Shown here in pieces: positions 1-64,000 of a DNA stretch of 64,000 bases. This DNA comes from Nostoc sp. FACHB-280. GTDB taxonomy: Bacteria > Cyanobacteriota > Cyanobacteriia > Cyanobacteriales > Nostocaceae. The stretch lies in the NCBI RefSeq assembly GCF_014697615.1, contig NZ_JACJSD010000019.1:62001-126000 (forward strand), read 5' to 3'. Made by a program: the position numbers and the translations under genes. The first letter of the stretch is position 1. Each line of letters begins with the position of its first letter. The notes under the pieces are model-generated. The model ran no database searches and had not been told where the DNA came from. It saw nothing but the letters and a program-made list of their open reading frames with translations.

Positions 1-293
1 GATGCAGCTGGAGATTCCGTAGCTGCGGTTAGTAACTTTTTTTGCTGTTTCGGTAGTAGCAAAATATTACTAATTTGCAACTGTTTGCGTACTTTTACTT
101 CCGTATTTTCTTCTCCAGGCAGTAATCCTGCGGTTTCTGGATAAACAACCACAGGAACCAGCTTCGCCTCAGTTGTTGGCGCTTCTACCAATTCTTGTGT
201 TAAATAAACCACACTTAAAGAAGCACCCAACCCTTGGGCTAACAATGTTATTTGTTCTCGGCATAAAGCCACAAAATCTGAACTAGCAGACAT
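1..293 (-). CDS. N-terminal fragment of a probable sensor histidine kinase (partial)
   Basis: An open frame starting with ATG at 293 (an in-frame ATG also lies at 299) runs leftward off the window after about 97 codons. It begins MSASSDFVALCREQ and contains VVVYPETAGLLPGEE. From memory this resembles the degenerate GAF-like N-terminal region of cyanobacterial sensor histidine kinases. No H-box or ATPase domain can be seen because the gene leaves the window, so the kinase call is inference. It is divergent from the DUF3155 gene. Confidence 0.45.
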   Translation of the reverse strand, partial: MSASSDFVALCREQITLLAQGLGASLSVVYLTQELVEAPTTEAKLVPVVVYPETAGLLPGEENTEVKVRKQLQISNILLLPKQQKKLLTAATESPAA

Positions 294-582
294 TAACATT
301 TCTCATTTCTTGCTCAGGATCACAGGCTTTGAAGGAATTTTCAAGAATCAGCTTGATTCTAACTCTCTTTTTATCAAGCTTAACTAAAGCTTCTCAAGTA
401 ATGGTAGAAATAAAGAAATTGTGTACTTTACTAGTTTTGTGATTTATTTGCCTTCAAAAAAATTATTTTTGTTGTATTAAAAGTTTATAAACTATTGATT
501 TTTTGAACTAGAACTTTTATAATTACGACGGATTTTGTAGCTATCACTACAATCTAATAGCTTGAAAGAGGAGGAAAATAGG

Positions 583-900
583 TTGGCAAGGAGACGGAAA
601 CGGAAGAGTCGTCGTCGCCAGGAAGGACGGCGGATTTTAGAGCATGTGCCTCAATATAGCATCGAAAGCGGCGAAGAAAAACCTGTGACAGCAGCAAGAA
701 AATTCATTCAGGCTGAAGGGATCTTGCCACCCGCTCTGCTACTCGTAAAGCGCAATGAACACACAACAGACCGATATTTCTGGGCAGAAAAAGGTCTGTT
801 TGGTGCCCAATACGTAGAAGAAAACCATTTCTTGTTTCCCAGCCTACGGACGTTAGAAGCTCCGGCTGGTTCAGAACCTGTGGCAGTAGCTGCACGTTGA
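583..900 (+). CDS. DUF3155 family protein
   Basis: A basic cyanobacterial protein of 105 residues and unknown function. The N-terminus is very rich in Arg and Lys (MARRRKRKSRRRQEGRR), followed by VPQYSIESGEEKPVTAARKF and a Tyr/Phe-rich segment, which together match what I recall of DUF3155. An in-frame TTG at 562 would add seven residues, but the TTG at 583 lies 8 bases after a strong AGAGGAGG ribosome-binding site, so I start there. The charged N-terminus could bind nucleic acid, which is inference. Confidence 0.8.
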   Translation: MARRRKRKSRRRQEGRRILEHVPQYSIESGEEKPVTAARKFIQAEGILPPALLLVKRNEHTTDRYFWAEKGLFGAQYVEENHFLFPSLRTLEAPAGSEPVAVAAR

Positions 901-1301
901 ACTTGAATTGGTACTTTTACGTTGTTGAATGTGTTCTGAATATTCATTTAACTGGCAAAGTTGCTCAGTTTATGCAAAATTTTCAATTTTTTTTAAATTT
1001 GGGTCTGATTTGCCAGTAGAGGGTAGTCCAGGCAGTTGGACAAACAACTTTATTCAAGCCAATTTGGTTTGTGTGAGTTGAATTATCAACTAATACACAT
1101 CAGGGAGTGAGAAAGAGTGATACAAAGCATCCAAAAGCGAGAGTAGATTTTTACTTGGCTTTTGAGAGCTACGTTACAAGATACGTTTTTCTCTAAGACT
1201 TTTCGTTACAGAGAGAATTTACATCCCAACCATCCTCTTTCCCACTCCCTATTGTTTATTTCTTCTTGCTGAATTACTAGAAGCAGCTTAAAAAATAAAA
1301 T
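901..1301. other. Intergenic region with imperfect inverted arms
   Basis: No convincing gene. GGGAGTGAGAAAGAG (1103-1117) is matched 14 of 15 by the inverted complement of CTCTTTCCCACTCCC (1235-1249), enclosing about 117 bases. It may be a structured RNA or a decayed mobile repeat. No promoter or T-run terminator is obvious. Confidence 0.4.
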
Positions 1302-1835
1302 TTAATCACTCAGCTTTAAGTTGAGTGCCTTCTGTAACTCAATCAGTTCATCTCGATGGGCAGTTACAGTGATCTTGCCTGGAGAGTTTGGTTCATCTTG
1401 ATTAGCTTTTTGCAGATGAAGCAAGACTTTCTCGGTTCTTCCGGCTTTTTTCCAATAAAATACACCACTCAAAGGTGCTAACAGAATTATTCCCAGAAAA
1501 AAACTGCTAATGTTGGGCAGAAGCAGTGACAAAACAAAAGATAAACAAATTAAACCTACAGTTGCAAGTAGGGTTAAAAAAATCGCTAAAAATAAGCTGG
1601 GTTGGACAAAACCCTCAAAAGTGACTTGATTTTGATCTCGGTCTACCGCTGCCACTCGGTAAGACCGTGAACGGAAGTAATCCTGTAATTGGGGCATTAA
1701 TACAGCTTCTTCCTGCTCAGATATTAGTTGAGCCGTTTCTGTGCGGTCTTTGGTAGCAGCACGAATAAAGAAAAACAACCCAACTAATAACAATAAGGTG
1801 AGCAGAAACGTAGATGGCAGAATAGCAGTATCCAT
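1302..1835 (-). CDS. Cofactor assembly of complex C subunit B (CCB2/CCB4-like)
   Basis: A membrane protein of 177 residues related to the CCB2/CCB4 (DUF2930) family, which in chloroplasts and cyanobacteria helps attach haem ci to cytochrome b6 of the b6f complex. One transmembrane helix lies at about residues 6-25, followed by a soluble stretch with YRVAAVDRDQNQVTFEGFV. Two close helices occupy about 80-125. Length and helix pattern fit the family. It lies 52 bp downstream of the PadR-type regulator in the same direction, so the two may be co-transcribed. The subtype assignment is from memory of the family. Confidence 0.75.
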   Translation of the reverse strand: MDTAILPSTFLLTLLLLVGLFFFIRAATKDRTETAQLISEQEEAVLMPQLQDYFRSRSYRVAAVDRDQNQVTFEGFVQPSLFLAIFLTLLATVGLICLSFVLSLLLPNISSFFLGIILLAPLSGVFYWKKAGRTEKVLLHLQKANQDEPNSPGKITVTAHRDELIELQKALNLKLSD

Positions 1836-1887
1836 AACTGATTGTTACTGTTTGACAGGAGGAGATTTATTCATTATTAATTATTAG

Positions 1888-2235
1888 TTAATTTGTCCTC
1901 CCGTTGATGTACTCTTGCCAAAGACGTGTTAAATCCTGTGCTTGAACTTGCCATTCTGGAGAAACTTGGTACATTCGCCTAGGTCTTCCTCGTCCTTCGA
2001 GTTTTTTCCAATACCCATTGATTGCCCTTTCGTCTTCCAGAAATTTAATCGCACTATAAAGCACGGTATCTGAAAGCCGATAGGTTGGATATTCAGTTTC
2101 TAAACGTTGAATTAACTCGGTGCCGTAGGATTCACCTTGCAGTAAGACAGACAGTATGTAACAAATTGCTAGTTCCTGACAGAGGTAAGTTGGCGGAGGA
2201 TTCTCAAAGAATTGATATATATCCTCAAGTTTCAT
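1888..2235 (-). CDS. PadR family transcriptional regulator
   Basis: A DNA-binding protein of 115 residues. A PadR-type winged helix fills about residues 20-95: LAICYILSVLLQGESYGTEL forms the first helices, YRLSDTVLYSAIKFLED the recognition helix, and GRGRPRRMYQVSPEW the basic wing. No ligand domain follows, so it is the short PadR type. The ATG at 2235 follows no strong ribosome-binding site. The CCB-like gene lies directly downstream. A perfect 10-bp palindrome about 60 bp upstream could be its own operator, which is inference. Confidence 0.85.
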   Translation of the reverse strand: MKLEDIYQFFENPPPTYLCQELAICYILSVLLQGESYGTELIQRLETEYPTYRLSDTVLYSAIKFLEDERAINGYWKKLEGRGRPRRMYQVSPEWQVQAQDLTRLWQEYINGRTN

Positions 2236-2690
2236 GGTTGGTGAATGGCTAAAAAAATGCCCTAGTGTGGGGTTTATGATCCTTGTGTTACGTATGTAGT
2301 ACTACTAAAAGTAAGCATTCATACAGAGACACTAGGCAGGATTGTCAAAGCGTCAACGTAAAAAAAGTAAAACAAATATGCCCCACGCAGATAAAGTCAT
2401 GGGATACAAGCGAAACTCTAAGGAGCGTAAGACTTACTCTCCTATTTAAGCTCTAGGCAGTGTGGTGAGGAGCAAGAAAGACAGAGGCATAGCCACTGTA
2501 ATTGGTGTCAAATGATGCCGAGCCGATTAGAACTGCATAAGCATAAAATGCCATCGAAGAAATTTTACAAGTAAAATGCGATTTTGTCTGTAAATTTTCT
2601 TTCATGACGAAGTTCTACTTGAGCTATTTATAGGTCATCTGGTAAGTGTGATAGTAAATCTAGCAAGTGCCAAGTATATTGGTGATTAGT
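2236..2690. other. Divergent intergenic region with palindrome
   Basis: About 455 bases between the padR-like gene and the DUF3611 gene, with no gene seen. GTAGTACTAC at 2296-2305 is a perfect palindrome within TATGTAGTACTACTA. It lies where a PadR operator would be expected, but the binding is untested. The rest is AT-rich and featureless by eye. Confidence 0.35.
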
Positions 2691-3251
2691 ATGTCGCAAA
2701 ATTCCGATGCCCTGCGAGCGATCGCTCAAACATTCCGTCTCATAGGTTGGATTAGTTTTTGGATTCAGCTAGTGCTGGGGGTTGTTTCCAGCATCATTGT
2801 GTTATTGTTTGCTATTTTCTCCCAAAGAGCCGGTAGCCCTAGTAATAATCCGGGGACGGGGTTTGGTGTATTTTTGGCGGTCTGTGGATTAATTGTTTTA
2901 GGTGCGGGTATTTATATTGCTTTTCGCTACACCAGAATTGGGAGACAACTGGAATCTTCAAATCCCAGTAACCGCCCCCGCAAAAGTGAAACTGTACAAG
3001 TATTACGCTTAGGCTTGTGGATAAATTTGATTGGGACTTTGGTCACACTTTTAGGAGCGCAGGCGATCGTTGGGACTTTGGTAGCTAGGTCAATTTCTCC
3101 CCAAGCCATCACTACACAATTTTTTGATCCAACGCGGATTATTAGCGGTCTAGATATGCTGGTAGTTCAGGCAAACACTAACACCGTTTCCGCCCACTTT
3201 GCTGGATTAGTGGCATCGCTGTGGCTAATCAATCGCATCAACCGCCCCTAA
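2691..3251 (+). CDS. DUF3611 family membrane protein
   Basis: A protein of 186 residues with four predicted membrane helices, at about residues 18-42, 57-77, 108-135 and 160-180. The start MSQNSDALRAIAQTFRLIGW and the segment FAGLVASLWLINRIN match DUF3611, a family shared by cyanobacteria and plastids with no established function. A GTG at 2667 would add eight residues, but the ATG at 2691 gives the usual family N-terminus. It stands alone between divergent and small genes. Confidence 0.75.
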   Translation: MSQNSDALRAIAQTFRLIGWISFWIQLVLGVVSSIIVLLFAIFSQRAGSPSNNPGTGFGVFLAVCGLIVLGAGIYIAFRYTRIGRQLESSNPSNRPRKSETVQVLRLGLWINLIGTLVTLLGAQAIVGTLVARSISPQAITTQFFDPTRIISGLDMLVVQANTNTVSAHFAGLVASLWLINRINRP

Positions 3252-3425
3252 TCGGATCTTCTTGGCTGATTTCATATTGTCCTGTTAGTAAGCAAAAGTT
3301 TATTTTTAACTTTTCCGAAACCAACTTACACAAGTTTGTAACTTAGCATATAGTTCTAAAAAAACTTACTACTTATAAGTAGTATTAAAGCTTACTCAGG
3401 ATGAAATGTATTTTTTGAGGATATT

Positions 3426-3773
3426 ATGGCAAATTCATTTGACCCCAGGAGAAATCAACCAAGACAAAATTTTGATCAGAATGCTTGGAGATTTGGTGTA
3501 CAAGTTGCTTTTAGCACTATGGTGTTAGGACTTTGTATTTTTCAGTTGGTGTCGAAACCAAGTAGTGATCAGAATACAGCACTCTACTGGGGTGGGGTGA
3601 CTAGTGTATTAGCATACTGGTTGCCTTCACCTGGACAGAATAAAGATGATAAAGAGGAGATGACAATTAATACTAGAACGTTTACGGCTACTGACAGTAA
3701 CGGCCAAGCTGGTCACGATACTGTTTTGGCTCAAACTAATTCCACAACTATAACTACAGACTCTAAAAATTGA
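3426..3773 (+). CDS. Small hypothetical membrane protein
   Basis: A protein of 115 residues that I do not recognise as a named family. It has an Asn/Gln/Arg-rich N-terminus (about 1-22), two hydrophobic helices (about 26-45 and 53-68) ending in AYWLPSPGQNKDDKEE, and a Thr/Asn-rich polar tail (TINTRTFTATDSNGQ). The ATG follows GAGGATATT. The layout suggests a small two-helix membrane protein. Codon use matches the neighbours, so it is probably real. Confidence 0.6.
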   Translation: MANSFDPRRNQPRQNFDQNAWRFGVQVAFSTMVLGLCIFQLVSKPSSDQNTALYWGGVTSVLAYWLPSPGQNKDDKEEMTINTRTFTATDSNGQAGHDTVLAQTNSTTITTDSKN

Positions 3774-3838
3774 TATAGCAGGTGAGAGGTGATAGGTTAC
3801 AGGTTACAGGTGACAATTTTATTGATCAGTTTTTGGGA

Positions 3839-3947
3839 GTTATAGCAGGGGACAGGTAATAGGTGACAGGTGACAGGGTTAAAAGCTTTGTGGTGTCTAA
3901 GTTTTATTATTTATCGATGTCCTAACCAACTTGGCTACTGCTATAAC
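3839..3947. repeat. MITE-like dispersed repeat, copy 1 (109 bp, perfect 10-bp terminal inverted repeats)
   Basis: The element starts GTTATAGCAG (3839-3848) and ends CTGCTATAAC (3938-3947), which are exact inverted complements. Internally it carries GGTGACAGGTGACAGGG and GTCCTAACCAACTTGGC. A second copy in opposite orientation lies at 20010-20116. A decayed partial copy (ATAGCAGGTGAGAGGTGATAGG) lies just left at 3775-3820. It encodes nothing, so it would need an enzyme supplied in trans. Confidence 0.7.
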
Positions 3948-4043
3948 TTCATAGGGAATTTTGTTTACAGCATATTTCATCTGAATGAGGTACATTTTTC
4001 TAGCCTCTAGCCTCTAGGCTCTATTAACTCTGTTGATCTCAAC

Positions 4044-4580
4044 TTAAGAAAGATAGTCTTCATCTTCGGGATGATTATCCCAATTAGAAACATTATTAGA
4101 ACGATAGGCTTCGGCTTTGGTGCGGCGATTTTCCTGGCGTAAAGTTTCTCGTTCTCGTGATGTGAGTTGTTGCTTTTCGGTAATGGGCAAACGTTCTACT
4201 GTACGCTTAGAGGATTTCTGTCGCACAAAGGTTTTCCAGGCAGTTTTTATACCCACTACAAAGCTACGAGTCCCAACTTGAAGATTTTGGGCTTGTTTTT
4301 TTGCACCATCAATGCTTTGGTCAACTTGTTGAACGACTTGACTAGCACTTTTGACACCTTCACTGACATCATTAGTTAAGTCAGTGATTTCGATACCAGT
4401 GGTGCGGATAGAATTTAAAGTAGGTGGTAACTCCCGCGAAAGAGTATCAAAAAACTTTTCAGCACTGCGGGCGGCGCGTGCTACTTCTTGCAATGCGGGT
4501 ATTGCCGCTACTAAAACAGCAGTTAGGCTGGCGGCGACTAAGAGTAGGGAAAGTCCCAACCAAAATAGGGGGTCTATCAC
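4044..4580 (-). CDS. DUF948 domain-containing protein
   Basis: A protein of 178 residues. One N-terminal membrane helix (about 4-27, GLSLLLVAASLTAVLVAA) is followed by a helical region (about 30-100) with the LTNDVSEGVKSASQVVQQV pattern of DUF948, then a basic and acidic tail. The start is GTG. Family members are small membrane-anchored coiled-coil proteins of unknown function. It lies 12 bp downstream of the YtxH gene, probably in one operon with it and perhaps with the gene at 5039. Confidence 0.75.
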   Translation of the reverse strand: MIDPLFWLGLSLLLVAASLTAVLVAAIPALQEVARAARSAEKFFDTLSRELPPTLNSIRTTGIEITDLTNDVSEGVKSASQVVQQVDQSIDGAKKQAQNLQVGTRSFVVGIKTAWKTFVRQKSSKRTVERLPITEKQQLTSRERETLRQENRRTKAEAYRSNNVSNWDNHPEDEDYLS

Positions 4581-4592
4581 GGCTTATGCTAT

Positions 4593-4943
4593 CTATGAGC
4601 GTTCCAAAGGCTGGGGAATTGAATCTGAGTCTTCTTCTGTTGTTTGCCGATGCAAAACTTGACTTTCGCGCTGACTAGCATCAATGCCAGCTGCGATCGC
4701 TTCTTTTAGTCTATCTAAAGTTTCATCCCAGTTACGTAATGCGTTAGCAGACAGACGATCTGCCTGAATTTGTACACTTGTTGATAAATCTTCCGCTAAT
4801 TCTGGGATGGCATCAGCAGACTTTTTCAAAAGTTTACGGGTTTCGCGTCCTGTGCGCGGAGCAATTAGCAAACCGGTTAAAGCACCGATGGTTGCTCCTA
4901 GCATCATACCGCCAATAAAGACTCCAGAACGGTTATTAGACAT
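4593..4943 (-). CDS. YtxH domain-containing protein
   Basis: A protein of 116 residues. A glycine-rich membrane segment (GVFIGGMMLGATIGALTGL, about 6-26) is followed by APRTGRETRKLLKKSADAI, the hallmark of YtxH proteins. An amphipathic helical tail follows. An AAGGAGAG ribosome-binding site precedes the ATG. YtxH proteins are linked to general stress in other bacteria, and the role here is unknown. It precedes the DUF948 gene with only 12 bp between. Confidence 0.75.
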   Translation of the reverse strand: MSNNRSGVFIGGMMLGATIGALTGLLIAPRTGRETRKLLKKSADAIPELAEDLSTSVQIQADRLSANALRNWDETLDRLKEAIAAGIDASQRESQVLHRQTTEEDSDSIPQPLERS

Positions 4944-5038
4944 CTGAGTTATTTCTCTCCTTACACTTATTTTAGGTGGCTTGTTTCCCCTTGTATAACC
5001 AGAATGATTTTATCGAGTTAATTTATCTTGACAATTGA

Positions 5039-5404
5039 TCAACGAGGAAGGTTGCTGTTGTTTATTCTGGTTTTGGTAACTGTCTTTGTTTGCCCGAAAG
5101 AATGAGATTGGCGAATATAGCGTTTACTTAGTCGCTGTCCTAACAATAGCAGACTCACAATTTGCCGCACTTGCTGAAGTTGGGATTGTAGAGATTGATT
5201 TCCCAGTCGCAGGTTGCGGATATTTTGCTGACTGATATCCAGATTTTGGGGTGCTTGGGACAGGAGATTCTGGCTACATTGTTCATATGTGGTTAACCTA
5301 TCAGTTATCCAGGCGATTCTTCCCTTAATTTGCCAGATTTGCCAAGCTACGTAGAAAAGCAATAGGGAGATGAGAGTATTAATAACGACTACTACTGTAA
5401 CCAT
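5039..5404 (-). CDS. Hypothetical membrane-anchored coiled-coil protein
   Basis: A protein of 121 residues. One N-terminal membrane helix (about 2-22, VVVVINTLISLLLFYVAW) leads into a long helical stretch rich in Gln, Asn and Leu (about 45-85) and a basic tail. No family name is recognised. It reads in the same direction as YtxH and DUF948, 95 bp upstream of YtxH. All three have one anchor helix plus a coiled-coil-like region, which suggests a membrane-associated assembly; that is inference. Confidence 0.55.
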   Translation of the reverse strand: MVTVVVVINTLISLLLFYVAWQIWQIKGRIAWITDRLTTYEQCSQNLLSQAPQNLDISQQNIRNLRLGNQSLQSQLQQVRQIVSLLLLGQRLSKRYIRQSHSFGQTKTVTKTRINNSNLPR

Positions 5405-5479
5405 TGTTTACATACGTCAGAATTTGATTGATGTTTGGGTGTGGGAGAAGTTGCGATCGCAGATAATAAAATTAATCTG

Positions 5480-6088
5480 ATGGGCAAAATACCGATGGAA
5501 CCTCTCACCCTCAACATACCACCCGCAGTAGGTTTGACAGACGAGCAGTTTTATCAAATATGTCTAGCCAATGATGAATGGCGCATCGAACTCACTGCCG
5601 AAGGAGAATTAATTATTATGCCACCAACTGGCGGCGAAAGCGGTATTAGAAATTCAGGGTTGACAGCTAAACTTTACATTTGGAATGAACAAGCAAAGCT
5701 GGGAAAAGTATTTGACTCTTCTACAGAGTTTCGCTTACCAAATGGTGCGTATCGTTCGCCGGATGTTTCTTGGGTGAAGCAAGAAAACTGGGATACACTA
5801 ACCCCTGAACAAAAAAGACGCTTTCCACCCATTTGCCCTGATTTTGTCATTGAATTGCGCTCCCAAACTGATTCTCTCAAAAAATTGCGAGATAAGATGC
5901 TGGAGTATCGAGATAATGGTGCGCGTTTAGGTTGGTTGATTGACCCTTTCACACCTTTAGTAGAAATTTATCGCCCTGGGGTGGAGGTGGAAGTGATTAA
6001 TTTTGCTGTGGAACAACCACCTGCATTGTCTGGTGAAGATGTATTACCAGGATTTATCTTATCTTTAACTACAATCCTAAATCCTTAA
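5480..6088 (+). CDS. Uma2 family endonuclease (DUF820)
   Basis: A PD-(D/E)XK-fold protein of about 200 residues from a family much expanded in cyanobacteria. Visible motifs in order are LTDEQFYQICLANDEWRIEL, GELIIMPPTGGESG, YRSPDVSWVKQ (catalytic Asp), PDFVIELRSQTDSLKKL (catalytic Glu and following Lys) and GARLGWLIDPF. Frames from 5435 (TTG) or 5495 (ATG, MEPLTLN) are also possible. The family's usual N-terminus favours 5480 or 5495. The cellular role of Uma2 proteins is unsettled. Confidence 0.8.
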   Translation: MGKIPMEPLTLNIPPAVGLTDEQFYQICLANDEWRIELTAEGELIIMPPTGGESGIRNSGLTAKLYIWNEQAKLGKVFDSSTEFRLPNGAYRSPDVSWVKQENWDTLTPEQKRRFPPICPDFVIELRSQTDSLKKLRDKMLEYRDNGARLGWLIDPFTPLVEIYRPGVEVEVINFAVEQPPALSGEDVLPGFILSLTTILNP

Positions 6089-6116
6089 TTAGTGGCGGGT
6101 GAATCCACCACTAATT
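6087..6116 (+). terminator. Hairpin after the Uma2 gene, possible terminator
   Basis: AATTAGTGG (6087-6095) and CCACTAATT (6108-6116) form a 9-bp stem around a 12-base loop, starting at the stop codon. The following bases are only moderately T-rich, so termination is plausible but not certain. Confidence 0.4.
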
Positions 6117-6582
6117 GATTCTGACTTCTGAGTTCTTCTGTAACAAGACTTAAAGATGTTCTCAGTGAACCTTGCTCTCCAAAACGAGAATCGGAATATC
6201 TAGTGGTTTCCTCCGCAATTAGTCTTACATCTTTAACTTTCTAAATCAGAAGATACAAAAGATATCCGTTAGCAATTCACCAACTCAACTCAGCGAGAAT
6301 TTTCGGAGGAATTGCGATCGCATTTTTAGTAGTACTCCAAAACGTCAAATGTGCGTTGTCGCTTGATGAACATTAACAGTTTTCATAAATTTTTAACCTA
6401 TTTCCTGCATATTTCTAGAGAATTGGTCTGAAAGTATTTTATAGAAGATACTCTTCATTCAGCAGTTCTCCATTGCGTCAAGTACATCTCAATAGGGGCA
6501 TAGAGACACTATGTCTATTTTTTTGTACTTCTTAACGGTGAAAATTGCTGTAAGTTTTTGATTTAATCAAATGGATTGAAGA
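6117..6582. other. Intergenic region, nothing recognised
   Basis: About 466 bases of AT-rich sequence with one HIP1 site near 6316. No open frame, RNA or clear repeat was seen. Confidence 0.4.
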
Positions 6583-7254
6583 ATGATAAAACCAGTAAGC
6601 ACCGACATAAAATATGCTTTTCCCTTAATTACTTATCCAGATGGTAGGAAATCTATTTGTATTATTCCTTCAAGATATGTTCAAACAGCATTATCTGAAT
6701 CAGATTATAAAGATTTAAGCAATGAATTTGGATTAGAAGTAGCCTTGGTTAAAGCTGTGATGGAAGTTGAATCTAATGGTTCTGGATTTTTATTGAAAGA
6801 ACCATCTCCAGCACGCCCAAAAATTTTGTTTGAAGGGCATTGGTTCTATAAATTAACTCCTAAACCTGTCTCTAAAAGCCGTCCTGATTTGTCTTATCCT
6901 AGTTGGGATAAAAGTAAATATAAAGGTGGTTCTGGCGAGTGGGAAAGATTATTAGATGCAATGACATTTGATGAAATTCAGGCTTTAAAAAGCGCATCTT
7001 TTGGATTGGGGCAAGTGATGGGGTTTAATTATACTGCTGCGGGTTGTGCTTCGATTCAGCAGTTTATTGAAGAAAACTTTGCTGGAGAGTACTGGCAAGC
7101 CCGACATATGATGAATTTTATTGTGAATAATAATCTGCTAGATGAACTAAAGCGAAAAGATTGGGATGGTTTTGCTAGGGGTTACAATGGCCCTGGTTAT
7201 AAAAAGAATAACTATCATACCAAGTTGGAAGCAGCTTACAAAAAAGCTCTATAG
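6583..7254 (+). CDS. N-acetylmuramidase family protein (DUF3380)
   Basis: A protein of 223 residues with a phage-endolysin-like muramidase domain that hydrolyses peptidoglycan. Motifs include EVALVKAVMEVESNGSGFLL with the likely catalytic Glu, ARPKILFEGHWFYKLT, SASFGLGQVMGFNY and WDGFARGYNGPGY. There is no signal peptide, as in phage or contractile-particle lysins, and the N-terminal 45 residues are not recognised. It stands alone with 494 and 200 bp on either side and no holin or tail genes nearby. It may be a domesticated phage gene or a cell-wall enzyme with another export route. Confidence 0.8.
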   Translation: MIKPVSTDIKYAFPLITYPDGRKSICIIPSRYVQTALSESDYKDLSNEFGLEVALVKAVMEVESNGSGFLLKEPSPARPKILFEGHWFYKLTPKPVSKSRPDLSYPSWDKSKYKGGSGEWERLLDAMTFDEIQALKSASFGLGQVMGFNYTAAGCASIQQFIEENFAGEYWQARHMMNFIVNNNLLDELKRKDWDGFARGYNGPGYKKNNYHTKLEAAYKKAL

Positions 7255-7454
7255 AAAAGTTGGGAGGGTTGAAGGGGTGTAGGTGTTGATTGACACTCTT
7301 TCACCCTCTGCCAAACCCTGATTTGCTTGAAATCTGGCTCAAGATAGTTGTTAATTTATGGAAAATATAAATTGTTTGTTACTTAGCACAAAAATATAAA
7401 ACCGCTTATTATGAGTAAGATTATCATGCAAGCGAGACCAGAGGTTTTGATGAT

Positions 7455-8426
7455 ATGGTGGCTGATGTAATAACAGATACAGTTCCCGTAACTGTTTTGA
7501 CTGGCTATTTGGGTGCAGGCAAAACAACTTTACTCAATCACATTCTCACTTATGAACATGGTAAAAAAGTGGCTGTGATTGTGAATGAATTTGGCGAAGT
7601 GGGCATTGATAATCAATTAGTTATTGATGCCGATGAAGAAATATTTGAGATGAATAATGGCTGTATTTGTTGTACAGTCCGTGGTGATTTAATTCGCATC
7701 ATCGGTAATTTGATGAAGCGACGTGATAAGTTTGACCATTTAGTAATTGAAACTACTGGTTTGGCTGATCCGGCACCAGTAATTCAGACATTCTTTGTCG
7801 ATGAAGATATGCAGGCGAAACTGTCTTTAGATGCGGTGGTGACAGTGGTGGATGCCAAGCATATTTGGCAACATTGGGAAGCTGATGAAGCTCAAGAACA
7901 AATTGCGTTTGCGGATGTTATTTTACTTAATAAAACCGATTTAGTTGCCGCAGAAGAGTTAGAAGAATTAGAAAAGCGGATTCGGGGGATGAATGCGATC
8001 GCCAAAATCTATCGCACCCGTAACTCAGAATTAGCAATGGATTCCTTATTGGGTGTGCAAGCTTTTGATTTGAATCGCGCCTTAGAAATTGACCCGAATT
8101 TTTTAGGCGAAGATGCCCACGAACATGATGAAAGCGTTTATTCTGTGGCGTTAGTAGCAGCAGGCGCACTCGATGGTGAGAAACTACACGCTTGGATGAG
8201 TAAATTATTACAAACTCAAGGCCCTGATATTTTTCGGATGAAGGGCATTTTAAATATTGCGGGGGAAGACAATCGCTTTGTGTTTCAAGGCGTACACATG
8301 ATATTTGATGGTAGACCCGACAGACCTTGGAAACCCACTGAAACACGAAAAAACGAGTTAGTTTTCATCGGTCGGAATTTAGATGAAGCTAAACTCAAAC
8401 AAGATTTTTTGGCTTGTCTAGTGTAG
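7455..8426 (+). CDS. CobW/COG0523 family GTP-binding metallochaperone-like protein
   Basis: A P-loop GTPase of 323 residues. Walker A is GYLGAGKTTLLN (about 17-28), the metal-binding motif GCICC lies at 69-73, the switch region ETTGLADP at about 99-106, and the base-recognition motif NKTD at 159-162. The CobW C-terminal domain occupies about 225-320 (HAWMSKLLQTQGPDIFRMKG). Family members deliver zinc, cobalt or other metals. The His/Glu cluster in EDAHEHDESV may bind metal. No Zur box or metal gene was recognised next to it, so the metal is not assigned. Confidence 0.9.
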   Translation: MVADVITDTVPVTVLTGYLGAGKTTLLNHILTYEHGKKVAVIVNEFGEVGIDNQLVIDADEEIFEMNNGCICCTVRGDLIRIIGNLMKRRDKFDHLVIETTGLADPAPVIQTFFVDEDMQAKLSLDAVVTVVDAKHIWQHWEADEAQEQIAFADVILLNKTDLVAAEELEELEKRIRGMNAIAKIYRTRNSELAMDSLLGVQAFDLNRALEIDPNFLGEDAHEHDESVYSVALVAAGALDGEKLHAWMSKLLQTQGPDIFRMKGILNIAGEDNRFVFQGVHMIFDGRPDRPWKPTETRKNELVFIGRNLDEAKLKQDFLACLV

Positions 8427-8439
8427 AAAGTGCTGAATG

Positions 8440-8483
8440 CTGAGTCATGTACACTTCGACTTCGCTCAGTGTACATGACTCAG
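8440..8483. terminator. Long perfect hairpin after the CobW gene
   Basis: CTGAGTCATGTACAC (8440-8454) and its exact complement (8469-8483) form a 15-bp stem around TTCGACTTCGCTCA. It starts 13 bp after the stop codon. No T-run follows, so it may be a palindromic repeat as much as a terminator. Tandem copies of short C/A-rich units (ACCCTTACACC-like) fill 8484-8545. Confidence 0.5.
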
Positions 8484-8546
8484 AACCCTAAACCCTTACA
8501 CCCCTACACCCTACGCCTTTACACCCCTAAACCCTTACACCCTTAT

Positions 8547-9347
8547 TTAATGCTTATCTGACAAAATTGGCTCTGTGGCAACATTACCTAAACGGATGCT
8601 GGCTAACAAATCTTGCCATTGTGTGTTCAAGGCTGAATCTTGAGGATTTTCTTGTCTGAGGGTGGCTAGTATTGTGATGGCTTCATGCCAAATACCATTT
8701 TGAGCATAGATAGCAAATTGTTGTAAAAGTGTGGCTGTTTGCAGTTCCTTGATAGTTGCTTGACTGAGGTTAACTCGTTTAACTACTCCTTCCACAAAAA
8801 TAGGAGGTGATGTTTCTTTAGTCTCACAAGCAAAAGTCAAAAACCAACGATATCGTTGATTAACAGCTAATTTGGGAGCATTAGCAGGTAGAGTCACACT
8901 AATGATTCCGGGATTTTTTGGCAGTGCTATTGGTTGGTTATACAATTCCTTTGATTGCGGCTGATCTTCTTGCAGGACAAACTTAGCGGGAAGATTATCT
9001 TTTTGGGAATACGGCACATAAAACCAAAATGTTGGGTGTGGTGATGTAGTTAATGACCAAACATTGGTAATTGAAGATGGTTCTTTTGTATAAGGTACTA
9101 AAGCCGTCAAATCTTGTTGGACTTGGGGACAAGAACCGCGTTTTGCACCACCCAATACCCGACCTCCTGGCGGTGGATCTGCTGGTGGTTTAGGTGGATT
9201 AAAATTTACTGTTTGGGATACGGTTTTCATGTTGTAACTAGCCATTGGTATTGGTGTTGCCATTGGCTTTGGGGTTGCTGCTATTGCTAGGGTTTGGCTG
9301 GCTAAAACACCTACGTAGCCTAGAGTTAATCCGAGTAATATTTTCAT
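8547..9347 (-). CDS. DUF928 domain-containing secreted protein (module A)
   Basis: A protein of 266 residues with a signal peptide (about 1-23, ending QTLAIAA). The Pro-rich region carries PPGGRVLGGAKRG, typical of DUF928, followed by FWFYVPY and NQRYRWFLTFAC strand motifs. The C-terminal third is helical (AIYAQNGIWHEAITILATLR). Function is unknown and the location is probably periplasmic. It lies downstream of the CHAT-CHASE2 and DUF1822 genes in the same direction. The same partners recur at 55992-61300, so a link to the CHASE2 sensor is likely; that is inference. Confidence 0.8.
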   Translation of the reverse strand: MKILLGLTLGYVGVLASQTLAIAATPKPMATPIPMASYNMKTVSQTVNFNPPKPPADPPPGGRVLGGAKRGSCPQVQQDLTALVPYTKEPSSITNVWSLTTSPHPTFWFYVPYSQKDNLPAKFVLQEDQPQSKELYNQPIALPKNPGIISVTLPANAPKLAVNQRYRWFLTFACETKETSPPIFVEGVVKRVNLSQATIKELQTATLLQQFAIYAQNGIWHEAITILATLRQENPQDSALNTQWQDLLASIRLGNVATEPILSDKH

Positions 9348-9442
9348 CAGTTCTAAACTCCAGTTGTGTGAGGCTGAGACAGTTGATTTTATCTCTGTAG
9401 ACTACTGTTTCGGGCGGTTAATTGTTCATGTTTTTAACTCTT

Positions 9443-11806
9443 TTATCGGCCTTCTGCCTGCTGCCTTTCAACTCCTGCCTTCTTAAATTTTTGCCAAAAC
9501 TTCGATGGGCAATTTTGGATGGCAATAGTAGTTGTTGTTCCTACCAACAACCAAGCTGAAGGCACAAACGGCACCCATACACCCCAGATTAATAAACCAA
9601 GACACAGTAAATAAAGTAAGCCAGAGGTAATACCCAAGGCTAATGCCAACAGGGGTAACTGCCGCCATCGCCAAACTAACAAGCCACCAACCACAGACCA
9701 GCCCCAAATCCAAAGTATTTCCCATCCAAAAGGCCACACCGTCAGCAATGGTCGCTGATTTAAGACGGCACTAATAATTTGGCTAATCATGTGTGCCTGA
9801 ACGATAACTCCGGGCATTTGTGAGTCTAATCTGCTGCTGAATGGTGTCGCCCAATAATCAGGAAAGTCACCTCTAGCTGTCACACCGATTAAAATAATTC
9901 GGTCTTTGATGGCGTTAGAGTTCATCGGACTCGATAAAATTTGGGTGAGTGTGACGGTTTCGGCAATTTTCTTGGTAGCGCGATAGTTGAGTAAGGTTTG
10001 ACCGCTATTGGCATCAATGCCTTGATAGCCGCCACTACGAGACGATAAACGGGGAAAAATGGTATTACCTAACTGTAAATTTCTTTGGGGGGTGAATTTT
10101 GGTTCAATTCCCAAGGGTAAAAGATAACGAAATGCCAATTGTGTGCTGAAAGCATAGTCAGCTGAACACAGAGATGCTGTTTCTGGGGTAAAAAACATTA
10201 AATGGCGACGCACCACTCCATCGGGATCATGCAGAAAGTCGCTGAATCCTTGCCGATTTTTGGGAATTTCTGGTGGTGGTTCAATGCCTTTGGTCATGAC
10301 AGTTGAATCACTACCTTTACACACACCAATTAAATTATCAGTTTTTTGCAACCTTTGAGCTAATTCTGGGAGTTCGGCGGGAAAATCACGATAAATATCT
10401 AAGCCGATCGCTCGCGGTTGGTATTCTTGTAATTTGATTAGTAGGGCATTAAGTGATTGATCAGATAAAGAAGTTCCCTTCAACACCTGACCGCTACGAC
10501 GTTGGTTGACTAAATCAGCGTCGTCAATAGTTACAATTAATAGTCGCTGATCTGGGCCTTCATCGGGGCGCGATCGCATCATTTGATCGTAAGCTTGGAG
10601 TTCTGCACTTTGGAAAACTCCGAAAAACCGCAGCCCCAAAATTGCTAATGTCATAACGACACTAGAGGCTATACCTAATTTCCAGTGCAATTTGGGGTAT
10701 TGATGTGAAATTGGAATTGGTTTAATTGTGGGTGTAAGCTGTTGCCAAGTTAGGGGAATTTGGGCGGGATTTTGACAAATTACTGGTAGCCATGTCGCAC
10801 AGGGAAATCTATCTTCTAAGCCTTGCAAACGTTCCCTGGCTTGACGAACTGCTTGGTATAAAGATTCGCCCCCGGCAAAACTTGTTAAAAAATATTTCAA
10901 AAATTCTTGGGCTACTTGGTCGGGGACAGGTTCGCGCATAATCACCATTTGGGGAATATGCAGATCAGCTAATTCTCGCGCTAGTCCTAAACCATCACAG
11001 GAGTTAAAAATTGCTAAATGTAAGCCGCGTTCAATGGCTTGTTTGAGGGCATATCTTAACTCGTGAATGCTGAAGCTATCGGTTTTGTTTAAATAAATTC
11101 GCCCGGTGGCATCATTTCCCTGACTAGAACTGTGTCCGGCAAAGAATAAAATATCCCAATTTTGCCGCCAGAGAAAATCGTTTAATTCTTGACGCTGTGG
11201 TTCTACTAAAAAGGTGATATCGGCATTTTGACATTGTTGTAAAATGGCTAAATCTGCTTGGGTGTCAATGCCTTGACTGTTACCAACGATGGCTAAAATT
11301 TTAACTTTTTGGTTTTGCGTGCGGAGTTGGGGGATGCTGTCGTAGGTTGGGGAAGCGATCGCGATTTCTGCTTTAGGATATCGTTCCAGTAATTCCCACA
11401 GATGCCAAGGTAATCTCTGCAATTGACTATTATCTGTTTGTAAAATTACCCGTACTTCATCTGTAGGCAGGAGTTTTTCTAGCCATTTTTCCCGCAGTGG
11501 CCGAAATTCTTCAGAACGCAACCAAGTATTAAAACGTGCTTGTAAAACATGGGCTAAATCTTGGCAACTTTGGGTAATAGAAACATTTGTGACTTGAATT
11601 TTTTCAGCATCTAAGCGAAAGGTATTACCAATTTGACGATAACTTGATTGCCAACGGGTGTAGTATAGCGGCATTTCTGGGCATGGTGGCAGTCTACCAG
11701 TGATTTCTGTGGTTGGGCGATCGCTTTCTTCACCAATCTGAAGCGTCACAGCAAACCCTTGGTTAAAACTAACGTCTCCAAATTTCAAAACCACTAACTT
11801 AGCCAT
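9443..11806 (-). CDS. CHAT and CHASE2 domain-containing membrane protein (module A)
   Basis: A protein of 787 residues. The N-terminal helical part (about 1-165) leads into a CHAT domain, a caspase-fold protease module (about 168-348), with the likely catalytic pair His225 (FFAGHSSS) and Cys270 (FNSCDGLG). A membrane helix follows (about 378-398), then an extracytoplasmic CHASE2 sensor domain (about 400-680) and three helices near 695-765. An in-frame TTG lies 6 bp upstream of the ATG used. It sits between DUF1822 and DUF928 genes. The domain order suggests that a signal outside the membrane controls a cytoplasmic protease, which is inference. Confidence 0.88.
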   Translation of the reverse strand: MAKLVVLKFGDVSFNQGFAVTLQIGEESDRPTTEITGRLPPCPEMPLYYTRWQSSYRQIGNTFRLDAEKIQVTNVSITQSCQDLAHVLQARFNTWLRSEEFRPLREKWLEKLLPTDEVRVILQTDNSQLQRLPWHLWELLERYPKAEIAIASPTYDSIPQLRTQNQKVKILAIVGNSQGIDTQADLAILQQCQNADITFLVEPQRQELNDFLWRQNWDILFFAGHSSSQGNDATGRIYLNKTDSFSIHELRYALKQAIERGLHLAIFNSCDGLGLARELADLHIPQMVIMREPVPDQVAQEFLKYFLTSFAGGESLYQAVRQARERLQGLEDRFPCATWLPVICQNPAQIPLTWQQLTPTIKPIPISHQYPKLHWKLGIASSVVMTLAILGLRFFGVFQSAELQAYDQMMRSRPDEGPDQRLLIVTIDDADLVNQRRSGQVLKGTSLSDQSLNALLIKLQEYQPRAIGLDIYRDFPAELPELAQRLQKTDNLIGVCKGSDSTVMTKGIEPPPEIPKNRQGFSDFLHDPDGVVRRHLMFFTPETASLCSADYAFSTQLAFRYLLPLGIEPKFTPQRNLQLGNTIFPRLSSRSGGYQGIDANSGQTLLNYRATKKIAETVTLTQILSSPMNSNAIKDRIILIGVTARGDFPDYWATPFSSRLDSQMPGVIVQAHMISQIISAVLNQRPLLTVWPFGWEILWIWGWSVVGGLLVWRWRQLPLLALALGITSGLLYLLCLGLLIWGVWVPFVPSAWLLVGTTTTIAIQNCPSKFWQKFKKAGVERQQAEGR

Positions 11807-11889
11807 GACCAATAAAAAATTTTAGATTCTATAGCAAAGTGCTGAGTGCGGATTTTCTAGTCTCTAACCTCTCCGAACCTCATATTTTC

Positions 11890-12855
11890 TCAAATAATAA
11901 ATTGTTCTCTAACACTCATATCATCTAACGAAATTTCGACGCTAAATTGTTCTTGAATATCTCCCCGAAATTGCAATTGAATGTAATTATCCGCACTTCG
12001 GGCTTGGGCTTCTAAAAATACTGCGCCTGACTCATCTAATACAGTGAGTTTTACACCTTCTGGCAAATAAACTCGATTAGCTGTGGGGTGCAATTGCAAA
12101 CGGATACTAGTTTGATTTTCTTCTGGGCTAATTTCGACAATCAACATCAAGGGTTGATGAGCTATTTGAATACCCAGATCAATCAGTTTTGCTCGTTTGG
12201 TGGTTTGTGAGCGTTGGTTAGCAGATGATTCTTCCGTAGTTACACTACCACGAAAAGCATAATTAGGTCTAGAATCTAACAATTCTCGTAAAGCTTCCAC
12301 TGTTTGCCAACCTGCATCCACTTGACCGATAAACCATTGACTTAAATTTACTAAAGCTTTAGCTGGAGAAGCTTGTAGTTGGGCGATACGGTCAATTAAT
12401 GCTTCTAGAGGTTGTAGTTGATGCAATGGTAAAAATTCATCATTCACACTCCGCATAAACCCTAGTATATGGGCTTCATGGAGTGATTCATCTACTTGCA
12501 CCACCACATAACCTACTCTGTCTTCCCAAGTTTCGGGCGGAATGAAACAAGCTTGTTCGTTTAATTTGACTGGGCGACATTCTAAACGACCGACAGAGGT
12601 GATTTCTAAGTCAGCTACGTTACTACATAACTGCATAATTGGGTTCCAACTATCGCCAACGTTGAGGTTGGTGGGAATTTCCATTAATTGAAAATACTCA
12701 TTCACCACCCAGACAGCCAATGTATTTAATCGTACTTGTTCGGCTTTGGCAGAGTTTGGTTGTTGATGGGCAAATCTTTCAGCCATCTTACAAGCGGCTT
12801 GAGTGATAGGCAACGTGATGCCTAGATCATCTACTCTCTGGGTGGTTCGAGTCAT
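11890..12855 (-). CDS. DUF1822 family protein (module A)
   Basis: A soluble protein of 321 residues from a cyanobacterial family of unknown function. Visible parts are LGITLPITQAACKMAERFA near the start, LNTLAVWVVNEYFQLM, the EDRVGYVVVQVDESLHEAHI segment, and a C-terminal beta-rich region (IRLQLHPTANRVYLPEGV). A TTG-type extension to 12909 is possible. The ATG at 12855 follows AGGT at a suitable distance. It is the first gene of the DUF1822, CHAT-CHASE2, DUF928 cluster. Unlike modules B and C, no sigma-like gene adjoins it. Confidence 0.82.
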   Translation of the reverse strand: MTRTTQRVDDLGITLPITQAACKMAERFAHQQPNSAKAEQVRLNTLAVWVVNEYFQLMEIPTNLNVGDSWNPIMQLCSNVADLEITSVGRLECRPVKLNEQACFIPPETWEDRVGYVVVQVDESLHEAHILGFMRSVNDEFLPLHQLQPLEALIDRIAQLQASPAKALVNLSQWFIGQVDAGWQTVEALRELLDSRPNYAFRGSVTTEESSANQRSQTTKRAKLIDLGIQIAHQPLMLIVEISPEENQTSIRLQLHPTANRVYLPEGVKLTVLDESGAVFLEAQARSADNYIQLQFRGDIQEQFSVEISLDDMSVREQFII

Positions 12856-13009
12856 AATGTTATACCTAGTGTTCAGGACTGTGCTGTAATATCTATCGCC
12901 CAGGCTCAATAAATTTATGCCACAAAATCAAGAAATAAAAGAAATATCCTGATATTTTTGTGTATTTATAAATTTGTGCTATTGCAATGCCAAGATATAT
13001 AAATTTTTT

Positions 13010-14164
13010 ATGAAGCGGTTGCTATTAATTACAGAAAGATTTGCCCCTGATGTGGGGGGTTTGGCTAGGAGTGCAACAAGGTTAGTGGAGACGCTTTGTC
13101 AGTTGGGTGTAGCAGTTGATGTTGTCACCTGGAGTCGTTATCTGCAACCGGGGGAAGTTCTACCACCGGAAAGTATAAATGGCAAATCCCGTGTTTATCG
13201 TATTGGGTTATACCGGAATTGGGATATGACTATGCCCCATACTTTAAATGTGCTGGAATGGTTGCATTCTGGTTGGCATTATGATGCAGTGTGGGGGCAT
13301 TATGTATTTCCAAGCGGTTTTTTAGCAACTTGGTTTGGGGGAATGCAAGGAATACCCAGTACTGTTAGCGCCCGTGGTAATGATATTGATAAAGAAATGT
13401 TTCCCCCTGGTGATTTTGCCCGTTTGCAGTGGACATTGCAACAAACTCAAGTCATTACGGCTGTGAGTGCTGATATGTCGCGCAAAATTCAGCTATTGAG
13501 TAGGAGAGATGATGTGTTGGTGTTGAAAAATGCTGTAGATACAGAAATTTTTGCGCCTAAGTCGATAATTAGTAGGGAATCTTTAGGAATTGCGCCAGAA
13601 GAAGTAGTATTGGGGTTTTGTGGAGAATTGCGGGAGAAGAAAGGACAGCAATTTTTATTAAATGCTTTAACAACGGTACGAAATCAGCGTCCAGCTTGTT
13701 TATTGATTATCGGTGAAGTGCGGGCTTCTCAGGAATCTGTGTTGCAAGTTTATGCAACTCAACACCCAGAACATGCACAAAGAATTATTGTGACGGGACA
13801 TTTACCTGATACCCAAGCAGTGGCGGCGCATTTACAATTGTGTGATGTATATCTCCAGCCTTCACTGTGGGAAGGAATGCCAAATGCACTTTTAGAAGCA
13901 ATGGCTTGTGGTTGTTGCTGTATTGCTAGTGATGCGGGTGGTATTGCTGAAGTAATTACACATGGTGAAGATGGTTTTATTGTGCCGCGATCGCAACTGC
14001 ATAAATTAGGTGAAGCTGTTTTAGAATGTTTGACAATGCCCAGCGCCATCAAATCTCAAATTACTCAAGCTGCACGCGATCGCATCCTCAAAGAATATTC
14101 TATCCCTCAAGAACAACAGCGCCTGCAAATTGTTCTTGACCGTCTTTTAAAAAACTCAGGGTGA
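13010..14164 (+). CDS. Glycosyltransferase family 4 protein
   Basis: A GT-B fold glycosyltransferase of 384 residues. The N-terminal domain starts LLLITERFAPDVGGLARSA, the usual GT4 acceptor-side glycine motif. The C-terminal domain carries GFCGELREKKGQQFLLNAL and PSLWEGMPNALLEAMACG, the EX7E-type donor-binding motif. An upstream ATG/TTG extension to 12974 is less likely. It is divergent from the DUF1822 gene. Substrate is unknown; a role in polysaccharide synthesis is likely. Confidence 0.88.
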   Translation: MKRLLLITERFAPDVGGLARSATRLVETLCQLGVAVDVVTWSRYLQPGEVLPPESINGKSRVYRIGLYRNWDMTMPHTLNVLEWLHSGWHYDAVWGHYVFPSGFLATWFGGMQGIPSTVSARGNDIDKEMFPPGDFARLQWTLQQTQVITAVSADMSRKIQLLSRRDDVLVLKNAVDTEIFAPKSIISRESLGIAPEEVVLGFCGELREKKGQQFLLNALTTVRNQRPACLLIIGEVRASQESVLQVYATQHPEHAQRIIVTGHLPDTQAVAAHLQLCDVYLQPSLWEGMPNALLEAMACGCCCIASDAGGIAEVITHGEDGFIVPRSQLHKLGEAVLECLTMPSAIKSQITQAARDRILKEYSIPQEQQRLQIVLDRLLKNSG

Positions 14165-14167
14165 AGA

Positions 14168-14199
14168 GGGTGTAAGGGTGTAAGGGTGTAAGGGTGTAA
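14168..14199. repeat. Octamer tandem repeat GGGTGTAA x4
   Basis: Four perfect copies of GGGTGTAA directly after the glycosyltransferase stop. The same unit appears in inverted form at 39432-39468 and in decayed form at 8484-8545, so it is a dispersed short tandem repeat family. Confidence 0.85.
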
Positions 14200-14255
14200 A
14201 AAGTGATTCTTCTATATTTTAATGCTGCCCTAGTTAGAAGCTTTTAAGTTAAAAG

Positions 14256-15491
14256 TCAAAAATCAAAATGCAAACTGTCTACCTTGTCTACCTTGTCCCC
14301 CTTGTCTCCTTCCTCAATCCCCAACTCAGTATAAGCCTTAATTAAAGCCTCACCTGCAAGTTGCCAAGTATAGTATTGTTCTATTCGCCCTCTAGCATTA
14401 GCAGCGAGATAAGTTGCTAATTCTGGTTCACTTTGCAAGCGACAGACTGCATCTTTAATAGCTTTGGCGGAACTGGGTTTAACTAACAAAAAATGTATGC
14501 CATCTTCGCCTAGTTCTCGCACTACTGGTAAATCACTAGCAATTACAGGTGTACCTGTTGCCATTCCTTCTAAAATCTTCAGTGGACAGCAGCCTTGAAT
14601 TAAGTTGCGATCGTTTGGTGTTAAAGGTGCCAAAATCACATCAGCATTATGGATATATTCAACCAATTTTTTCTGTGATATTGGTTCTAATATTTTAACC
14701 TGTTCAGCAACTCCTAATTTCACAGCCATTTGTTTTAAATTTTTAATTTGGTCATTTTTGGCTTGTCCAATTACAGTTAAATAAACAGGAATCTCGCGGT
14801 TGATTAAAGCTAAAGCTTCAATTGCTAAATTTACACCTTGCCACGGTGACAAAGTACCAAAATATATTAGATTGAGAGATTTTTGGTTTAAATTTTGGCT
14901 TTTTCTAGAGTAGGTAAATACATCCAAATCTACCCCATTAGGAATTACTCTAATTTTATTAACTGATATACCTCGACTTTGTAAATATTGCGAGGTAATA
15001 CTACTGGGTGTGATAATTAAATCTGCTGCTGCTAGACAAATTTGCTCTTGAGTATATAACTTATGTAAAAGCTCATGATCAGCAACAACATTTGGGTAGC
15101 GATATTTTAGCTCTATAGAAGGTAAACCATTCACTTCAAAAATTAATTTTTGATAATATCGATGTTTGTTTTGTGCAATCACCAAACCTTCATAAATTGA
15201 CCGTATATGTATAACTTGAAATTGCTTATCTTGTAACCATATTTTTAATAAATAACGAAAATTCAAAATTCGCTGAATCAAATTATCGCCGCAAGCAGCT
15301 AAAGCTGTGTGTGTAACTTGCGGATAAATCTCTTGACTATCTATACATTGTCTGGTTGGTGAAACTGTTACTAACTGGATGCCATTAAAAGCAGTTCCTA
15401 AAGTTTGAGCAAAAGCTGTAATATGAATTGCTGCTCCTTTTGGTGCGGGTACAGTATCAAAGGAAATATAAGCTATTTTTGATTGCTTCAT
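14256..15491 (-). CDS. Glycosyltransferase family 4 protein with repeat-encoded tail
   Basis: A GT4 enzyme of 411 residues. The N-terminus IAYISFDTVPAPKGAAIHI holds the acceptor-domain loop. The donor domain shows IYFGTLSPWQGVNLAIEAL and CPLKILEGMATGTPVIASD with the EX7E motif. The last 15 or so residues (EEGDKGDKVDKVDS) are encoded by a short tandem DNA repeat of TTGTCTACC type, a family also found at 16769-16805. The natural stop may therefore have been lost and the protein extended into the repeat. It is convergent with the glycosyltransferase gene at 13010. Confidence 0.85.
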   Translation of the reverse strand: MKQSKIAYISFDTVPAPKGAAIHITAFAQTLGTAFNGIQLVTVSPTRQCIDSQEIYPQVTHTALAACGDNLIQRILNFRYLLKIWLQDKQFQVIHIRSIYEGLVIAQNKHRYYQKLIFEVNGLPSIELKYRYPNVVADHELLHKLYTQEQICLAAADLIITPSSITSQYLQSRGISVNKIRVIPNGVDLDVFTYSRKSQNLNQKSLNLIYFGTLSPWQGVNLAIEALALINREIPVYLTVIGQAKNDQIKNLKQMAVKLGVAEQVKILEPISQKKLVEYIHNADVILAPLTPNDRNLIQGCCPLKILEGMATGTPVIASDLPVVRELGEDGIHFLLVKPSSAKAIKDAVCRLQSEPELATYLAANARGRIEQYYTWQLAGEALIKAYTELGIEEGDKGDKVDKVDSLHFDF

Positions 15492-15744
15492 AAATTTATA
15501 GATAACAGGTGGGCATTTTTAGCTAAACTTTCAATTAACCTAGAATATAGTAGTAAATACCAACCTTACACATACTTCCAATACAAGATACAATTGCTGT
15601 ATTTTAATAATTGATTATCATCAAGGCAAAACCAAAGTATAATTTATTAAAAAATATTGCAAAATATTGAAATTAATTTAAAAATTACTTTTTTTAATAA
15701 AAACCAAATAAATTTTATTCAAGCTGCTTTAGTTGTAAATAATT

Positions 15745-16647
15745 ATGCCTATTGATGTAAAACAATTCCGGCAAAACTTGACTTATACAGCGCAAGCATC
15801 AATTAAGCAAGTAATTGCTGATTTGCAAGAGATAGCAGAGATTGATCACCTCGCCGAACTGAAACAAAAGGAATATGGCAAAAAGGCATTAAATTACTTT
15901 TGGGGAATATTAATTGCCGTTATTTTCATAATTGTCATCTCTATCATTACACCTAATGATCAATTATTAGGTGTGCTGATACTCTTATTAACTTTAGCAA
16001 TTGTTGGGCTGGCGATCGCTTTTATTTTGGCATTATTCAAGCGGTCAAAATTTGGCAGAATCAACGTGATTAATTATCGCTACCAGTCTACACAAAGAAT
16101 CTTACAAATGTTAGCGAGAGATATGGATAGCAATGCAAACATTAATTTGCATCTATCTTTTAAAATAACTGAAAAAAACGAGCATCAAACGAGTACAACA
16201 CCCCACCCTAGTAAACCTGGTTGGCAAATAGATAATTATCAACATGAATGGATGAAAATTGAAGGACAGTTTTTAGACAAGACTCGCTTTGAATTATCTG
16301 CTACTTCTTTATCTAAAAAGCAACACGGATGGAAACGTGGTAGCAGTGGTAAAAGTAAATATAAATCAAAAATTAAGTCTGGAGGATTAGATATTCACTT
16401 AGATATGGTCTATTCTCAGCGTCGCTATGGCGCAATCAAAGTTTTAAACGATGAAATTGATGGAGCATTAAAATTACCAAAATTATCTAATCTGCGAAAC
16501 TTAAGATTAACAGATAAATCTATGCAGCTTGCCGTCAGGATAGCACCTAATGTCGCTGACAATCAAGAGGAAATTTATCAAACAGTTACAGCAATGTTTT
16601 TAAGTCTTTATCAAGTATTGAATCTAGCAAAGGCCTTGTCTAAATAA
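15745..16647 (+). CDS. Hypothetical membrane protein
   Basis: A protein of 300 residues that I do not recognise. An N-terminal helical region (about 1-48) is followed by two adjacent membrane helices (about 50-70 and 75-100) and a large soluble C-terminal part with a basic Ser/Lys/Gly segment (KRGSSGKSKYKSKIKSGG, about 200-215). The C-terminal helix ends MFLSLYQVLNLAKALSK. The helical hairpin with two soluble sides suggests an inner-membrane anchor. There is no operon partner. Confidence 0.6.
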   Translation: MPIDVKQFRQNLTYTAQASIKQVIADLQEIAEIDHLAELKQKEYGKKALNYFWGILIAVIFIIVISIITPNDQLLGVLILLLTLAIVGLAIAFILALFKRSKFGRINVINYRYQSTQRILQMLARDMDSNANINLHLSFKITEKNEHQTSTTPHPSKPGWQIDNYQHEWMKIEGQFLDKTRFELSATSLSKKQHGWKRGSSGKSKYKSKIKSGGLDIHLDMVYSQRRYGAIKVLNDEIDGALKLPKLSNLRNLRLTDKSMQLAVRIAPNVADNQEEIYQTVTAMFLSLYQVLNLAKALSK

Positions 16648-16895
16648 GTACAGCATTTTTCAGTTGAGTACAGTACAAGTTTATAGGAGCTAGAGGCTAG
16701 ATGAATGTACTTTATTGGAGTGAAAAACGCTGTAAAAAAATCCTAAAATAATTTATAAACATCTTTCTCCCTTGTCTACCATGTCATCCTTGTCTCCCTT
16801 GTCTCTGTTGTTTACATATCAAATAGAAATACTATAGTGATCAAGATACTACAATAGACTGATAATGATTAAACCAACTTAAAAGTAGGTGAAAT

Positions 16896-17489
16896 ATGCA
16901 GTTAGAAATCAAACCACACCATTACACACCTGAAGAATATTTAGAACTGGAAGAGAAAGCAGAATTTAGGAATGAATATCGTGATGGAGAAATTATTCCC
17001 ATGACTGGTGGTACTACTAATCATAATAAAATCGCTTTGAATTTAGCTGTATTTCTAAAAATGATATTGAGAGGTCAAGATTATGAAATCTATATCAGTG
17101 ATGTCCGCTTATGGATTCCTCGATATCGCCAGTATACTTATCCAGATGTGATGGTAATTGACGGAGAACCTGTGTATACAGGAACAAATACGACTACTGT
17201 GATGAACCCTTGTTTAATTACCGAAGTTTTATCGAAATCAACTAAAAACTATGACCAAGGTGATAAATTTACTTATTATCGCTCAATTCCTGAGTTTAAG
17301 GAATATATTTTAATTGACCAGTATAACTATCATGTTATGCAGTATGTTAAAACTGCTGAAGGTCAATGGTTATTTACAGAGACTGAAACTCAATCAGCAA
17401 CTTTATCAATTCAAACACTTAATGTTGAAATTGCATTGAGTGATATTTATGAACGAGTTAATTTTGCTGACAACAATGAAGAAAGCTAA
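16896..17489 (+). CDS. Uma2 family endonuclease (DUF820)
   Basis: A protein of 197 residues. Typical Uma2 motifs in order are YTPEEYLELEEKAEFRNEYR, GEIIPMTGGTTNHNKI, YTYPDVMVIDGEP (catalytic Asp), PCLITEVLSKSTKNYDQGDK (catalytic Glu and Lys) and YRSIPEFKEYILIDQ. The AGGTGAAAT ribosome-binding site fits the ATG. It begins a run of four same-strand genes (lipoprotein, FHA protein, glycosyltransferase). The gap to the lipoprotein is only 9 bp. Function of the family in the cell is not settled. Confidence 0.88.
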   Translation: MQLEIKPHHYTPEEYLELEEKAEFRNEYRDGEIIPMTGGTTNHNKIALNLAVFLKMILRGQDYEIYISDVRLWIPRYRQYTYPDVMVIDGEPVYTGTNTTTVMNPCLITEVLSKSTKNYDQGDKFTYYRSIPEFKEYILIDQYNYHVMQYVKTAEGQWLFTETETQSATLSIQTLNVEIALSDIYERVNFADNNEES

Positions 17490-17498
17490 ACTAAATCT

Positions 17499-18176
17499 AT
17501 GAAAAATAGAGTTTTAAAAATTGCAACTTTAGTTTTTTTAATTACCGCCATTTTAGGCTGTAGCAATGCAAGTAACAAGACTGTAGAACAGCCAAATCAA
17601 GTAAATAGTTCTCCTGTGGCTGAAAATACAACTAATGTAGCCACACAGACTGATAAAATTAAAATTAAAACCGAAACTGGGACAGATTTATTTGAACTTA
17701 AGCCGCAAGCAGATGGTGCTAAATTAGTTGATGGAAAAGAACAAGAAATAGCTAGAATTAAATCAGAAAAATCTGGTAAATTAAAATTTAAAAATCCAGC
17801 TGATAAAACTTTAGGTTATGTAGTCACAGAAAAAGGCTCTTGGAAGTTAGAAAATTCCAGCCAAAACCAAGATTTATATAGTTTGATAAAGCAGAATAAT
17901 GGTGATTATAACCTAGAAGATTCAGGAAAAAAATTAGTTTATCAGATTAAATCAAATGATAAAGGTATCGAAATTTTAAACTCTAATAAACAGCTAGTTT
18001 ATCAAGTCAGAATTAAAGAAGGTAAGACTGCTTTAAGAAATCCAGCAGGTAAAACTGTGTTTTATACTAAATCGAGCATTTCACCAATTGCATTTGCTTG
18101 TTTTGGGTTTGATGTTCTCAACCGCGAACAGCAAGCAGCTTTGGCTTATGCTGTCAATTTAACCGGAGGACAATAG
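17499..18176 (+). CDS. Putative lipoprotein
   Basis: A protein of 225 residues with a lipoprotein signal (KIATLVFLITAILGCS; lipobox Cys near residue 22). A Ser/Asn-rich linker follows, then a beta-rich region with repeated short motifs such as LVYQIKSNDKG, LVYQVRIKEG and TVFYTKSS, which look like a repeated strand unit. The C-terminus is hydrophobic (AALAYAVNLTGG). The family is unknown. It is 3 bp from the FHA gene and surely co-transcribed with it. Confidence 0.65.
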   Translation: MKNRVLKIATLVFLITAILGCSNASNKTVEQPNQVNSSPVAENTTNVATQTDKIKIKTETGTDLFELKPQADGAKLVDGKEQEIARIKSEKSGKLKFKNPADKTLGYVVTEKGSWKLENSSQNQDLYSLIKQNNGDYNLEDSGKKLVYQIKSNDKGIEILNSNKQLVYQVRIKEGKTALRNPAGKTVFYTKSSISPIAFACFGFDVLNREQQAALAYAVNLTGGQ

Positions 18177-18179
18177 ACT

Positions 18180-18782
18180 TTGCAAATACAGCTAACTTGG
18201 ATAGATCCAAATACAGGCGATCGCAGAGAACCACTCTTAGAAACTCCAGTGGCTATTGGTAAACAATTTGATGCTATGCCACAGCAAATTCATGCACAAA
18301 GAGTTTCTCGAATAGTTATCGAGGATGACTTAATTGCAGATTACCATGCTTTAATTGACTGGCAAAATCAAGAGTTAACAATTATTAACCAAAATACAAA
18401 TAATTCTATCAAAATTAACAATGCTCAGTTAACTAATGGTATCCTGCAAAATGGCGATCGCATTCAAATTGGCAGTTGTGAAATTGTCGTCAACTTTGCA
18501 AATCTAGGAGAGTGCGATCGCATGGTAGGCTTTTTATTTAAACGCCGTTGTGGACGCACCGATAGAACCAACTGCCCTGATTGTAATGCGTCTTATGATG
18601 ATGATTATGCCTATTATCCCGAATATGGTAGTTACCGTTACTGGGGTAGTAGTTACTATCATGACCGCGATAACTATTCTTATGACCCTGAAACCGGTAA
18701 TGTAGACTTTACCGAAGCCGATGCTGTCAGTTTTGAAACAGAAAGAGATAGCGATTTTGAAACCAATATGGGAGCAAGTTGA
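18180..18782 (+). CDS. FHA domain-containing protein with Cys/Tyr-rich tail
   Basis: A protein of 200 residues starting at TTG, 9 bases after GGAGGA. A forkhead-associated phosphothreonine-binding domain covers about 20-110: VAIGKQFD, VIEDDLIADYHALI, NNSIKINNAQ and LQNGDRIQIGS. The conserved Gly-Arg is Gly-Lys here, so binding may be altered. The tail has four clustered cysteines (about 117-142, including CPDC) that could hold a metal, then a Tyr/Asp-rich stretch (DDDYAYYPEYGSYRYWG). It lies 3 bp after the lipoprotein gene. Confidence 0.75.
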   Translation: MQIQLTWIDPNTGDRREPLLETPVAIGKQFDAMPQQIHAQRVSRIVIEDDLIADYHALIDWQNQELTIINQNTNNSIKINNAQLTNGILQNGDRIQIGSCEIVVNFANLGECDRMVGFLFKRRCGRTDRTNCPDCNASYDDDYAYYPEYGSYRYWGSSYYHDRDNYSYDPETGNVDFTEADAVSFETERDSDFETNMGAS

Positions 18783-18797
18783 ATATGAAGGGAGTGG

Positions 18798-18860
18798 GGA
18801 GTAAGGAGTAAGGAGTAAGGAGTAAGGAGTAAGGAGTAAGGAGTAAGGAGTAAGGAGTAG
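18798..18860. repeat. Heptamer tandem repeat GGAGTAA x9
   Basis: Nine 7-bp units (the last is GGAGTAG) follow the FHA gene. A second heptamer, AAATGAC, repeats about four times at 18879-18907. The array abuts the next gene's TTG start. This is the short tandem repeat type common between cyanobacterial genes. Confidence 0.9.
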
Positions 18861-18923
18861 GGAATTATTAGTTAATAACAAATGACAAATGACAAATGAC
18901 AAATGACAATTAACAATTGATAA

Positions 18924-19913
18924 TTGACAAACACTTGGTTAATTTACGCCCTTGGGGGTGGTTGGGGACATTTAAATCGCGCTTTGGCTTTGGGGAGAAT
19001 TGCCGCCAAAGATAGAAAAGTTACGATTATTACTAACAGTCCCTACGCCTTAAACATCAATCATGAAAATTGCATAGTAAACTATATTTCTGAACAGGCT
19101 GGTTTTTCTGCAACTTGTCAGCAAATACGAGAAATCATCTTGAATACTCAATGCGATCGCCTAATTATAGACACTTTTCCTAGAGGCTTAGGCGGTGAAT
19201 TAGCAGACATCTTACCGCAGTTGCAAGCCATACCCCGCATTTTAATTCATCGAGATATCAACCCAGAGTATGTTACTGCTAAAAATTTGCGGTCTTTTGT
19301 CGCCCAGCACTACGATACAGTAATTGTTCCCGGCGAAGGGCAAGATTTACCCTTAGCTGACTTACCCAATGTGGAATATACAGCGCCTTGGTTAATTCGC
19401 AACTGTGAAGAATTACCGGATAAAATAAGTGTGCGATCGCATATTCTCAAAGTTAACCCAGATATCAAAACAATTCTAGTTTGTGCAGCCGGGAACGCTT
19501 CAGAATTGTCTTTCTTTGCCCAACTCACTCTGCTTTTACAGCAAAATTTCCCCCATTGTGCAGTCAGAATTTTAGCTGCTAATTGTCCCGCAGATATTCC
19601 CGAAACTTTATGGATATCACACCATCCAGGAATTGAATGTCTAGCCGCCGCAGATGTTGTTGTTGGGGGTGCAGGATACAACACAGTTTACGAATGTGCG
19701 GCTGTGGGTGTACCTTTGGTAGCATTTGCCTTTAAAAGATTGTACGATCGCCAAGCCAAAAGAGCTAATCAAGTTTACAGTGTGCGAAGTTTAGCAGAAA
19801 CAATAGCCATCGTCAAAATACTTCTCAACAAATTAGAAATAGCCAACAATTTCTCTAGACCAAGTTATATTAACGGTGCTGTACAAGCAGCAAATCATAT
19901 CCAAAGTTATTAA
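18924..19913 (+). CDS. Glycosyltransferase (MurG-like GT-B fold)
   Basis: A protein of 329 residues. The N-terminus WLIYALGGGWGHLNRALALG is a glycine-rich acceptor loop like MurG or MGDG synthase relatives. The C-terminal part has ADVVVGGAGYNTVYECAAVG, the donor-binding GxGT-like helix of this group, and VPLVAFAFKRLYDRQAKRAN. The start is TTG directly after the tandem repeats, and no clear ribosome-binding site is seen, so the exact start is uncertain. Donor and acceptor sugars are unknown. Confidence 0.75.
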   Translation: MTNTWLIYALGGGWGHLNRALALGRIAAKDRKVTIITNSPYALNINHENCIVNYISEQAGFSATCQQIREIILNTQCDRLIIDTFPRGLGGELADILPQLQAIPRILIHRDINPEYVTAKNLRSFVAQHYDTVIVPGEGQDLPLADLPNVEYTAPWLIRNCEELPDKISVRSHILKVNPDIKTILVCAAGNASELSFFAQLTLLLQQNFPHCAVRILAANCPADIPETLWISHHPGIECLAAADVVVGGAGYNTVYECAAVGVPLVAFAFKRLYDRQAKRANQVYSVRSLAETIAIVKILLNKLEIANNFSRPSYINGAVQAANHIQSY

Positions 19914-20009
19914 TCACGGTTCATACTGAATTTGATATCAACTGCTATTTTGAACAATGGCAATGTTCACCATAACTAGATACAACAGTGGATTCAAAGA
20001 TAGCCAAAC

Positions 20010-20116
20010 ACTATAGCAGTAGCCAAGTTGGTTAGGACATTGATAAATCATGAGACTTAGACATCATAAAGCTTTTAACTCTGTCACCTGTCACCTATTA
20101 CCTGTCCCCTGCAATA
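20010..20116. repeat. MITE-like dispersed repeat, copy 2 (inverted relative to copy 1)
   Basis: The sequence ACTATAGCAGTAGCCAAG to TGTCCCCTGCAATAC is the inverted complement of the element at 3839-3947 with about a dozen differences. The terminal inverted repeats are less perfect than in copy 1 (AATA against TATAA). It lies between the glycosyltransferase and the hybrid kinase. Confidence 0.7.
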
Positions 20117-20140
20117 CATCATTTTTTGAGAGATGTACTA

Positions 20141-23100
20141 TCAAGAGATTACTGTGGCGATCGCATCTAATAGTTGTTGCGGTTCAATTGGTTTAGCTAG
20201 ATGTGCTTGAAATCCCGCCGCGAGGATTTGCTGTTGATTTGTCTCCCCGGCAAAAGCAGTCAAAGCGATCGCAGGAATCTCTCGATTAAATTGCGGTAGT
20301 AGATGACGCACTTGATGAATAAAAGTGTAGCCGTCCATATCTGGCATTCCGATATCACTGATCAACAAATCGAATGGTGTTGTGGCTAACAAAGGCAGGG
20401 CTTTGTTAGGAGATAATACTTCTTTGACAAGTGCGCCTTCTTGTTCCAGTAAAACCTTTACCAGTTCTAGGGAATCAGGTTCATCATCGACCACAACCAC
20501 GCGGAGATTTTCTATGGTTAGTGTTGGAGAGTTGGAGTCATCAGGGGTATGGAGATTTGACGCAGACATTAAGGGCAACTTTAACGTAAAGGTTGCCCCT
20601 TGCCCTTCTCCGGCACTGGTGGCATTGATAATCCCTCCATGTGCTTCAATTATTTGACGCGCGATCGCCAAACCCAGTCCTAACCCCCCAAAACTGCGAG
20701 TTGTTGAACTATCCTGCTGTTGGAATAATTCAAATACATAAGGCAGAAATTCTGGTTTGATGCCCTTACCAGTATCACTAACTTGAATTTGTGCATGGCT
20801 ATCAATACCAGTGAGTTGTACTGTCACCTGTCCACCGTTGGGGGTGAATTTTATGGCATTTGACAGTAAGTTCCAGATAACTTGTTGTAATCTGACTGCA
20901 TCCCCTCTCACATAAGCTTCTAATGTCTGAAGCCGTACCTCTAATTTAATAGCTTTTGCCTGTGCTGCTAAATTCACAGTTTCTAAAGCCGCAGTGATGG
21001 GTTCTGATAAATTCACAACTCCAAAACTGAGGGAAAGTTGACCACGAATGATGCGGGAGATATCGAGGAGATCATCAATTAGTTGCGCTTGTTGTTTGGC
21101 ATTACGCTCAATAGTAATTAAGCCATGCTGGAGTTTTTCGGCATTCATCTTGGGTGATTGCAGTATTTTTGCCCAACCCAAAATCGGGTTGAGGGGCGTT
21201 CGCAATTCATGGGAGAGAATCGCTAAAAATTCATCTTTCATCCGATTGGCGCGTTCGGCGGCTTCCCGTGCGGCTTGTTCCTGTTGAAATAATTTTTCTT
21301 GCTGGGCTTCTATGGCTTTGCGATCGCTAATATTCTTAAATAAAATGGCAACTTTACGGTTTTCTGCCCGTTCAATGGGGAAGGCATAAACCTCAAACCA
21401 GCGATTCATAACTTCAGAGCCATTTTCAAAGCGCACAGGTTCACAGGTAAGGGCAACTCTGCCATAAGTGTCAAACCAAAATTCTTCTAAATTAGGAAGA
21501 AGTTGCCGCGCTGTTTTACCAACTGCCTGTTTAAGTCCGGTTTCTCGCTCAAAAGCAGGGTTAATTTCTAAAAAGCAATAATCAACTGGTTTGTTGTTTT
21601 CATCAAACAACATTTCAATTACACAAAAACCGTCTTCCATCGTCTTAAACAGGGTGCGATAACGTTCTTCCGAACGACGCAGGGCTAACTCGGATTTTTT
21701 GTGTTCGGTAATATCGCGGTTTGTTTCTAAAACTAGTTTCTGTCCGTTCGTTTCAATTAATTGCTGACGACTCTCTACAATTACTTGTTGTCCAGTTTTT
21801 GTGGTATGTTTTAACTCTCCTGTCCATTGGCGATCGCGTTCAAGGATGGCAAGACGTTCCGCTAGAGGTAAAGGGTGAATTGTCTGGAGTAAAGTATGGC
21901 TACTCTGCCCCATTGCTTGTTCTTTGGTATAACTGTACAGTTGCTCACAACCCTGATTCCAACTAACAATCCCTCCATCCAAGTGCCACACCAGTATCGG
22001 TTCATAAGACAACTCAATGAGTAATTTGAACTGGCGTAGTTGTTCCTCGGTGCGTTTGCGTTCGGTAATCTCTTCACAAACGATACTGACACCAATCACA
22101 CGTTCTCCGTCCTTCAACGGCAAAAATTTTTCTAACCAAACCCGTTCTACTCCCGGTTGTGCGGGAGTTTCCCCACGAATTTCGACGTTAAGTAATGGTT
22201 CTCCTGTGTCAAAAATCGGACGGATTAATTGTTCGGCTGCATTGGCAAGATCAGGGAGTAACTCTTGCACTGTACACCCAATATGTTCTTCTACAGAAAA
22301 CCCATTAATTTCTGCTAATCGCTGGTTAATTCGCACATACCGCAGGTCAGAATCGAGAACACTCAAGCCAATTGGGGCAGACTGGTAGATAGTTTCAATT
22401 TCCGTTAATTGCTGTTGCAAAGTTGCCCGACTTGATTCTAATTCAGCTTCTAGTCGCTGACGTTCTGTGATGTCTGCCGTGATCCCAATCAGGCGAATTA
22501 ACTGTCCTTGCTGGTCAAAAAATCCGCGTCCACTTTCCTCGAAGGTGATGATTTGCTCATCTGGGCGCACTAGTCGATAGGTAATTTTGTAACTGCTATT
22601 CTCAGGTGTGAGTGTCTGTATAATTCCGATAAAGCGATCGCGATCGTCAGGATGGACACGCTGAAAAAAATTTGTGCCTGTGTCTTGTTGCGCTGATGAT
22701 GGAGTTAACCCTAAAATCACACCACATTGAGGCGATCGCTTGACTGCATCGGTGCTTACATCCCATTCAAAGGTATAGATCCGGGCAACTTCCATTGCTA
22801 ATTGGTTGCGTTCTTCACTCTCCCGCAGTGCGGCATTTACCTGTTCTAACTCAGCAGTCCGTTCGGCAATGCGCTGTTCTAGTTCCTGGTTGCTTTGTTG
22901 TAGGGTAACTTCCGTCTGTTTTTGCTGGGTGATGTCTCGCGCCACGCAGTAAATTACACCCCTGTTAACTTGTGGTGATGCTGTCCACTCTAGCCAGCGA
23001 TCATCTCCATCTTTTGTCCGGTAACGATTCTCAAAATTGAGTGTGGGTATACCTGTCTTGACTTTCTCCATTTCTGCCAAGGTGGCAACATGGTCGTCTG

Positions 23101-23302
23101 GATGCACAAAATCCAAGAAAGGACGGGCTAAAAATTCTGCTTCTGAGTAACCAAGGATTTGAGTAAATGCCGGGTTGATTCGCCGAAAGTATCCGTCCAG
23201 ACCGATTACTGACAGCAGATCAAGCGATCGCTCAAAGAAAAAGGCTTCTTCGGATAACGCCAATCCATTTACAGGCGAGACAACAGGATCTTCACAAGTC
23301 AT
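20141..23302 (-). CDS. Multi-PAS hybrid sensor histidine kinase
   Basis: A protein of about 1053 residues, without membrane helices. Five PAS domains occupy roughly residues 15-130, 155-280, 295-415, 420-540 and 545-675 (for example DGYFRRINPAFTQILGYSEA and IGVSIVCEEITERKR). The kinase H-box is ILSHELRTPLNPILG, the N-box NLLSNAIKFTPNGG and the G2 motif FGGLGLGLAIARQ. A C-terminal receiver domain (about 935-1050) has VVVVDDEP and the phospho-acceptor Asp in LLISDIGMPDMDG. A GTG at 23347 would add 15 residues. The signal is unknown. Confidence 0.9.
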   Translation of the reverse strand: MTCEDPVVSPVNGLALSEEAFFFERSLDLLSVIGLDGYFRRINPAFTQILGYSEAEFLARPFLDFVHPDDHVATLAEMEKVKTGIPTLNFENRYRTKDGDDRWLEWTASPQVNRGVIYCVARDITQQKQTEVTLQQSNQELEQRIAERTAELEQVNAALRESEERNQLAMEVARIYTFEWDVSTDAVKRSPQCGVILGLTPSSAQQDTGTNFFQRVHPDDRDRFIGIIQTLTPENSSYKITYRLVRPDEQIITFEESGRGFFDQQGQLIRLIGITADITERQRLEAELESSRATLQQQLTEIETIYQSAPIGLSVLDSDLRYVRINQRLAEINGFSVEEHIGCTVQELLPDLANAAEQLIRPIFDTGEPLLNVEIRGETPAQPGVERVWLEKFLPLKDGERVIGVSIVCEEITERKRTEEQLRQFKLLIELSYEPILVWHLDGGIVSWNQGCEQLYSYTKEQAMGQSSHTLLQTIHPLPLAERLAILERDRQWTGELKHTTKTGQQVIVESRQQLIETNGQKLVLETNRDITEHKKSELALRRSEERYRTLFKTMEDGFCVIEMLFDENNKPVDYCFLEINPAFERETGLKQAVGKTARQLLPNLEEFWFDTYGRVALTCEPVRFENGSEVMNRWFEVYAFPIERAENRKVAILFKNISDRKAIEAQQEKLFQQEQAAREAAERANRMKDEFLAILSHELRTPLNPILGWAKILQSPKMNAEKLQHGLITIERNAKQQAQLIDDLLDISRIIRGQLSLSFGVVNLSEPITAALETVNLAAQAKAIKLEVRLQTLEAYVRGDAVRLQQVIWNLLSNAIKFTPNGGQVTVQLTGIDSHAQIQVSDTGKGIKPEFLPYVFELFQQQDSSTTRSFGGLGLGLAIARQIIEAHGGIINATSAGEGQGATFTLKLPLMSASNLHTPDDSNSPTLTIENLRVVVVDDEPDSLELVKVLLEQEGALVKEVLSPNKALPLLATTPFDLLISDIGMPDMDGYTFIHQVRHLLPQFNREIPAIALTAFAGETNQQQILAAGFQAHLAKPIEPQQLLDAIATVIS

Positions 23303-23500
23303 AACATCAATTACGCTGGAGAAACAGCGAAATAACAGCCAAGCCACAATCTAAAACAAGTATTCATTACAGAGTGATCGCCGAAGTTTCCGGTGTAATG
23401 AATGTCATCACTATCGTATTATATTGTGATAGTTATTCAAGATGATTAATGTAAATAATCTTGCTACTGTTAAATTTAATTTAGAGGTGCAGAATTAACC

Positions 23501-24610
23501 ATGAATCAAAATGCAGTTGGTGTGGCTGTAGTTGGGACTGGATTTGGTCAAAAAGTTCATATCCCTGGGTTGCTTGCCCATCCTAGAACTAATGTAGTTG
23601 CTGTTTATCATCGGGATATTCATCAAGCCCAAGCCATTGCAAATGCCCATAAAATCCCTCATGCTTGTACTACTATTACTGATATTGTCAACATCCCAGA
23701 AGTACAAGCAGTTAGTATTTCTACACCACCATTTCTGCATTATGAAATGGCTAAAACTGTACTAAAAGCAGGTAAACATTTATTATTAGAAAAACCCACA
23801 ACTTTAAATGCAACTGAAGCTAAAGAATTATATCAGTTATCAATTACAAATCAAGTAACTGCGGTAGTAGATTTTGAATTTCGCTTTGTTCCTGGCTGGC
23901 AATTATTTGCAGATTTATTAGCATCGGATTATGTCGGTAACAAACGCTTGATTAAAATTGATTGGTTTGGTTCTTCTCGCGCTGATACTTCTCGCCCGTG
24001 GAATTGGTATTCGTCTCAAGCACAGGGCGGTGGTGCATTGGGGTCTTTGGGTTCCCACGCTTTTGATTATATTTATTGGTTATTTGGGCCAGTCCGCAGA
24101 TTAAGTGCTTATTTAAGTACAGCCATCCCCAACCGCCTTGACCCCAGTACTAATCAACTCAAGCCGGTGGAAACCGATGATAATTGTTTACTATCCCTGG
24201 AATTAGCCGATGGGACACCTTGTCAACTGAATATTAGTGCAGTGGTTCACGCACCGCGCACCCATTGGTTAGAGGTGTATGGCGATCGCGGTACCTTAGT
24301 CTTAGGCAGCGAAAATCAAAAAGACTACATCCACGGTTTTCGCGTTTGGGGTTCTCAAATCGGACAACCACTCACAGAAATTGAAATTCCTCAGTCGTTA
24401 ATGTTCACCCAAAACTTCACCGACGGCCGCATTTCTGCATTCATTCGGGTAGTAGACCAATGGTTGCAAGGAATTGACCAAAAGCAGTCAGTCGTCCCAT
24501 CCTTACGCGAAGGAGTTTATTCCCAATTATTAATGGATTTATCCCATCAATCTCATCAAAATAGCAGTTGGGTAGATGTCCCTAGTTTGGATACTTATCT
24601 GGAAAATTAA
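23501..24610 (+). CDS. Gfo/Idh/MocA family oxidoreductase
   Basis: A NAD(P)-dependent sugar-type dehydrogenase of 369 residues. The Rossmann motif GVAVVGTGFGQKVHIPG starts at residue 6, and the family Lys lies in LLLEKPTTLNATEA. The C-terminal domain has FRFVPGWQLFADL and GGGALGSLGSHAFDYIYWLFG, with the His typical of the catalytic region. AGAGGTG precedes the ATG. It is divergent from the hybrid kinase. Substrate not assigned. Confidence 0.88.
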   Translation: MNQNAVGVAVVGTGFGQKVHIPGLLAHPRTNVVAVYHRDIHQAQAIANAHKIPHACTTITDIVNIPEVQAVSISTPPFLHYEMAKTVLKAGKHLLLEKPTTLNATEAKELYQLSITNQVTAVVDFEFRFVPGWQLFADLLASDYVGNKRLIKIDWFGSSRADTSRPWNWYSSQAQGGGALGSLGSHAFDYIYWLFGPVRRLSAYLSTAIPNRLDPSTNQLKPVETDDNCLLSLELADGTPCQLNISAVVHAPRTHWLEVYGDRGTLVLGSENQKDYIHGFRVWGSQIGQPLTEIEIPQSLMFTQNFTDGRISAFIRVVDQWLQGIDQKQSVVPSLREGVYSQLLMDLSHQSHQNSSWVDVPSLDTYLEN

Positions 24611-24674
24611 GAGTTAAGGGAGTAATATTTTACTCCCCATATATCATAATGCTTCAGAACACCAACAAATTACG

Positions 24675-25142
24675 TTAAAATACCACGGCTTTTGCCGTAC
24701 CAGATAGCGGCGTAACTATGTATGTCTGTGTCTGCCCTTGATTAAATGCCGGGATTGGTGAAAAACGGTTGATAGTGACAATACCTTTAGTTTCAATTTT
24801 GGCTTCGTTACGTTGACCTAGATTGACCGCAGGTAAAAGCAAACTAAATGTAGTTGAGCCAGTATCTACTGTCCTGCGGATGGTTACTGTTACTAATTGA
24901 CCAATTTCTGTTTCTGTAGTCCGAATTTCATCTCCAGAAAAGTGTAAAGTTTGTTGTCTGTCTTTGTAGTCTAGAAGAGGCTTACCAGTAAAGCTAGTTG
25001 TTGAGTAAGTAACTTTGATCTGCGGGTTTTGTAACTGATACAATGTTGGGATTTTTGCTTCTTGGGCATGAGATGGCATAACAGGTATAGTTGTTAATGC
25101 CATACCCAGGGTTAATAATGAAGCTAAATGTTTTGTTTGCAT
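24675..25142 (-). CDS. Secreted hypothetical protein
   Basis: A protein of 155 residues with a clear signal peptide (KHLASLLTLGMALTTIPVMP, cleavage after SHA). The mature part is beta-rich, with LHFSGDEIRTTETEIGQLV and QTYIVTPLSGTAKAVVF. No named family is recognised. It is monocistronic and convergent with the oxidoreductase. The 294 bp to its right hold no gene. Confidence 0.6.
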   Translation of the reverse strand: MQTKHLASLLTLGMALTTIPVMPSHAQEAKIPTLYQLQNPQIKVTYSTTSFTGKPLLDYKDRQQTLHFSGDEIRTTETEIGQLVTVTIRRTVDTGSTTFSLLLPAVNLGQRNEAKIETKGIVTINRFSPIPAFNQGQTQTYIVTPLSGTAKAVVF

Positions 25143-25436
25143 ATTTCCAAAGTGATTGCGAGTTAATCAATAATGTGACTTTTTTAACTAAAAATTAGTC
25201 AAAAACATTATATCTTGATAGTATTTGGTTGAAATCAAAATGACTTCTTGAGTTTGCATAGTTAGACACATAATTTATTATGTCTACTAGCTATTAAGAT
25301 GAGGTTAAAAATTGAGTATTAATGCTGAAATTGGAGAAAAATTTTGGGCAATTGGCAAAAATCAAGCATTTAGTTAGCGATCGCACCCATTACTAAACTG
25401 TGCGAATTTGCAAACAAAGCCATTAGCATAAATATT

Positions 25437-27395
25437 ATGCTGCAAATTGCTAAGTCTATCTTCCATCGTCGGCTAACTAGTGCGATCGCCCTTCCCAGCG
25501 TTCTCTTATTGTTATTTGCTGGGGTTTCCCTTTGGCAAGTCAACCGCCTACTCTCAGCACTGCAATGGGTAGATCATACAGATCAGGTAATTACCCAGGC
25601 TTACCGCACCCACAACTTATTGCTGGATATACAATCAGGATCACGCGGTTACATTATTACCGGCAAGGAATATTTCCTGCAACCTTACCAAGAAGCTCAA
25701 TCAACTATTGATGCTGCTTTTTTAGAATTAAAAAATTTGGTTACAGATAATCCTCCCCAAGTTGAACGTGTCAAGCAACTCCAGTTGCAATCTCAAGAGT
25801 GGAATCGTTTGATTTCTCGAACAATAGAAATCCGTCGTCGGCTAGGTAAAGTTGAACCTTTGGTAGCATTTGAGGTGCGTCAACAGAAGATGGATGCAAT
25901 GCGCCAGCAAATCTCAGATTTTATTGCTACAGAAGAACAACTACGCAACCAGCGCAGCCGAACTGCTCGCTACACAGCACAACAAGTAAGTGCAACTAGC
26001 ATAATTTTGGCATTGGTTATTGGGGTAACTTTTGCTTATTACATTCGTCAACAAATATATAAGGTATCACAAACTTATGAAAATGCTTTGAAAACTGCGA
26101 TTGAGCAAACACAAAAAGCTCAACGTTCGGCTCAACGCTTGGCTGATTTGCATCAAATTGACCGAGCAATTTTATCCGCTCAACCGAATGTCACAATTAT
26201 TAGAAATGGTTTGGGCAGATTGCGTCAACTGATAAATTGCCAACAAGCGTTTTCTATCTTGTTTAATTTTGAAAACAAAATAGCCGAAGTGCTTGCAGGA
26301 AATGCTGATGGCGAATTACTACTGGCTGAAGGTACTACACTGCCAATTACCGATTTTACGCCTGTAGAAGTTCTACAAACACCACAAATTTTTTCAGCAG
26401 ACAATGAATATTTGCCAATTGTCAAACAACTGCTGGCTACAGAGTTAAATAGTTGTTTAATTATCCCAATGCAGGTGGAAGATACTGTGATTGGTCAAGT
26501 AATTCTGGCTCAATCTCAAGGTTCCAGTTTTAGTAGTGAAATTGTCGAAATTGCCACTGAAGTCTCAGCACAATTAGCGATCGCAATTCAACAATCTCAA
26601 CTCCGCCAACAACTCGAAGATTATGCCGCTCAATTAGAGCAGCGAGTATCACAACGTACTGCCCAACTTGAGGAAGTTAATCAAGAATTAGAAGCTTTTA
26701 ACTACACTGTTTCTCACGACTTACGCGCTCCCCTACGTACTATGCAAGGTTTTGCCCAAGCTCTGCTAGAAGATTACAGCACTCAACTAGATTCCTTTGG
26801 TCAAAGCTATCTCAACTACATTGCTGAGGGTGCGTTGCAAATGGATACCTTAATTACCGATTTGCTAAGTTATGGCCGTCTCGCTCGTGTCCAAATTCAA
26901 ATTCTACCTGTTGACTTAAATACTGTAGTTGGCGAAGCACTTAAACAATTAGACGCACAAATTAAAGAACAGCAAGCACAAGTTAAAATTGACAATTCTT
27001 TACCGCAGGTTCTGGCTCATCGCTCTACCCTAGTACAAGTGCTAACCAATTTGTTGAGTAATGCCATTAAGTTTGTTAAGCCCAATGATATACCTATAGT
27101 GCAGATATACTCCGAAGAGTATATTCAGGAAGGAACTCATTGGATCAAGTTGTGGATTTTCGACAATGGCATTGGCATTGCACCAGAACATCAAGAGCGG
27201 ATTTTTCGGGTTTTTGAACGACTCCACGGCATAGAAGTTTATCCTGGTACAGGCATTGGACTGGCGATCGTGCGAAAAGCCTTAGAGCGGATGGGCGGTT
27301 TGTGTGGAGTAGAATCGCAGCTAAATACAGGTAGCCGCTTCTGGATTGCTTTACCAAAAGCTGTTCGTAACCGCCAAGACACCATAGATAGTTAA
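25437..27395 (+). CDS. CHASE3-GAF sensor histidine kinase
   Basis: A protein of 652 residues. Membrane helix 1 (about 15-35) and helix 2 (about 183-203) flank an extracytoplasmic CHASE3 domain (LLDIQSGSRGYIITGKEYFL). A GAF domain follows (about 240-395), then a coiled coil, the H-box VSHDLRAPLRTMQGF and the ATPase motifs LTNLLSNAIKF, DNGIGIAPE and GTGIGLAIVRKALERMGG, in the style of phytochrome-like kinases. It is followed by an Rcp1-type regulator and a second kinase on the same strand, so a phosphorelay is likely. Confidence 0.92.
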   Translation: MLQIAKSIFHRRLTSAIALPSVLLLLFAGVSLWQVNRLLSALQWVDHTDQVITQAYRTHNLLLDIQSGSRGYIITGKEYFLQPYQEAQSTIDAAFLELKNLVTDNPPQVERVKQLQLQSQEWNRLISRTIEIRRRLGKVEPLVAFEVRQQKMDAMRQQISDFIATEEQLRNQRSRTARYTAQQVSATSIILALVIGVTFAYYIRQQIYKVSQTYENALKTAIEQTQKAQRSAQRLADLHQIDRAILSAQPNVTIIRNGLGRLRQLINCQQAFSILFNFENKIAEVLAGNADGELLLAEGTTLPITDFTPVEVLQTPQIFSADNEYLPIVKQLLATELNSCLIIPMQVEDTVIGQVILAQSQGSSFSSEIVEIATEVSAQLAIAIQQSQLRQQLEDYAAQLEQRVSQRTAQLEEVNQELEAFNYTVSHDLRAPLRTMQGFAQALLEDYSTQLDSFGQSYLNYIAEGALQMDTLITDLLSYGRLARVQIQILPVDLNTVVGEALKQLDAQIKEQQAQVKIDNSLPQVLAHRSTLVQVLTNLLSNAIKFVKPNDIPIVQIYSEEYIQEGTHWIKLWIFDNGIGIAPEHQERIFRVFERLHGIEVYPGTGIGLAIVRKALERMGGLCGVESQLNTGSRFWIALPKAVRNRQDTIDS

Positions 27396-27629
27396 TGACT
27401 ATCTACGTAGGGGATTTCTTTCATGTAACTTCGATAACTCCTGCGGTAGAAGACAAAAACTCAGAAATTGCTCAGGATGATCATAAGTGGGTCTCAAATA
27501 TTATGCAGCCTCACATAGCAGTCTATGAGCATAAGGAGTGAACTATATGAAGAATCAACTAGAATTTAAGTATAAATCAATACATACATATAATTTTTGG
27601 GTTGTTCGCTCAAAAGCTACAACAGACCA

Positions 27630-28088
27630 ATGAATACCTTATCCACAGGGGAAACAATCTTACTAGTAGAAGACAATCCCCAAGATATTCTCCTTGTGCA
27701 GAGAGCGTTTCGGAAAGCTGGCATTACTAACCCACTACAAGTAGTACATGATGGGGATGCAGCAGTACTTTACCTTTCTGGAGAATCATCTTATAGCGAT
27801 CGCAGCCTTTATCCATTACCAGTCTTAATCTTGCTCGATTTAAAATTGCCGCGTCGTTCTGGCGCTGAGGTTTTAACTTGGTTAAGACAACAACCGGGAA
27901 TTAAGCGTCTGCCAGTGGTTGTTTTGACAGCTTCTCAAGAATATACAGATGTTAATCATCTGTATGACTTAGGTGCAAATGCTTACATGGTTAAACCTGT
28001 AGCTTTCGATAATTTAGTGGAAATTGTCACCATTATTAACCAACATTGGCTGGTTTTTAACCAAAAACCAGAACTGGGTACTTCTTAA
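27630..28088 (+). CDS. Rcp1-like single-domain response regulator
   Basis: A protein of 152 residues consisting of one receiver domain: ILLVEDNPQDILLVQRAF holds the acidic pocket, the phospho-acceptor Asp is in ILLDLKLPRRSG, the conserved Thr in VVVLTAS, and Lys in YMVKPV. There is no output domain, as in Rcp1, the partner of cyanobacterial phytochrome Cph1. An in-frame start at 27597 is possible, but the ATG at 27630 fits the family. It lies between two kinases. Confidence 0.9.
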   Translation: MNTLSTGETILLVEDNPQDILLVQRAFRKAGITNPLQVVHDGDAAVLYLSGESSYSDRSLYPLPVLILLDLKLPRRSGAEVLTWLRQQPGIKRLPVVVLTASQEYTDVNHLYDLGANAYMVKPVAFDNLVEIVTIINQHWLVFNQKPELGTS

Positions 28089-28109
28089 ATTAATTAATTA
28101 TTAATTCCA

Positions 28110-30404
28110 ATGTTACGCATTCTCCTGATTGACGACAATCCCCACGATCGCTTGCTGGCAATTCATGCCTTAGAGCGAGAGTTTGCCGACCTTCAGTTCC
28201 AGCAAGTTAATCGCCCACAAGAGCTTGAGCAGGCATTGTCAGCCGGAGAATTTGACGTAGTAATTACTGACTATGAACTACGTTGGAGTGATGGCATAAC
28301 AGTACTGCGGGAGATCAAAAGGCGCTATCCAGAAATACCTGTAGTGATGTTCACTAACAGTGGCTCACAAGAAATTGCTGTGGAGGCAATGAAATCGGGC
28401 TTGGATGACTATGTCATCAAGTCTCCCACTAACTATATGCGTTTACCTGTGGCGGTACGTCTAGCACTCAAGCAAGCTACAACTCAACGCCAAATGCAGA
28501 GGTTAGAAACGCGCTTTCAAACCCTACTCAATCAACTTAAAGTTGGAGTTTACCGCATCACAGCCGATGGAATTGTACTAGAAGCTAACACGGCGTTTTT
28601 ACAACTGCTGGGTTTAAATTCATTAACTGAAATTCATGTCAATGAAACCCTTGAACCTTATTTTTCATCAGAAGACTATGCCCGACTCTTGCAACAACTG
28701 AGAACGAATGGAGATGGGCGGGAGCGGGAATTATTGTTACACCGCATCGATGGCAGTGAAATTTGGGTACGGATTAGTCAAACTTTTACTACTAACGGCA
28801 ATACTAGAATCATTGATGGCATTATTGAAGACATTACTGAGCGCAAGTATGCCGAAAAAGCTCTCCTGGAGAGTGAAGCTAGGTTCAGGTGGTTATTTGA
28901 ATCAAATGTAATGGGGATTTGTTTTTGGGATATTGATGGCAATATTACCGCAGCTAATGATGCCTATTTACAGTTAGTAGGTTACACACGAGCAGACCTA
29001 GAAACAGGCAGTTTACGTTGGACAGATATCACCTCGTCTGAATATAACGAGCAAGATTTAGAGATAATTGAAGAACTAAAGCAATTTGGAATTTCTACGC
29101 CCGTAGAAAAATATTACATTCACAAAGCAGGTTATCGCGTTCCTATTCTCATAGGCTGTGCTTTTCGAGAAGGTTCTCAAACTGATGGTTTTGCGTTTGT
29201 GGTTAATTTAACAGAACGCAAGCAAGCAGAACAAGAGCGAGAACAACTGTTGCAACGAGAACAAACAGCACGCCAAGAAGCAGAGGCGGCTAATAGAGTT
29301 AAAGATGAATTTCTCGCTATTTTATCCCATGAATTGCGATCGCCACTCAATCCAATTTTGGGCTGGTCTAAGTTACTCACTAGCCACAAACTCACCGAAG
29401 CCAAAAGAGCGGAAGCTTTAGCAACTATTGAGCGCAATGCGAAGTTACAAGCTCAACTCATAGAAGACTTGCTAGATATCTCACAAATTCTGCGGGGTAA
29501 ACTCAGCCTGAATATTGCTGCTGTAGATTTGAGTTCGGTAATTTCCGCAGCCTTGGAAACTGTACACTTAGCAGCCCAAGCCAAAGGTATTCAAATCCAG
29601 ACAACTTTATCACCAAATGTTGGTGCTGTTTTGGGTGATCCTGTACGTTTACAGCAAGTAGTTTGGAATTTGCTTTCTAATGCAGTGAAGTTTACCTCTG
29701 CTGGCGGTCGTGTAGAAGTCCGCCTAGAACAAGTTGGCAGACAAGCGCAAATTCAAGTCATTGACACAGGGCAAGGAATTAGCCCTGATTTTTTGCCTTA
29801 TGTCTTTGACTACTTTCGGCAAGCAGACAGCCAAACTACCAGAAGATTTGGTGGATTGGGATTGGGTCTGGCAATTGTCAAACATTTGGTAGAGTTACAT
29901 GGTGGCGCAGTTTGGGCAGCCAGCCCAGGAGAAGGGCAAGGAGCTATCTTTACTGTGAGAATACCGTTAATCAAAAATCAGACTCAGCAATCTCCAAGTA
30001 ATGAACAGTCTGATATTTACCAAGAGTTAACAGGTATTCGGATCTTAGTAGTAGATGATGAAGTAGATTCACGCGAAGTCGTGGCTTTTATGCTCAAAGA
30101 GTGTGGTGCAGAAGTCATCGCAGTTGCATCGGCGACGGAAGCACTTTTGGCTTTTAACCAATTACGACCAGATTTACTCGTCTTTGATATTGGAATGCCC
30201 GATGTCGATGGTTATACACTGATGCGCCAAATTAGAAGTCTGTCCCCAGAAAAAGGTGGGCAAGTGCCGGCGATCGCCCTCACAGCTTATGCGGGAGAAT
30301 TAAATAAGGAACAAGCTCTTTTGGCTGGTTTTCAAATGCACTCCTCTAAGCCAGTCGAGCCGAATGAGTTAGTTAGGCTGATTACTCAATTAGTTAAATC
30401 ATAG
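28110..30404 (+). CDS. Hybrid histidine kinase (REC-PAS-PAS-HK-REC)
   Basis: A soluble protein of 764 residues, 21 bp after the response regulator. N-terminal receiver (about 1-125; ILLIDDNPHDR, Asp in VVITDYELRWSDG), two PAS domains (about 135-250 and 255-375), H-box ILSHELRSPLNPILGWSKLL, ATPase motifs NLLSNAVKFTSAGG and GGLGLGLAIVKHLVELHGG, and a C-terminal receiver (about 645-762; ILVVDDEVDSREV, Asp in LLVFDIGMPDVDG). The two receivers allow a multistep phosphorelay with the neighbouring kinase and regulator. Confidence 0.92.
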   Translation: MLRILLIDDNPHDRLLAIHALEREFADLQFQQVNRPQELEQALSAGEFDVVITDYELRWSDGITVLREIKRRYPEIPVVMFTNSGSQEIAVEAMKSGLDDYVIKSPTNYMRLPVAVRLALKQATTQRQMQRLETRFQTLLNQLKVGVYRITADGIVLEANTAFLQLLGLNSLTEIHVNETLEPYFSSEDYARLLQQLRTNGDGRERELLLHRIDGSEIWVRISQTFTTNGNTRIIDGIIEDITERKYAEKALLESEARFRWLFESNVMGICFWDIDGNITAANDAYLQLVGYTRADLETGSLRWTDITSSEYNEQDLEIIEELKQFGISTPVEKYYIHKAGYRVPILIGCAFREGSQTDGFAFVVNLTERKQAEQEREQLLQREQTARQEAEAANRVKDEFLAILSHELRSPLNPILGWSKLLTSHKLTEAKRAEALATIERNAKLQAQLIEDLLDISQILRGKLSLNIAAVDLSSVISAALETVHLAAQAKGIQIQTTLSPNVGAVLGDPVRLQQVVWNLLSNAVKFTSAGGRVEVRLEQVGRQAQIQVIDTGQGISPDFLPYVFDYFRQADSQTTRRFGGLGLGLAIVKHLVELHGGAVWAASPGEGQGAIFTVRIPLIKNQTQQSPSNEQSDIYQELTGIRILVVDDEVDSREVVAFMLKECGAEVIAVASATEALLAFNQLRPDLLVFDIGMPDVDGYTLMRQIRSLSPEKGGQVPAIALTAYAGELNKEQALLAGFQMHSSKPVEPNELVRLITQLVKS

Positions 30405-30406
30405 AA

Positions 30407-30469
30407 GGCAGGAGGCAGGAGGCAGAAGGCAGGAGGCAGGAGGCAAAAGGCAGGAGGCAGAAGGTAGAA
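30407..30469. repeat. Heptamer tandem repeat GGCAGGA x9
   Basis: Nine 7-bp units, GGCAGGA with variants GGCAGAA, GGCAAAA and GGTAGAA, begin 3 bp after the hybrid-kinase stop. Short tandem repeat of the type common in filamentous cyanobacteria. Confidence 0.88.
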
Positions 30470-30494
30470 GTCTTTTACCCCACTCCTGCCTAAT

Positions 30495-31064
30495 TTAGCG
30501 CGTATGAAATTCCACGGCTGTTTGTGAAATTTTGATGTCATAGTTACCAAAAAAATCGTGACCAAGTAAGCCGATACCTGCTTTGGATGCGATCGCCACC
30601 TCCAGATTATTGGCTACAATCCCACCCGCAGAGATAGACTGCACTTTGCCTGTAGGAAATTGTACTTGGCTACCATCAGCAGTTTGCGCTTGCAGCGTAC
30701 CTGTGGGTTTAACTTGCAAAGCATTTGCCATTGCTTGGGTAATTAAGGTTCCGTTAGCACCTGTATCCACAATCATTTCAAAGGTTTTTTGGTTATTAAA
30801 GGTGACATCAATCACTGGGGTTCTACCAAAGTGACGTTTGATAGGTATCCGAAAAACCTTACCCCCAGAAGTTGTGTTGATTTTCTGAGCATCACTGCAA
30901 AGCTTGGTTAACTCCACCGTCATTCCAGATGCAGTCACCATAAAACAAGTGCCTTTATCTTCTGCTACTACCCGGTGTGTCAATGCTGCGAATATCAGCG
31001 TTGGCATTACTAAAATCAACGCTACGTTAATATTAGTAATTGCCCGTTTCCAAGCACAGTTCAT
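30495..31064 (-). CDS. Retropepsin-like aspartic protease family protein
   Basis: A protein of 189 residues. An N-terminal signal or anchor segment (about 10-33) is followed by a clan AA protease domain with the catalytic motif MIVDTGANGTLI, the flap region TADGSQVQFPTGK and GLLGHDFFGNYDIKI. A single domain of this size would act as a dimer. It is probably periplasmic, and the natural substrate is unknown. Monocistronic. Confidence 0.85.
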   Translation of the reverse strand: MNCAWKRAITNINVALILVMPTLIFAALTHRVVAEDKGTCFMVTASGMTVELTKLCSDAQKINTTSGGKVFRIPIKRHFGRTPVIDVTFNNQKTFEMIVDTGANGTLITQAMANALQVKPTGTLQAQTADGSQVQFPTGKVQSISAGGIVANNLEVAIASKAGIGLLGHDFFGNYDIKISQTAVEFHTR

Positions 31065-31317
31065 TTGAGGAGGTTCTCCGATTGTTGATAAATAGGAAAA
31101 ATAAATTCTTTATTAAAATTTCAGATTGATTTTTGCAGTTGCACAATTTCCCTGATTACGCAATAACTTTACTAGTGGAATCCGGTATTTTTCAGGATTC
31201 ATTAATATCTAAAACTATGAAGTTTTTACCTAATAAATCTATATTATCGAGATTGAGGAAACGCTAACTTAAAGATTAAATGAAGAGTCCATAAATCTAC
31301 TGAGGTAATATTTAAAG

Positions 31318-32094
31318 CTAGACACAATAATGAGTGACTGCATGGATAGCAGTAGCGATCGCATTTTCTATTGCAACATCTTTTTGTTCTAAAACGATCC
31401 CCTCATCAACAGTGCGTTGCGCCACCACACCACAAACAGCCGCCGCCGCAAATTGATACACACCTGCCATTTTGAACAATGTGCCGCATTCCATTTCGTA
31501 GTTCAAAATATTCAATCGCCGATACTCTTCCGTAATTCCCCGCAGCGATCGCATTACATAGGGATTTGCTGAATCAATGCGTTCCTGTCCTTCATAAAAA
31601 GTATCAACAGATGCCGTAATTCCTAAATAATGCTCAAACTTTAACTCTTGTGCAGCCTTGACTAAAGCCACTGTCAAAAACGGATCAGCCGCCGCTGGAT
31701 ATTCTATAGGTGCAATGTCATTAGCTGCACCTTGACGACATAAAGCCGCACTACTAATTACAATACTGCCGACTGGTACATCAGGTTGAATTGAGCCACA
31801 AGTCCCGATGCGAATAATTCGCCGGATTCCCACCTGCACTAATTCATTCACCACAATACTTAAAGAAGGCGCACCCATCCCACTAGTTGTAGATAAGATA
31901 GGGCGATGATTGGGTAAATAGCCTAAATAACTATCTAAACCCCGATTTTGGGATAATAAACGCACATCTTGTAAATAATTTTCGGCAATGAGACGGGTGC
32001 GATCGCGATCGCCCGATAATAAAGCAATCTCAGGCGGCGATTTCCCTAAATCCTCTTGCCCAAAACCAATGTGATAAAAGCGTTTATTTGTCAT
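31318..32094 (-). CDS. Nucleoside phosphorylase (uridine phosphorylase-like)
   Basis: A protein of 258 residues of the PNP/UDP family, which cleaves nucleosides with phosphate to base and ribose 1-phosphate. Motifs: IALLSGDRDRTRLIAENYL (phosphate loop), RIIRIGTCGSIQPDVPVGS and LNILNYEMECGTLFKMAGV, the last matching the uridine phosphorylase EMExxTLF-type motif. A TTG extension to 32142 is possible. The ATG at 32094 gives the usual start. Uridine is the likeliest substrate, by motif only. Confidence 0.85.
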   Translation of the reverse strand: MTNKRFYHIGFGQEDLGKSPPEIALLSGDRDRTRLIAENYLQDVRLLSQNRGLDSYLGYLPNHRPILSTTSGMGAPSLSIVVNELVQVGIRRIIRIGTCGSIQPDVPVGSIVISSAALCRQGAANDIAPIEYPAAADPFLTVALVKAAQELKFEHYLGITASVDTFYEGQERIDSANPYVMRSLRGITEEYRRLNILNYEMECGTLFKMAGVYQFAAAAVCGVVAQRTVDEGIVLEQKDVAIENAIATAIHAVTHYCV

Positions 32095-32175
32095 ACTAAT
32101 TTCACATAATCGAAACAATTTATACTTAGACAAAATTGTCAATTAGTATTTATGGAGCTTGAGAACAATACCTGT

Positions 32176-32298
32176 CTAGTAATGCCCGAGCAAATTCCTG
32201 ATGTTGTCAGCTAGATATTGAGGATAGATAAATTGAGCATTGCCCATAAGCCGATACACCCAGCGACAAAATTCCTCCAGCGATCGCTTAGGTAATAA
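32176..32298 (-). pseudogene. Remnant of a WYL-type regulator C-terminus
   Basis: The minus strand reads about 40 codons, with RSLEEFCRWVYRLMGNAQF and IYPQYLADNIRNLLGHY before TAG at 32176. An in-frame TAA lies just upstream. The pattern resembles the C-terminal end of WYL-domain transcriptional regulators, from memory. It is a fragment, too short to act. The rest of the 620-bp gap up to 32762 is AT-rich with nothing recognised. Confidence 0.4.
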
Positions 32299-32762
32299 TT
32301 AAATTTCTACCTTACTATAGTATTGGTTGTAGGCATTTGGCTAAGATTAATCCCGCAACTGGGAGCTAACAACAAGATAATAATTATATAAATAATGATA
32401 TATAGGAATCATATTTGATTTCTAAAAAAACTCAGTAAACTTGTGTTACTTCTTTTTCTGTTCTTCCTGATATTGAGTTTTGCAGCTTAAATTCAACGAT
32501 TTGTAACGTTTTATTTAAAAAATTTTATTTTAATAAATCAAAGCAGATTTTTTAATCTTAGTAATCCTACCCATACTTTGTAAAAATTCAATTTCATTCT
32601 GTTGTAGATAAAAAATAGAATATATTTCTCAACAAAACTGGACAAATACCGAAAAACCCAATATTTATAAAATTAGATTACTTTTGAGTAATCAAGAATG
32701 ACATTATTTGCAAAAAATAATCAATCCAAGAAAATTTATCTAAAAATCTTGTGGATAGACTA

Positions 32763-34421
32763 ATGTATGTGACTCATAAACAGAGATTTTCGCCTACCCA
32801 ACTAGTTACTGTAACAGTCCTACTAACTTTACTCTTATTTATTCCTCAAATTTGGCTGAATTGGCAAGCATATTATAACTTCAATAATCTTACTAAAAAT
32901 GAATTTAGATTACAAAAACTGAGTGACGAAATTATTTATCTTGATGAAGTATTAACTATGTCAGCCAGGATGAATGCTGTCACAGGTAACATCATGTGGG
33001 AAAAACGCTATCATCGATTTGAACAAAAACTGGATACGGCAATTCAAGAATCTATTAAACTAGCACCTCAAGCATATAAAAGTGAAGATGCTCAAAAAAT
33101 TGATGTAGCTAATCAGCAGCTAGTTAAAATGGAATATCAATCTTTTGATTTAGTGAAGGAGAATAAACAGCAGGCAGCACAACAACTATTGTCTAGCCGC
33201 GAATATGAAACTCAAAAGCAAATTTATGCTGATGGTGTTGCGAAAAGAAGATTGAATATATCATTACAATTACAACAACAAGTTACTCAATATCGCCAAA
33301 AAATATTTTGGGCAGTTTTAGGTTCTATTGTCAGTTTAATATTGCTAATTCCCGCCTGGCGGTTAGTACTGAGACTATTGCAGGAATATTTAAAAGCTAA
33401 AAAAATAGCTCAACTTGCTTTAGAAGAAACTAATTTGATGCTAGAAACAAACGTTGCAGCTAGAACAGAAACATTAAATCAAAAAAATATTGAATTAGAA
33501 CAAACCTTACAAGAATTAAAAAACACCCAATTACATTTGATTCAAACAGAAAAGATGTCGTCTCTTGGTCAACTGGTGGCTGGGGTAGCTCATGAAATTA
33601 ATAATCCTGTTAATTTTATTTATGGTAATTTAAAATATGCGCGGGAGTATACTCAGCAATTAATGGATTTAATCAATTTATATCAACAAGAATATTCTGG
33701 TAACAATTTCCAAATAAATGCTGCGATCAAAGAGATAGATATAGAATTTATTCTGGATGATTTGCCAAAGATTTTATCCTCAATGGAAGTTGGAGCTGAT
33801 CGTATCTGCGAAATTGTATTAACATTGCGTAACTTCTCGCGTCTGGATGAAGCTGACATGAAACCTGTAGATATTCATGAAGGCATTGACAGTACTTTGT
33901 TGATTCTACAACATAACCTAAAAGGTAAGACTGGTCAGCAAGAAATTAAAATTATCAAAGAATTTTGTGATAATTTACCTCTCGTTGAATGTTATGCAGG
34001 CGGATTAAATCAGGTATTTATGAATCTACTTAGTAATGCTATTGATGCTTTACGCGAAAAGGAAGTAGAAAACTCCAAGCAAAAGATTGAACAACAGGCT
34101 AGTTACATTCAGATTCAAACTCAAGTTAAAAATGAAGAATATATAATTATTCACATTAAAGATAACGGTTTTGGTATACCAGAGGAAGTTAAAAGTAAAC
34201 TATTTGACCCATTTTTTACTACTAAACCTGTGGGTAAAGGTACTGGTTTAGGATTATCTATTAGTTACCAAATTATTGTAGATAAGCACAAAGGTAATAT
34301 TAAATGTATTTCTTATCCAGGCAAGGGTACAGAATTTGTGATTGAGATTCCTATTAAGACGGCAGAGAGAGCAGAGGAAGCAGAGGAGCAGAGGAGAGGG
34401 AATTACCCGAATATTATATAA
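32763..34421 (+). CDS. Membrane sensor histidine kinase
   Basis: A protein of 552 residues. Two membrane helices (about 13-34 and 181-203) flank an extracytoplasmic helical sensor region. Then come a coiled coil, the H-box [19 protein letters not shown], the N-box [12 protein letters not shown], and the G-boxes [10 protein letters not shown] and [15 protein letters not shown]. The H-box variant [10 protein letters not shown] is common in Nostoc kinases. The last 20 or so residues ([12 protein letters not shown]) are encoded by an AGCAGAGG-type repeat. No response regulator adjoins it. Confidence 0.9.
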
Positions 34422-34431
34422 CTTATAATTG

Positions 34432-34944
34432 TTACCGCAAAATTCGCATCGTTAAAGGATAGCGATAATGTTCTCCTTGATAAGCTTTAATAGCAGCAAA
34501 TGTAACTAAAAATGATTGTAATAAAAGTAAGGCGATAATTAAGAAAGTCCAAACTAGAAGTAAGCCATCTAAAACAGATTTGACTTCATTCACTGCACCA
34601 TTAGTTGTGATGGCAATACCACAGCTACCCAGAACGAGTAGTAACGAAAAAATAATTATCACCAAAGTATACAAAGTTAAGGAAATTTGAAAGTTTAAAG
34701 ATTCTCTACCTTGAAAGTCAATCCAAGGATATTTAGCTTTTTTCAATCGCCAAATGACTAAGGGTAATAAAATATTCAATGGTAAATACAAGGGAATGCC
34801 CAGAAAAACCAATCCAAATAACAATAGCCATGCTACTAAAGCCGAAAGATGACATAACATCGCCCATGTACGCATTTGTTTTTGGACTTGTTTTCTCATG
34901 GCTTGTGAATGAGGAGATGGATAAATAGAATCTCTACTTACCAC
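34432..34944 (-). CDS. DUF4870 domain-containing protein
   Basis: A protein of 170 residues starting with GTG after AAAGG. MRTWAMLCHLSALVAWLL begins the DUF4870 core, which contains IVWRLKKAKYPWIDFQGRES-like charged loop residues and three to four membrane helices. Small membrane proteins of this family have no assigned role. It lies downstream of the DUF1822 gene with 28 bp between and could share its transcript. Its stop is 10 bp from the convergent kinase's stop. Confidence 0.8.
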   Translation of the reverse strand: MVSRDSIYPSPHSQAMRKQVQKQMRTWAMLCHLSALVAWLLLFGLVFLGIPLYLPLNILLPLVIWRLKKAKYPWIDFQGRESLNFQISLTLYTLVIIIFSLLLVLGSCGIAITTNGAVNEVKSVLDGLLLVWTFLIIALLLLQSFLVTFAAIKAYQGEHYRYPLTMRILR

Positions 34945-34972
34945 ACTACCTTTAAACTAGCAGGAGAAAAGT

Positions 34973-36115
34973 TTAAAATTTAAGTATTTCTCGCTCATAA
35001 TTTTCGGGTAAAGGTTCTACTTCCCAGACGATACCTTCCCCTGGTTCTAAAGCTACTTCGACAAACAGTTGTTCGACTGCGGTTGTGGCTATATCTTCGT
35101 TGTTGGGAAATGGCTGTAAGTCTTCTGTTAGCAGGCGCAGTTTAAAACCACCGGGGATGGCTGCGCCGACTGTGGCGTTACGCAACTCAAACCGCCAATA
35201 AGGTGAGTCAGGTTCGCCTTGGGGGATAATTGTCAGTTCGTAGATTTGTCCAGCGATCGCTAACTGCCGTGATATATTTGCCTCAGTTTGTCTATCTTCG
35301 ACACTCCGCGCCGCCGCACTTAATTCTAAATTCCAACGTTCCCAACCAATTGCTTGGGCAAGTTGCGATACACCACTTTCTAACCATTGCAACACAGAAC
35401 GCTGTTCGGGTAAATTAATCCGGCGTTCATATAAATTTTGTCGCCAACCGCTATGTTCAATTAACCCACCCCACAGTTGAAAAGGAATCGCTAACCGAGG
35501 GGTGATGACTTCCGCATTACCGAGGCGATTAATTAAGTTTTGGGCTTGGGCTTGTGGTAGGGTGGGAATTGCTGCAACGGGGGTGCGTGTTGCTTCGGAC
35601 GTGCAGAATTCCCGCGCCACAGCTAAAACACTGATATCAGTAATTATCTCACTAGCGTTCAGAGAATAGGTGCGATCGCCTGGATCATAATTCCCCTGCT
35701 GCTTTAGTTGCGTGTGCGTACAATAACCCCAAACCCTGACATAGCCTGCATCTGGTTCTACTTGCACCGCCAAATAATAATCTCCCACCCAACTCGGTAA
35801 ATCTATCCATTCTTGGGGTACACGTAATTCACTGCAATCAATATTTTCACTGGGAACTAAGATAAACCTCGTTGCATCTACTGTAACAGCAGTTCCATTT
35901 ACCAGTTCCCAAAAACTGGATAATGCAGTGGTAGTTGGCCAAACCTTTGCCTGTGGTGTAAAGTCCTCCTGTAACCAAGGTAAGACAGCATTCAGGCAAA
36001 GTTCATTCAAATAAGCTTGATATTCCGCACTGGGATGAGAAAAAGCCTGACTACCTTGGGTAAATTCGGGAATCTCTAAAATTAAGTCTGTAGAATTAGC
36101 AAAAGTAACAGTCAT
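34973..36115 (-). CDS. DUF1822 family protein (module B)
   Basis: A soluble protein of 380 residues. Motifs shared with the DUF1822 at 11890 include YLNELCLNAVLPWL, IDLPSWVGDYYLAVQVEPDA, GYVRVWGYCTHTQL and a beta-rich C-terminus. The ATG at 36115 follows GGAG at 8 bases. A longer frame to 36181 is less likely. It lies 80 bp downstream of the sigma-like gene in the same direction, the same order as in module C, where the two genes overlap. Function unknown. Confidence 0.82.
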   Translation of the reverse strand: MTVTFANSTDLILEIPEFTQGSQAFSHPSAEYQAYLNELCLNAVLPWLQEDFTPQAKVWPTTTALSSFWELVNGTAVTVDATRFILVPSENIDCSELRVPQEWIDLPSWVGDYYLAVQVEPDAGYVRVWGYCTHTQLKQQGNYDPGDRTYSLNASEIITDISVLAVAREFCTSEATRTPVAAIPTLPQAQAQNLINRLGNAEVITPRLAIPFQLWGGLIEHSGWRQNLYERRINLPEQRSVLQWLESGVSQLAQAIGWERWNLELSAAARSVEDRQTEANISRQLAIAGQIYELTIIPQGEPDSPYWRFELRNATVGAAIPGGFKLRLLTEDLQPFPNNEDIATTAVEQLFVEVALEPGEGIVWEVEPLPENYEREILKF

Positions 36116-36195
36116 CACAGTTTCTCCAGGGAAAGGTTTGGCTTGTTTTGGCGCTACTAGGGAACATTCTCTTTCCCGCACAGGCTACAAAGAAT

Positions 36196-37368
36196 TTAGC
36201 TAGAAGATGGACTGTAGTAATTTTGTAGCCATTCTTCCATCACAGCACTCATACTTTTAAGTAAGTCTGATGTCAGAGAAATATGCAGGCTATCTTGGCA
36301 CCAATTAGCTAAAGAACGCAACAAAACCTCCTTAGCTTTAGTTAGTCGCCGGGAAACAGTGTACTGCTTGATATCTAATTGTTTGGCGATCGCATCTTGA
36401 TTGAGTTGCTGGGCGTAGTATAGTTGCAATATTTCCTGAATTTGTGCTTCTAATTGAGCGATCGCAGTTGATAATACTTGGTTAATCTCACTTTGCTGTT
36501 GACTTTTAGCTTGTGCTTCTTCTTGGGCGATAATTTCGTTAATTAATGATTCTTGCGTTCCCGGTAAATTATCCAATAACTCAAATCCATCATCACCGCC
36601 TAGAGAAACATTCAGAGAATCTGGGGTGGGATAAAGATATTTGCGGACAGCTTTTGCCGCACTGAGTAACCATTTTTCCAGAGTTTGAGAATTAGCAGGT
36701 TGGGTGGTTTGGGAATTGTAGAATTTTGCGATCGCTTCCCAAGTGGCATCATCTGGGCGAGATAATTGGCGAGAATTACCTGCTTTGCTGGGAACATACA
36801 AAGTTTTAAACCCATTCCAAGCCAAAATATAGGCGTGAATTGTCTCAGGAGATAAACCAGCATTTTGCAAAGATTCTGCCAACCGCTTTTGACTGGTTTT
36901 GCGTAACAAACCCCAATCACTACAAATATCAACTTCTTGACGCTGACGCAAAGTTTCGCGGATAGCAGTACTAAAAATTAGACTGGCGTAGTTTTTTAAA
37001 GTACTGCTTTGGGAAGGATTAAAATTTTTTAAGACAAGTTCAACTTGTGCGATCGCAATTTGGAAACAATCAGACAATTTAAACTGGCTACTAGCGAAAG
37101 CTGCACAGGTTTTTTGCGATATCCAATAACAAGGTTCTTGTAAATAAGCTGTAAGATGTTGTTTCGCTAAAGCTGCGGCGGCTGAATCTTGCCAAAACTT
37201 ATACCAATACAGCACCCAAAAATATTCCGAATTTTCTTTTGGTATTTGCTGAAGACAACTTTGAATGTTGCGACGCAAGCGTGATTCCGTCGCCCATCGG
37301 CTGAAGCGATCGCCTTCAAACTGCACAAAAGTTGAAAAAATTTCAATAATACTTTGTCGAGGTTGCAT
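36196..37368 (-). CDS. Sigma-70 family-like regulator (module B)
   Basis: A protein of 390 residues. The C-terminal part has QILQLYYAQQLNQDAIAKQL followed by DIKQYTVSRRLTKAKEVLL, a sigma region 4-type helix-turn-helix. The middle part (SSTLKNYASLIFSTAIRETL) may correspond to region 2. The N-terminal half is not standard for housekeeping sigma factors. It may be an alternative sigma factor or a derived regulator. It is followed by DUF1822. The region upstream carries three tandem units with terminator-like hairpins on the opposite strand. Confidence 0.7.
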   Translation of the reverse strand: MQPRQSIIEIFSTFVQFEGDRFSRWATESRLRRNIQSCLQQIPKENSEYFWVLYWYKFWQDSAAAALAKQHLTAYLQEPCYWISQKTCAAFASSQFKLSDCFQIAIAQVELVLKNFNPSQSSTLKNYASLIFSTAIRETLRQRQEVDICSDWGLLRKTSQKRLAESLQNAGLSPETIHAYILAWNGFKTLYVPSKAGNSRQLSRPDDATWEAIAKFYNSQTTQPANSQTLEKWLLSAAKAVRKYLYPTPDSLNVSLGGDDGFELLDNLPGTQESLINEIIAQEEAQAKSQQQSEINQVLSTAIAQLEAQIQEILQLYYAQQLNQDAIAKQLDIKQYTVSRRLTKAKEVLLRSLANWCQDSLHISLTSDLLKSMSAVMEEWLQNYYSPSSS

Positions 37369-37470
37369 AAAAAAATTACACGTCGACCGATAAAATAACG
37401 AAGCCTGCACAAACTTTACTACAAGGCCATTGCATAATTTTTCGCCAGATTAGGAAATTTTGAACAATTT

Positions 37471-37568
37471 TTATCCGGTTCAAGGGCAGTAGCAACAGAA
37501 CAAGTAATTGGTAGATGCACCCTGATAACTAACTCCCCTGGCTGGTTTATACCAACTGGGGGATTTTT
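37471..37568 (+). ncRNA. Candidate small RNA unit 1
   Basis: TCCGGT near 37474 could be a -35-like element, and the TAATTG at 37505 a weak -10. A transcript from about 37510 would end at the T-run near 37568, roughly 60 nt. Promoter and transcript are inference. The hairpin and T-run are seen directly. Confidence 0.4.
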
Positions 37569-37598
37569 TTGGCTTGATTTCCTAAAATGAGCAGAATT

Positions 37599-37699
37599 TT
37601 ATCCGGTTCAAGGACAGTAGCAACAGAACAAGTAATTGGTAGATGCACCCTGATAACTAACTCCCCTAGCTGGTTTATACCAACTGGGGGATTTTTTTT
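37599..37699 (+). ncRNA. Candidate small RNA unit 2
   Basis: Nearly identical to unit 1 (AAGGACAG for AAGGGCAG, CCCCTAGC for CCCCTGGC). It ends in a hairpin with an 8-T tail. Same reasoning as for unit 1. Confidence 0.4.
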
Positions 37700-37727
37700 G
37701 GCTTGATTTCCTAAAATGAGCAGAATT

Positions 37728-37826
37728 TTATCCGGTTCAAGGGCAGTAGCAACAGAACAGGTAATTGGTAGATGCACCCTGATAACTAACTCCCCTGGCG
37801 GCTGCCACCACTGGGGGATTTTTTTT
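37728..37826 (+). ncRNA. Candidate small RNA unit 3
   Basis: Same 5' part as units 1 and 2, but the hairpin loop and inner stem are replaced while the outer stem and T-run stay. Keeping structure rather than sequence supports a functional RNA end. Confidence 0.4.
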
Positions 37827-38016
37827 AGGCTTATGTACAAAGTTTATCTATCAAGATTGGGTGTAAAACAATAAAAAAGCCGGCGCTTAATTTACCCATA
37901 ACTTTGCTGTCAACAATACTATAAGGCTCATTCTTGCGTCAGGAAAGTACCGGATGTTTGAGAATGGAACAGATATGCTCGCGTGAGTTGATCGCACTTA
38001 AAAATTTCGGTGAACA

Positions 38017-38043
38017 CAAAAAACCCCCGAATTTATTCAGGGG
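38017..38043 (-). terminator. Rho-independent terminator for the ndh-nadK operon
   Basis: On the minus strand, CCCCTGAAT pairs with ATTCGGGGG, followed by TTTTTTG. It lies 87 bp past the nadK stop. Confidence 0.75.
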
Positions 38044-38129
38044 CTAGAAGTTCATAAAATTACTAATTTTGATGCAATTACCTGAGATCAAACGCTGAGA
38101 GTTACCCCAAAACAACTGGGGACTGTCAA

Positions 38130-39050
38130 TCAATTACGATGATTGTTACTGTAGCGAACCCTTGTACCTGCCCAGAGTAACTTTTCGCGCAGTGTTTGAT
38201 AATAGGAATTGTTTTCGCGTAAGACAATAAATTTAGCTCGACACTCAGCCATCCTAACATCAACGCGATGTCCAGGCCAAATGGAAGTAGATAACACTCC
38301 ATCCATCCACAATTTAGTACTTAAATCGTAATCGCCCAAAGGCCAAATACTTACCACTACCCCAGGCGGTAACACCAAGGGACGGCTAGAGAGGCTCATA
38401 GGACAAATCGGAGTAATGGTGACAGCTTCCATACCATCGTGCATGATGGGGCCATTAGCCGAAACAGTATAACCAGTAGAACCTGTAGGAGTAGAAATAA
38501 TCAACCCGTCTCCTACATACTGATCGACGACTTCACCATCAATTTCCATTTCTAGGATAGAGGTGATCATGCGATCGGCAGAAGCGGGTTTAACACAAAA
38601 TTCATTTAATGCTAGGTAGCGTTCGGTGACTGGTTCTAAATTCGTGCGATGGCCTTCATACACTGCGGCTTGTAGCATCATTCGCCGTTGAATGGCATAA
38701 CGATCCTCCAACAGCCGATCCCACACTTTTTCAGTATCTTGAAATTCATCTACAGACTCGGTTAAAAAGCCCAGATGACCGCCCACATTCACTCCAAGAA
38801 TGGGGATACCAGCTGGGGCTAAATGTCTGGCACTAGTTAAAACAGTACCATCACCACCGAGTACTAAAGCCATGTCAATTGGTTGATTAGACGATGCCAA
38901 AAATACCGGGTAAGGATTATCTTTTGGCCCGCTAGGCCCCATCAGTACATGACAACCGCGATTTTCTAGTTGCTTGGCACAAATTTCTGCCCAGCGTTTA
39001 CTTTGAGAATCTCGCGCCTTATAAGCAATGATTACCTGCTTGAGTTGCAC
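38130..39050 (-). CDS. nadK: NAD(+) kinase
   Basis: A protein of 306 residues that phosphorylates NAD to NADP. Diagnostic motifs are VLGGDGTVLTSARHL (catalytic Asp), ILGVNVGGHLGFLTE and DGLIISTPTGSTGYTVSANG. It starts at GTG only 6 bp after the ndhE stop, so it is the last gene of the ndhA-I-G-E-nadK operon and probably translationally coupled. The pairing links NADP supply with the NDH-1 complex. A terminator follows at 38017-38043. Confidence 0.95.
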   Translation of the reverse strand: MQLKQVIIAYKARDSQSKRWAEICAKQLENRGCHVLMGPSGPKDNPYPVFLASSNQPIDMALVLGGDGTVLTSARHLAPAGIPILGVNVGGHLGFLTESVDEFQDTEKVWDRLLEDRYAIQRRMMLQAAVYEGHRTNLEPVTERYLALNEFCVKPASADRMITSILEMEIDGEVVDQYVGDGLIISTPTGSTGYTVSANGPIMHDGMEAVTITPICPMSLSSRPLVLPPGVVVSIWPLGDYDLSTKLWMDGVLSTSIWPGHRVDVRMAECRAKFIVLRENNSYYQTLREKLLWAGTRVRYSNNHRN

Positions 39051-39056
39051 GCAAAA

Positions 39057-39362
39057 TTACCACTTCAGGAGATTAAACTGCTCCATATCGACGGTATCAC
39101 GGTTGCGATAAATGGCCAAAACGATCGCCAAACCTACCGCCGCTTCGGCAGCAGCCACAGTAATGACAAATACGGTAAATACTTGGCCTTTAATTAATGT
39201 TGAGTCAAGAAAGTTGGAAAATGCCATTAAATTCAAGTTAACAGCATTTAGCAGTAGCTCAATTGACATCAGCACCCGTACAGCATTACGACTGGTAATT
39301 AAACCATAAATGCCGATACAAAACAAAGCGGCGGCTAGTAATAAAAAGTACTGAAGTTGCAT
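39057..39362 (-). CDS. ndhE: NAD(P)H-quinone oxidoreductase subunit 4L
   Basis: A protein of 101 residues with three membrane helices (about 1-22, 28-48, 60-85), matching NuoK/NdhE in length. [20 protein letters not shown] contains the conserved membrane glutamate of the proton path, and [20 protein letters not shown] the second. It is part of cyanobacterial NDH-1 in the thylakoid membrane, used in respiration and cyclic electron flow. It is separated from ndhG by 151 bp that hold an octamer-repeat hairpin. Confidence 0.95.
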
Positions 39363-39431
39363 GAATCCTAGTATTCCTTGTAAAGTTTGCTGGCTGTAAA
39401 TCTTTTGTTGAGGTTGGGTGTAAGGGTATAA

Positions 39432-39468
39432 GGGTGTAAGGGTGTTGAATATTTACACCCTTACACCC
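39432..39468. repeat. Octamer-repeat hairpin between ndhG and ndhE
   Basis: GGGTGTAAGGGTGT (39432-39445) and its exact complement (39455-39468) form a 14-bp stem with a 9-base AT-rich loop. The unit is the GGGTGTAA repeat seen at 14168. It lies inside the operon, so it could affect ndhE-nadK transcript level or stability. Confidence 0.75.
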
Positions 39469-39513
39469 CTGCACCCTTGGACTAAACCATGATTTCTCGT
39501 TGTCATGGAAAAT

Positions 39514-40113
39514 TTACTCTTGGCTGTCTCTACCTGCTGATACCAGTTCTCTAGGGCGTTCTGGCAAAGTTAGAACAGTTGACTGTGAAACTTGATCTGG
39601 CAGATACTCACGCCGCGCTAAAATAATTGCGCCTACCATTGCCATCAGCAACAAAATAGAAGCCAGTTCAAAGGGCAATAAAAAGTCACTGAAGAAATGC
39701 TCACCAATCAACACTATCGAACTTTCGCCAGCTACAGGCGTAGTGGAGTATGCCCAAGGGGTTGCCAAAACCATTGCACTCAACAAGCCAAATAGCCCAA
39801 TACTAACTACACCTGTGAGTACTTTCCGCACACCAGCACTAGGAAATGGCGCAAAATTTTGCCGCTTGTTCACCAGCATAATGGCGAACAAAATTAACAC
39901 GTTAACCGCCCCAACATAAATCAGCACTTGAGCGGCTGCTACAAAGTCCGCATTCAGCAACAGGTACATTCCCGCGATGCTGATAAACACGCCTCCTAGC
40001 AAAAAGGCAGAATAAACAATGCTGGAAGACAACACTACACCCAGTGCTGCCCCAATCAGCATTACAGCCAACACGCCAAACGAAATAATTTGTACACCTT
40101 CCGCTAGATTCAC
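39514..40113 (-). CDS. ndhG: NAD(P)H-quinone oxidoreductase subunit 6
   Basis: A NuoJ/NdhG membrane subunit of 199 residues with five helices. VYSAFLLGGVFISIAGMYLL and AAQVLIYVGAVNVLILFAIM are strongly conserved in cyanobacterial NdhG. I chose the GTG at 40113, which reads MNLAEGVQIISFG, the usual family start, and follows GAGGAT by 8 bases. A TTG start at 40131 is also open. It lies between ndhI and ndhE. Confidence 0.95.
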   Translation of the reverse strand: MNLAEGVQIISFGVLAVMLIGAALGVVLSSSIVYSAFLLGGVFISIAGMYLLLNADFVAAAQVLIYVGAVNVLILFAIMLVNKRQNFAPFPSAGVRKVLTGVVSIGLFGLLSAMVLATPWAYSTTPVAGESSIVLIGEHFFSDFLLPFELASILLLMAMVGAIILARREYLPDQVSQSTVLTLPERPRELVSAGRDSQE

Positions 40114-40131
40114 TGTTTTATCCTCAGTCAA

Positions 40132-40343
40132 ACGATTTTGGATTTTAGATTTGCGATTTTAGATTGATGATTTTAGATTTGTTCTGTTGAACCCTTATAG
40201 AGTAATTTTCCTACTGTAAGCACTTGCCATTAAGTGATCTGGGGGCTTGAACGGAAAATAATCCAAAATCTAAAATCTAAAATCTAAAATTGGTATGGTC
40301 ATTTGTCATTAGTAAAGGACAAAGAACAAATGACAAATGACAT
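40132..40343. repeat. Complementary heptamer repeats between ndhI and ndhG
   Basis: GATTTTAGATT-type units at 40138-40179 and the complementary TCTAAAA units at 40264-40291 could pair in RNA over about 150 bp. CAAATGACAAATGAC-type units follow near 40326. Noncoding repeat-filled spacer within the ndh operon. Confidence 0.6.
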
Positions 40344-40919
40344 TTATTTTTCTGCAAGGTCTTCTGGACGTGCGCCAGCGCGGGGTGCATCTGCGGGGAC
40401 ACCATGAGGTTCAAGTACGCCCTTGGGTAGATAAACCAGTTCACGTAGCGGTGTCACCATTGGATCATTAGTGACTTTGTAAGGCAGACGGCCGAGAGCT
40501 ACGCTGTCATAGTTCAGTTCATGGCGATCGTAGGTGGAAAGTTCGTATTCTTCTGTCATGGATAGACAGTTGGTGGGGCAGTATTCCACACAATTACCAC
40601 AGAAGATACAAACCCCAAAGTCGATGCTGTAGTGTTTGAGTTTTTTCTTTTTACTAGCTTTTTCAAATTCCCAATCAACTACAGGTAAGTTAATGGGACA
40701 TACACGTACACAGACTTCGCAGGCGATACATTTATCAAATTCATAGTGAATCCTACCGCGAAATCGTTCGCCTGGAATTAGTTTCTCGTAAGGATACTGT
40801 ACGGTAATGGGTCGCCGCCGCATATGGTCGAAGGTAACAGATAGCCCCTGACCGATGTAACGACCAGCTTGTACTGCTTCTTTGGCGTAATCACCAACTT
40901 GCTTCAGGAACTTTAGCAT
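40344..40919 (-). CDS. ndhI: NAD(P)H-quinone oxidoreductase subunit I (2x4Fe-4S)
   Basis: A ferredoxin-like subunit of 191 residues. Two cluster motifs are visible: [17 protein letters not shown] and [17 protein letters not shown], each with the CxxCxxCxxxCP spacing. The N-terminal helix [18 protein letters not shown] and length fit NdhI. It passes electrons within the peripheral arm of NDH-1. It follows ndhA after 93 bp of CATTTGT-type repeats. Confidence 0.96.
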
Positions 40920-41012
40920 TGTGTTTCACTCTCTCTTTTTTGTCATTTGTCCTTTGTCAATTGTCTTTGGTCATTTGTTCTTTGCTAATGACCAATGACT
41001 AATGACAATTGA

Positions 41013-42131
41013 CTATCCACCAAAAGCGACGGGAAAGGCTAATTTCAGGGCGGCGGTTAATAGGAGATTAACCAAACCCACTGGTAACAAAAACTTCCAT
41101 CCTAAATCTAAGAGTTGGTCAATGCGTACACGGGGTACTGTCCAGCGCAAGAGGATGGCGATAAACACTAGGAAGTAGGCCTTGAGTACGGTCATGGTAA
41201 TACCCAGACCGGCAGTGACTACTTGTAAGACAGGATTAGTTTCACTGACACCTAACAAACTAGCGATGGTGCTAACAGGAATAGGAAAATCCCAACCGCC
41301 TAAATATAAAACTGATACTAATAAAGCAGAAAGCACTAAGTTCACGTAGGAACTGAGGTAGAACAAAGCGAATTTCATGCCAGCGTATTCAGTTTGATAA
41401 CCTGCTACGAGTTCTTCTTCGGCTTCGGGTAAGTCGAAAGGTAAGCGTTCACATTCTGCTAAAGCGGCAATCCAAAAGATGAGGAAGCCGACTGGTTGTC
41501 GCCATATATTCCAACCGAGAATGCCGTAACCAGATTGCTGATTGACGATATCAATGGTGCTGAGGCTGTTAGACATCATAGCGATCGCCAGCACACTCAG
41601 CGCCAACGGAATTTCATAACTAATAGATTGCGCTGCTGCCCGCAACCCTCCTAAGAGGGAGTATTTATTATTGGATGCGTAGCCTGCCATTAACAAGCCA
41701 ATTGGTTGAATGCTGGACAAGGCAATCCACAAAAAGACCCCCATACCAACGTTTGTAATGACGATATTCTGTCCAAACGGCACAATCAAATAAGACAGAA
41801 ATACTGGCAGTACAACAATAATTGGGCCAAGGGTAAATAACCAGCGATCGGCTTGAGCTGGTACAATGTCTTCCTTAAACACCAACTTTAAACCATCGGC
41901 GACTGGAGCAAGTAAACCAAAAGCCCCAATAAATTCAGGGCCAATTCGCTGCTGTGCTGCTGCTGAAATCTTGCGTTCCAGCCATACACACACTAATACA
42001 CCCACTGTTGCCCCAATCAGCATCAGGATCATTGGCAATGGCATCCAAATTGCTTTGGCTGTGCCTGCCGGTAGTCCTAAATCCGTCAGGGATTTAATAA
42101 ACGTTCCTTGAAGGTCAATTCCTGAGTTCAT
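41013..42131 (-). CDS. ndhA: NAD(P)H-quinone oxidoreductase subunit 1
   Basis: A NuoH/NdhA membrane subunit of 372 residues with about eight helices that links the peripheral and membrane arms. Typical segments are [39 protein letters not shown] and [19 protein letters not shown]. It is the first gene of the ndhA-I-G-E-nadK operon, so its promoter should lie in the 436-bp spacer to its right. Confidence 0.96.
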
Positions 42132-42567
42132 GTTTCCGCTCTTTAGGTCATTTGAAGTATGAAGTGTGAAGTGTGAAGTATGAAGTATGAATTTTCTGCT
42201 TCAAACTTCAGCCTTCAGCCTTTCTGAGATGACTCCTGATTGAAGATTTATTGCCATATTCCCATGCCTAGTATATCGTTGCATGGTTTTCAGTCCCTGT
42301 AGCTATACAAGAACTTCTGCTTATAGGTAGGATTGGTATTCACTATGGGGGATGAACAAATCAAAAGACAAAAGAGTTTCAGCTTTTTACTTTTGCCTTT
42401 TATCTTTTGACTTCATCGCCCCTAGCACAAGCAAACATCAAAAAACTGCCGCTTCCATGCTGGCAACGGTTATTTGCTGCTTATAGGATTTCTGATTCCC
42501 TAAATGGGGGGTTGATGCTGATATTTTTACTTGCAGGTAGATGCTTTCTTAACGGTCACACGGCTAG
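42132..42567. other. Intergenic region upstream of ndhA with GAAGTAT repeats
   Basis: Between ndhA and gltA. Five heptamers (GAAGTAT/GAAGTGT) lie at 42154-42188, with a looser inverted set (CTTCAAACTTCAGCCTTCAG) near 42200. It should hold the operon promoter, but no clear -10/-35 pair stands out. No gene seen. Confidence 0.5.
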
Positions 42568-43704
42568 TTAACGTTGGTCGAGCGGGGTGTAAGGAACTTC
42601 GTGTTTACCGTTATAAACTTGGGTGGGACGGAAAATCCGGTTTTCTGCTAGTTGTTCTTTCCAGTGAGCTAACCAACCAGCAACGCGGGCGATCGCAAAT
42701 ATTGGTGTAAACAAGTCTGTAGGAATGCCCATCTTCCTATACACCAAACCAGAGTAAAAGTCAACGTTGGGGTAGATGCCTTTATGACCGAGTTTTTCCT
42801 CGACTACCCGTTCCATTTCTTGGGCAATTTCGTAGTATTTATCTCCCCCAAACTTGTCAAACAGTTGCTCGGCAAGCTCTTGGAGAATAATAGCGCGTGG
42901 GTCTTTGACTTTGTAGACGCGATGTCCAAAGCCCATCAGTTTTTGTTTGTTTTGTAGGCGCTCCTCAACATAAGGACGGACGTTTTCGACTGAGCCGATT
43001 TCTTCCAACATCTGAATGACTTCTTCGTTGGCTCCACCGTGTAAAGGGCCGCCCAAGGTTCCCACAGCACTAGCTACTACAGCATAAGGGTCAGTCAAGG
43101 TCGAAGCTGTTACCCTAGCACTAAAGGTCGAAGCATTCATTGTATGCTCAACGTGCAGAATTAAGCAGATGTCAAAGATTTTTGCCGCCAAAGCATCCGG
43201 TTCTTTCTCGTGGAGCATGTAGAGAAAATTGGCGGAATAATCTAGGTCATCACGGGGCTTTACAGGGTCATTACCCTTACGCATCAACTGGAATGCTGCC
43301 ACCATTGTGGGGATAGTTGCTATCAAGCGCACAACTGAATCTCGAATGTAGGCAGGGTTATGCAAATCGCGCAGGGAGTAAAACAAGCCTAAAGCCGCCG
43401 CCGAGGCTTGCAGAGCATCCATTGGATGACCGCTTTCCGGGAAGCATTTCATCATGTCCCGAATCCGGTATTTAATCCGCCTGTGGAGACGAACTTCTTC
43501 CTCAAACGCTTTGAGTTCTTCTTTACTTGGCAATTCACCCCAGATCAGGAGATAAGCAGTTTCGAGAAAGGTACTTTTGGCTGCTAATTCCTCAATCCGG
43601 ATGCCACGATATTCTAGTATTCCCTTCTGCCCATCTACGTAGCTGATACTCGATTGGGCTGCGGGAATGCCTTCTAATCCAGGCTTGTATTCGCACACCA
43701 TCAT
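42568..43704 (-). CDS. gltA: Citrate synthase
   Basis: A type II-like citrate synthase of 378 residues that makes citrate from oxaloacetate and acetyl-CoA. Catalytic segments are LILHVEHTMNASTFSARV (His), MGFGHRVYKVKDPRA (His and Arg) and YPNVDFYSGLVYRKMGIP (Asp). It is a short bacterial form without an N-terminal extension. ATG at 43704 or 43701. It feeds the oxidative branch that supplies 2-oxoglutarate for nitrogen assimilation. Monocistronic, same strand as the ndh operon. Confidence 0.96.
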   Translation of the reverse strand: MMVCEYKPGLEGIPAAQSSISYVDGQKGILEYRGIRIEELAAKSTFLETAYLLIWGELPSKEELKAFEEEVRLHRRIKYRIRDMMKCFPESGHPMDALQASAAALGLFYSLRDLHNPAYIRDSVVRLIATIPTMVAAFQLMRKGNDPVKPRDDLDYSANFLYMLHEKEPDALAAKIFDICLILHVEHTMNASTFSARVTASTLTDPYAVVASAVGTLGGPLHGGANEEVIQMLEEIGSVENVRPYVEERLQNKQKLMGFGHRVYKVKDPRAIILQELAEQLFDKFGGDKYYEIAQEMERVVEEKLGHKGIYPNVDFYSGLVYRKMGIPTDLFTPIFAIARVAGWLAHWKEQLAENRIFRPTQVYNGKHEVPYTPLDQR

Positions 43705-43816
43705 GGCAACACCATTTGCTTTGTGAAATATTCGATCACGCTAACTTACCAGAAATTAGTTTCGCCATAACAGTAGTCGCTATCACAACAATTCTTCGAG
43801 AAGAGTTGAAAAACTG

Positions 43817-44311
43817 TTATAGCAAGTACTTGGGTGGTGTCAACCAGAACATTTGACTACGACCCACAATAGCTCCTGCTTCTGGCAGTTTTACTCCGAT
43901 CATACCTGCTTTTTTCAAGACTAAGCAGCCTTTGACTTCTCCCCAAAGGAGAATTTCTGCCCAGTTGCTTAAATCAGGTTCATGACCAACCAAGGCAAGT
44001 TGGGTATTTGGCGAATAATTTTTCGGTTCTAACCAGTAAACTAACCAACTGGAAAGATGACCACCAGGAGCGAGGTGAGAAGATTCTTCTAATTGTGAAC
44101 TGAGTCCGGTGGCGACAAGAATTTCTGCTGTTTGACGAGCGCGGACTAGAGGACTGGTGACTATCAAATCAAATCGTAAATCCAGCTTGAGCAGACGCTG
44201 GGCAACTTTCTCGGTTTTTTGCCTGCCTTCTTTAGTGAGTTCTCTTTCCTCATCTTTAATGCCAGCCTGTCGCTCTTGTGCGATGCCATGACGAATCAGA
44301 TACAGTTCCAC
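43817..44311 (-). CDS. sixA: Phosphohistidine phosphatase SixA
   Basis: A histidine-phosphatase-superfamily protein of 164 residues. LYLIRHGIAQER has the catalytic RHG, VTSPLVRARQTAEIL the second phosphate-binding Arg, and LVGHEPDLSNWAEIL the second catalytic His. The start is GTG. SixA removes phosphate from histidines in phosphotransfer proteins, which fits a genome rich in phosphorelays. The assignment rests on motifs and length. Confidence 0.88.
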   Translation of the reverse strand: MELYLIRHGIAQERQAGIKDEERELTKEGRQKTEKVAQRLLKLDLRFDLIVTSPLVRARQTAEILVATGLSSQLEESSHLAPGGHLSSWLVYWLEPKNYSPNTQLALVGHEPDLSNWAEILLWGEVKGCLVLKKAGMIGVKLPEAGAIVGRSQMFWLTPPKYLL

Positions 44312-44424
44312 AATAATAGCCCTGAGTGCTGAGTTAGGATTTACGCTTGATGTTATTTAACATATCCTAATTATTCTTGAATACTACAAGTGCAGTAGTG
44401 TTGGCGATCGCACTACAAAACTTC

Positions 44425-45582
44425 TCACCATTGACACTGCTCAAATCTCTGTTTCAAAAACTGTTTGTTGGGACGGCACATTTCATCCTGTGGAACTTGT
44501 AGTTCTTTGCCATCAATTGTGTGATATTCAGTTTTGTGCAAATTAGGGTGAATATAAACCTTCAGTGTTTCTGGATCAATAGTAATCAGATTTAAGTCAA
44601 ATAAGGTATGTAAATCTGCACGTAATAACAAACCATTTGATAGCTCATTATTTTCTGTTTCAATATAAGGAATTATATGAGCGGCTTCGAGTGCGGCTTC
44701 TGCATCAAAATTGGTAATTGCACATTTGCCAGAATAAGCTTCTAGCAGAGACTGACGAAACTTTTGTTGTCCTTGTCTTCTAGCAATTGACACAGTAGTT
44801 TTTTCGCAAGCCTCTGCATAACTTTTAAAAGTCAAGAATTTTTCTTTCTCAAGCTTTTCTCTAGCACTTATTAATTTACTCTCATCTGGCACTAGATTTT
44901 TTATCTTTGATTTACAAAACTCTATTTTATCAATTACTTCAGCATCTTTTGGATCAACTTGTAAGGCTGATTTATATTCTTTAATTGCAGCATGATATTC
45001 CTTATTTTGCTTGAAAGCATCGCCTCGTTCAACAAAGACATCAACTAGTCTTCTTCCGTTACCTAAACTTTGCTGCATGAGTGTATGCTGTTTCCATACT
45101 AATTCTAAAAAAGGAGCAGCTTGACTATTATATCTAGAACCACCTCGCACAAAATATAAATTTACTCCTTGAAATTGAGATAATTCTTCTATGTGTTTTT
45201 GTTGTAGAGGAAAATCAAAGTCAACAACTGTATCTATTTTGATATCAACAAAAAAACCTTCATAGTAAGCATCTGAGTATGCTTCGCTTAACTCTGAATA
45301 TTTACTGTCTAAAAATTTTAACTGTTTGTTTTTTGGTGCAGCGATGACATAACCAGAAGCAATAAATCCGCTGGGTTCATTGCCAACATTTCCGCTTCTT
45401 TGAAGATAGACTCTATCTCCAACTTGTATAAATCTAGAATTCCAGCAATTACACGACAGTATGTAGGAATTGCCTGAAGAAATTTCAGATTTTATTAAGC
45501 CAAAAAGTTTCTTACTATCCCTAATTATTTGTTTACTGTGATATTCAGCTTCACGGTAGCATAAGAAAATTAGAGTTTCCAT
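44425..45582 (-). CDS. EVE-like/TPR/HNH endonuclease
   Basis: A protein of 385 residues. The N-terminal region (about 1-170) has an EVE/PUA-like look (GDRVYLQRSGNVGNEPSGFI, ASGYVIAAPKNKQ). A TPR-like helical pair follows (about 185-228, NKEYHAAIKEYKSALQVDP). The C-terminal HNH nuclease has SGKCAITNFDAEAALEAAHI, then GLLLRADLHTLFDLNLITID, with the expected His and Asn positions. EVE-HNH pairings are proposed to cut DNA with modified bases, so a defence role is plausible. No methyltransferase or other defence gene adjoins it. Confidence 0.7.
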   Translation of the reverse strand: METLIFLCYREAEYHSKQIIRDSKKLFGLIKSEISSGNSYILSCNCWNSRFIQVGDRVYLQRSGNVGNEPSGFIASGYVIAAPKNKQLKFLDSKYSELSEAYSDAYYEGFFVDIKIDTVVDFDFPLQQKHIEELSQFQGVNLYFVRGGSRYNSQAAPFLELVWKQHTLMQQSLGNGRRLVDVFVERGDAFKQNKEYHAAIKEYKSALQVDPKDAEVIDKIEFCKSKIKNLVPDESKLISAREKLEKEKFLTFKSYAEACEKTTVSIARRQGQQKFRQSLLEAYSGKCAITNFDAEAALEAAHIIPYIETENNELSNGLLLRADLHTLFDLNLITIDPETLKVYIHPNLHKTEYHTIDGKELQVPQDEMCRPNKQFLKQRFEQCQW

Positions 45583-45891
45583 CAAAGATATAATTGGCTA
45601 ATTATGACAGTCATAATATTAGTCATTAAATATACTAACCGCAAGCCGTATATTTACTATGTTTTATGCTTAATTTCATCCGGCTACTTGAGTATTTCCA
45701 TAACTCTTTGCGTCTTTGCGCCTTTGCATGAGGCTTAAAATTTTTGTTTTCTAACCTTCATGCAAGAATTATTATGTATACCTATAATTCACAAATTTAA
45801 ATTTATATAGTAAATAAACAGCCAAGAAATAAATTTCTGGCTGCTAATTTAAAATCAGTTAAACTTTATCCTTTGCCTTCAATTGCAAGAT
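45583..45891. other. Intergenic region with CTTTGCG-type repeat
   Basis: About 309 bases. CTTTGCGTCTTTGCGCCTTT near 45713-45733 is a degenerate short repeat. No gene or clear terminator was seen. Confidence 0.4.
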
Positions 45892-47190
45892 TTACTCTGA
45901 CTGAATGGGGTTATCTTTAGGGTTAACTAACTTCAGTAATTTTTGCTTAATCTGAGCGTCAAAAACTTCCCATTTCATCTTGGCGTAGGCTGGATTTTCG
46001 TTACTACCTGAGAGGAACCCCATTGGAATTTCAAAACCACCCGCACTGGTTCTACCACCGCCAAAAAAGCGTCCGGTGCTGTCTTGACCAAAGGCTTCTT
46101 TGATAAATTCATCGGGGTCGAGGGTGAGTTTGGTGGTTCTCAGGGAACCAATGACAACTTCAAGTTCATCGTCTTCATCATGAACGATACCGTAAACTAC
46201 GGCAGTATGGACGTTTTCTTCTGTGACTAAGAAATCAGCTGCTTGGGGAATCGCATCGCGGTCATCGTAACGCAGATAACCAACACCAGCGATGGAAAAG
46301 TTATTCTGGACAATGCGGTTTTTGAGCGATCGCTCAATTACATCCATCACCCGCTTAGAACGGTTCGCTTGAAGAATCGCATTTAATAGTTGAGCATCAT
46401 AAAATCGACTCAGGTAAGCAGCCGCCATAAAATCTTCTTCTTGTGCTTGCATCAGGCGATTTGTATCTGATCGCAAGCCGTGCATTAAGGCTGTGGCACA
46501 TTTAACGTGTTGGCTAATGCTGCTGTCTAAAGCGAGTAACCCAGATTGTAAATACTGAGTAAAAATAGTTGCTGTCGCTCGTACGTAAGGACGAACATCA
46601 AGAAACTCTGATTTGAGTTCCGATTGTAAGCTGTGATGGTCAATCACTGCTACTAAGGGCATTCCTGACTGCTGTATAGTAGCTAATAACTGACTGGTGG
46701 TTCCCTGGTTATCAATGAGTACAAAACCTTGATAACATGACAAATCTTTAGATTTGACATTTTGCGGTGTCCAACGCTGTGCAGGTAAATTTGTCAGCTT
46801 GACTAAGGCGATATTTTCTTGATGGCTTAATGTCCCAGCATAAATAATTTCACACTTAATATCATATTGTTGAGCGATTAGCTGGTAAGCCCAAGCACAG
46901 GAAAGCGCATCAGGGTCAGGAAAATCCTGCAAAATAATTAGCTGGCGCTCATGTCTATGCGCTAATAATGTTTTTTGCAGTTCCTCTGCTTTTTGAAAGG
47001 CTAAGGAATTGTTACGTTGACTCAGATAAACACTTACCCCATCGCTGGTAGATGCTGTTAAGGATGGCCGATTCAGAGGTAGTTCTACTACTTCTTGGTG
47101 GTCTACCTCAGCATCTTCTGGATTGGGTTCTGTGGTCAATGAAAAACTCTCTGACTGCTTCAAGGAAGAATTTAGTTGCATAGAAAACAT
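45892..47190 (-). CDS. DHH family phosphoesterase (NrnA-like)
   Basis: A protein of 432 residues with a DHH-DHHA1 layout. The DHH domain carries LQDFPDPDALSCAWAYQLI, VLIDNQGTTSQLL and VAVIDHHSLQSEL. The C-terminal DHHA1 domain shows GRFFGGGRTSAGGFEIPMG. Such enzymes degrade short oligoribonucleotides or dephosphorylate pAp. The N-terminal 70 residues are an extension not in short NrnA. An in-frame ATG lies 9 bp inside the chosen start. Monocistronic. Confidence 0.88.
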   Translation of the reverse strand: MFSMQLNSSLKQSESFSLTTEPNPEDAEVDHQEVVELPLNRPSLTASTSDGVSVYLSQRNNSLAFQKAEELQKTLLAHRHERQLIILQDFPDPDALSCAWAYQLIAQQYDIKCEIIYAGTLSHQENIALVKLTNLPAQRWTPQNVKSKDLSCYQGFVLIDNQGTTSQLLATIQQSGMPLVAVIDHHSLQSELKSEFLDVRPYVRATATIFTQYLQSGLLALDSSISQHVKCATALMHGLRSDTNRLMQAQEEDFMAAAYLSRFYDAQLLNAILQANRSKRVMDVIERSLKNRIVQNNFSIAGVGYLRYDDRDAIPQAADFLVTEENVHTAVVYGIVHDEDDELEVVIGSLRTTKLTLDPDEFIKEAFGQDSTGRFFGGGRTSAGGFEIPMGFLSGSNENPAYAKMKWEVFDAQIKQKLLKLVNPKDNPIQSE

Positions 47191-47703
47191 CTTTGTTAAG
47201 TGTGAGGCTGGATTGATTGAGAAAGTTACAATCAGGGTTTTACTGATTTAGCCACACATCTTGATCTTCGCAAAAATATAGAATACTTGGGATACGTATC
47301 TTGGTGTATTTTTTGTCAAGATAACCCGGCAAAATTTTATGAAGTTCTGCCAAATTACATATAACGGCAGAAAATCAAGGTTTCAGTTTTGTGATCAAAC
47401 TCTAATTTTTCCCTTCCCTAGACCATTCTCTCAGTTAGAGAGAATTTTTGACGCAAGTCTAGCTTTTTTCGGTTTATGGATATACAATAAAAGACTGTTG
47501 AATTATTTAGGCAGATGCCAGCACACTACTCGCACAGCTACTGTTGGGTCATTCCCCTGAGCAGCTGCAATCCTTATAAGGATGCCACACCAGTCATAAG
47601 TAGTATGTCAGCACCTAACCTATTGTTGCCCCAACTCAGACAAAACCATCATACCGACCACAGGTCGTTGTGGCTGTGTCAATTTAGGGTGGAGTTGTTA
47701 GTG
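47191..47703. other. Intergenic region, nothing recognised
   Basis: About 513 bases between two minus-strand genes. Plus-strand open frames at 47339-47560 and 47515-47802 have no family features, no ribosome-binding site, and the second overlaps the HNH gene. I treat the region as noncoding. Confidence 0.45.
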
Positions 47704-48201
47704 TCAAAGACCTATCACATATTTTTGCCACTCTTGATGCAGTCCACTTTTAAGATGCTTACTAACCTCAAAATAGAGGCTGCTGTAAGGTTGGCGGGGT
47801 AGATGACGCAGCAGCATGTGGGCTTCTTGCGGTGTGCGATTGCCTTTTTTCACATTGCAACGGACACAAGCCGTGACGATGTTTTCCCAAGTATCGCCGC
47901 CACCACGCGATCGCGGTATGACATGGTCTAACGTCAACTCATCCCCTGTATAGCCGCAATATTGACAAGTGTGACCATCGCGGTGCAAGAGGTTTCGACG
48001 AGTCAGAGGCATTTCCTTATAGGGAACACGCACGTAATGGCGTAAGCGGATCACCGTTGGCAATGGGAAACCCGCGTAGAGTAGTCTGCCATTGTGTTCG
48101 ACTCGTTCTGCCTTGCCTTTAATTAACAAAACCGCAGCACGTCGCCAGCTCGTAATATTGAGCGGTTCGTAAGAGGCGTTTAAGACTAAAACCTTCCCCA
48201 T
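47704..48201 (-). CDS. HNH endonuclease
   Basis: A protein of 165 residues widely conserved in cyanobacteria. N-terminus VLVLNASYEPLNITSWRRA, then the HNH domain with zinc cysteines in TCQYCGYTGDELTLDHVIPR and CVRCNVKKGNRTP; the catalytic His is in LDHVIPRSRGGG. The high conservation, from memory, suggests a household role rather than a homing enzyme. It is divergent from alr. Confidence 0.88.
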   Translation of the reverse strand: MGKVLVLNASYEPLNITSWRRAAVLLIKGKAERVEHNGRLLYAGFPLPTVIRLRHYVRVPYKEMPLTRRNLLHRDGHTCQYCGYTGDELTLDHVIPRSRGGGDTWENIVTACVRCNVKKGNRTPQEAHMLLRHLPRQPYSSLYFEVSKHLKSGLHQEWQKYVIGL

Positions 48202-48580
48202 TGATTAACGCTCAAGGTATTAGTTTTACATATATTAACACGATTCTCTTCTCCTTGGGAGATGAGAATAAATTATACTTCCGGAATAATTGAATAATTG
48301 GTGTATTTAATCAGAAATCTGGACTTGCCAGCCGAAAAAGTTAACTTGTACTGCTCAATAGTTATGGGAAATTTCAAGTTCAACCTCGATTTGGTAAGGT
48401 ATTTGAGGTATTAAGCAATACTTGTAAATTTTTATTAACTGAGGTTGATGATCTTCCCCAAACTCAAATATTTCATACCTAATATTGAATTCGTCTTCAG
48501 AAAAACTTTTCAATTAACACGGAAGTAGTTTATATGAGTATGAATATCTATTAGTGGTGGTGTGATAGGAGAACAGAAAT
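48202..48580. other. Divergent promoter region, hnh/alr
   Basis: About 379 bases separating divergent genes, so it should hold both promoters. Nothing specific was recognised. GATAGGAGAACAG just before alr supplies its ribosome-binding site. Confidence 0.4.
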
Positions 48581-49768
48581 ATGCTGAGTCGTGATCAAAT
48601 GACTGGTAGTGCATCTAATCAACAGTGTGACACCTATGCGTGGTTTTCCCAGCGTGCTTGGGTAGAAATTGACCTAGAGGCGTTGTCACACAATGTCAAG
48701 CAAATAAAGCAGTTGTTATCACCACGTACTCAGTTGATGGCGGTAGTAAAAGCTGATGCTTATGGGCATGGTGCAGTTACAGTCGCGCAAACAGCATTAC
48801 AATCGGGGGCGAGTTGGTTAGGGGTGGCGACAGTTCCTGAAGGGATTCAATTACGAGAAGCCGGGATACAAGCTCCCATATTGATTTTAGGGGCAACCCA
48901 GACCCCAGAACAAATTCATGCGATCGCCCATTGGAAACTCCAACCAACATTGTGCAGTCCTAAACAAGCTTTAATTTTTTCCAATATTTTAGAAGCAATT
49001 AACTACGGTTCTCCTGTACCTGTACATATTAAATTGGACACAGGAATGTCTCGGTTAGGGACGAATTGGCAAGCAGCAGCCGAGTTTGTGCAGTTAGTAG
49101 AACGCTTACCGCATTTGAAAATTGCCAGTGTTTATTCCCACTTAGCTACTGCGGATAGTCCTGATCCGGCAATCATGGCAGAACAGCATAGCAGATTTAA
49201 AACGGCGATCGCCCAAATTCAAAAAATCGGCATCAAAATTCCGAGCTTGCACTTAGCCAACACCGCCGCCACTCTTGCAGATTCCCAACTGCACTACGAT
49301 ATGGTCAGAGTGGGTTTAGGGGTTTACGGTCTTGCGCCTGCACCACATTTACAACGCAAGATTAACTTAAAGCCTGTGTTACAGGTAAAAGCACGAGTTA
49401 CCCAGGTGAAAACTATCGCGCCTGGAACTGGTGTTAGCTATGGTCATCAATTTGTGGCTGATAGAGAAATGCGTATTGCTGTTGTGGCTATTGGTTATGC
49501 GGATGGTGTACCACGTAACCTTTCTAACAAGATGCAAGTGCTGTTACGTGGTCAGCGAGTGCAGCAAATTGGGGCAATTACAATGGATCAGTTAATGATT
49601 GATATTAGCCAGCTTCCTGAGATTCAAGAAGGGGAAATTGTTACCTTACTAGGCGACCAGGGAAAAGAACAAATCACCGCTGATGATTGGGCTGCACAAT
49701 TAAATACAATTTCTTGGGAAATTCTGTGTGGGTTCAAGCATCGCCTACCACGTGTGGGAGTTATCTAG
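48581..49768 (+). CDS. alr: Alanine racemase
   Basis: A PLP-dependent enzyme of 395 residues that interconverts L- and D-alanine for peptidoglycan. The PLP lysine is in MAVVKADAYGHGAVTVAQ, the second catalytic Tyr in GVSYGHQFVADREM, and KLDTGMSRLG and YADGVPRNLSNKM are conserved. AGGAG precedes the ATG at the right distance. The N-terminal 25 residues extend slightly beyond E. coli Alr. tRNA-Leu follows 110 bp downstream. Confidence 0.95.
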   Translation: MLSRDQMTGSASNQQCDTYAWFSQRAWVEIDLEALSHNVKQIKQLLSPRTQLMAVVKADAYGHGAVTVAQTALQSGASWLGVATVPEGIQLREAGIQAPILILGATQTPEQIHAIAHWKLQPTLCSPKQALIFSNILEAINYGSPVPVHIKLDTGMSRLGTNWQAAAEFVQLVERLPHLKIASVYSHLATADSPDPAIMAEQHSRFKTAIAQIQKIGIKIPSLHLANTAATLADSQLHYDMVRVGLGVYGLAPAPHLQRKINLKPVLQVKARVTQVKTIAPGTGVSYGHQFVADREMRIAVVAIGYADGVPRNLSNKMQVLLRGQRVQQIGAITMDQLMIDISQLPEIQEGEIVTLLGDQGKEQITADDWAAQLNTISWEILCGFKHRLPRVGVI

Positions 49769-49878
49769 TTTCCTTGCTAGTCTATGAGGGTGAAGTATAC
49801 ATAATTAATTATTTAAACTTCATCCTTTTAGTGTTTCTCTTCCTGGAAGAATATGCTATACTAGGATAGTTGACTGAT

Positions 49879-49960
49879 GCGGATGTGGCGGAATTGGCAG
49901 ACGCGCTAGATTTAGGTTCTAGTTCCGAGAGGAGTGAAGGTTCAAGTCCTTTCATCCGCA
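49879..49960 (+). tRNA. tRNA-Leu (UAG anticodon)
   Basis: An 82-nt cloverleaf: acceptor GCGGATG with CATCCGC, anticodon stem CTAGA/TCTAG around loop TTTAGGT (anticodon TAG, 49913-49915), a long variable arm typical of tRNA-Leu, and T-arm GTTCAAGTCC. CCA is not encoded. Its last 17 paired bases are the target of the homing spacer at 50165-50181, so it is the CAST attachment gene. Confidence 0.95.
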
Positions 49961-50002
49961 CTAAGTGTAAAAAAGCTATAAATAAAAGGTTTCAGGGGAA
50001 TC

Positions 50003-50160
50003 TGTACAGTGACACATTGTTTGTCATCGGTGACAAATTAATGTCATTGTGACTATTTAATTGTCGTCGTAACCCATTAGCGTTTCTTAATTAATTGATG
50101 ACAAATTAAATGTCATCAATAATATAATATGCTCTGCAATTATTATACAAAGTAATTAAA
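50003..50160. repeat. tRNA-proximal CAST end with TnsB-type repeats
   Basis: Starts TGTACAGTGACA, followed by spaced copies of a TGTCATC/GTGACA motif at about 50021, 50041, 50061 (TTGTCGTCGTAACCC) and 50110 (ATGTCATC). From memory it closely resembles the target-proximal end (left end by the T-LR convention) of Scytonema ShCAST. Confidence 0.85.
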
Positions 50161-50164
50161 ACAA

Positions 50165-50196
50165 GCGGATGAAAGGACTTGCTTTCAACCCACCCC
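50165..50196 (-). CRISPR. Delocalised homing spacer with partial repeat
   Basis: On the minus strand a 15-nt repeat end (GGGGTGGGTTGAAAG) is followed by CAAGTCCTTTCATCCGC. This 17-nt spacer is identical to tRNA-Leu bases 49943-49959. The bases before the protospacer (49940-49942) are GTT, a valid GTN PAM. It is set apart from the main array, as described for V-K homing crRNAs. Confidence 0.9.
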
Positions 50197-50244
50197 TAAA
50201 TTTAATAGTTACTAAAACCCAAAACTAATCTCGGTTTAAAAGAT

Positions 50245-50409
50245 TTTGAAACCCACCCAGTACCTGGAGGGTTGTTGCCACCTAAATCGCAGCAAGTGGG
50301 CGTTCATATATACTACTTTCAACCCACCCAGTACCTGGAGGGTTGTTGCCACGTGGGCAATTTAAGCAACTCTTGCTTACCTGCTTTCTTTCAACCCACC
50401 CAGTACCTG
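50245..50409 (-). CRISPR. Short CRISPR array, 3 repeats and 2 spacers
   Basis: 37-bp repeats lie at 50245-50281 (degenerate at its distal end), 50316-50352 (complete) and 50388-50409 (only the GTACTGGGTGGGTTGAAAG side is kept). Spacers are 50282-50315 (34 nt) and 50353-50387 (35 nt). Transcription is on the minus strand, downstream of cas12k. Spacer origins were not identified. Confidence 0.9.
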
Positions 50410-50489
50410 ATTGCTACAGTCAAACTAACCCTCATTTAACACAGTTCAGAGGTTGCAAGCAGCATGAACTGCGGCGCTATTAAATATTA
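50410..50489 (-). ncRNA. Truncated tracrRNA locus
   Basis: The minus strand downstream of cas12k reads AATAGCGCCGCAGTTCATGC, then CTTGCAACCTCTGAACTG and AAATGAGGGTTAGTTTGACT, which match my memory of the 5' part of the ShCAST tracrRNA. The central domain and anti-repeat of the usual ~200-nt RNA are missing, and the sequence passes directly into a partial CRISPR repeat. The RNA is probably not functional as encoded here. Confidence 0.7.
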
Positions 50490-50515
50490 TTCCATTATCA
50501 AGGTTCAGATATTTG

Positions 50516-52435
50516 TCAACTTCGCTTAGTTAGGCGGAGATTATAAGCACACAAGGCTAATTCTTTTGCTTTTTCCTGGGGACTGCCACGAACAGGTTGT
50601 TTACCTTCCTCAATCACAATTCCTGTCTGAGCAGCTTTACTTTGAATACTCTGAATTAATCTGCCATAGCTCCATGAATGGATATTGATTCTATACTGTT
50701 TGGCGTATTGTTGCTGGATTTCTACGGAGCCAGGACATTTTGTTTCAGCTATGGCTTGAATTTCACTTTGGAGAATATCTCGCATATCCCCTAGCTTGGG
50801 TAAAACAATACTGTCTGCTTTGTAAGTTTGCGCGATCGCGACAATTTCTTTAGCCAATAATCTGTCCACATATTGTCCTAACTCAGATTTTCCAAATTGA
50901 TTAGGAGAAAAACTTTTTTGTGCTTTATGGCGTTCATGGGATAGCGATCGCTGTTGTCGTCTTTGACGATTCAGGAGTTCGTAATTGTCGCCAAGTAACT
51001 GGCGGATACTCCGGTAAGCTATAACTTTACCTGCAAGCGCATCTACTACGGCTATAGTTGCAGGTTTTTCTAACCCTAAGCTTACTCCTACCAATATGTG
51101 TGATTGACCTTGGTACAGGGGTTTACTAGGACGCTCGAAGGAATTATTTATGCGAGTTAGTGTAGATTGTTTACGCTGAATAAAAGCTTGCTGAGTAATA
51201 CTCAGGTCTGTCTTTTCTTTCATCTTGGTGATGAATTTGGTAATCTCTTGTGCTTTCTCTTGGCGAACTTGTTCTGTTCCTTCAGCACTCCACAGGCGAT
51301 TGTCTACACAGCAATAAAGGGTCAATCGGTTAATTTGCCAAGGTTCACCTTTACCTTCACCTTCTTGCCAAGCTAAACGACCATTTCTGAGAGTGAATAA
51401 ACCGCTAGAATGTTGATGTCTGCTTTGGCGTTTCGTCTGTTGGTCTTCTAAGAACCTTTTAAACCAATGTAATTGGCGGCGATCGCAGTAAACTTCAAAA
51501 GTTAAATCACTCAAGCCGTTGAAGTGAACACACAGCCTACCTTTGTTGTTTGTTGACCAAACAAGGTCTTCGTTCGTTTCAAAAATCAAGGGAAATGGCA
51601 GAGAACTTGACTGAGTTAACAAAATATCTTGCCAGCGTTTAGCTTCGGCATTGTCTTCTGGAACAGTTGTTGTAGCAGTAAAAAGTGTTTCTAACCATTT
51701 AACATTGGTTAAGTCCCGACCTTTAGGAATTCGACTGGTTAGTTTTTCTGTGAGTCTTTGAATTTGGATTTCTAATTTACGGCGGCGTTTGGCAAATTTT
51801 TCTGGGTCTTCTTCTTTATTATTGAGTTTGCAGCCATTTTTCAGGAGATAGCTAATAGCACTACGACTGAGTATGTCGTCAGTTTCTTGATAAGCATCAA
51901 ATAATTTATTAGCTAAACTCCGGTCAGTATTTGAAGCAGATAACTTTTTTGATTTCTTTGCCTTTCCTCTTTTAGCTACAGGAGGATTAGGCTCAGATTC
52001 TGGCGTAGCTATTGCCAAAATTTCAGCAGCTTTGGTACGAATAGCCTCTAAACTGCAACCACTAATTTTTACTAATTCAGCATCGCTGTTGAGTATTTCT
52101 AGCCAGCGTATTTTGCCGTCAAGCTGCTGCTGTAGCCGTTTTTGAATAGCTAACCAAGATTTGTAAATGTAATCCACAACATGGATTGCAGATAAATACA
52201 AACGGCTTGGCTGTCCGACAAAACGAGGGTCAGTTTTCAAGGATTGGCAAAGTTGGTTAACAACTGTTGAGGGCAGTGTGCCATTTTTTTGCCACTTCTC
52301 AAAATCTGGATTTTTACTAAGCTGTTGAAGCAGTTCGTTAATTAAAGGTGTGTTTAATTTTGCCATCAACTTCCAGAGTTGTTGACGGGTAGACTCACTA
52401 GCAATTAGGCGACATTGAATAGTGATTTGGCTCAT
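50516..52435 (-). CDS. cas12k: Type V-K effector Cas12k
   Basis: A protein of 639 residues, the normal Cas12k length. The N-terminus MSQITIQCRLIASESTRQQL and segments INELLQQLSKNPDFEKWQ, QPSRLYLSAIHVVDYIYKSW match Cas12k of ShCAST as I recall it. The RuvC-like region (LVGVSLGLEKPATIAVVDAL, SIVLPKLGDMRDIL) lacks the usual catalytic acids, as expected for this naturally inactive effector, which guides transposition rather than cleaving DNA. No frameshift is seen. The promoter region shared with cvkR has two operator-like sites. Confidence 0.95.
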   Translation of the reverse strand: MSQITIQCRLIASESTRQQLWKLMAKLNTPLINELLQQLSKNPDFEKWQKNGTLPSTVVNQLCQSLKTDPRFVGQPSRLYLSAIHVVDYIYKSWLAIQKRLQQQLDGKIRWLEILNSDAELVKISGCSLEAIRTKAAEILAIATPESEPNPPVAKRGKAKKSKKLSASNTDRSLANKLFDAYQETDDILSRSAISYLLKNGCKLNNKEEDPEKFAKRRRKLEIQIQRLTEKLTSRIPKGRDLTNVKWLETLFTATTTVPEDNAEAKRWQDILLTQSSSLPFPLIFETNEDLVWSTNNKGRLCVHFNGLSDLTFEVYCDRRQLHWFKRFLEDQQTKRQSRHQHSSGLFTLRNGRLAWQEGEGKGEPWQINRLTLYCCVDNRLWSAEGTEQVRQEKAQEITKFITKMKEKTDLSITQQAFIQRKQSTLTRINNSFERPSKPLYQGQSHILVGVSLGLEKPATIAVVDALAGKVIAYRSIRQLLGDNYELLNRQRRQQRSLSHERHKAQKSFSPNQFGKSELGQYVDRLLAKEIVAIAQTYKADSIVLPKLGDMRDILQSEIQAIAETKCPGSVEIQQQYAKQYRINIHSWSYGRLIQSIQSKAAQTGIVIEEGKQPVRGSPQEKAKELALCAYNLRLTKRS

Positions 52436-52454
52436 AAAAATAAAATATCACAAA

Positions 52455-52487
52455 AACACATTATGTTATCTAAAAATATTATGTGTT
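52455..52487. promoter_or_regulatory. Two CvkR operator-like sites
   Basis: AACACATTATGTTAT (52455-52469) fits the published CvkR motif AnnACATnATGTnnT fully, as I recall it. AAAATATTATGTGTT (52473-52487) fits with one mismatch. They lie between the divergent cas12k and cvkR starts. Confidence 0.7.
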
Positions 52488-52516
52488 TTAAGAGATGCTT
52501 CTATAGGATGATTCTT

Positions 52517-52969
52517 ATGGAAGGAAAGTTTTACACAAGCACAGAAGCATCAGAAATTACTCATTGCTCTCGCCGCCAGTTACAGTATTGGCGAGAGAAG
52601 GGAGTTATAGTACCTACTGTTAACAGTAGTGGCAAAGGTCGTAATGTTTACTACTCTAAAGCTGATCTACTGGCATTAACAGTAATGGAGCAGTTGCTGT
52701 CAATTGGTTTAAATTTTGAGGTTTGCCATGCAGCATTGGAAACACTGCGGAAAAATGAACCTTGGTTATTTGATGAGTCTGTTCCAGAAGAAAAGATGAA
52801 GCAGCTAATGTTATTACCGACGCGATCGCCTGAACAACCTTTACAATTGGCAGAGTTTGACAAGAAAGTGGCGCTAGAAGCTCTTTGTCAGGGAAAAACT
52901 GTGATTCCTTTTTGGTGCGATCGCATTCATCAACAATTAAGAGAAAATCTCAAAAGCTTTAGTAGTTGA
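52517..52969 (+). CDS. cvkR: MerR-type repressor CvkR-like
   Basis: A protein of 150 residues. A MerR-type helix-turn-helix opens it (FYTSTEASEITHCSRRQLQY), with YWREKGVIVPT as wing. The C-terminal part is short with no metal-binding cysteines. CvkR proteins repress cas12k and tracrRNA in V-K CAST systems; identification rests on position divergent from cas12k, domain and operators. The ATG at 52517 follows AGGA by 8 bases. A longer frame to 52415 would overlap cas12k. Confidence 0.85.
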   Translation: MEGKFYTSTEASEITHCSRRQLQYWREKGVIVPTVNSSGKGRNVYYSKADLLALTVMEQLLSIGLNFEVCHAALETLRKNEPWLFDESVPEEKMKQLMLLPTRSPEQPLQLAEFDKKVALEALCQGKTVIPFWCDRIHQQLRENLKSFSS

Positions 52970-53100
52970 GCAATGCTAAGAGCGATCGCCACAGCCGATA
53001 ATCAAGGTTAGCTGGAGGCGATCGCTTTTATCCTTAGCTGTTAAACTCAAATCGAGAAATTAGCAAATATAAGGATAATTTTTGCTAATCTCATTACTCA

Positions 53101-53955
53101 TTAAGCTTGTTTTGTATGTTTTCTTTTTAACATAACTCCAATCCCGCCAGCCAAAATAGAACCCAGGATAGTTAAAGGTTCAGGTACTGGTTGAGGATTC
53201 GTATTTGTCACTGAAGCATTTGTTAACGACAATATTGATGAGCCAACAGTGTCATCCACATCAACAATACCAATACCAATGTTACCAATACCAATGTTGT
53301 AGATGCCAGATGTGGCAAATGTATAGCTCAAAGGGGAACTTCCAGTTAAAGTGATAACTGAGTTGCTAATGGCTACAAAAGCGCGATCGCGGATGCTAGT
53401 GTAAACAAATTCGTCATTACCGTCGCCGCCTGTGAGTGTATCTGCACCTTGGAAACCAATAATGCGATCGCTGTTGTTAGTGCCAATTAAAACATCACGT
53501 CCTGATGTACCAATAATTTCATTTGGCTGACTAGCAGGATTATTAGTGACTGTTAAGGTGAAGACATCACTAATACTTGCTCCAGAATTATCAGTTGCTG
53601 TTACTTGAATGTTGAGTGAACCAACTTCGCTGTTGGTTGGTGTACCGTTAAACGTGCGGGTAGTGGCGTTGAAGCTTAACCAATTTGGTAAAACTGCACC
53701 ATTTTCTAAAGTTACAGAGTAGGTAAGGCTATCGTCTGCATCAACGTAATTAAAGGTATTTGCAGGGATAGTAAAGCTAAACTCTGCATCTTCGGTTGCA
53801 GCTTGATCGGCGATCGCATTACCCAATGTTGGTGCATCATTAGTGTTAGCCACTGTCAAAGTGAAGACATCACAGTTATCGGTGGCGACGCTGTAGAAAG
53901 CGTAGGTGCGTCCTACTTCGCCTGTATAAATTGCTGAGGTGTCTGTGATGTCATC
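53101..53955 (-). pseudogene. 5'-truncated cadherin-like/RTX/PEP-CTERM surface protein
   Basis: The frame is open from 53955 with no start codon; a TAA precedes it. It reads a bacterial Ig/cadherin-like repeat ([39 protein letters not shown]), calcium-binding RTX-like repeats ([27 protein letters not shown]), and a PEP-CTERM sorting end ([17 protein letters not shown] then basic residues). The upstream [16 protein letters not shown] segment belongs to another part of such proteins, joined at [11 protein letters not shown], so an internal deletion is likely. The intact parent would be a large surface protein. Confidence 0.65.
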
Positions 53956-54017
53956 TTACCACAGAACAAATAGACTTGTCCGAAATATTAAAGCAGGAAG
54001 AAATTCGCTCCCATCCA

Positions 54018-54086
54018 GGGCGGCAAGCAGAGGGGTTTTTATAATCACTATTCATGCTCATGGGGATTGAACTAGCAGTTCCAGAT
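54018..54086 (+). mobile_element. IS5-type transposase fragment, copy 1
   Basis: GGGCGGCAAGCAGAGG onwards reads GRQAEGFL, stop, SLFMLMGIELAVPD, a transposase N-terminal motif. It repeats at 54372-54440 with several differences. Short isolated remnant. Confidence 0.5.
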
Positions 54087-54133
54087 GGCGTTGTTGCGTG
54101 AATAGACAAAATGGTAAATTTTACCTATCGCCG

Positions 54134-54446
54134 ATGTTTGCTCACCGCAAGCGCCCAGAGATAAAGACGAAAGCCCAGGACAAAGTTAAGAATTGGAACG
54201 CCTATGATGCTTCCCTCTAGCTTCGAGGCAGTATAACTTTCTGGGTGAACGAAGAAGTAATCGAGCAGTGGCACAACCAGCAAAAAACAGGAAGAAAGGG
54301 AGCATCGAATTATTACTCTGATACGGCGATTGCAACAATGGGAACAATTTTCTACGGTGTTTCATTTACTAGGGCGACAAGCAGAGGGGTTTTTAGAATC
54401 GCTGTTCATGCTCATGGGAATTGAGCTAGTAGTACCGGATCACTCT
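54134..54446 (+). pseudogene. IS5-like transposase remnant
   Basis: From ATG at 54134 the frame gives KVKNWNAYDASL, an in-frame stop, then LRGSITFWVNEEVIEQWH and YYSDTAIATMGTIFYGVFHL with a frameshift, then GRQAEGFLESLFMLMGIELV. This is the N-terminal third of an IS5-like (DDE_Tnp_1_5) transposase, broken by a stop and a frameshift. The catalytic core is missing. No IS ends were recognised. Confidence 0.6.
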
Positions 54447-54591
54447 AATGCTTTTCTTTCTCTAGCCACAATTCATATCTGGATTAACAGAATTTTATTA
54501 GTGGGATAGGTTCGTCAATTTGCCTGAGTGAACATTGCATAAGGTAAGTAAGCCTAGAATTAAGAATCAATGTCAGGCGATACTGCTGTTG

Positions 54592-55995
54592 ATGGTTGAA
54601 ACGCAAATACTTATGGGTGTGGCATCACGATATTGGCAACTTGTAAAAATTGATGGAGCGGGACGGCGGCAGGTTCAGGAAATCATTCCAGCTAAGGAGT
54701 TTTTTGCTGAGGTATTCCCAGAGGTTACAGACAAAGGAGAGCATTCAGATATAGAAATTCAACTAAAACTACTGCAATTATCACGGGATGCGCCTACTGA
54801 TAGATACTTATTAGCTCAACGTTGTCTACTGTGTTTTATATCGTGGCAGATTGAACAAGTGTGCTGGCAGTTGGAACAAAATTTTGGGGTTATTCATGGT
54901 TTTACTTGTGCTGATTTATTACCTTATGTATTAGATGATGATGGTAGTTTAAAACCTGTTAATAATTATCAGTGCCTTTCTAGAAAAATTTTACAAAGTT
55001 TTGATCCACAACAAAGCAGTCTAAAAACTTGGACACATACTAAAGTTAAACATGATTCAGAAATGAATCAATTTCTCTTAGGGTGTGGAGTTTATTTGAT
55101 AAGTGACTGGGCAATTCTCAACGATACTCAACCTAACCAATTACAACGGATTCTAACAGCATTTTACTCACTAACATTAAGTGAAATTCAGCAAGCACAA
55201 AAACTTTTAGAAAGCTATCATACTATTTATCGGTCTGCTCGTTTACAACAGAGAGCAAGGGGAATAGGTGGTAAATGTACTACGCCAACAACTGAACAAT
55301 TACAACAGATTGCGCTGCTCTTGGAAAATAAAACAGGTCAGATTTTTAGGGCTGAGACTGTTATGGCAAAATTGCAAGAACTTGCTGAACGACTGCGACA
55401 ATATCGGATTTATATTCGCAGTGCTTATTTACCTACAGAACCTTTAGATATTTTGAATAAAGATAGCCATCCTGTTACAAAAGAGATATTAGATAATGAA
55501 AATGAACAATTAGAGTTTCTGAAATTATATCGAATCCAATTTTTAGCTTGCTTAGAACAAGCTTTAGCTTTAGTGATACAATCACGGATAAATCAATTAC
55601 AAAGAAAAAACGCCGATAAAGCTAAACAATTTTTAATAGCACTCCGGTTATTTCATTGCCAAAATCTATCAATGACAGAAATTGCTGCTAGATTAGAGTT
55701 ACGCGCCCAAGATGCAGTTACTCGTCTTTTAAAACTGAAGGAATTTCGTTCTGAAGTCAGTCAACAACTTTTAAATCTATTATGTAAACAGGTATTAGAA
55801 TTAGCTAGAAACTATTCAAATATAGAGAGTCTGACAATTTTAGAACAACAAATTAAAATAGCTATTAACGAACAAATTGAAATTGTCATTATAGATGCAG
55901 AAACTCAAGCACAAACAGCTAAAAATTATATAAAAACTAGTCTATTTAACGAGAAACTTTGCCGCTATCTTGATGTAATGAATGAGGATATATGA
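54592..55995 (+). CDS. Sigma-70-like regulator (module C)
   Basis: A mostly helical protein of about 467 residues. Near residues 350-390, FLIALRLFHCQNLSMTEIAA and LELRAQDAVTRLLKLKEF form a sigma region 4-type helix-turn-helix; the rest is not a standard sigma factor. The C-terminus is long and helical. TTG at 54535 is an alternative start. It overlaps the DUF1822 gene by 4 bp (ATGA), so the two are translated together. It is a counterpart of the protein at 36196 by position and fold, with low visible sequence similarity. Confidence 0.65.
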   Translation: MVETQILMGVASRYWQLVKIDGAGRRQVQEIIPAKEFFAEVFPEVTDKGEHSDIEIQLKLLQLSRDAPTDRYLLAQRCLLCFISWQIEQVCWQLEQNFGVIHGFTCADLLPYVLDDDGSLKPVNNYQCLSRKILQSFDPQQSSLKTWTHTKVKHDSEMNQFLLGCGVYLISDWAILNDTQPNQLQRILTAFYSLTLSEIQQAQKLLESYHTIYRSARLQQRARGIGGKCTTPTTEQLQQIALLLENKTGQIFRAETVMAKLQELAERLRQYRIYIRSAYLPTEPLDILNKDSHPVTKEILDNENEQLEFLKLYRIQFLACLEQALALVIQSRINQLQRKNADKAKQFLIALRLFHCQNLSMTEIAARLELRAQDAVTRLLKLKEFRSEVSQQLLNLLCKQVLELARNYSNIESLTILEQQIKIAINEQIEIVIIDAETQAQTAKNYIKTSLFNEKLCRYLDVMNEDI

Positions 55996-57338
55996 AGAAT
56001 ATAACAACTAACGAATTTCAGGAGCGGCTAGATTTTGAAGTATTACCATCAGCCGTAATTAATCTGACTAATGAACAAATTGCTCATGCTGTAGAAATCA
56101 GCAACAAAACTAAAAAATTATCTAAACAATGGCAAATTTATATTCATGCCTTAGCTTTACTGGCTTTTGAAGAGTGGTTGACAGAAAGGTTAGATATTCT
56201 GACTATTAACCATGAAAAATCTACCCTAATGCAACCAGGATTAGCAAGTGCGATCACGGCTGTTGCCAATTTACAAGTCAATAAATTTAAACTTTGTTTG
56301 TTAGCAACTGGTAGTCTTACAGATAATCAAATAATTATACCTAGAGTTGTCATAGATGTAGCAGAATATACTGCACATTTTTATGTATTAGTAGAAGTCT
56401 TAGAAGAACAAAATGCAGTAATTATTTCTGGTTTTTTGACTTATCAACAATTAAAAGAATATAAAGTAAAAGTTCATTTACAACCAACATCAGACTGGAA
56501 TTACCAAATTCCCACCAGTTTATTTATTAATGAGCCAGACCGCTTATTATTATACTTGCGTTATTTACAACCAGAAGCAATTGCTTTACCATCACTCAAT
56601 GTTAGCACTCAAATGTTAGCTAATATTCAAAATGAATTGTTAACATTATTACCCCAATTAGAATCACCTGAATCCGAATTATGGCAAATTCTGAGTTGGG
56701 AACAAGGAAAAGCTGTAATAACCCACCTAGAATTAGTGAATTGGGTAGATAGTTTGCAGCAAAAATCACACAAATATTCAACTAAAGACAGCTTAAAAGA
56801 TTTACTAAATTTGTTAACTCAGCCAGCACTAAATGCAGGTCTTTGGTTATGGGACGAATTAGATGAATTAGCACAAGAATTGTCTTGGCATTTATTACCT
56901 AATTTGACACCAGCACCAGCAATGCGAAGTCCAACAGAAGAATTTCAGTCAATTATGACTCAGTTACAACAACGGCATATAGAAATTCCTGTGCAAGCGC
57001 GAGGTGCTTATCAAGATTTTCTGTTAACAGGAGTCCCTCTACGTTTATATGCTGTGACTTGGCATTTATTATCAGAATCAGAGCCACATTTATGGACATT
57101 GTTACTAATTTTAGGTACAGCTTCTCATCAGAATCTACCTGGAGATTTAAAACTACGGGTAAGTGACCAAACAGGGATTTTATTAGAAACTGGGGTGTCC
57201 CGACAGCAAGGAGATGCTTATTTATTTACACGTGTAGTGGGTAATTGGAATGAAAAGTTCTTAGTGAGTATCAGTTTAATGGATGGGATAGAGGTAATTT
57301 TACCACCATTTACATTCTGCCCTCAGAGAGTGCTTTAG
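55992..57338 (+). CDS. DUF1822 family protein (module C)
   Basis: A protein of 448 residues overlapping the sigma-like gene by ATGA. DUF1822 features: LSKQWQIYIHALALLAFEEW near the start, DVAEYTAHFYVLVEVLEEQN in the middle, and a beta-rich C-terminal LKLRVSDQTGILLETGV. It is longer than the module A protein. Function unknown. The order sigma-like then DUF1822 is the same as in module B. The sequence is AT-rich with many TTA codons. Confidence 0.75.
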   Translation: MKNITTNEFQERLDFEVLPSAVINLTNEQIAHAVEISNKTKKLSKQWQIYIHALALLAFEEWLTERLDILTINHEKSTLMQPGLASAITAVANLQVNKFKLCLLATGSLTDNQIIIPRVVIDVAEYTAHFYVLVEVLEEQNAVIISGFLTYQQLKEYKVKVHLQPTSDWNYQIPTSLFINEPDRLLLYLRYLQPEAIALPSLNVSTQMLANIQNELLTLLPQLESPESELWQILSWEQGKAVITHLELVNWVDSLQQKSHKYSTKDSLKDLLNLLTQPALNAGLWLWDELDELAQELSWHLLPNLTPAPAMRSPTEEFQSIMTQLQQRHIEIPVQARGAYQDFLLTGVPLRLYAVTWHLLSESEPHLWTLLLILGTASHQNLPGDLKLRVSDQTGILLETGVSRQQGDAYLFTRVVGNWNEKFLVSISLMDGIEVILPPFTFCPQRVL

Positions 57339-57474
57339 TTGCTCCGGTTACATTTTTAGAAACGAGCATTCTAATTACTAACATACTAAAGAATCAAACA
57401 TTTTGCATAACTACCCCAGGTATGAGAGATATATAAAAGTAAACTCTCACCATGCTTGAAGGATAGTTTACCCT

Positions 57475-58071
57475 GTGCATTATTGTTTGAAATCCATCTC
57501 TCTTGCCATTTTCATAGTATCCCTGTCTTTTCCTGTAAGCATTGCTGAATCACAGACAAGGAGAAATATGCAACCTATACTGACTACACAGGAGCCAGTA
57601 ACTCAAGAACAAAAGGATGAAGTATTAAGACTCAACTATTTAGGTGTTCAGCAGTTCAACACAGGTAATTATCAAGAAGCTTTGAAGACTTTAGAGCATA
57701 CAGATAAGAGTATACCAACGGCGATCGCCCTTGCACCTACTAGTAATGATGATGGTTTACTTACCCCTGCGGAAATTGTTAACTTAAAAATTAACGCAGA
57801 GTTAGTAGTTTTAAGTGCTTGCAATACTGGGCAATGTAAGATGGCGTAATTGGGTTATCTCATTCTTTAATTATTGCTGGTATGCAAGTGTAATTGTCTC
57901 GCTATGGGCTGTTCCCGATTCACCGACATCAGAACTAATGACAGATTTTTTCGACAATGGGATAAAAATCATGATCAGGCTGTAGCCTTAAGAAATGCTA
58001 TGCTGATTACTATGAAAAAGCATCCAAATCCGATAAATTGGACAGCGTTTACTTTAATCGGAGAGCCGTAA
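57475..58071 (+). pseudogene. TPR-CHAT gene with internal deletion and frameshift
   Basis: The first frame has a signal peptide (ISLAIFIVSLSFPVSIA), one TPR-like unit (LNYLGVQQFNTGNYQEALKT) and then jumps to a late CHAT segment (NDDGLLTPAEIVNLKINAEL, LVVLSACNTGQ). After a frameshift near 57840 it continues SLWAVPDSPTSELMTDFF and NPINWTAFTLIGEP. Most TPRs and the CHAT His region are missing. The parent was a secreted TPR-CHAT protein. It lies between the DUF1822 and CHAT-CHASE2 genes. Confidence 0.8.
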
Positions 58072-58119
58072 TTTAAGCTAAAAGTGTATTTAATTACCAT
58101 TTATTAATAGTTATGATTT

Positions 58120-60531
58120 ATGGCTGGTTCTAAATTTAATTTAAAAATTCAGCAATTTGATAAATTCTGCTCCTTTGAATTAGCTTGGGGTCAGGGTCAG
58201 CAAATTGTAACTACACTTGCTTATCCTGACGAGTTAAATTTTAAATACCAAGAATGGCAGCGCATTTATCTGAGGTTTTATAGTACGGCATTGAGAGGGA
58301 AAGTAGAAGAAGTTGGTAGTTTACTTGCACCTTCTATTGATTGGCGTTCAGAATTAGTTAAAAAAGAAACAGAACTTCTATCTGAGTTTTATCGATGGTT
58401 ACGCAGTGCAGAGTTGTATGAGATTCGTGCAGAAATTGCTAAGGCGACCAGAAACATTGAAAACTCTTACATCAATATCTTTATCAGTTGTAACTCTCTA
58501 GGATTAATAAGATTACCTTGGGAAGTTTGGGAAATTGGCACAGATTTTGGTTTATCATCTAGCAAAATTCGGATTATACGTACATCAATAAATAGAACAC
58601 GACCATTTACACCTTTAAGTCGTTATCGTTCTGGTAAAGCTAGAATTTTAGTAATTTTAGGTGATGAAACTGGATTAAATTTTCAAGCAGAAAAGCAGGC
58701 ATTAAAATCTTTAAAACAATTAGCAGAAGTTGAATTTATTGGTTGGCAACCCCAAGAAAATATTCCTGAGTTAAAAAACAAGATTGTCCAAGCAATTACT
58801 TCTACATTAGGGTGGGATATTTTATTATTTGCAGGGCATAGTAATGAAACAAATCTGACTGGAGGAGAAATAGCGATCGCACCCAATGTGGCTTTATCAG
58901 TCAGTGAGCTAGAACGCCCATTACTAATTGCTAAAGAAAAAGGCTTACGGTTTGCTTTGTTTAATTCTTGTAATGGTTTAAGTATTGCTGATAAATTGAT
59001 TGATTTAGGCATAAGCCAAGTCGCAATTATGCGTGAACCTATCCATAATCAAGTTGCTGGCAAATTTATTTTATCTTTTATTCAAGCCTTGTCTGAATAT
59101 AAAGATATTCATACATCTTTAATTACAGCTTCTCAATATTTTAAACTAGAAAAACATTTTACCTATCCTAGTGCTTACTTAATTCCTTCATTATTCGGAC
59201 ACCCAGAAGCTGATTTATTTTATCTCAAAAATTACGGAATAAAATCATTATTTAAACTTTTTAAACCTACTACTCAAGAGATAGCTTTTATTGGAACATT
59301 ATTAGTAATAAGTTTAATATTACCATTACAAAATTTATTATTACAACAGCGAATTTTATTACAAGCTCAGTATCGTCAATTGACAAACCAATTAGCAATG
59401 AAGGTTAGTCAGCCACCTGTACTATTAGTAACAATTGATGAAGAATCTATTATAAAAGCTAAAATATCTAACCCTAAACCAATGGATCGTAGATATTTAG
59501 CAAGTTTAGTAAATAAACTGACAGCTTATCAAGCTAAAGTTATTGGGATTGATTATTTATTAGATAGACCACATCCACAAACAGATCAAATACTTGCTAA
59601 TTCTATTAAATCTGCTGTTGAGTCTGATAAACATACTCTATTTGTTTTTATTACAGATGATGATAAAAGCGTCTTACCTGAGATTGCTAGTTTAAATTGG
59701 AGTTTAGAAGGAGAAGTTACAACTTATCCTTGGTATGTAAAATTATTACCATATAATTATTTTCAAACTCAACAGCCTTGGAATTTCGCTAGTGTATTAG
59801 CTTTAGCAAAACAGCTACAACAAACTTCTAATCCACCCTTACCACAATTAAACAATAATACAGATTATTTCCAGACGGTAAAAAACTTCTTAATTTCTCA
59901 TAAACAATCGAATAAAACATTTATAAAATACCAGCGTTCACATGAAAAAATAATTACTTTATTAAGTTATAATATCCACCAAATTTTCTTAAAACCTATT
60001 ATTGATTTTTCAATTCCCCCAGAGCAAGTTTATGACTCTATCCCAGCTTGGAAGCTTTTAGAAAGTCAAACAGCACCACAAAATCTACAACAGCAGGTCG
60101 TCATGATCGTTGCAGGCGGTTATGACGAAGCTGGTATATCATTTGATGGAGAAGACAATTATGATCAAGAAAATCTACCACTGGCTATTCAGTACTGGCA
60201 CCCAGATAGCAAAGTGTTTACAGGCGGGGAATATAATGCTTACATGGTACATCATTTTTTGACTGGGCGATTAGTTGTACCAATTCCTGAGGTGTGGTTA
60301 ATAGTCTTAACAGTCATTTTGAGTAAAATCTGGTATTTATGGCAAAATAATAGAAAGAGTACTAATTGGTACTTACTGATATTACCAACTTCTTTTACAG
60401 GTCTTTACGGACTCGTAAGTTTACAATTGTATATTTCTTCATTTGCTATCTTGTTACCTTTGCTGTTACCTTCTGCTACTTTATGGTATTACGTTTTATC
60501 CACTATTTATAAAAGGAAAGCTAATGAATAA
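58120..60531 (+). CDS. CHAT and CHASE2 domain-containing membrane protein (module C)
   Basis: A protein of 803 residues with the same design as the one at 9443: an N-terminal helical region, a CHAT domain (about 175-375) with His240 (LLFAGHSNE) and Cys284 (FNSCNGLSIA), a membrane helix (about 386-403), a CHASE2 domain (about 405-705) and three helices near 725-790. Both catalytic residues are kept, so the protease may be active. It overlaps the DUF928 gene by 8 bp. The gene is clearly AT-rich compared with module A. Predicted role: membrane-signal-controlled protease, by inference. Confidence 0.85.
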   Translation: MAGSKFNLKIQQFDKFCSFELAWGQGQQIVTTLAYPDELNFKYQEWQRIYLRFYSTALRGKVEEVGSLLAPSIDWRSELVKKETELLSEFYRWLRSAELYEIRAEIAKATRNIENSYINIFISCNSLGLIRLPWEVWEIGTDFGLSSSKIRIIRTSINRTRPFTPLSRYRSGKARILVILGDETGLNFQAEKQALKSLKQLAEVEFIGWQPQENIPELKNKIVQAITSTLGWDILLFAGHSNETNLTGGEIAIAPNVALSVSELERPLLIAKEKGLRFALFNSCNGLSIADKLIDLGISQVAIMREPIHNQVAGKFILSFIQALSEYKDIHTSLITASQYFKLEKHFTYPSAYLIPSLFGHPEADLFYLKNYGIKSLFKLFKPTTQEIAFIGTLLVISLILPLQNLLLQQRILLQAQYRQLTNQLAMKVSQPPVLLVTIDEESIIKAKISNPKPMDRRYLASLVNKLTAYQAKVIGIDYLLDRPHPQTDQILANSIKSAVESDKHTLFVFITDDDKSVLPEIASLNWSLEGEVTTYPWYVKLLPYNYFQTQQPWNFASVLALAKQLQQTSNPPLPQLNNNTDYFQTVKNFLISHKQSNKTFIKYQRSHEKIITLLSYNIHQIFLKPIIDFSIPPEQVYDSIPAWKLLESQTAPQNLQQQVVMIVAGGYDEAGISFDGEDNYDQENLPLAIQYWHPDSKVFTGGEYNAYMVHHFLTGRLVVPIPEVWLIVLTVILSKIWYLWQNNRKSTNWYLLILPTSFTGLYGLVSLQLYISSFAILLPLLLPSATLWYYVLSTIYKRKANE

Positions 60532-61300
60532 ATGGCAAATACTTCAATTTGTACTGTTTAGACAAATTAATTATTTAAAATTAAACAAAACTATTCCTGT
60601 GAAAAAGTTAATTTCAATTTATTTTTTGTTTTCCACCTTCTGTCTAACTTATACTAATCTACCTGTTTTATCTAGTCAAACAAAATCTTCATCTACTAAA
60701 GAAGTATCAACTCAATCATTTATAGCGTGGTTTAATCAAATTTCTTTGAGCAAAAAACCCCCAATAAAACCACGCAAAACTGGTAGCAGAAATCCAAACA
60801 GTGCTGATGATAATTTTGTTTGTATGGTTTCTCCTGATTTACCAAACTCTACTAGAGTTATTTGGAGTAATCGTCCTTTATTTATTTGGCAAGGGAAAAT
60901 ACAAAAAATAGTAGTACGTAATAAAAGTAACGGTAATGAATGGACTAGATACATAACAGAAAATCAGAATACTACTACTTACACAGAGAGACAACCACTA
61001 CAACCCGGTCAAAACTACGAATGGCAAGTATTTTTTAAAGATAATTTGTCTATTGAAGTTAATTTTAAGGTAATGGAGATGCAACAACGCGATCGCATTA
61101 CCGCAAATATAACTACTTTAGAAAAGCAACTTAAAGCCCAAGGTAAAGATGCAGAAGCGATCGCCATTGCTAAAGCCAATTACTTTGCTGAAAATCAATT
61201 ATGGTCGGACGTATTGCAGCAAATCTACTCTATAGATAAACCTTCTCCCGAATTAGATAAGTTCCGTCAAGAACTTTCTGAAAATCTGTGCAAGCTTTGA
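60524..61300 (+). CDS. DUF928 domain-containing protein (module C)
   Basis: A protein of 258 residues. A hydrophobic segment at about 26-45 (ISIYFLFSTFCLTYTNLPV) is an uncleaved anchor or signal. The DUF928 core shows RPLFIWQGKIQKIVVRNKSN and LQPGQNYEWQVFFKD, then a helical C-terminus (EAIAIAKANYFAENQLWSDV). AAGGAAA precedes the ATG at 60524, which overlaps the CHAT-CHASE2 stop, so the two are coupled. The PPGGRVLGG stretch of the module A protein is not obvious here. Probably periplasmic. Confidence 0.75.
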   Translation: MNKWQILQFVLFRQINYLKLNKTIPVKKLISIYFLFSTFCLTYTNLPVLSSQTKSSSTKEVSTQSFIAWFNQISLSKKPPIKPRKTGSRNPNSADDNFVCMVSPDLPNSTRVIWSNRPLFIWQGKIQKIVVRNKSNGNEWTRYITENQNTTTYTERQPLQPGQNYEWQVFFKDNLSIEVNFKVMEMQQRDRITANITTLEKQLKAQGKDAEAIAIAKANYFAENQLWSDVLQQIYSIDKPSPELDKFRQELSENLCKL

Positions 61301-61640
61301 AGGCAGGATTAATCTGTAATAAAGCTTCAAGTTTTAACAACTCTCAATACCCAAAGAGGTTAATCTACTAAAGTTTGGGGTTGCCCTCTGGAGTAGCAAT
61401 TCTCTCCCTATGCAACTGTGAAATATGAAATTTTGCATATCCTGCGATCGCCTAGAAATATAAATCAGTGAACAGTGAACAGTGACTGATAACTGGTAAC
61501 TGAAAATTGACAACTGCTATACGTTATCTAAAACTCTATTTAACAACCATCGCTCTTATTCTTGATATCTCACCAGTTATAGCTTAATTTACCGATATTT
61601 TTCTGAGCAACGCAGGTGTTAGCGTAAACACCACAAGACC
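61301..61640. other. Intergenic region with CAGTGAA repeat
   Basis: About 340 bases. CAGTGAACAGTGAACAGTGA at 61467-61486 is a short tandem repeat. No gene was seen. It separates the DUF928 gene from the decayed CHAT gene. Confidence 0.4.
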
Positions 61641-62196
61641 GCAAAGCCGAAGCGGACAGACTTTTACAGCAAGGTAAAAAGAAGTTAAAGAAATTGGCAA
61701 GTTCCTCAAAACGGAACATCTCATTGGCAAAAAAGCAACAGAAGCAACGGTAGTCAAGCTTTTACCGCAAGTGCGATTTATTCATTTAGCAACACACGGT
61801 TTATTTGATGATATCCAAGGATTAAATAGTGCGATCGCTTTAACTCCGTCAGGTAAAGATGATGGCTTATTAACTGCCTCAGAAATTCTCGACCTGAAAC
61901 TCAACGCCGAACTAGTGGTTTTAAGTGCTTGCGACACCGGACGCGGACGAGTAACTGGGGATGGTGTAATTGGTTTATCTCGTTCCTTGATTAGTGCGGG
62001 TGTACCCAGCGTCTTAGTATCGCTGTGGTCAGTTCCAGATTCGCCCACAGCACAATTAATGACTCAATTTTATCAAAATCTGCAAAAAAACCCTGACAAA
62101 GCCCAAGCACTGCGTCAGGCGATGCTGACGACGATGAAAAGCAATCCAAATCCTGTTGATTGGGCGGCTTTTACTTTGATTGGGGAAGCCGAGTAA
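61641..62196 (+). pseudogene. TPR-CHAT gene remnant with internal deletion
   Basis: AEADRLLQQGKKKLKK near 61646-61690 resembles the start of a TPR region; after a frame change the CHAT domain begins at KEIGKFLKTEHLIGKKATEA and runs on with FIHLATHGLFDD (His), VVLSACDTGRGRVTG (Cys) and NPVDWAAFTLIGEAE. The CHAT half is complete and open from 61678, with a possible GTG start at 61771, but TPRs and signal peptide are gone. It is like the pseudogene at 57475, though its CHAT residues are intact. Confidence 0.7.
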
Positions 62197-62307
62197 GTTT
62201 TTTACTTTCTACTAAAGTCAAAAGCTCTCTAAGATTTTTGCATAACCTCAAAAAACCCAGAAGTAGAATCTTTTAAATCGACTACAGCCAAGATATAAAA
62301 ACATACT

Positions 62308-64000
62308 ATGTCTAACCTCAAACGTCGTCATTTTCTCCAATGTTCCGCTTCTACCCTTGCTGCATTGGGTTTGAGTCAATTGGAAATTGTGCAACAGAGC
62401 AATAAGCTAGGTCAAGCCATTGCACAAAATACAGGGCGTAAACTAGCATTATTAGTCGGAATTAATGAATATTCTGAAGATGACGGTTTACCATCTTTAG
62501 AAGGCTGTATCACTGATGTCAGGTTACAGCAGGAGTTATTAATTCACCGCTTTGACTTTAAATCCCAGGATATTCTTACCCTGACTGATAAACAAGCCAC
62601 TCGTCAAGGCATTCTTACAGCCTTTGAAGAACATTTGATTAAACAAGCCAAGCCTGAAGATACAGTGCTGTTTCATTTTTCTGGGCATGGTACAAAAGTT
62701 AAAGATCCAGACGGTGATTCGCCAGATGGGCTAAACAGTACATTGATTCCTGTAGACGGGAAACTACCTCCCAGATTTCCTGAGCAAGGTGGCCCTGTGC
62801 AGCACATTATGGGACACACGCTTTTTTTACTCATGTCTGCATTAAAAACAGATAACGTTACTGTTGTGCTAGACAGCTGCCATTCTGGTGGGGGTAAACG
62901 GGGAAATTTGCGAGTTCGTTCTGTTAACGGTGGCGCACTACTACTACCTAGTCAAGAGGAATTAGAATATCAACGCCAATGGTTGAAGCGACTGGGACTT
63001 TCACCACAAGAATTTATTCAAAAACGCAGACAAGCTGTTGCAAAGGGAGTTGTCATTGCTAGTGCTAAACGTGAGCAATTTGCAGCTGATGTACCTTTTG
63101 ATGACTTTCATGCTGGGGCATTTACTTATTTGTTGACGCAGTATCTTTGGCAACAAACTACTAACGAGGCAATTAACAGCGCGATCGCTAATGTTGAACG
63201 TAGTACTAAAATATTAGCTAAGGAAAACGGAAATCTCCAAGATCCAGAATTTGAGTCTAATTTCAGACCAAACAAGGCCAATGCACCTATATATTTTATT
63301 CCTTTTCAAGCTGTTCCGGCTGAGGCTGTAATTATACAAGCTCAGAGTAATCAAGTTCAGTTGTGGTTAGGTGGGATAGAGCCACAAAGCTTAGAAGCTT
63401 TTAGTGAAAATCCCTTGTTTTCTGTAATTAATGCTCAGGGTGATGAAGTTGGATTGGTAGAGTTAAAGTCACGTCAAGGATTAATTGGCAAAGGTACATT
63501 AATCAACACAGCTACACGCTCAACATTAAAATTACAACCGGGAACTTTATTACAAGAACGTATTCGTAGTGTTCCCAATAATCCTACCTTAAAAATTGGA
63601 ATTGATGAATCGTTAGATCAAAATACCGCCCAACAAGCAATATTAGCCCTTCAAGCACTCAAACGCATCGAACCTCAACCGTTGGGAAAACAAGCGGTGC
63701 AGTATATTATTGGGCAGATGACTCAGACTAAATTTCAAGAATTGCAAAAAAAAGGAATCTCTCAACTTCCAGAAGTTGGTAGTTTTGGTCTATTTTTACC
63801 TAGTCAAGACGAAATTATTGCCAAATCTTTTGGTCAAGCTGGTGAAAATATAACTGAAGCCGTAAAACGATTACAACCTAAATTCAAATCTTTGCTGGCG
63901 GCCAGAGTAGTTAAACAGATTCTCGGCAATACTAATTCATCACGTATTAATGTCATAGTCTCCATGAGTATTGCTAATAGGAATGAACTTATAGCCCAAT
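62308..64000 (+). CDS. Caspase family protease with Tat signal (partial, runs off window)
   Basis: An open frame of 564 codons to the window end. The N-terminus KRRHFLQCSASTLAALGL is a twin-arginine signal. The peptidase C14 domain (about 45-270) has His127 in FHFSGHGT and Cys191 in LDSCHSGGG, the metacaspase pair. A C-terminal region of unknown fold follows (about 320 onwards). It lies 112 bp after the TPR-CHAT remnant. Periplasmic or membrane-side location is implied. It may act with the CHAT-CHASE2 protein, by proximity only. Confidence 0.88.
   Translation, partial: MSNLKRRHFLQCSASTLAALGLSQLEIVQQSNKLGQAIAQNTGRKLALLVGINEYSEDDGLPSLEGCITDVRLQQELLIHRFDFKSQDILTLTDKQATRQGILTAFEEHLIKQAKPEDTVLFHFSGHGTKVKDPDGDSPDGLNSTLIPVDGKLPPRFPEQGGPVQHIMGHTLFLLMSALKTDNVTVVLDSCHSGGGKRGNLRVRSVNGGALLLPSQEELEYQRQWLKRLGLSPQEFIQKRRQAVAKGVVIASAKREQFAADVPFDDFHAGAFTYLLTQYLWQQTTNEAINSAIANVERSTKILAKENGNLQDPEFESNFRPNKANAPIYFIPFQAVPAEAVIIQAQSNQVQLWLGGIEPQSLEAFSENPLFSVINAQGDEVGLVELKSRQGLIGKGTLINTATRSTLKLQPGTLLQERIRSVPNNPTLKIGIDESLDQNTAQQAILALQALKRIEPQPLGKQAVQYIIGQMTQTKFQELQKKGISQLPEVGSFGLFLPSQDEIIAKSFGQAGENITEAVKRLQPKFKSLLAARVVKQILGNTNSSRINVIVSMSIANRNELIAQ

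Follow-up and report, generated by a model that had tools for sequence, protein, structure and literature searches.

A type V-K CAST at tRNA-Leu in Nostoc sp. FACHB-280 with most of its tracrRNA missing

Introduction

What brought a transposon to a tRNA-Leu gene of Nostoc sp. FACHB-280, and does the element still carry all that would be needed to guide it there? The question is raised by a window of 64,000 nucleotides, the whole stretch of DNA that was analysed (genome G000, contig C25, positions 62001–126000); coordinates without a contig or locus name refer to this window. C25 is 139,951 bp long and belongs to a 7.64-Mb assembly of 113 contigs.

The survey in PMC9938897 describes 118 cyanobacterial V-K systems in 88 strains and gives their layout as a truncated repeat (R*) of ~12 nt, a 17-nt anchor spacer, a GTN PAM and 46–82 nt from the PAM to the CRISPR-side end, which is named LE there. 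As summarised in PMC11406308, V-K att sites are mostly tRNA genes, and the crRNA that serves them is nearly always truncated and set apart from the others.

It is highly probable that the window holds the CRISPR-side end of a type V-K Tn7-like CAST of ~36–37 kb that homed to tRNA-Leu and that, since or before then, lost most of its tracrRNA. A second V-K element on contig C22 keeps its own.

Guide, target and spacing

The features of the tRNA-Leu locus are as follows:

49879–49961, plus strand: tRNA-Leu gene, the homing (att) gene (ARAGORN; Rfam tRNA)
49940–49942, plus strand: PAM, GTT (from the sequence)
49943–49959, plus strand: 17-nt protospacer CAAGTCCTTTCATCCGC in the 3′ part of tRNA-Leu (from the sequence and a genome-wide pattern search)
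49985–49995, plus strand: left arm AAAGGTTTCAG of a terminator-like hairpin downstream of tRNA-Leu
49998–50002, plus strand: GAATC, the 5-bp target-site duplication (second copy at C61:7675–7679)
50003–50164, plus strand: CRISPR-side transposon end with terminus TGTACAGTGAC (the inverted terminus ends at C61:7674)
50165–50181, minus strand: anchor (delocalised) spacer CAAGTCCTTTCATCCGC, identical to the protospacer
50182–50194, minus strand: truncated repeat R* GGTGGGTTGAAAG, 13 nt, directly before the anchor spacer

The terminus TGTACAGTGACA starts at 50003, which sets the distance from PAM to terminus at 60 bp (49943–50002). R* and the 17-nt spacer lie outside the array, next to a tRNA match with a GTN PAM and a spacing within 46–82 nt, as in the homing units of PMC9938897; the insertion range quoted in the initial annotation was 60–66 bp. 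Searched at up to two mismatches, the 17-mer has two sites in the 7.64-Mb assembly, the protospacer and the anchor spacer, and the reversed 17-mer, used as a control pattern, has none. The initial annotation had placed the tRNA, PAM, protospacer, spacer, GAATC, terminus and 60-bp distance at these positions, and all of them hold on rechecking. It had also seen every part of the homing signature in register, which is right for the guide, the PAM and the spacing and goes too far for the tracrRNA, most of which is absent.

Three repeats of an array follow, all on the minus strand:

50245–50281, minus strand: array repeat, degenerate at its 3′ end (Rfam CRISPR-DR15)
50316–50352, minus strand: intact array repeat of 37 nt (Rfam CRISPR-DR15)
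50388–50409, minus strand: first array repeat, of which the 3′ 22 nt are left

The spacers between them (50282–50315 and 50353–50387) had no match among plasmids at E 0.1.

The second end and the genes between

Beyond the array the element continues with cas12k, a regulator and cargo:

50516–52435, minus strand: cas12k, 639 aa, no internal stop (PADLOC, 1178 bits; NCBIfam V_Cas12k, 976 bits)
52415–52969, plus strand: MerR-type regulator, cvkR-like by domain and position
52970–64000, strand not given: cargo encoding Ig/RTX, DUF1822, CHAT, CHASE2 and DUF928-like proteins

The regulator is divergent to cas12k, and its start codon is perhaps called too far upstream (the C22 homologue has 168 aa). 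From this cargo the element runs on to C25:139824, through an insertion sequence (IS) and into C61:128–7674, where tniQ, tnsC, tnsB and the other end are found. An inverted terminus was sought on the rest of C25 and is absent from it because the contig stops inside the IS. On C61, a terminus GTCACTGTACA ends at 7674 and is directly followed by GAATC (7675–7679).

The end of C25 and the start of C61 are copies of one IS, of which eight left and seven right contig ends were found; six left/right pairs have their outer 8 bp in common, and left ends on C38 and C96 and a right end on C70 have no 8-bp partner. For the 8-bp duplication at C25, ATCACTAT, C61 is the sole partner, so that the adjacency of the two contigs is given by IS duplication and not by a contiguous read. 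The pairing also follows by elimination, since a whole-genome protein search returned two cas12k genes (C25 and C22) and two close tnsB genes (C22 and C61), alongside one 29%-identical match on C106. The element pieces of 27,822 and 7,547 bp add up to 35,369 bp, and with an IS of ~1.4 kb (1,421 bp in the case of a related copy on C40) the element comes to ~36–37 kb.

A second end followed by GAATC had been set beforehand as the test of the V-K CAST reading, and this prediction from raw sequence held across the assembly gap, with the end found on C61 and joined to C25 through the IS target duplication. Together with the intact cas12k and the match to the published layout, it bears out the reading of the initial annotation. 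Paired inverted termini and a 5-bp target duplication are therefore present, across the IS. Inward from the far end, C61 carries tnsB (ORF at 5658–7412, with the inverted terminus beyond), tnsC and a small tniQ in this order; TnsB has 584 aa, TnsC 276 and TniQ 168, none with internal stops, and their domains are Mu-transpos_C/rve, TniB and TniQ. No protein named in the scan is a TnsA.

The same IS with 8-bp duplications breaks the assembly at contig ends on C18, C21, C25, C30, C36, C37, C61, C63, C78, C95, C102 and C110, among others, and matching IS duplications are thus a simple means of ordering contigs.

Further cargo comprises caspase-domain proteins, a C39-peptidase ABC exporter and an HlyD-family protein. 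Three near-identical small peptide ORFs inside the CAST (L037 4074–5602, C25:135074–136602), of double-glycine type by eye, lie on the cargo side of the C39-ABC exporter, the HlyD-family protein and a PpiC-type protein (TIGR04500 match below cut-off). A phosphotransferase-fold protein (APH/choline kinase family) is encoded inside the element near the end of C25 (L037 6989–8149). Elsewhere in the window, three NsiR1 nitrogen-stress small RNA genes lie in tandem at 37509–37825 (Rfam RF02399).

Guides and targets at other cas12k loci

T-arm sequence is conserved among tRNAs, and a stretch of the element could therefore resemble a tRNA by chance. This was weighed in a survey of 50 cas12k loci, 48 from genome contigs plus the two of this genome (C25 and C22), in which 267 17-mers following an exact TTGAAAG, array repeats included, were compared with the opposite strand downstream at up to two mismatches and with no PAM required. 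Guide matches were found in 34 of the 50 loci, one in each; base-shuffled flanks gave 0.04 per pass. PAM positions 1–2 read GT in every one of the 34 (GTA in 17, GTT in 14, GTC in 3). With this, and with GAATC lying next to the second end on C61 as predicted, chance similarity has next to no probability left, and homing to tRNA-Leu remains our reading. The other 16 loci, some truncated or divergent, gave no guide–target unit.

Loosely defined, the hexamer TGTACA lies 54–67 bp from the PAM in 27 of the 34 loci, four of which have another hexamer elsewhere, and it is absent at that distance from L123, L130, L145, L152, L156, L159 and L161. Leaving aside our own two loci, 28 of 32 have a protospacer that overlaps a tRNA called by ARAGORN, and L119, L121, L122 and L123 have no such tRNA. 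Of 15 mismatches in 22 distinct guide–target pairs, 14 are at the PAM-distal positions 9–17, a naturally occurring pattern that hints at a PAM-proximal seed; the tally covers pairs collected at up to two mismatches, from lineages that are not independent. One survey genome, Nostoc carneum NIES-2107 (AP018180.1), has two cas12k loci ~37 kb apart (L122 and L143), with Cas12k matches of 1–639 and 1–374.

Loss of the tracrRNA

The stretch between array and cas12k holds two further features:

50409/50410, minus strand: deletion junction, with ~361 bp gone relative to C22, including most of the tracrRNA
50410–50481, minus strand: what is left of the tracrRNA at its 5′ end, 72 nt on the assumption of a start 35 nt past cas12k, the position mapped in Anabaena 7120 (PMC9938897)

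In Anabaena 7120, tracrRNA and array are described as parts of a single precursor whose start lies 35 nt past cas12k (PMC9938897). From the end of cas12k to the first TTGAAAG there are 121 bp on C25, against 476–487 bp in 10 of 11 other loci; the remaining one, L127, has 806 bp. C25 tracks C22 for 106 nt (99% identity) and then jumps to the middle of the first array repeat, so that ~72 nt of the 5′ part is what is left of a tracrRNA between cas12k and array. Five loci were examined for the octamer AACCCTCC, a candidate for pairing with the repeat that we take to be the anti-repeat; it is found in C22, L117, L118 and L121 and is absent from the C25 remnant.

A 190-nt tracrRNA core taken from C22 was compared with all 50 cas12k loci and matched 43, partially in L127, L130, L143, L157, L162 and L164. 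Unmatched are C25, L126 and L150, of which the latter two hold just 53 and 447 bp downstream, and L142, L154, L155 and L163, whose Cas12k matches are incomplete (1–602, 1–580, 125–526 and 207–316, respectively). Outside these seven, every locus with a Cas12k match reaching at least residue 634 has at least a partial tracrRNA match. A search of the genome itself returned a complete tracrRNA on C22 only and the 5′ part on C25.

The deletion could be an artefact, and the C25 element fully autonomous: the assembly has 113 contigs, and CRISPR repeats lie at the junction. We consider this quite improbable, given that the junction joins a unique stretch to the middle of a repeat rather than to a repeat boundary, and that C22 is the single place in the assembly with the 3′ part of the tracrRNA, of which no orphan copy turned up on other contigs. 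We thus read the C25 element as a V-K CAST with secondary tracrRNA loss, filed as a defective member because all protein and end features are present. Since most of its tracrRNA is lost and the sole complete copy lies on C22, the C25 copy would, barring assembly error, be immobile or dependent on other tracrRNA in trans.

The element on C22

C22:109009–132807 is a V-K CAST of ~23.8 kb with the same termini, full-length genes and both ends on one contig. Its proteins are 93% (Cas12k), 91% (TnsB), 79% (TnsC) and 92% (TniQ) identical to those of the C25/C61 element, from which it differs in its complete tracrRNA and in its tRNA. It adjoins a tRNA-Leu gene split by a group I intron (Rfam; ARAGORN does not call this tRNA), which we take to be tRNA-Leu(UAA), also from its sequence. 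The C22 anchor spacer has one mismatch to its own tRNA-Leu, the end lies 59 bp from the PAM, and the edges of the element have only 3 bp (TAA) in common, not 5 bp.

The C22 site was compared by eye in ten relatives and is uninterrupted in seven (G001, G002, G004, G005, G008, G009 and G010), which have both arms of the hairpin GCCTGCTTA/TAAGCAGGC that the C22 element splits, G008 with one change in the left arm; G003, G006 and G007 do not have the two arms together.

A type I restriction HsdR-like protein of 1070 aa is encoded in the C22 element beside the MerR-type regulator (L038 8777–11989), and restriction–modification genes are named as common CAST cargo in PMC9938897.

The tRNA-Leu site in relatives

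The relatives are ten same-genus genomes in a search of 60 genomes including G000. End sequence is found at the same tRNA-Leu in five of the ten (G003, weakly, with 60 bp at 75%; G004; G007; G008; and G009), which makes the site a hotspot. Measured by hand, the distance from PAM to end is 60 bp in G007, 61 in G004, 62 in G009, 45 in G008 and ~44 in G003, where it is degenerate. Three others (G001, G002, G010) have both hairpin arms at tRNA-Leu, and G005 and G006 neither arms nor end sequence.

The initial annotation had named relatives carrying the same sequence without cas12k as the case against its reading, and these turned up in a weak form alone. Within the 12 kb compared in each, the match of G009 is limited to the first 108 bp of the end, whereas that of G004 covers 49 bp of the end and two cas12k pieces of 97 and 141 bp; we read both as remnants of decayed CASTs.

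That this CAST homed with its own crRNA had been put forward as directly evident. It is the best reading, because the genome search returned no such guide besides that of C25, the spacer of C22 differs from the C25 target at three positions, and the 17-nt identity is preserved; it is drawn from anatomy, the event itself not being visible. Guidance by the crRNA of another element, be it a sibling CAST or one that occupied the site earlier, would fit the now broken C25 tracrRNA and the repeated occupation of the site in the genus (five of ten), by which other elements with such a guide existed, and G007 indeed has an identical spacer at the same tRNA. Against the sole guide in the genome, the mismatches of C22 and the preserved identity, we give this alternative little credence and keep to homing with the element's own crRNA.

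In G001, G002 and G010 the hairpin is a strong one, at −16.9 to −18.9 kcal/mol with z of −3.9 to −5.5, and the C25 insertion point matches the position of its loop, as judged by the left arm alone, the right arm being absent beside the C25 element. We infer that insertion ~60 bp from a T-arm PAM falls into the terminator of the tRNA. It is no general rule, as the targets of many survey guides are deeper within the tRNA. Past the second GAATC, the flank is a DDE-transposase fragment (L073 7675–8061; weak Pfam match, 20.9 bits at a cut-off of 23) and not the other hairpin arm of the three relatives; the site had therefore been altered before insertion, or a deletion came later. None of the ten relatives has the exact empty site, and an intact relative of the transposase fragment with that start, sought as a clue to the pre-insertion site, gave partial matches only. 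The C61 flank lies ~3 Mb from tRNA-Leu in G006 and G009 (the tRNA contig is chromosome-size in both) and ~63 kb from it, in the same orientation, in G004, a hint that the two flanks were formerly closer neighbours.

The C61 flank was also considered as the end of an older CAST, since it resembles the terminus over ~15 bases, and this was set aside as the less likely reading, the same bases being in frame with the transposase fragment.

A model of insertion and loss

Cas12k, tracrRNA and the crRNA with its truncated repeat and 17-nt spacer would bind the 3′ part of the tRNA at the GTT PAM, upon which TniQ, TnsC and TnsB would insert the element 60 bp downstream and duplicate GAATC; assembly of the complex and strand transfer are modelled on published V-K biochemistry. 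Most of the tracrRNA gene would have been lost after insertion, or before it if insertion was helped in trans. For guidance, the C25 copy would now need a tracrRNA from another source, and the one complete copy found in the genome is in the C22 element. Whether the tracrRNA-less CAST is mobile in trans, with its intact Cas12k, its transposition genes, its 17-nt guide and a tracrRNA borrowed from C22, is a matter of speculation, and we think it rather unlikely; if true, the two co-resident CASTs would interact as a pair, or one would be a parasite helped by the other. Titles and beginnings of abstracts in the literature searched gave no report of terminator-loop insertion or of trans-supplied tracrRNA, which does not show that none exists.

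Comparison with known V-K systems

A close known system is the V-K element of Nostoc sp. FACHB-110 (L117), which has a tRNA-Leu target, the same 17-nt spacer and R*, a spacing of 60 bp and a Cas12k that is 91% identical; unlike C25, it has an intact tracrRNA and more array repeats. ShCAST of Scytonema hofmannii also has its tracrRNA intact, unlike the C25 element, and the finding of its motif matching tRNA-Leu reportedly goes back to Saito et al. 2021. As in ShCAST, where it is suspected to direct homing (PMC10949235), a 17-bp motif in the C25 end matches tRNA-Leu. With AnCAST and the systems described in PMC9938897, the C25 element shares the tRNA facing the end, R*, the 17-nt anchor spacer, the GTN PAM, the spacing, a reverse-oriented MerR-type regulator (CvkR) beside cas12k, and tnsB-tnsC-tniQ at the other end. 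It differs from AnCAST, given there as 24,963 nt, in its size of ~36–37 kb and in having most of its tracrRNA deleted. The architecture of a V-K CAST with a delocalised crRNA is thus already in print (PMC9938897, PMC10949235, PMC11406308), and what is particular here is that one element has lost its tracrRNA while another in the genome retains one: a natural V-K pair, one member without tracrRNA, that provides a setting for testing the sharing of guide scaffolds between CASTs.
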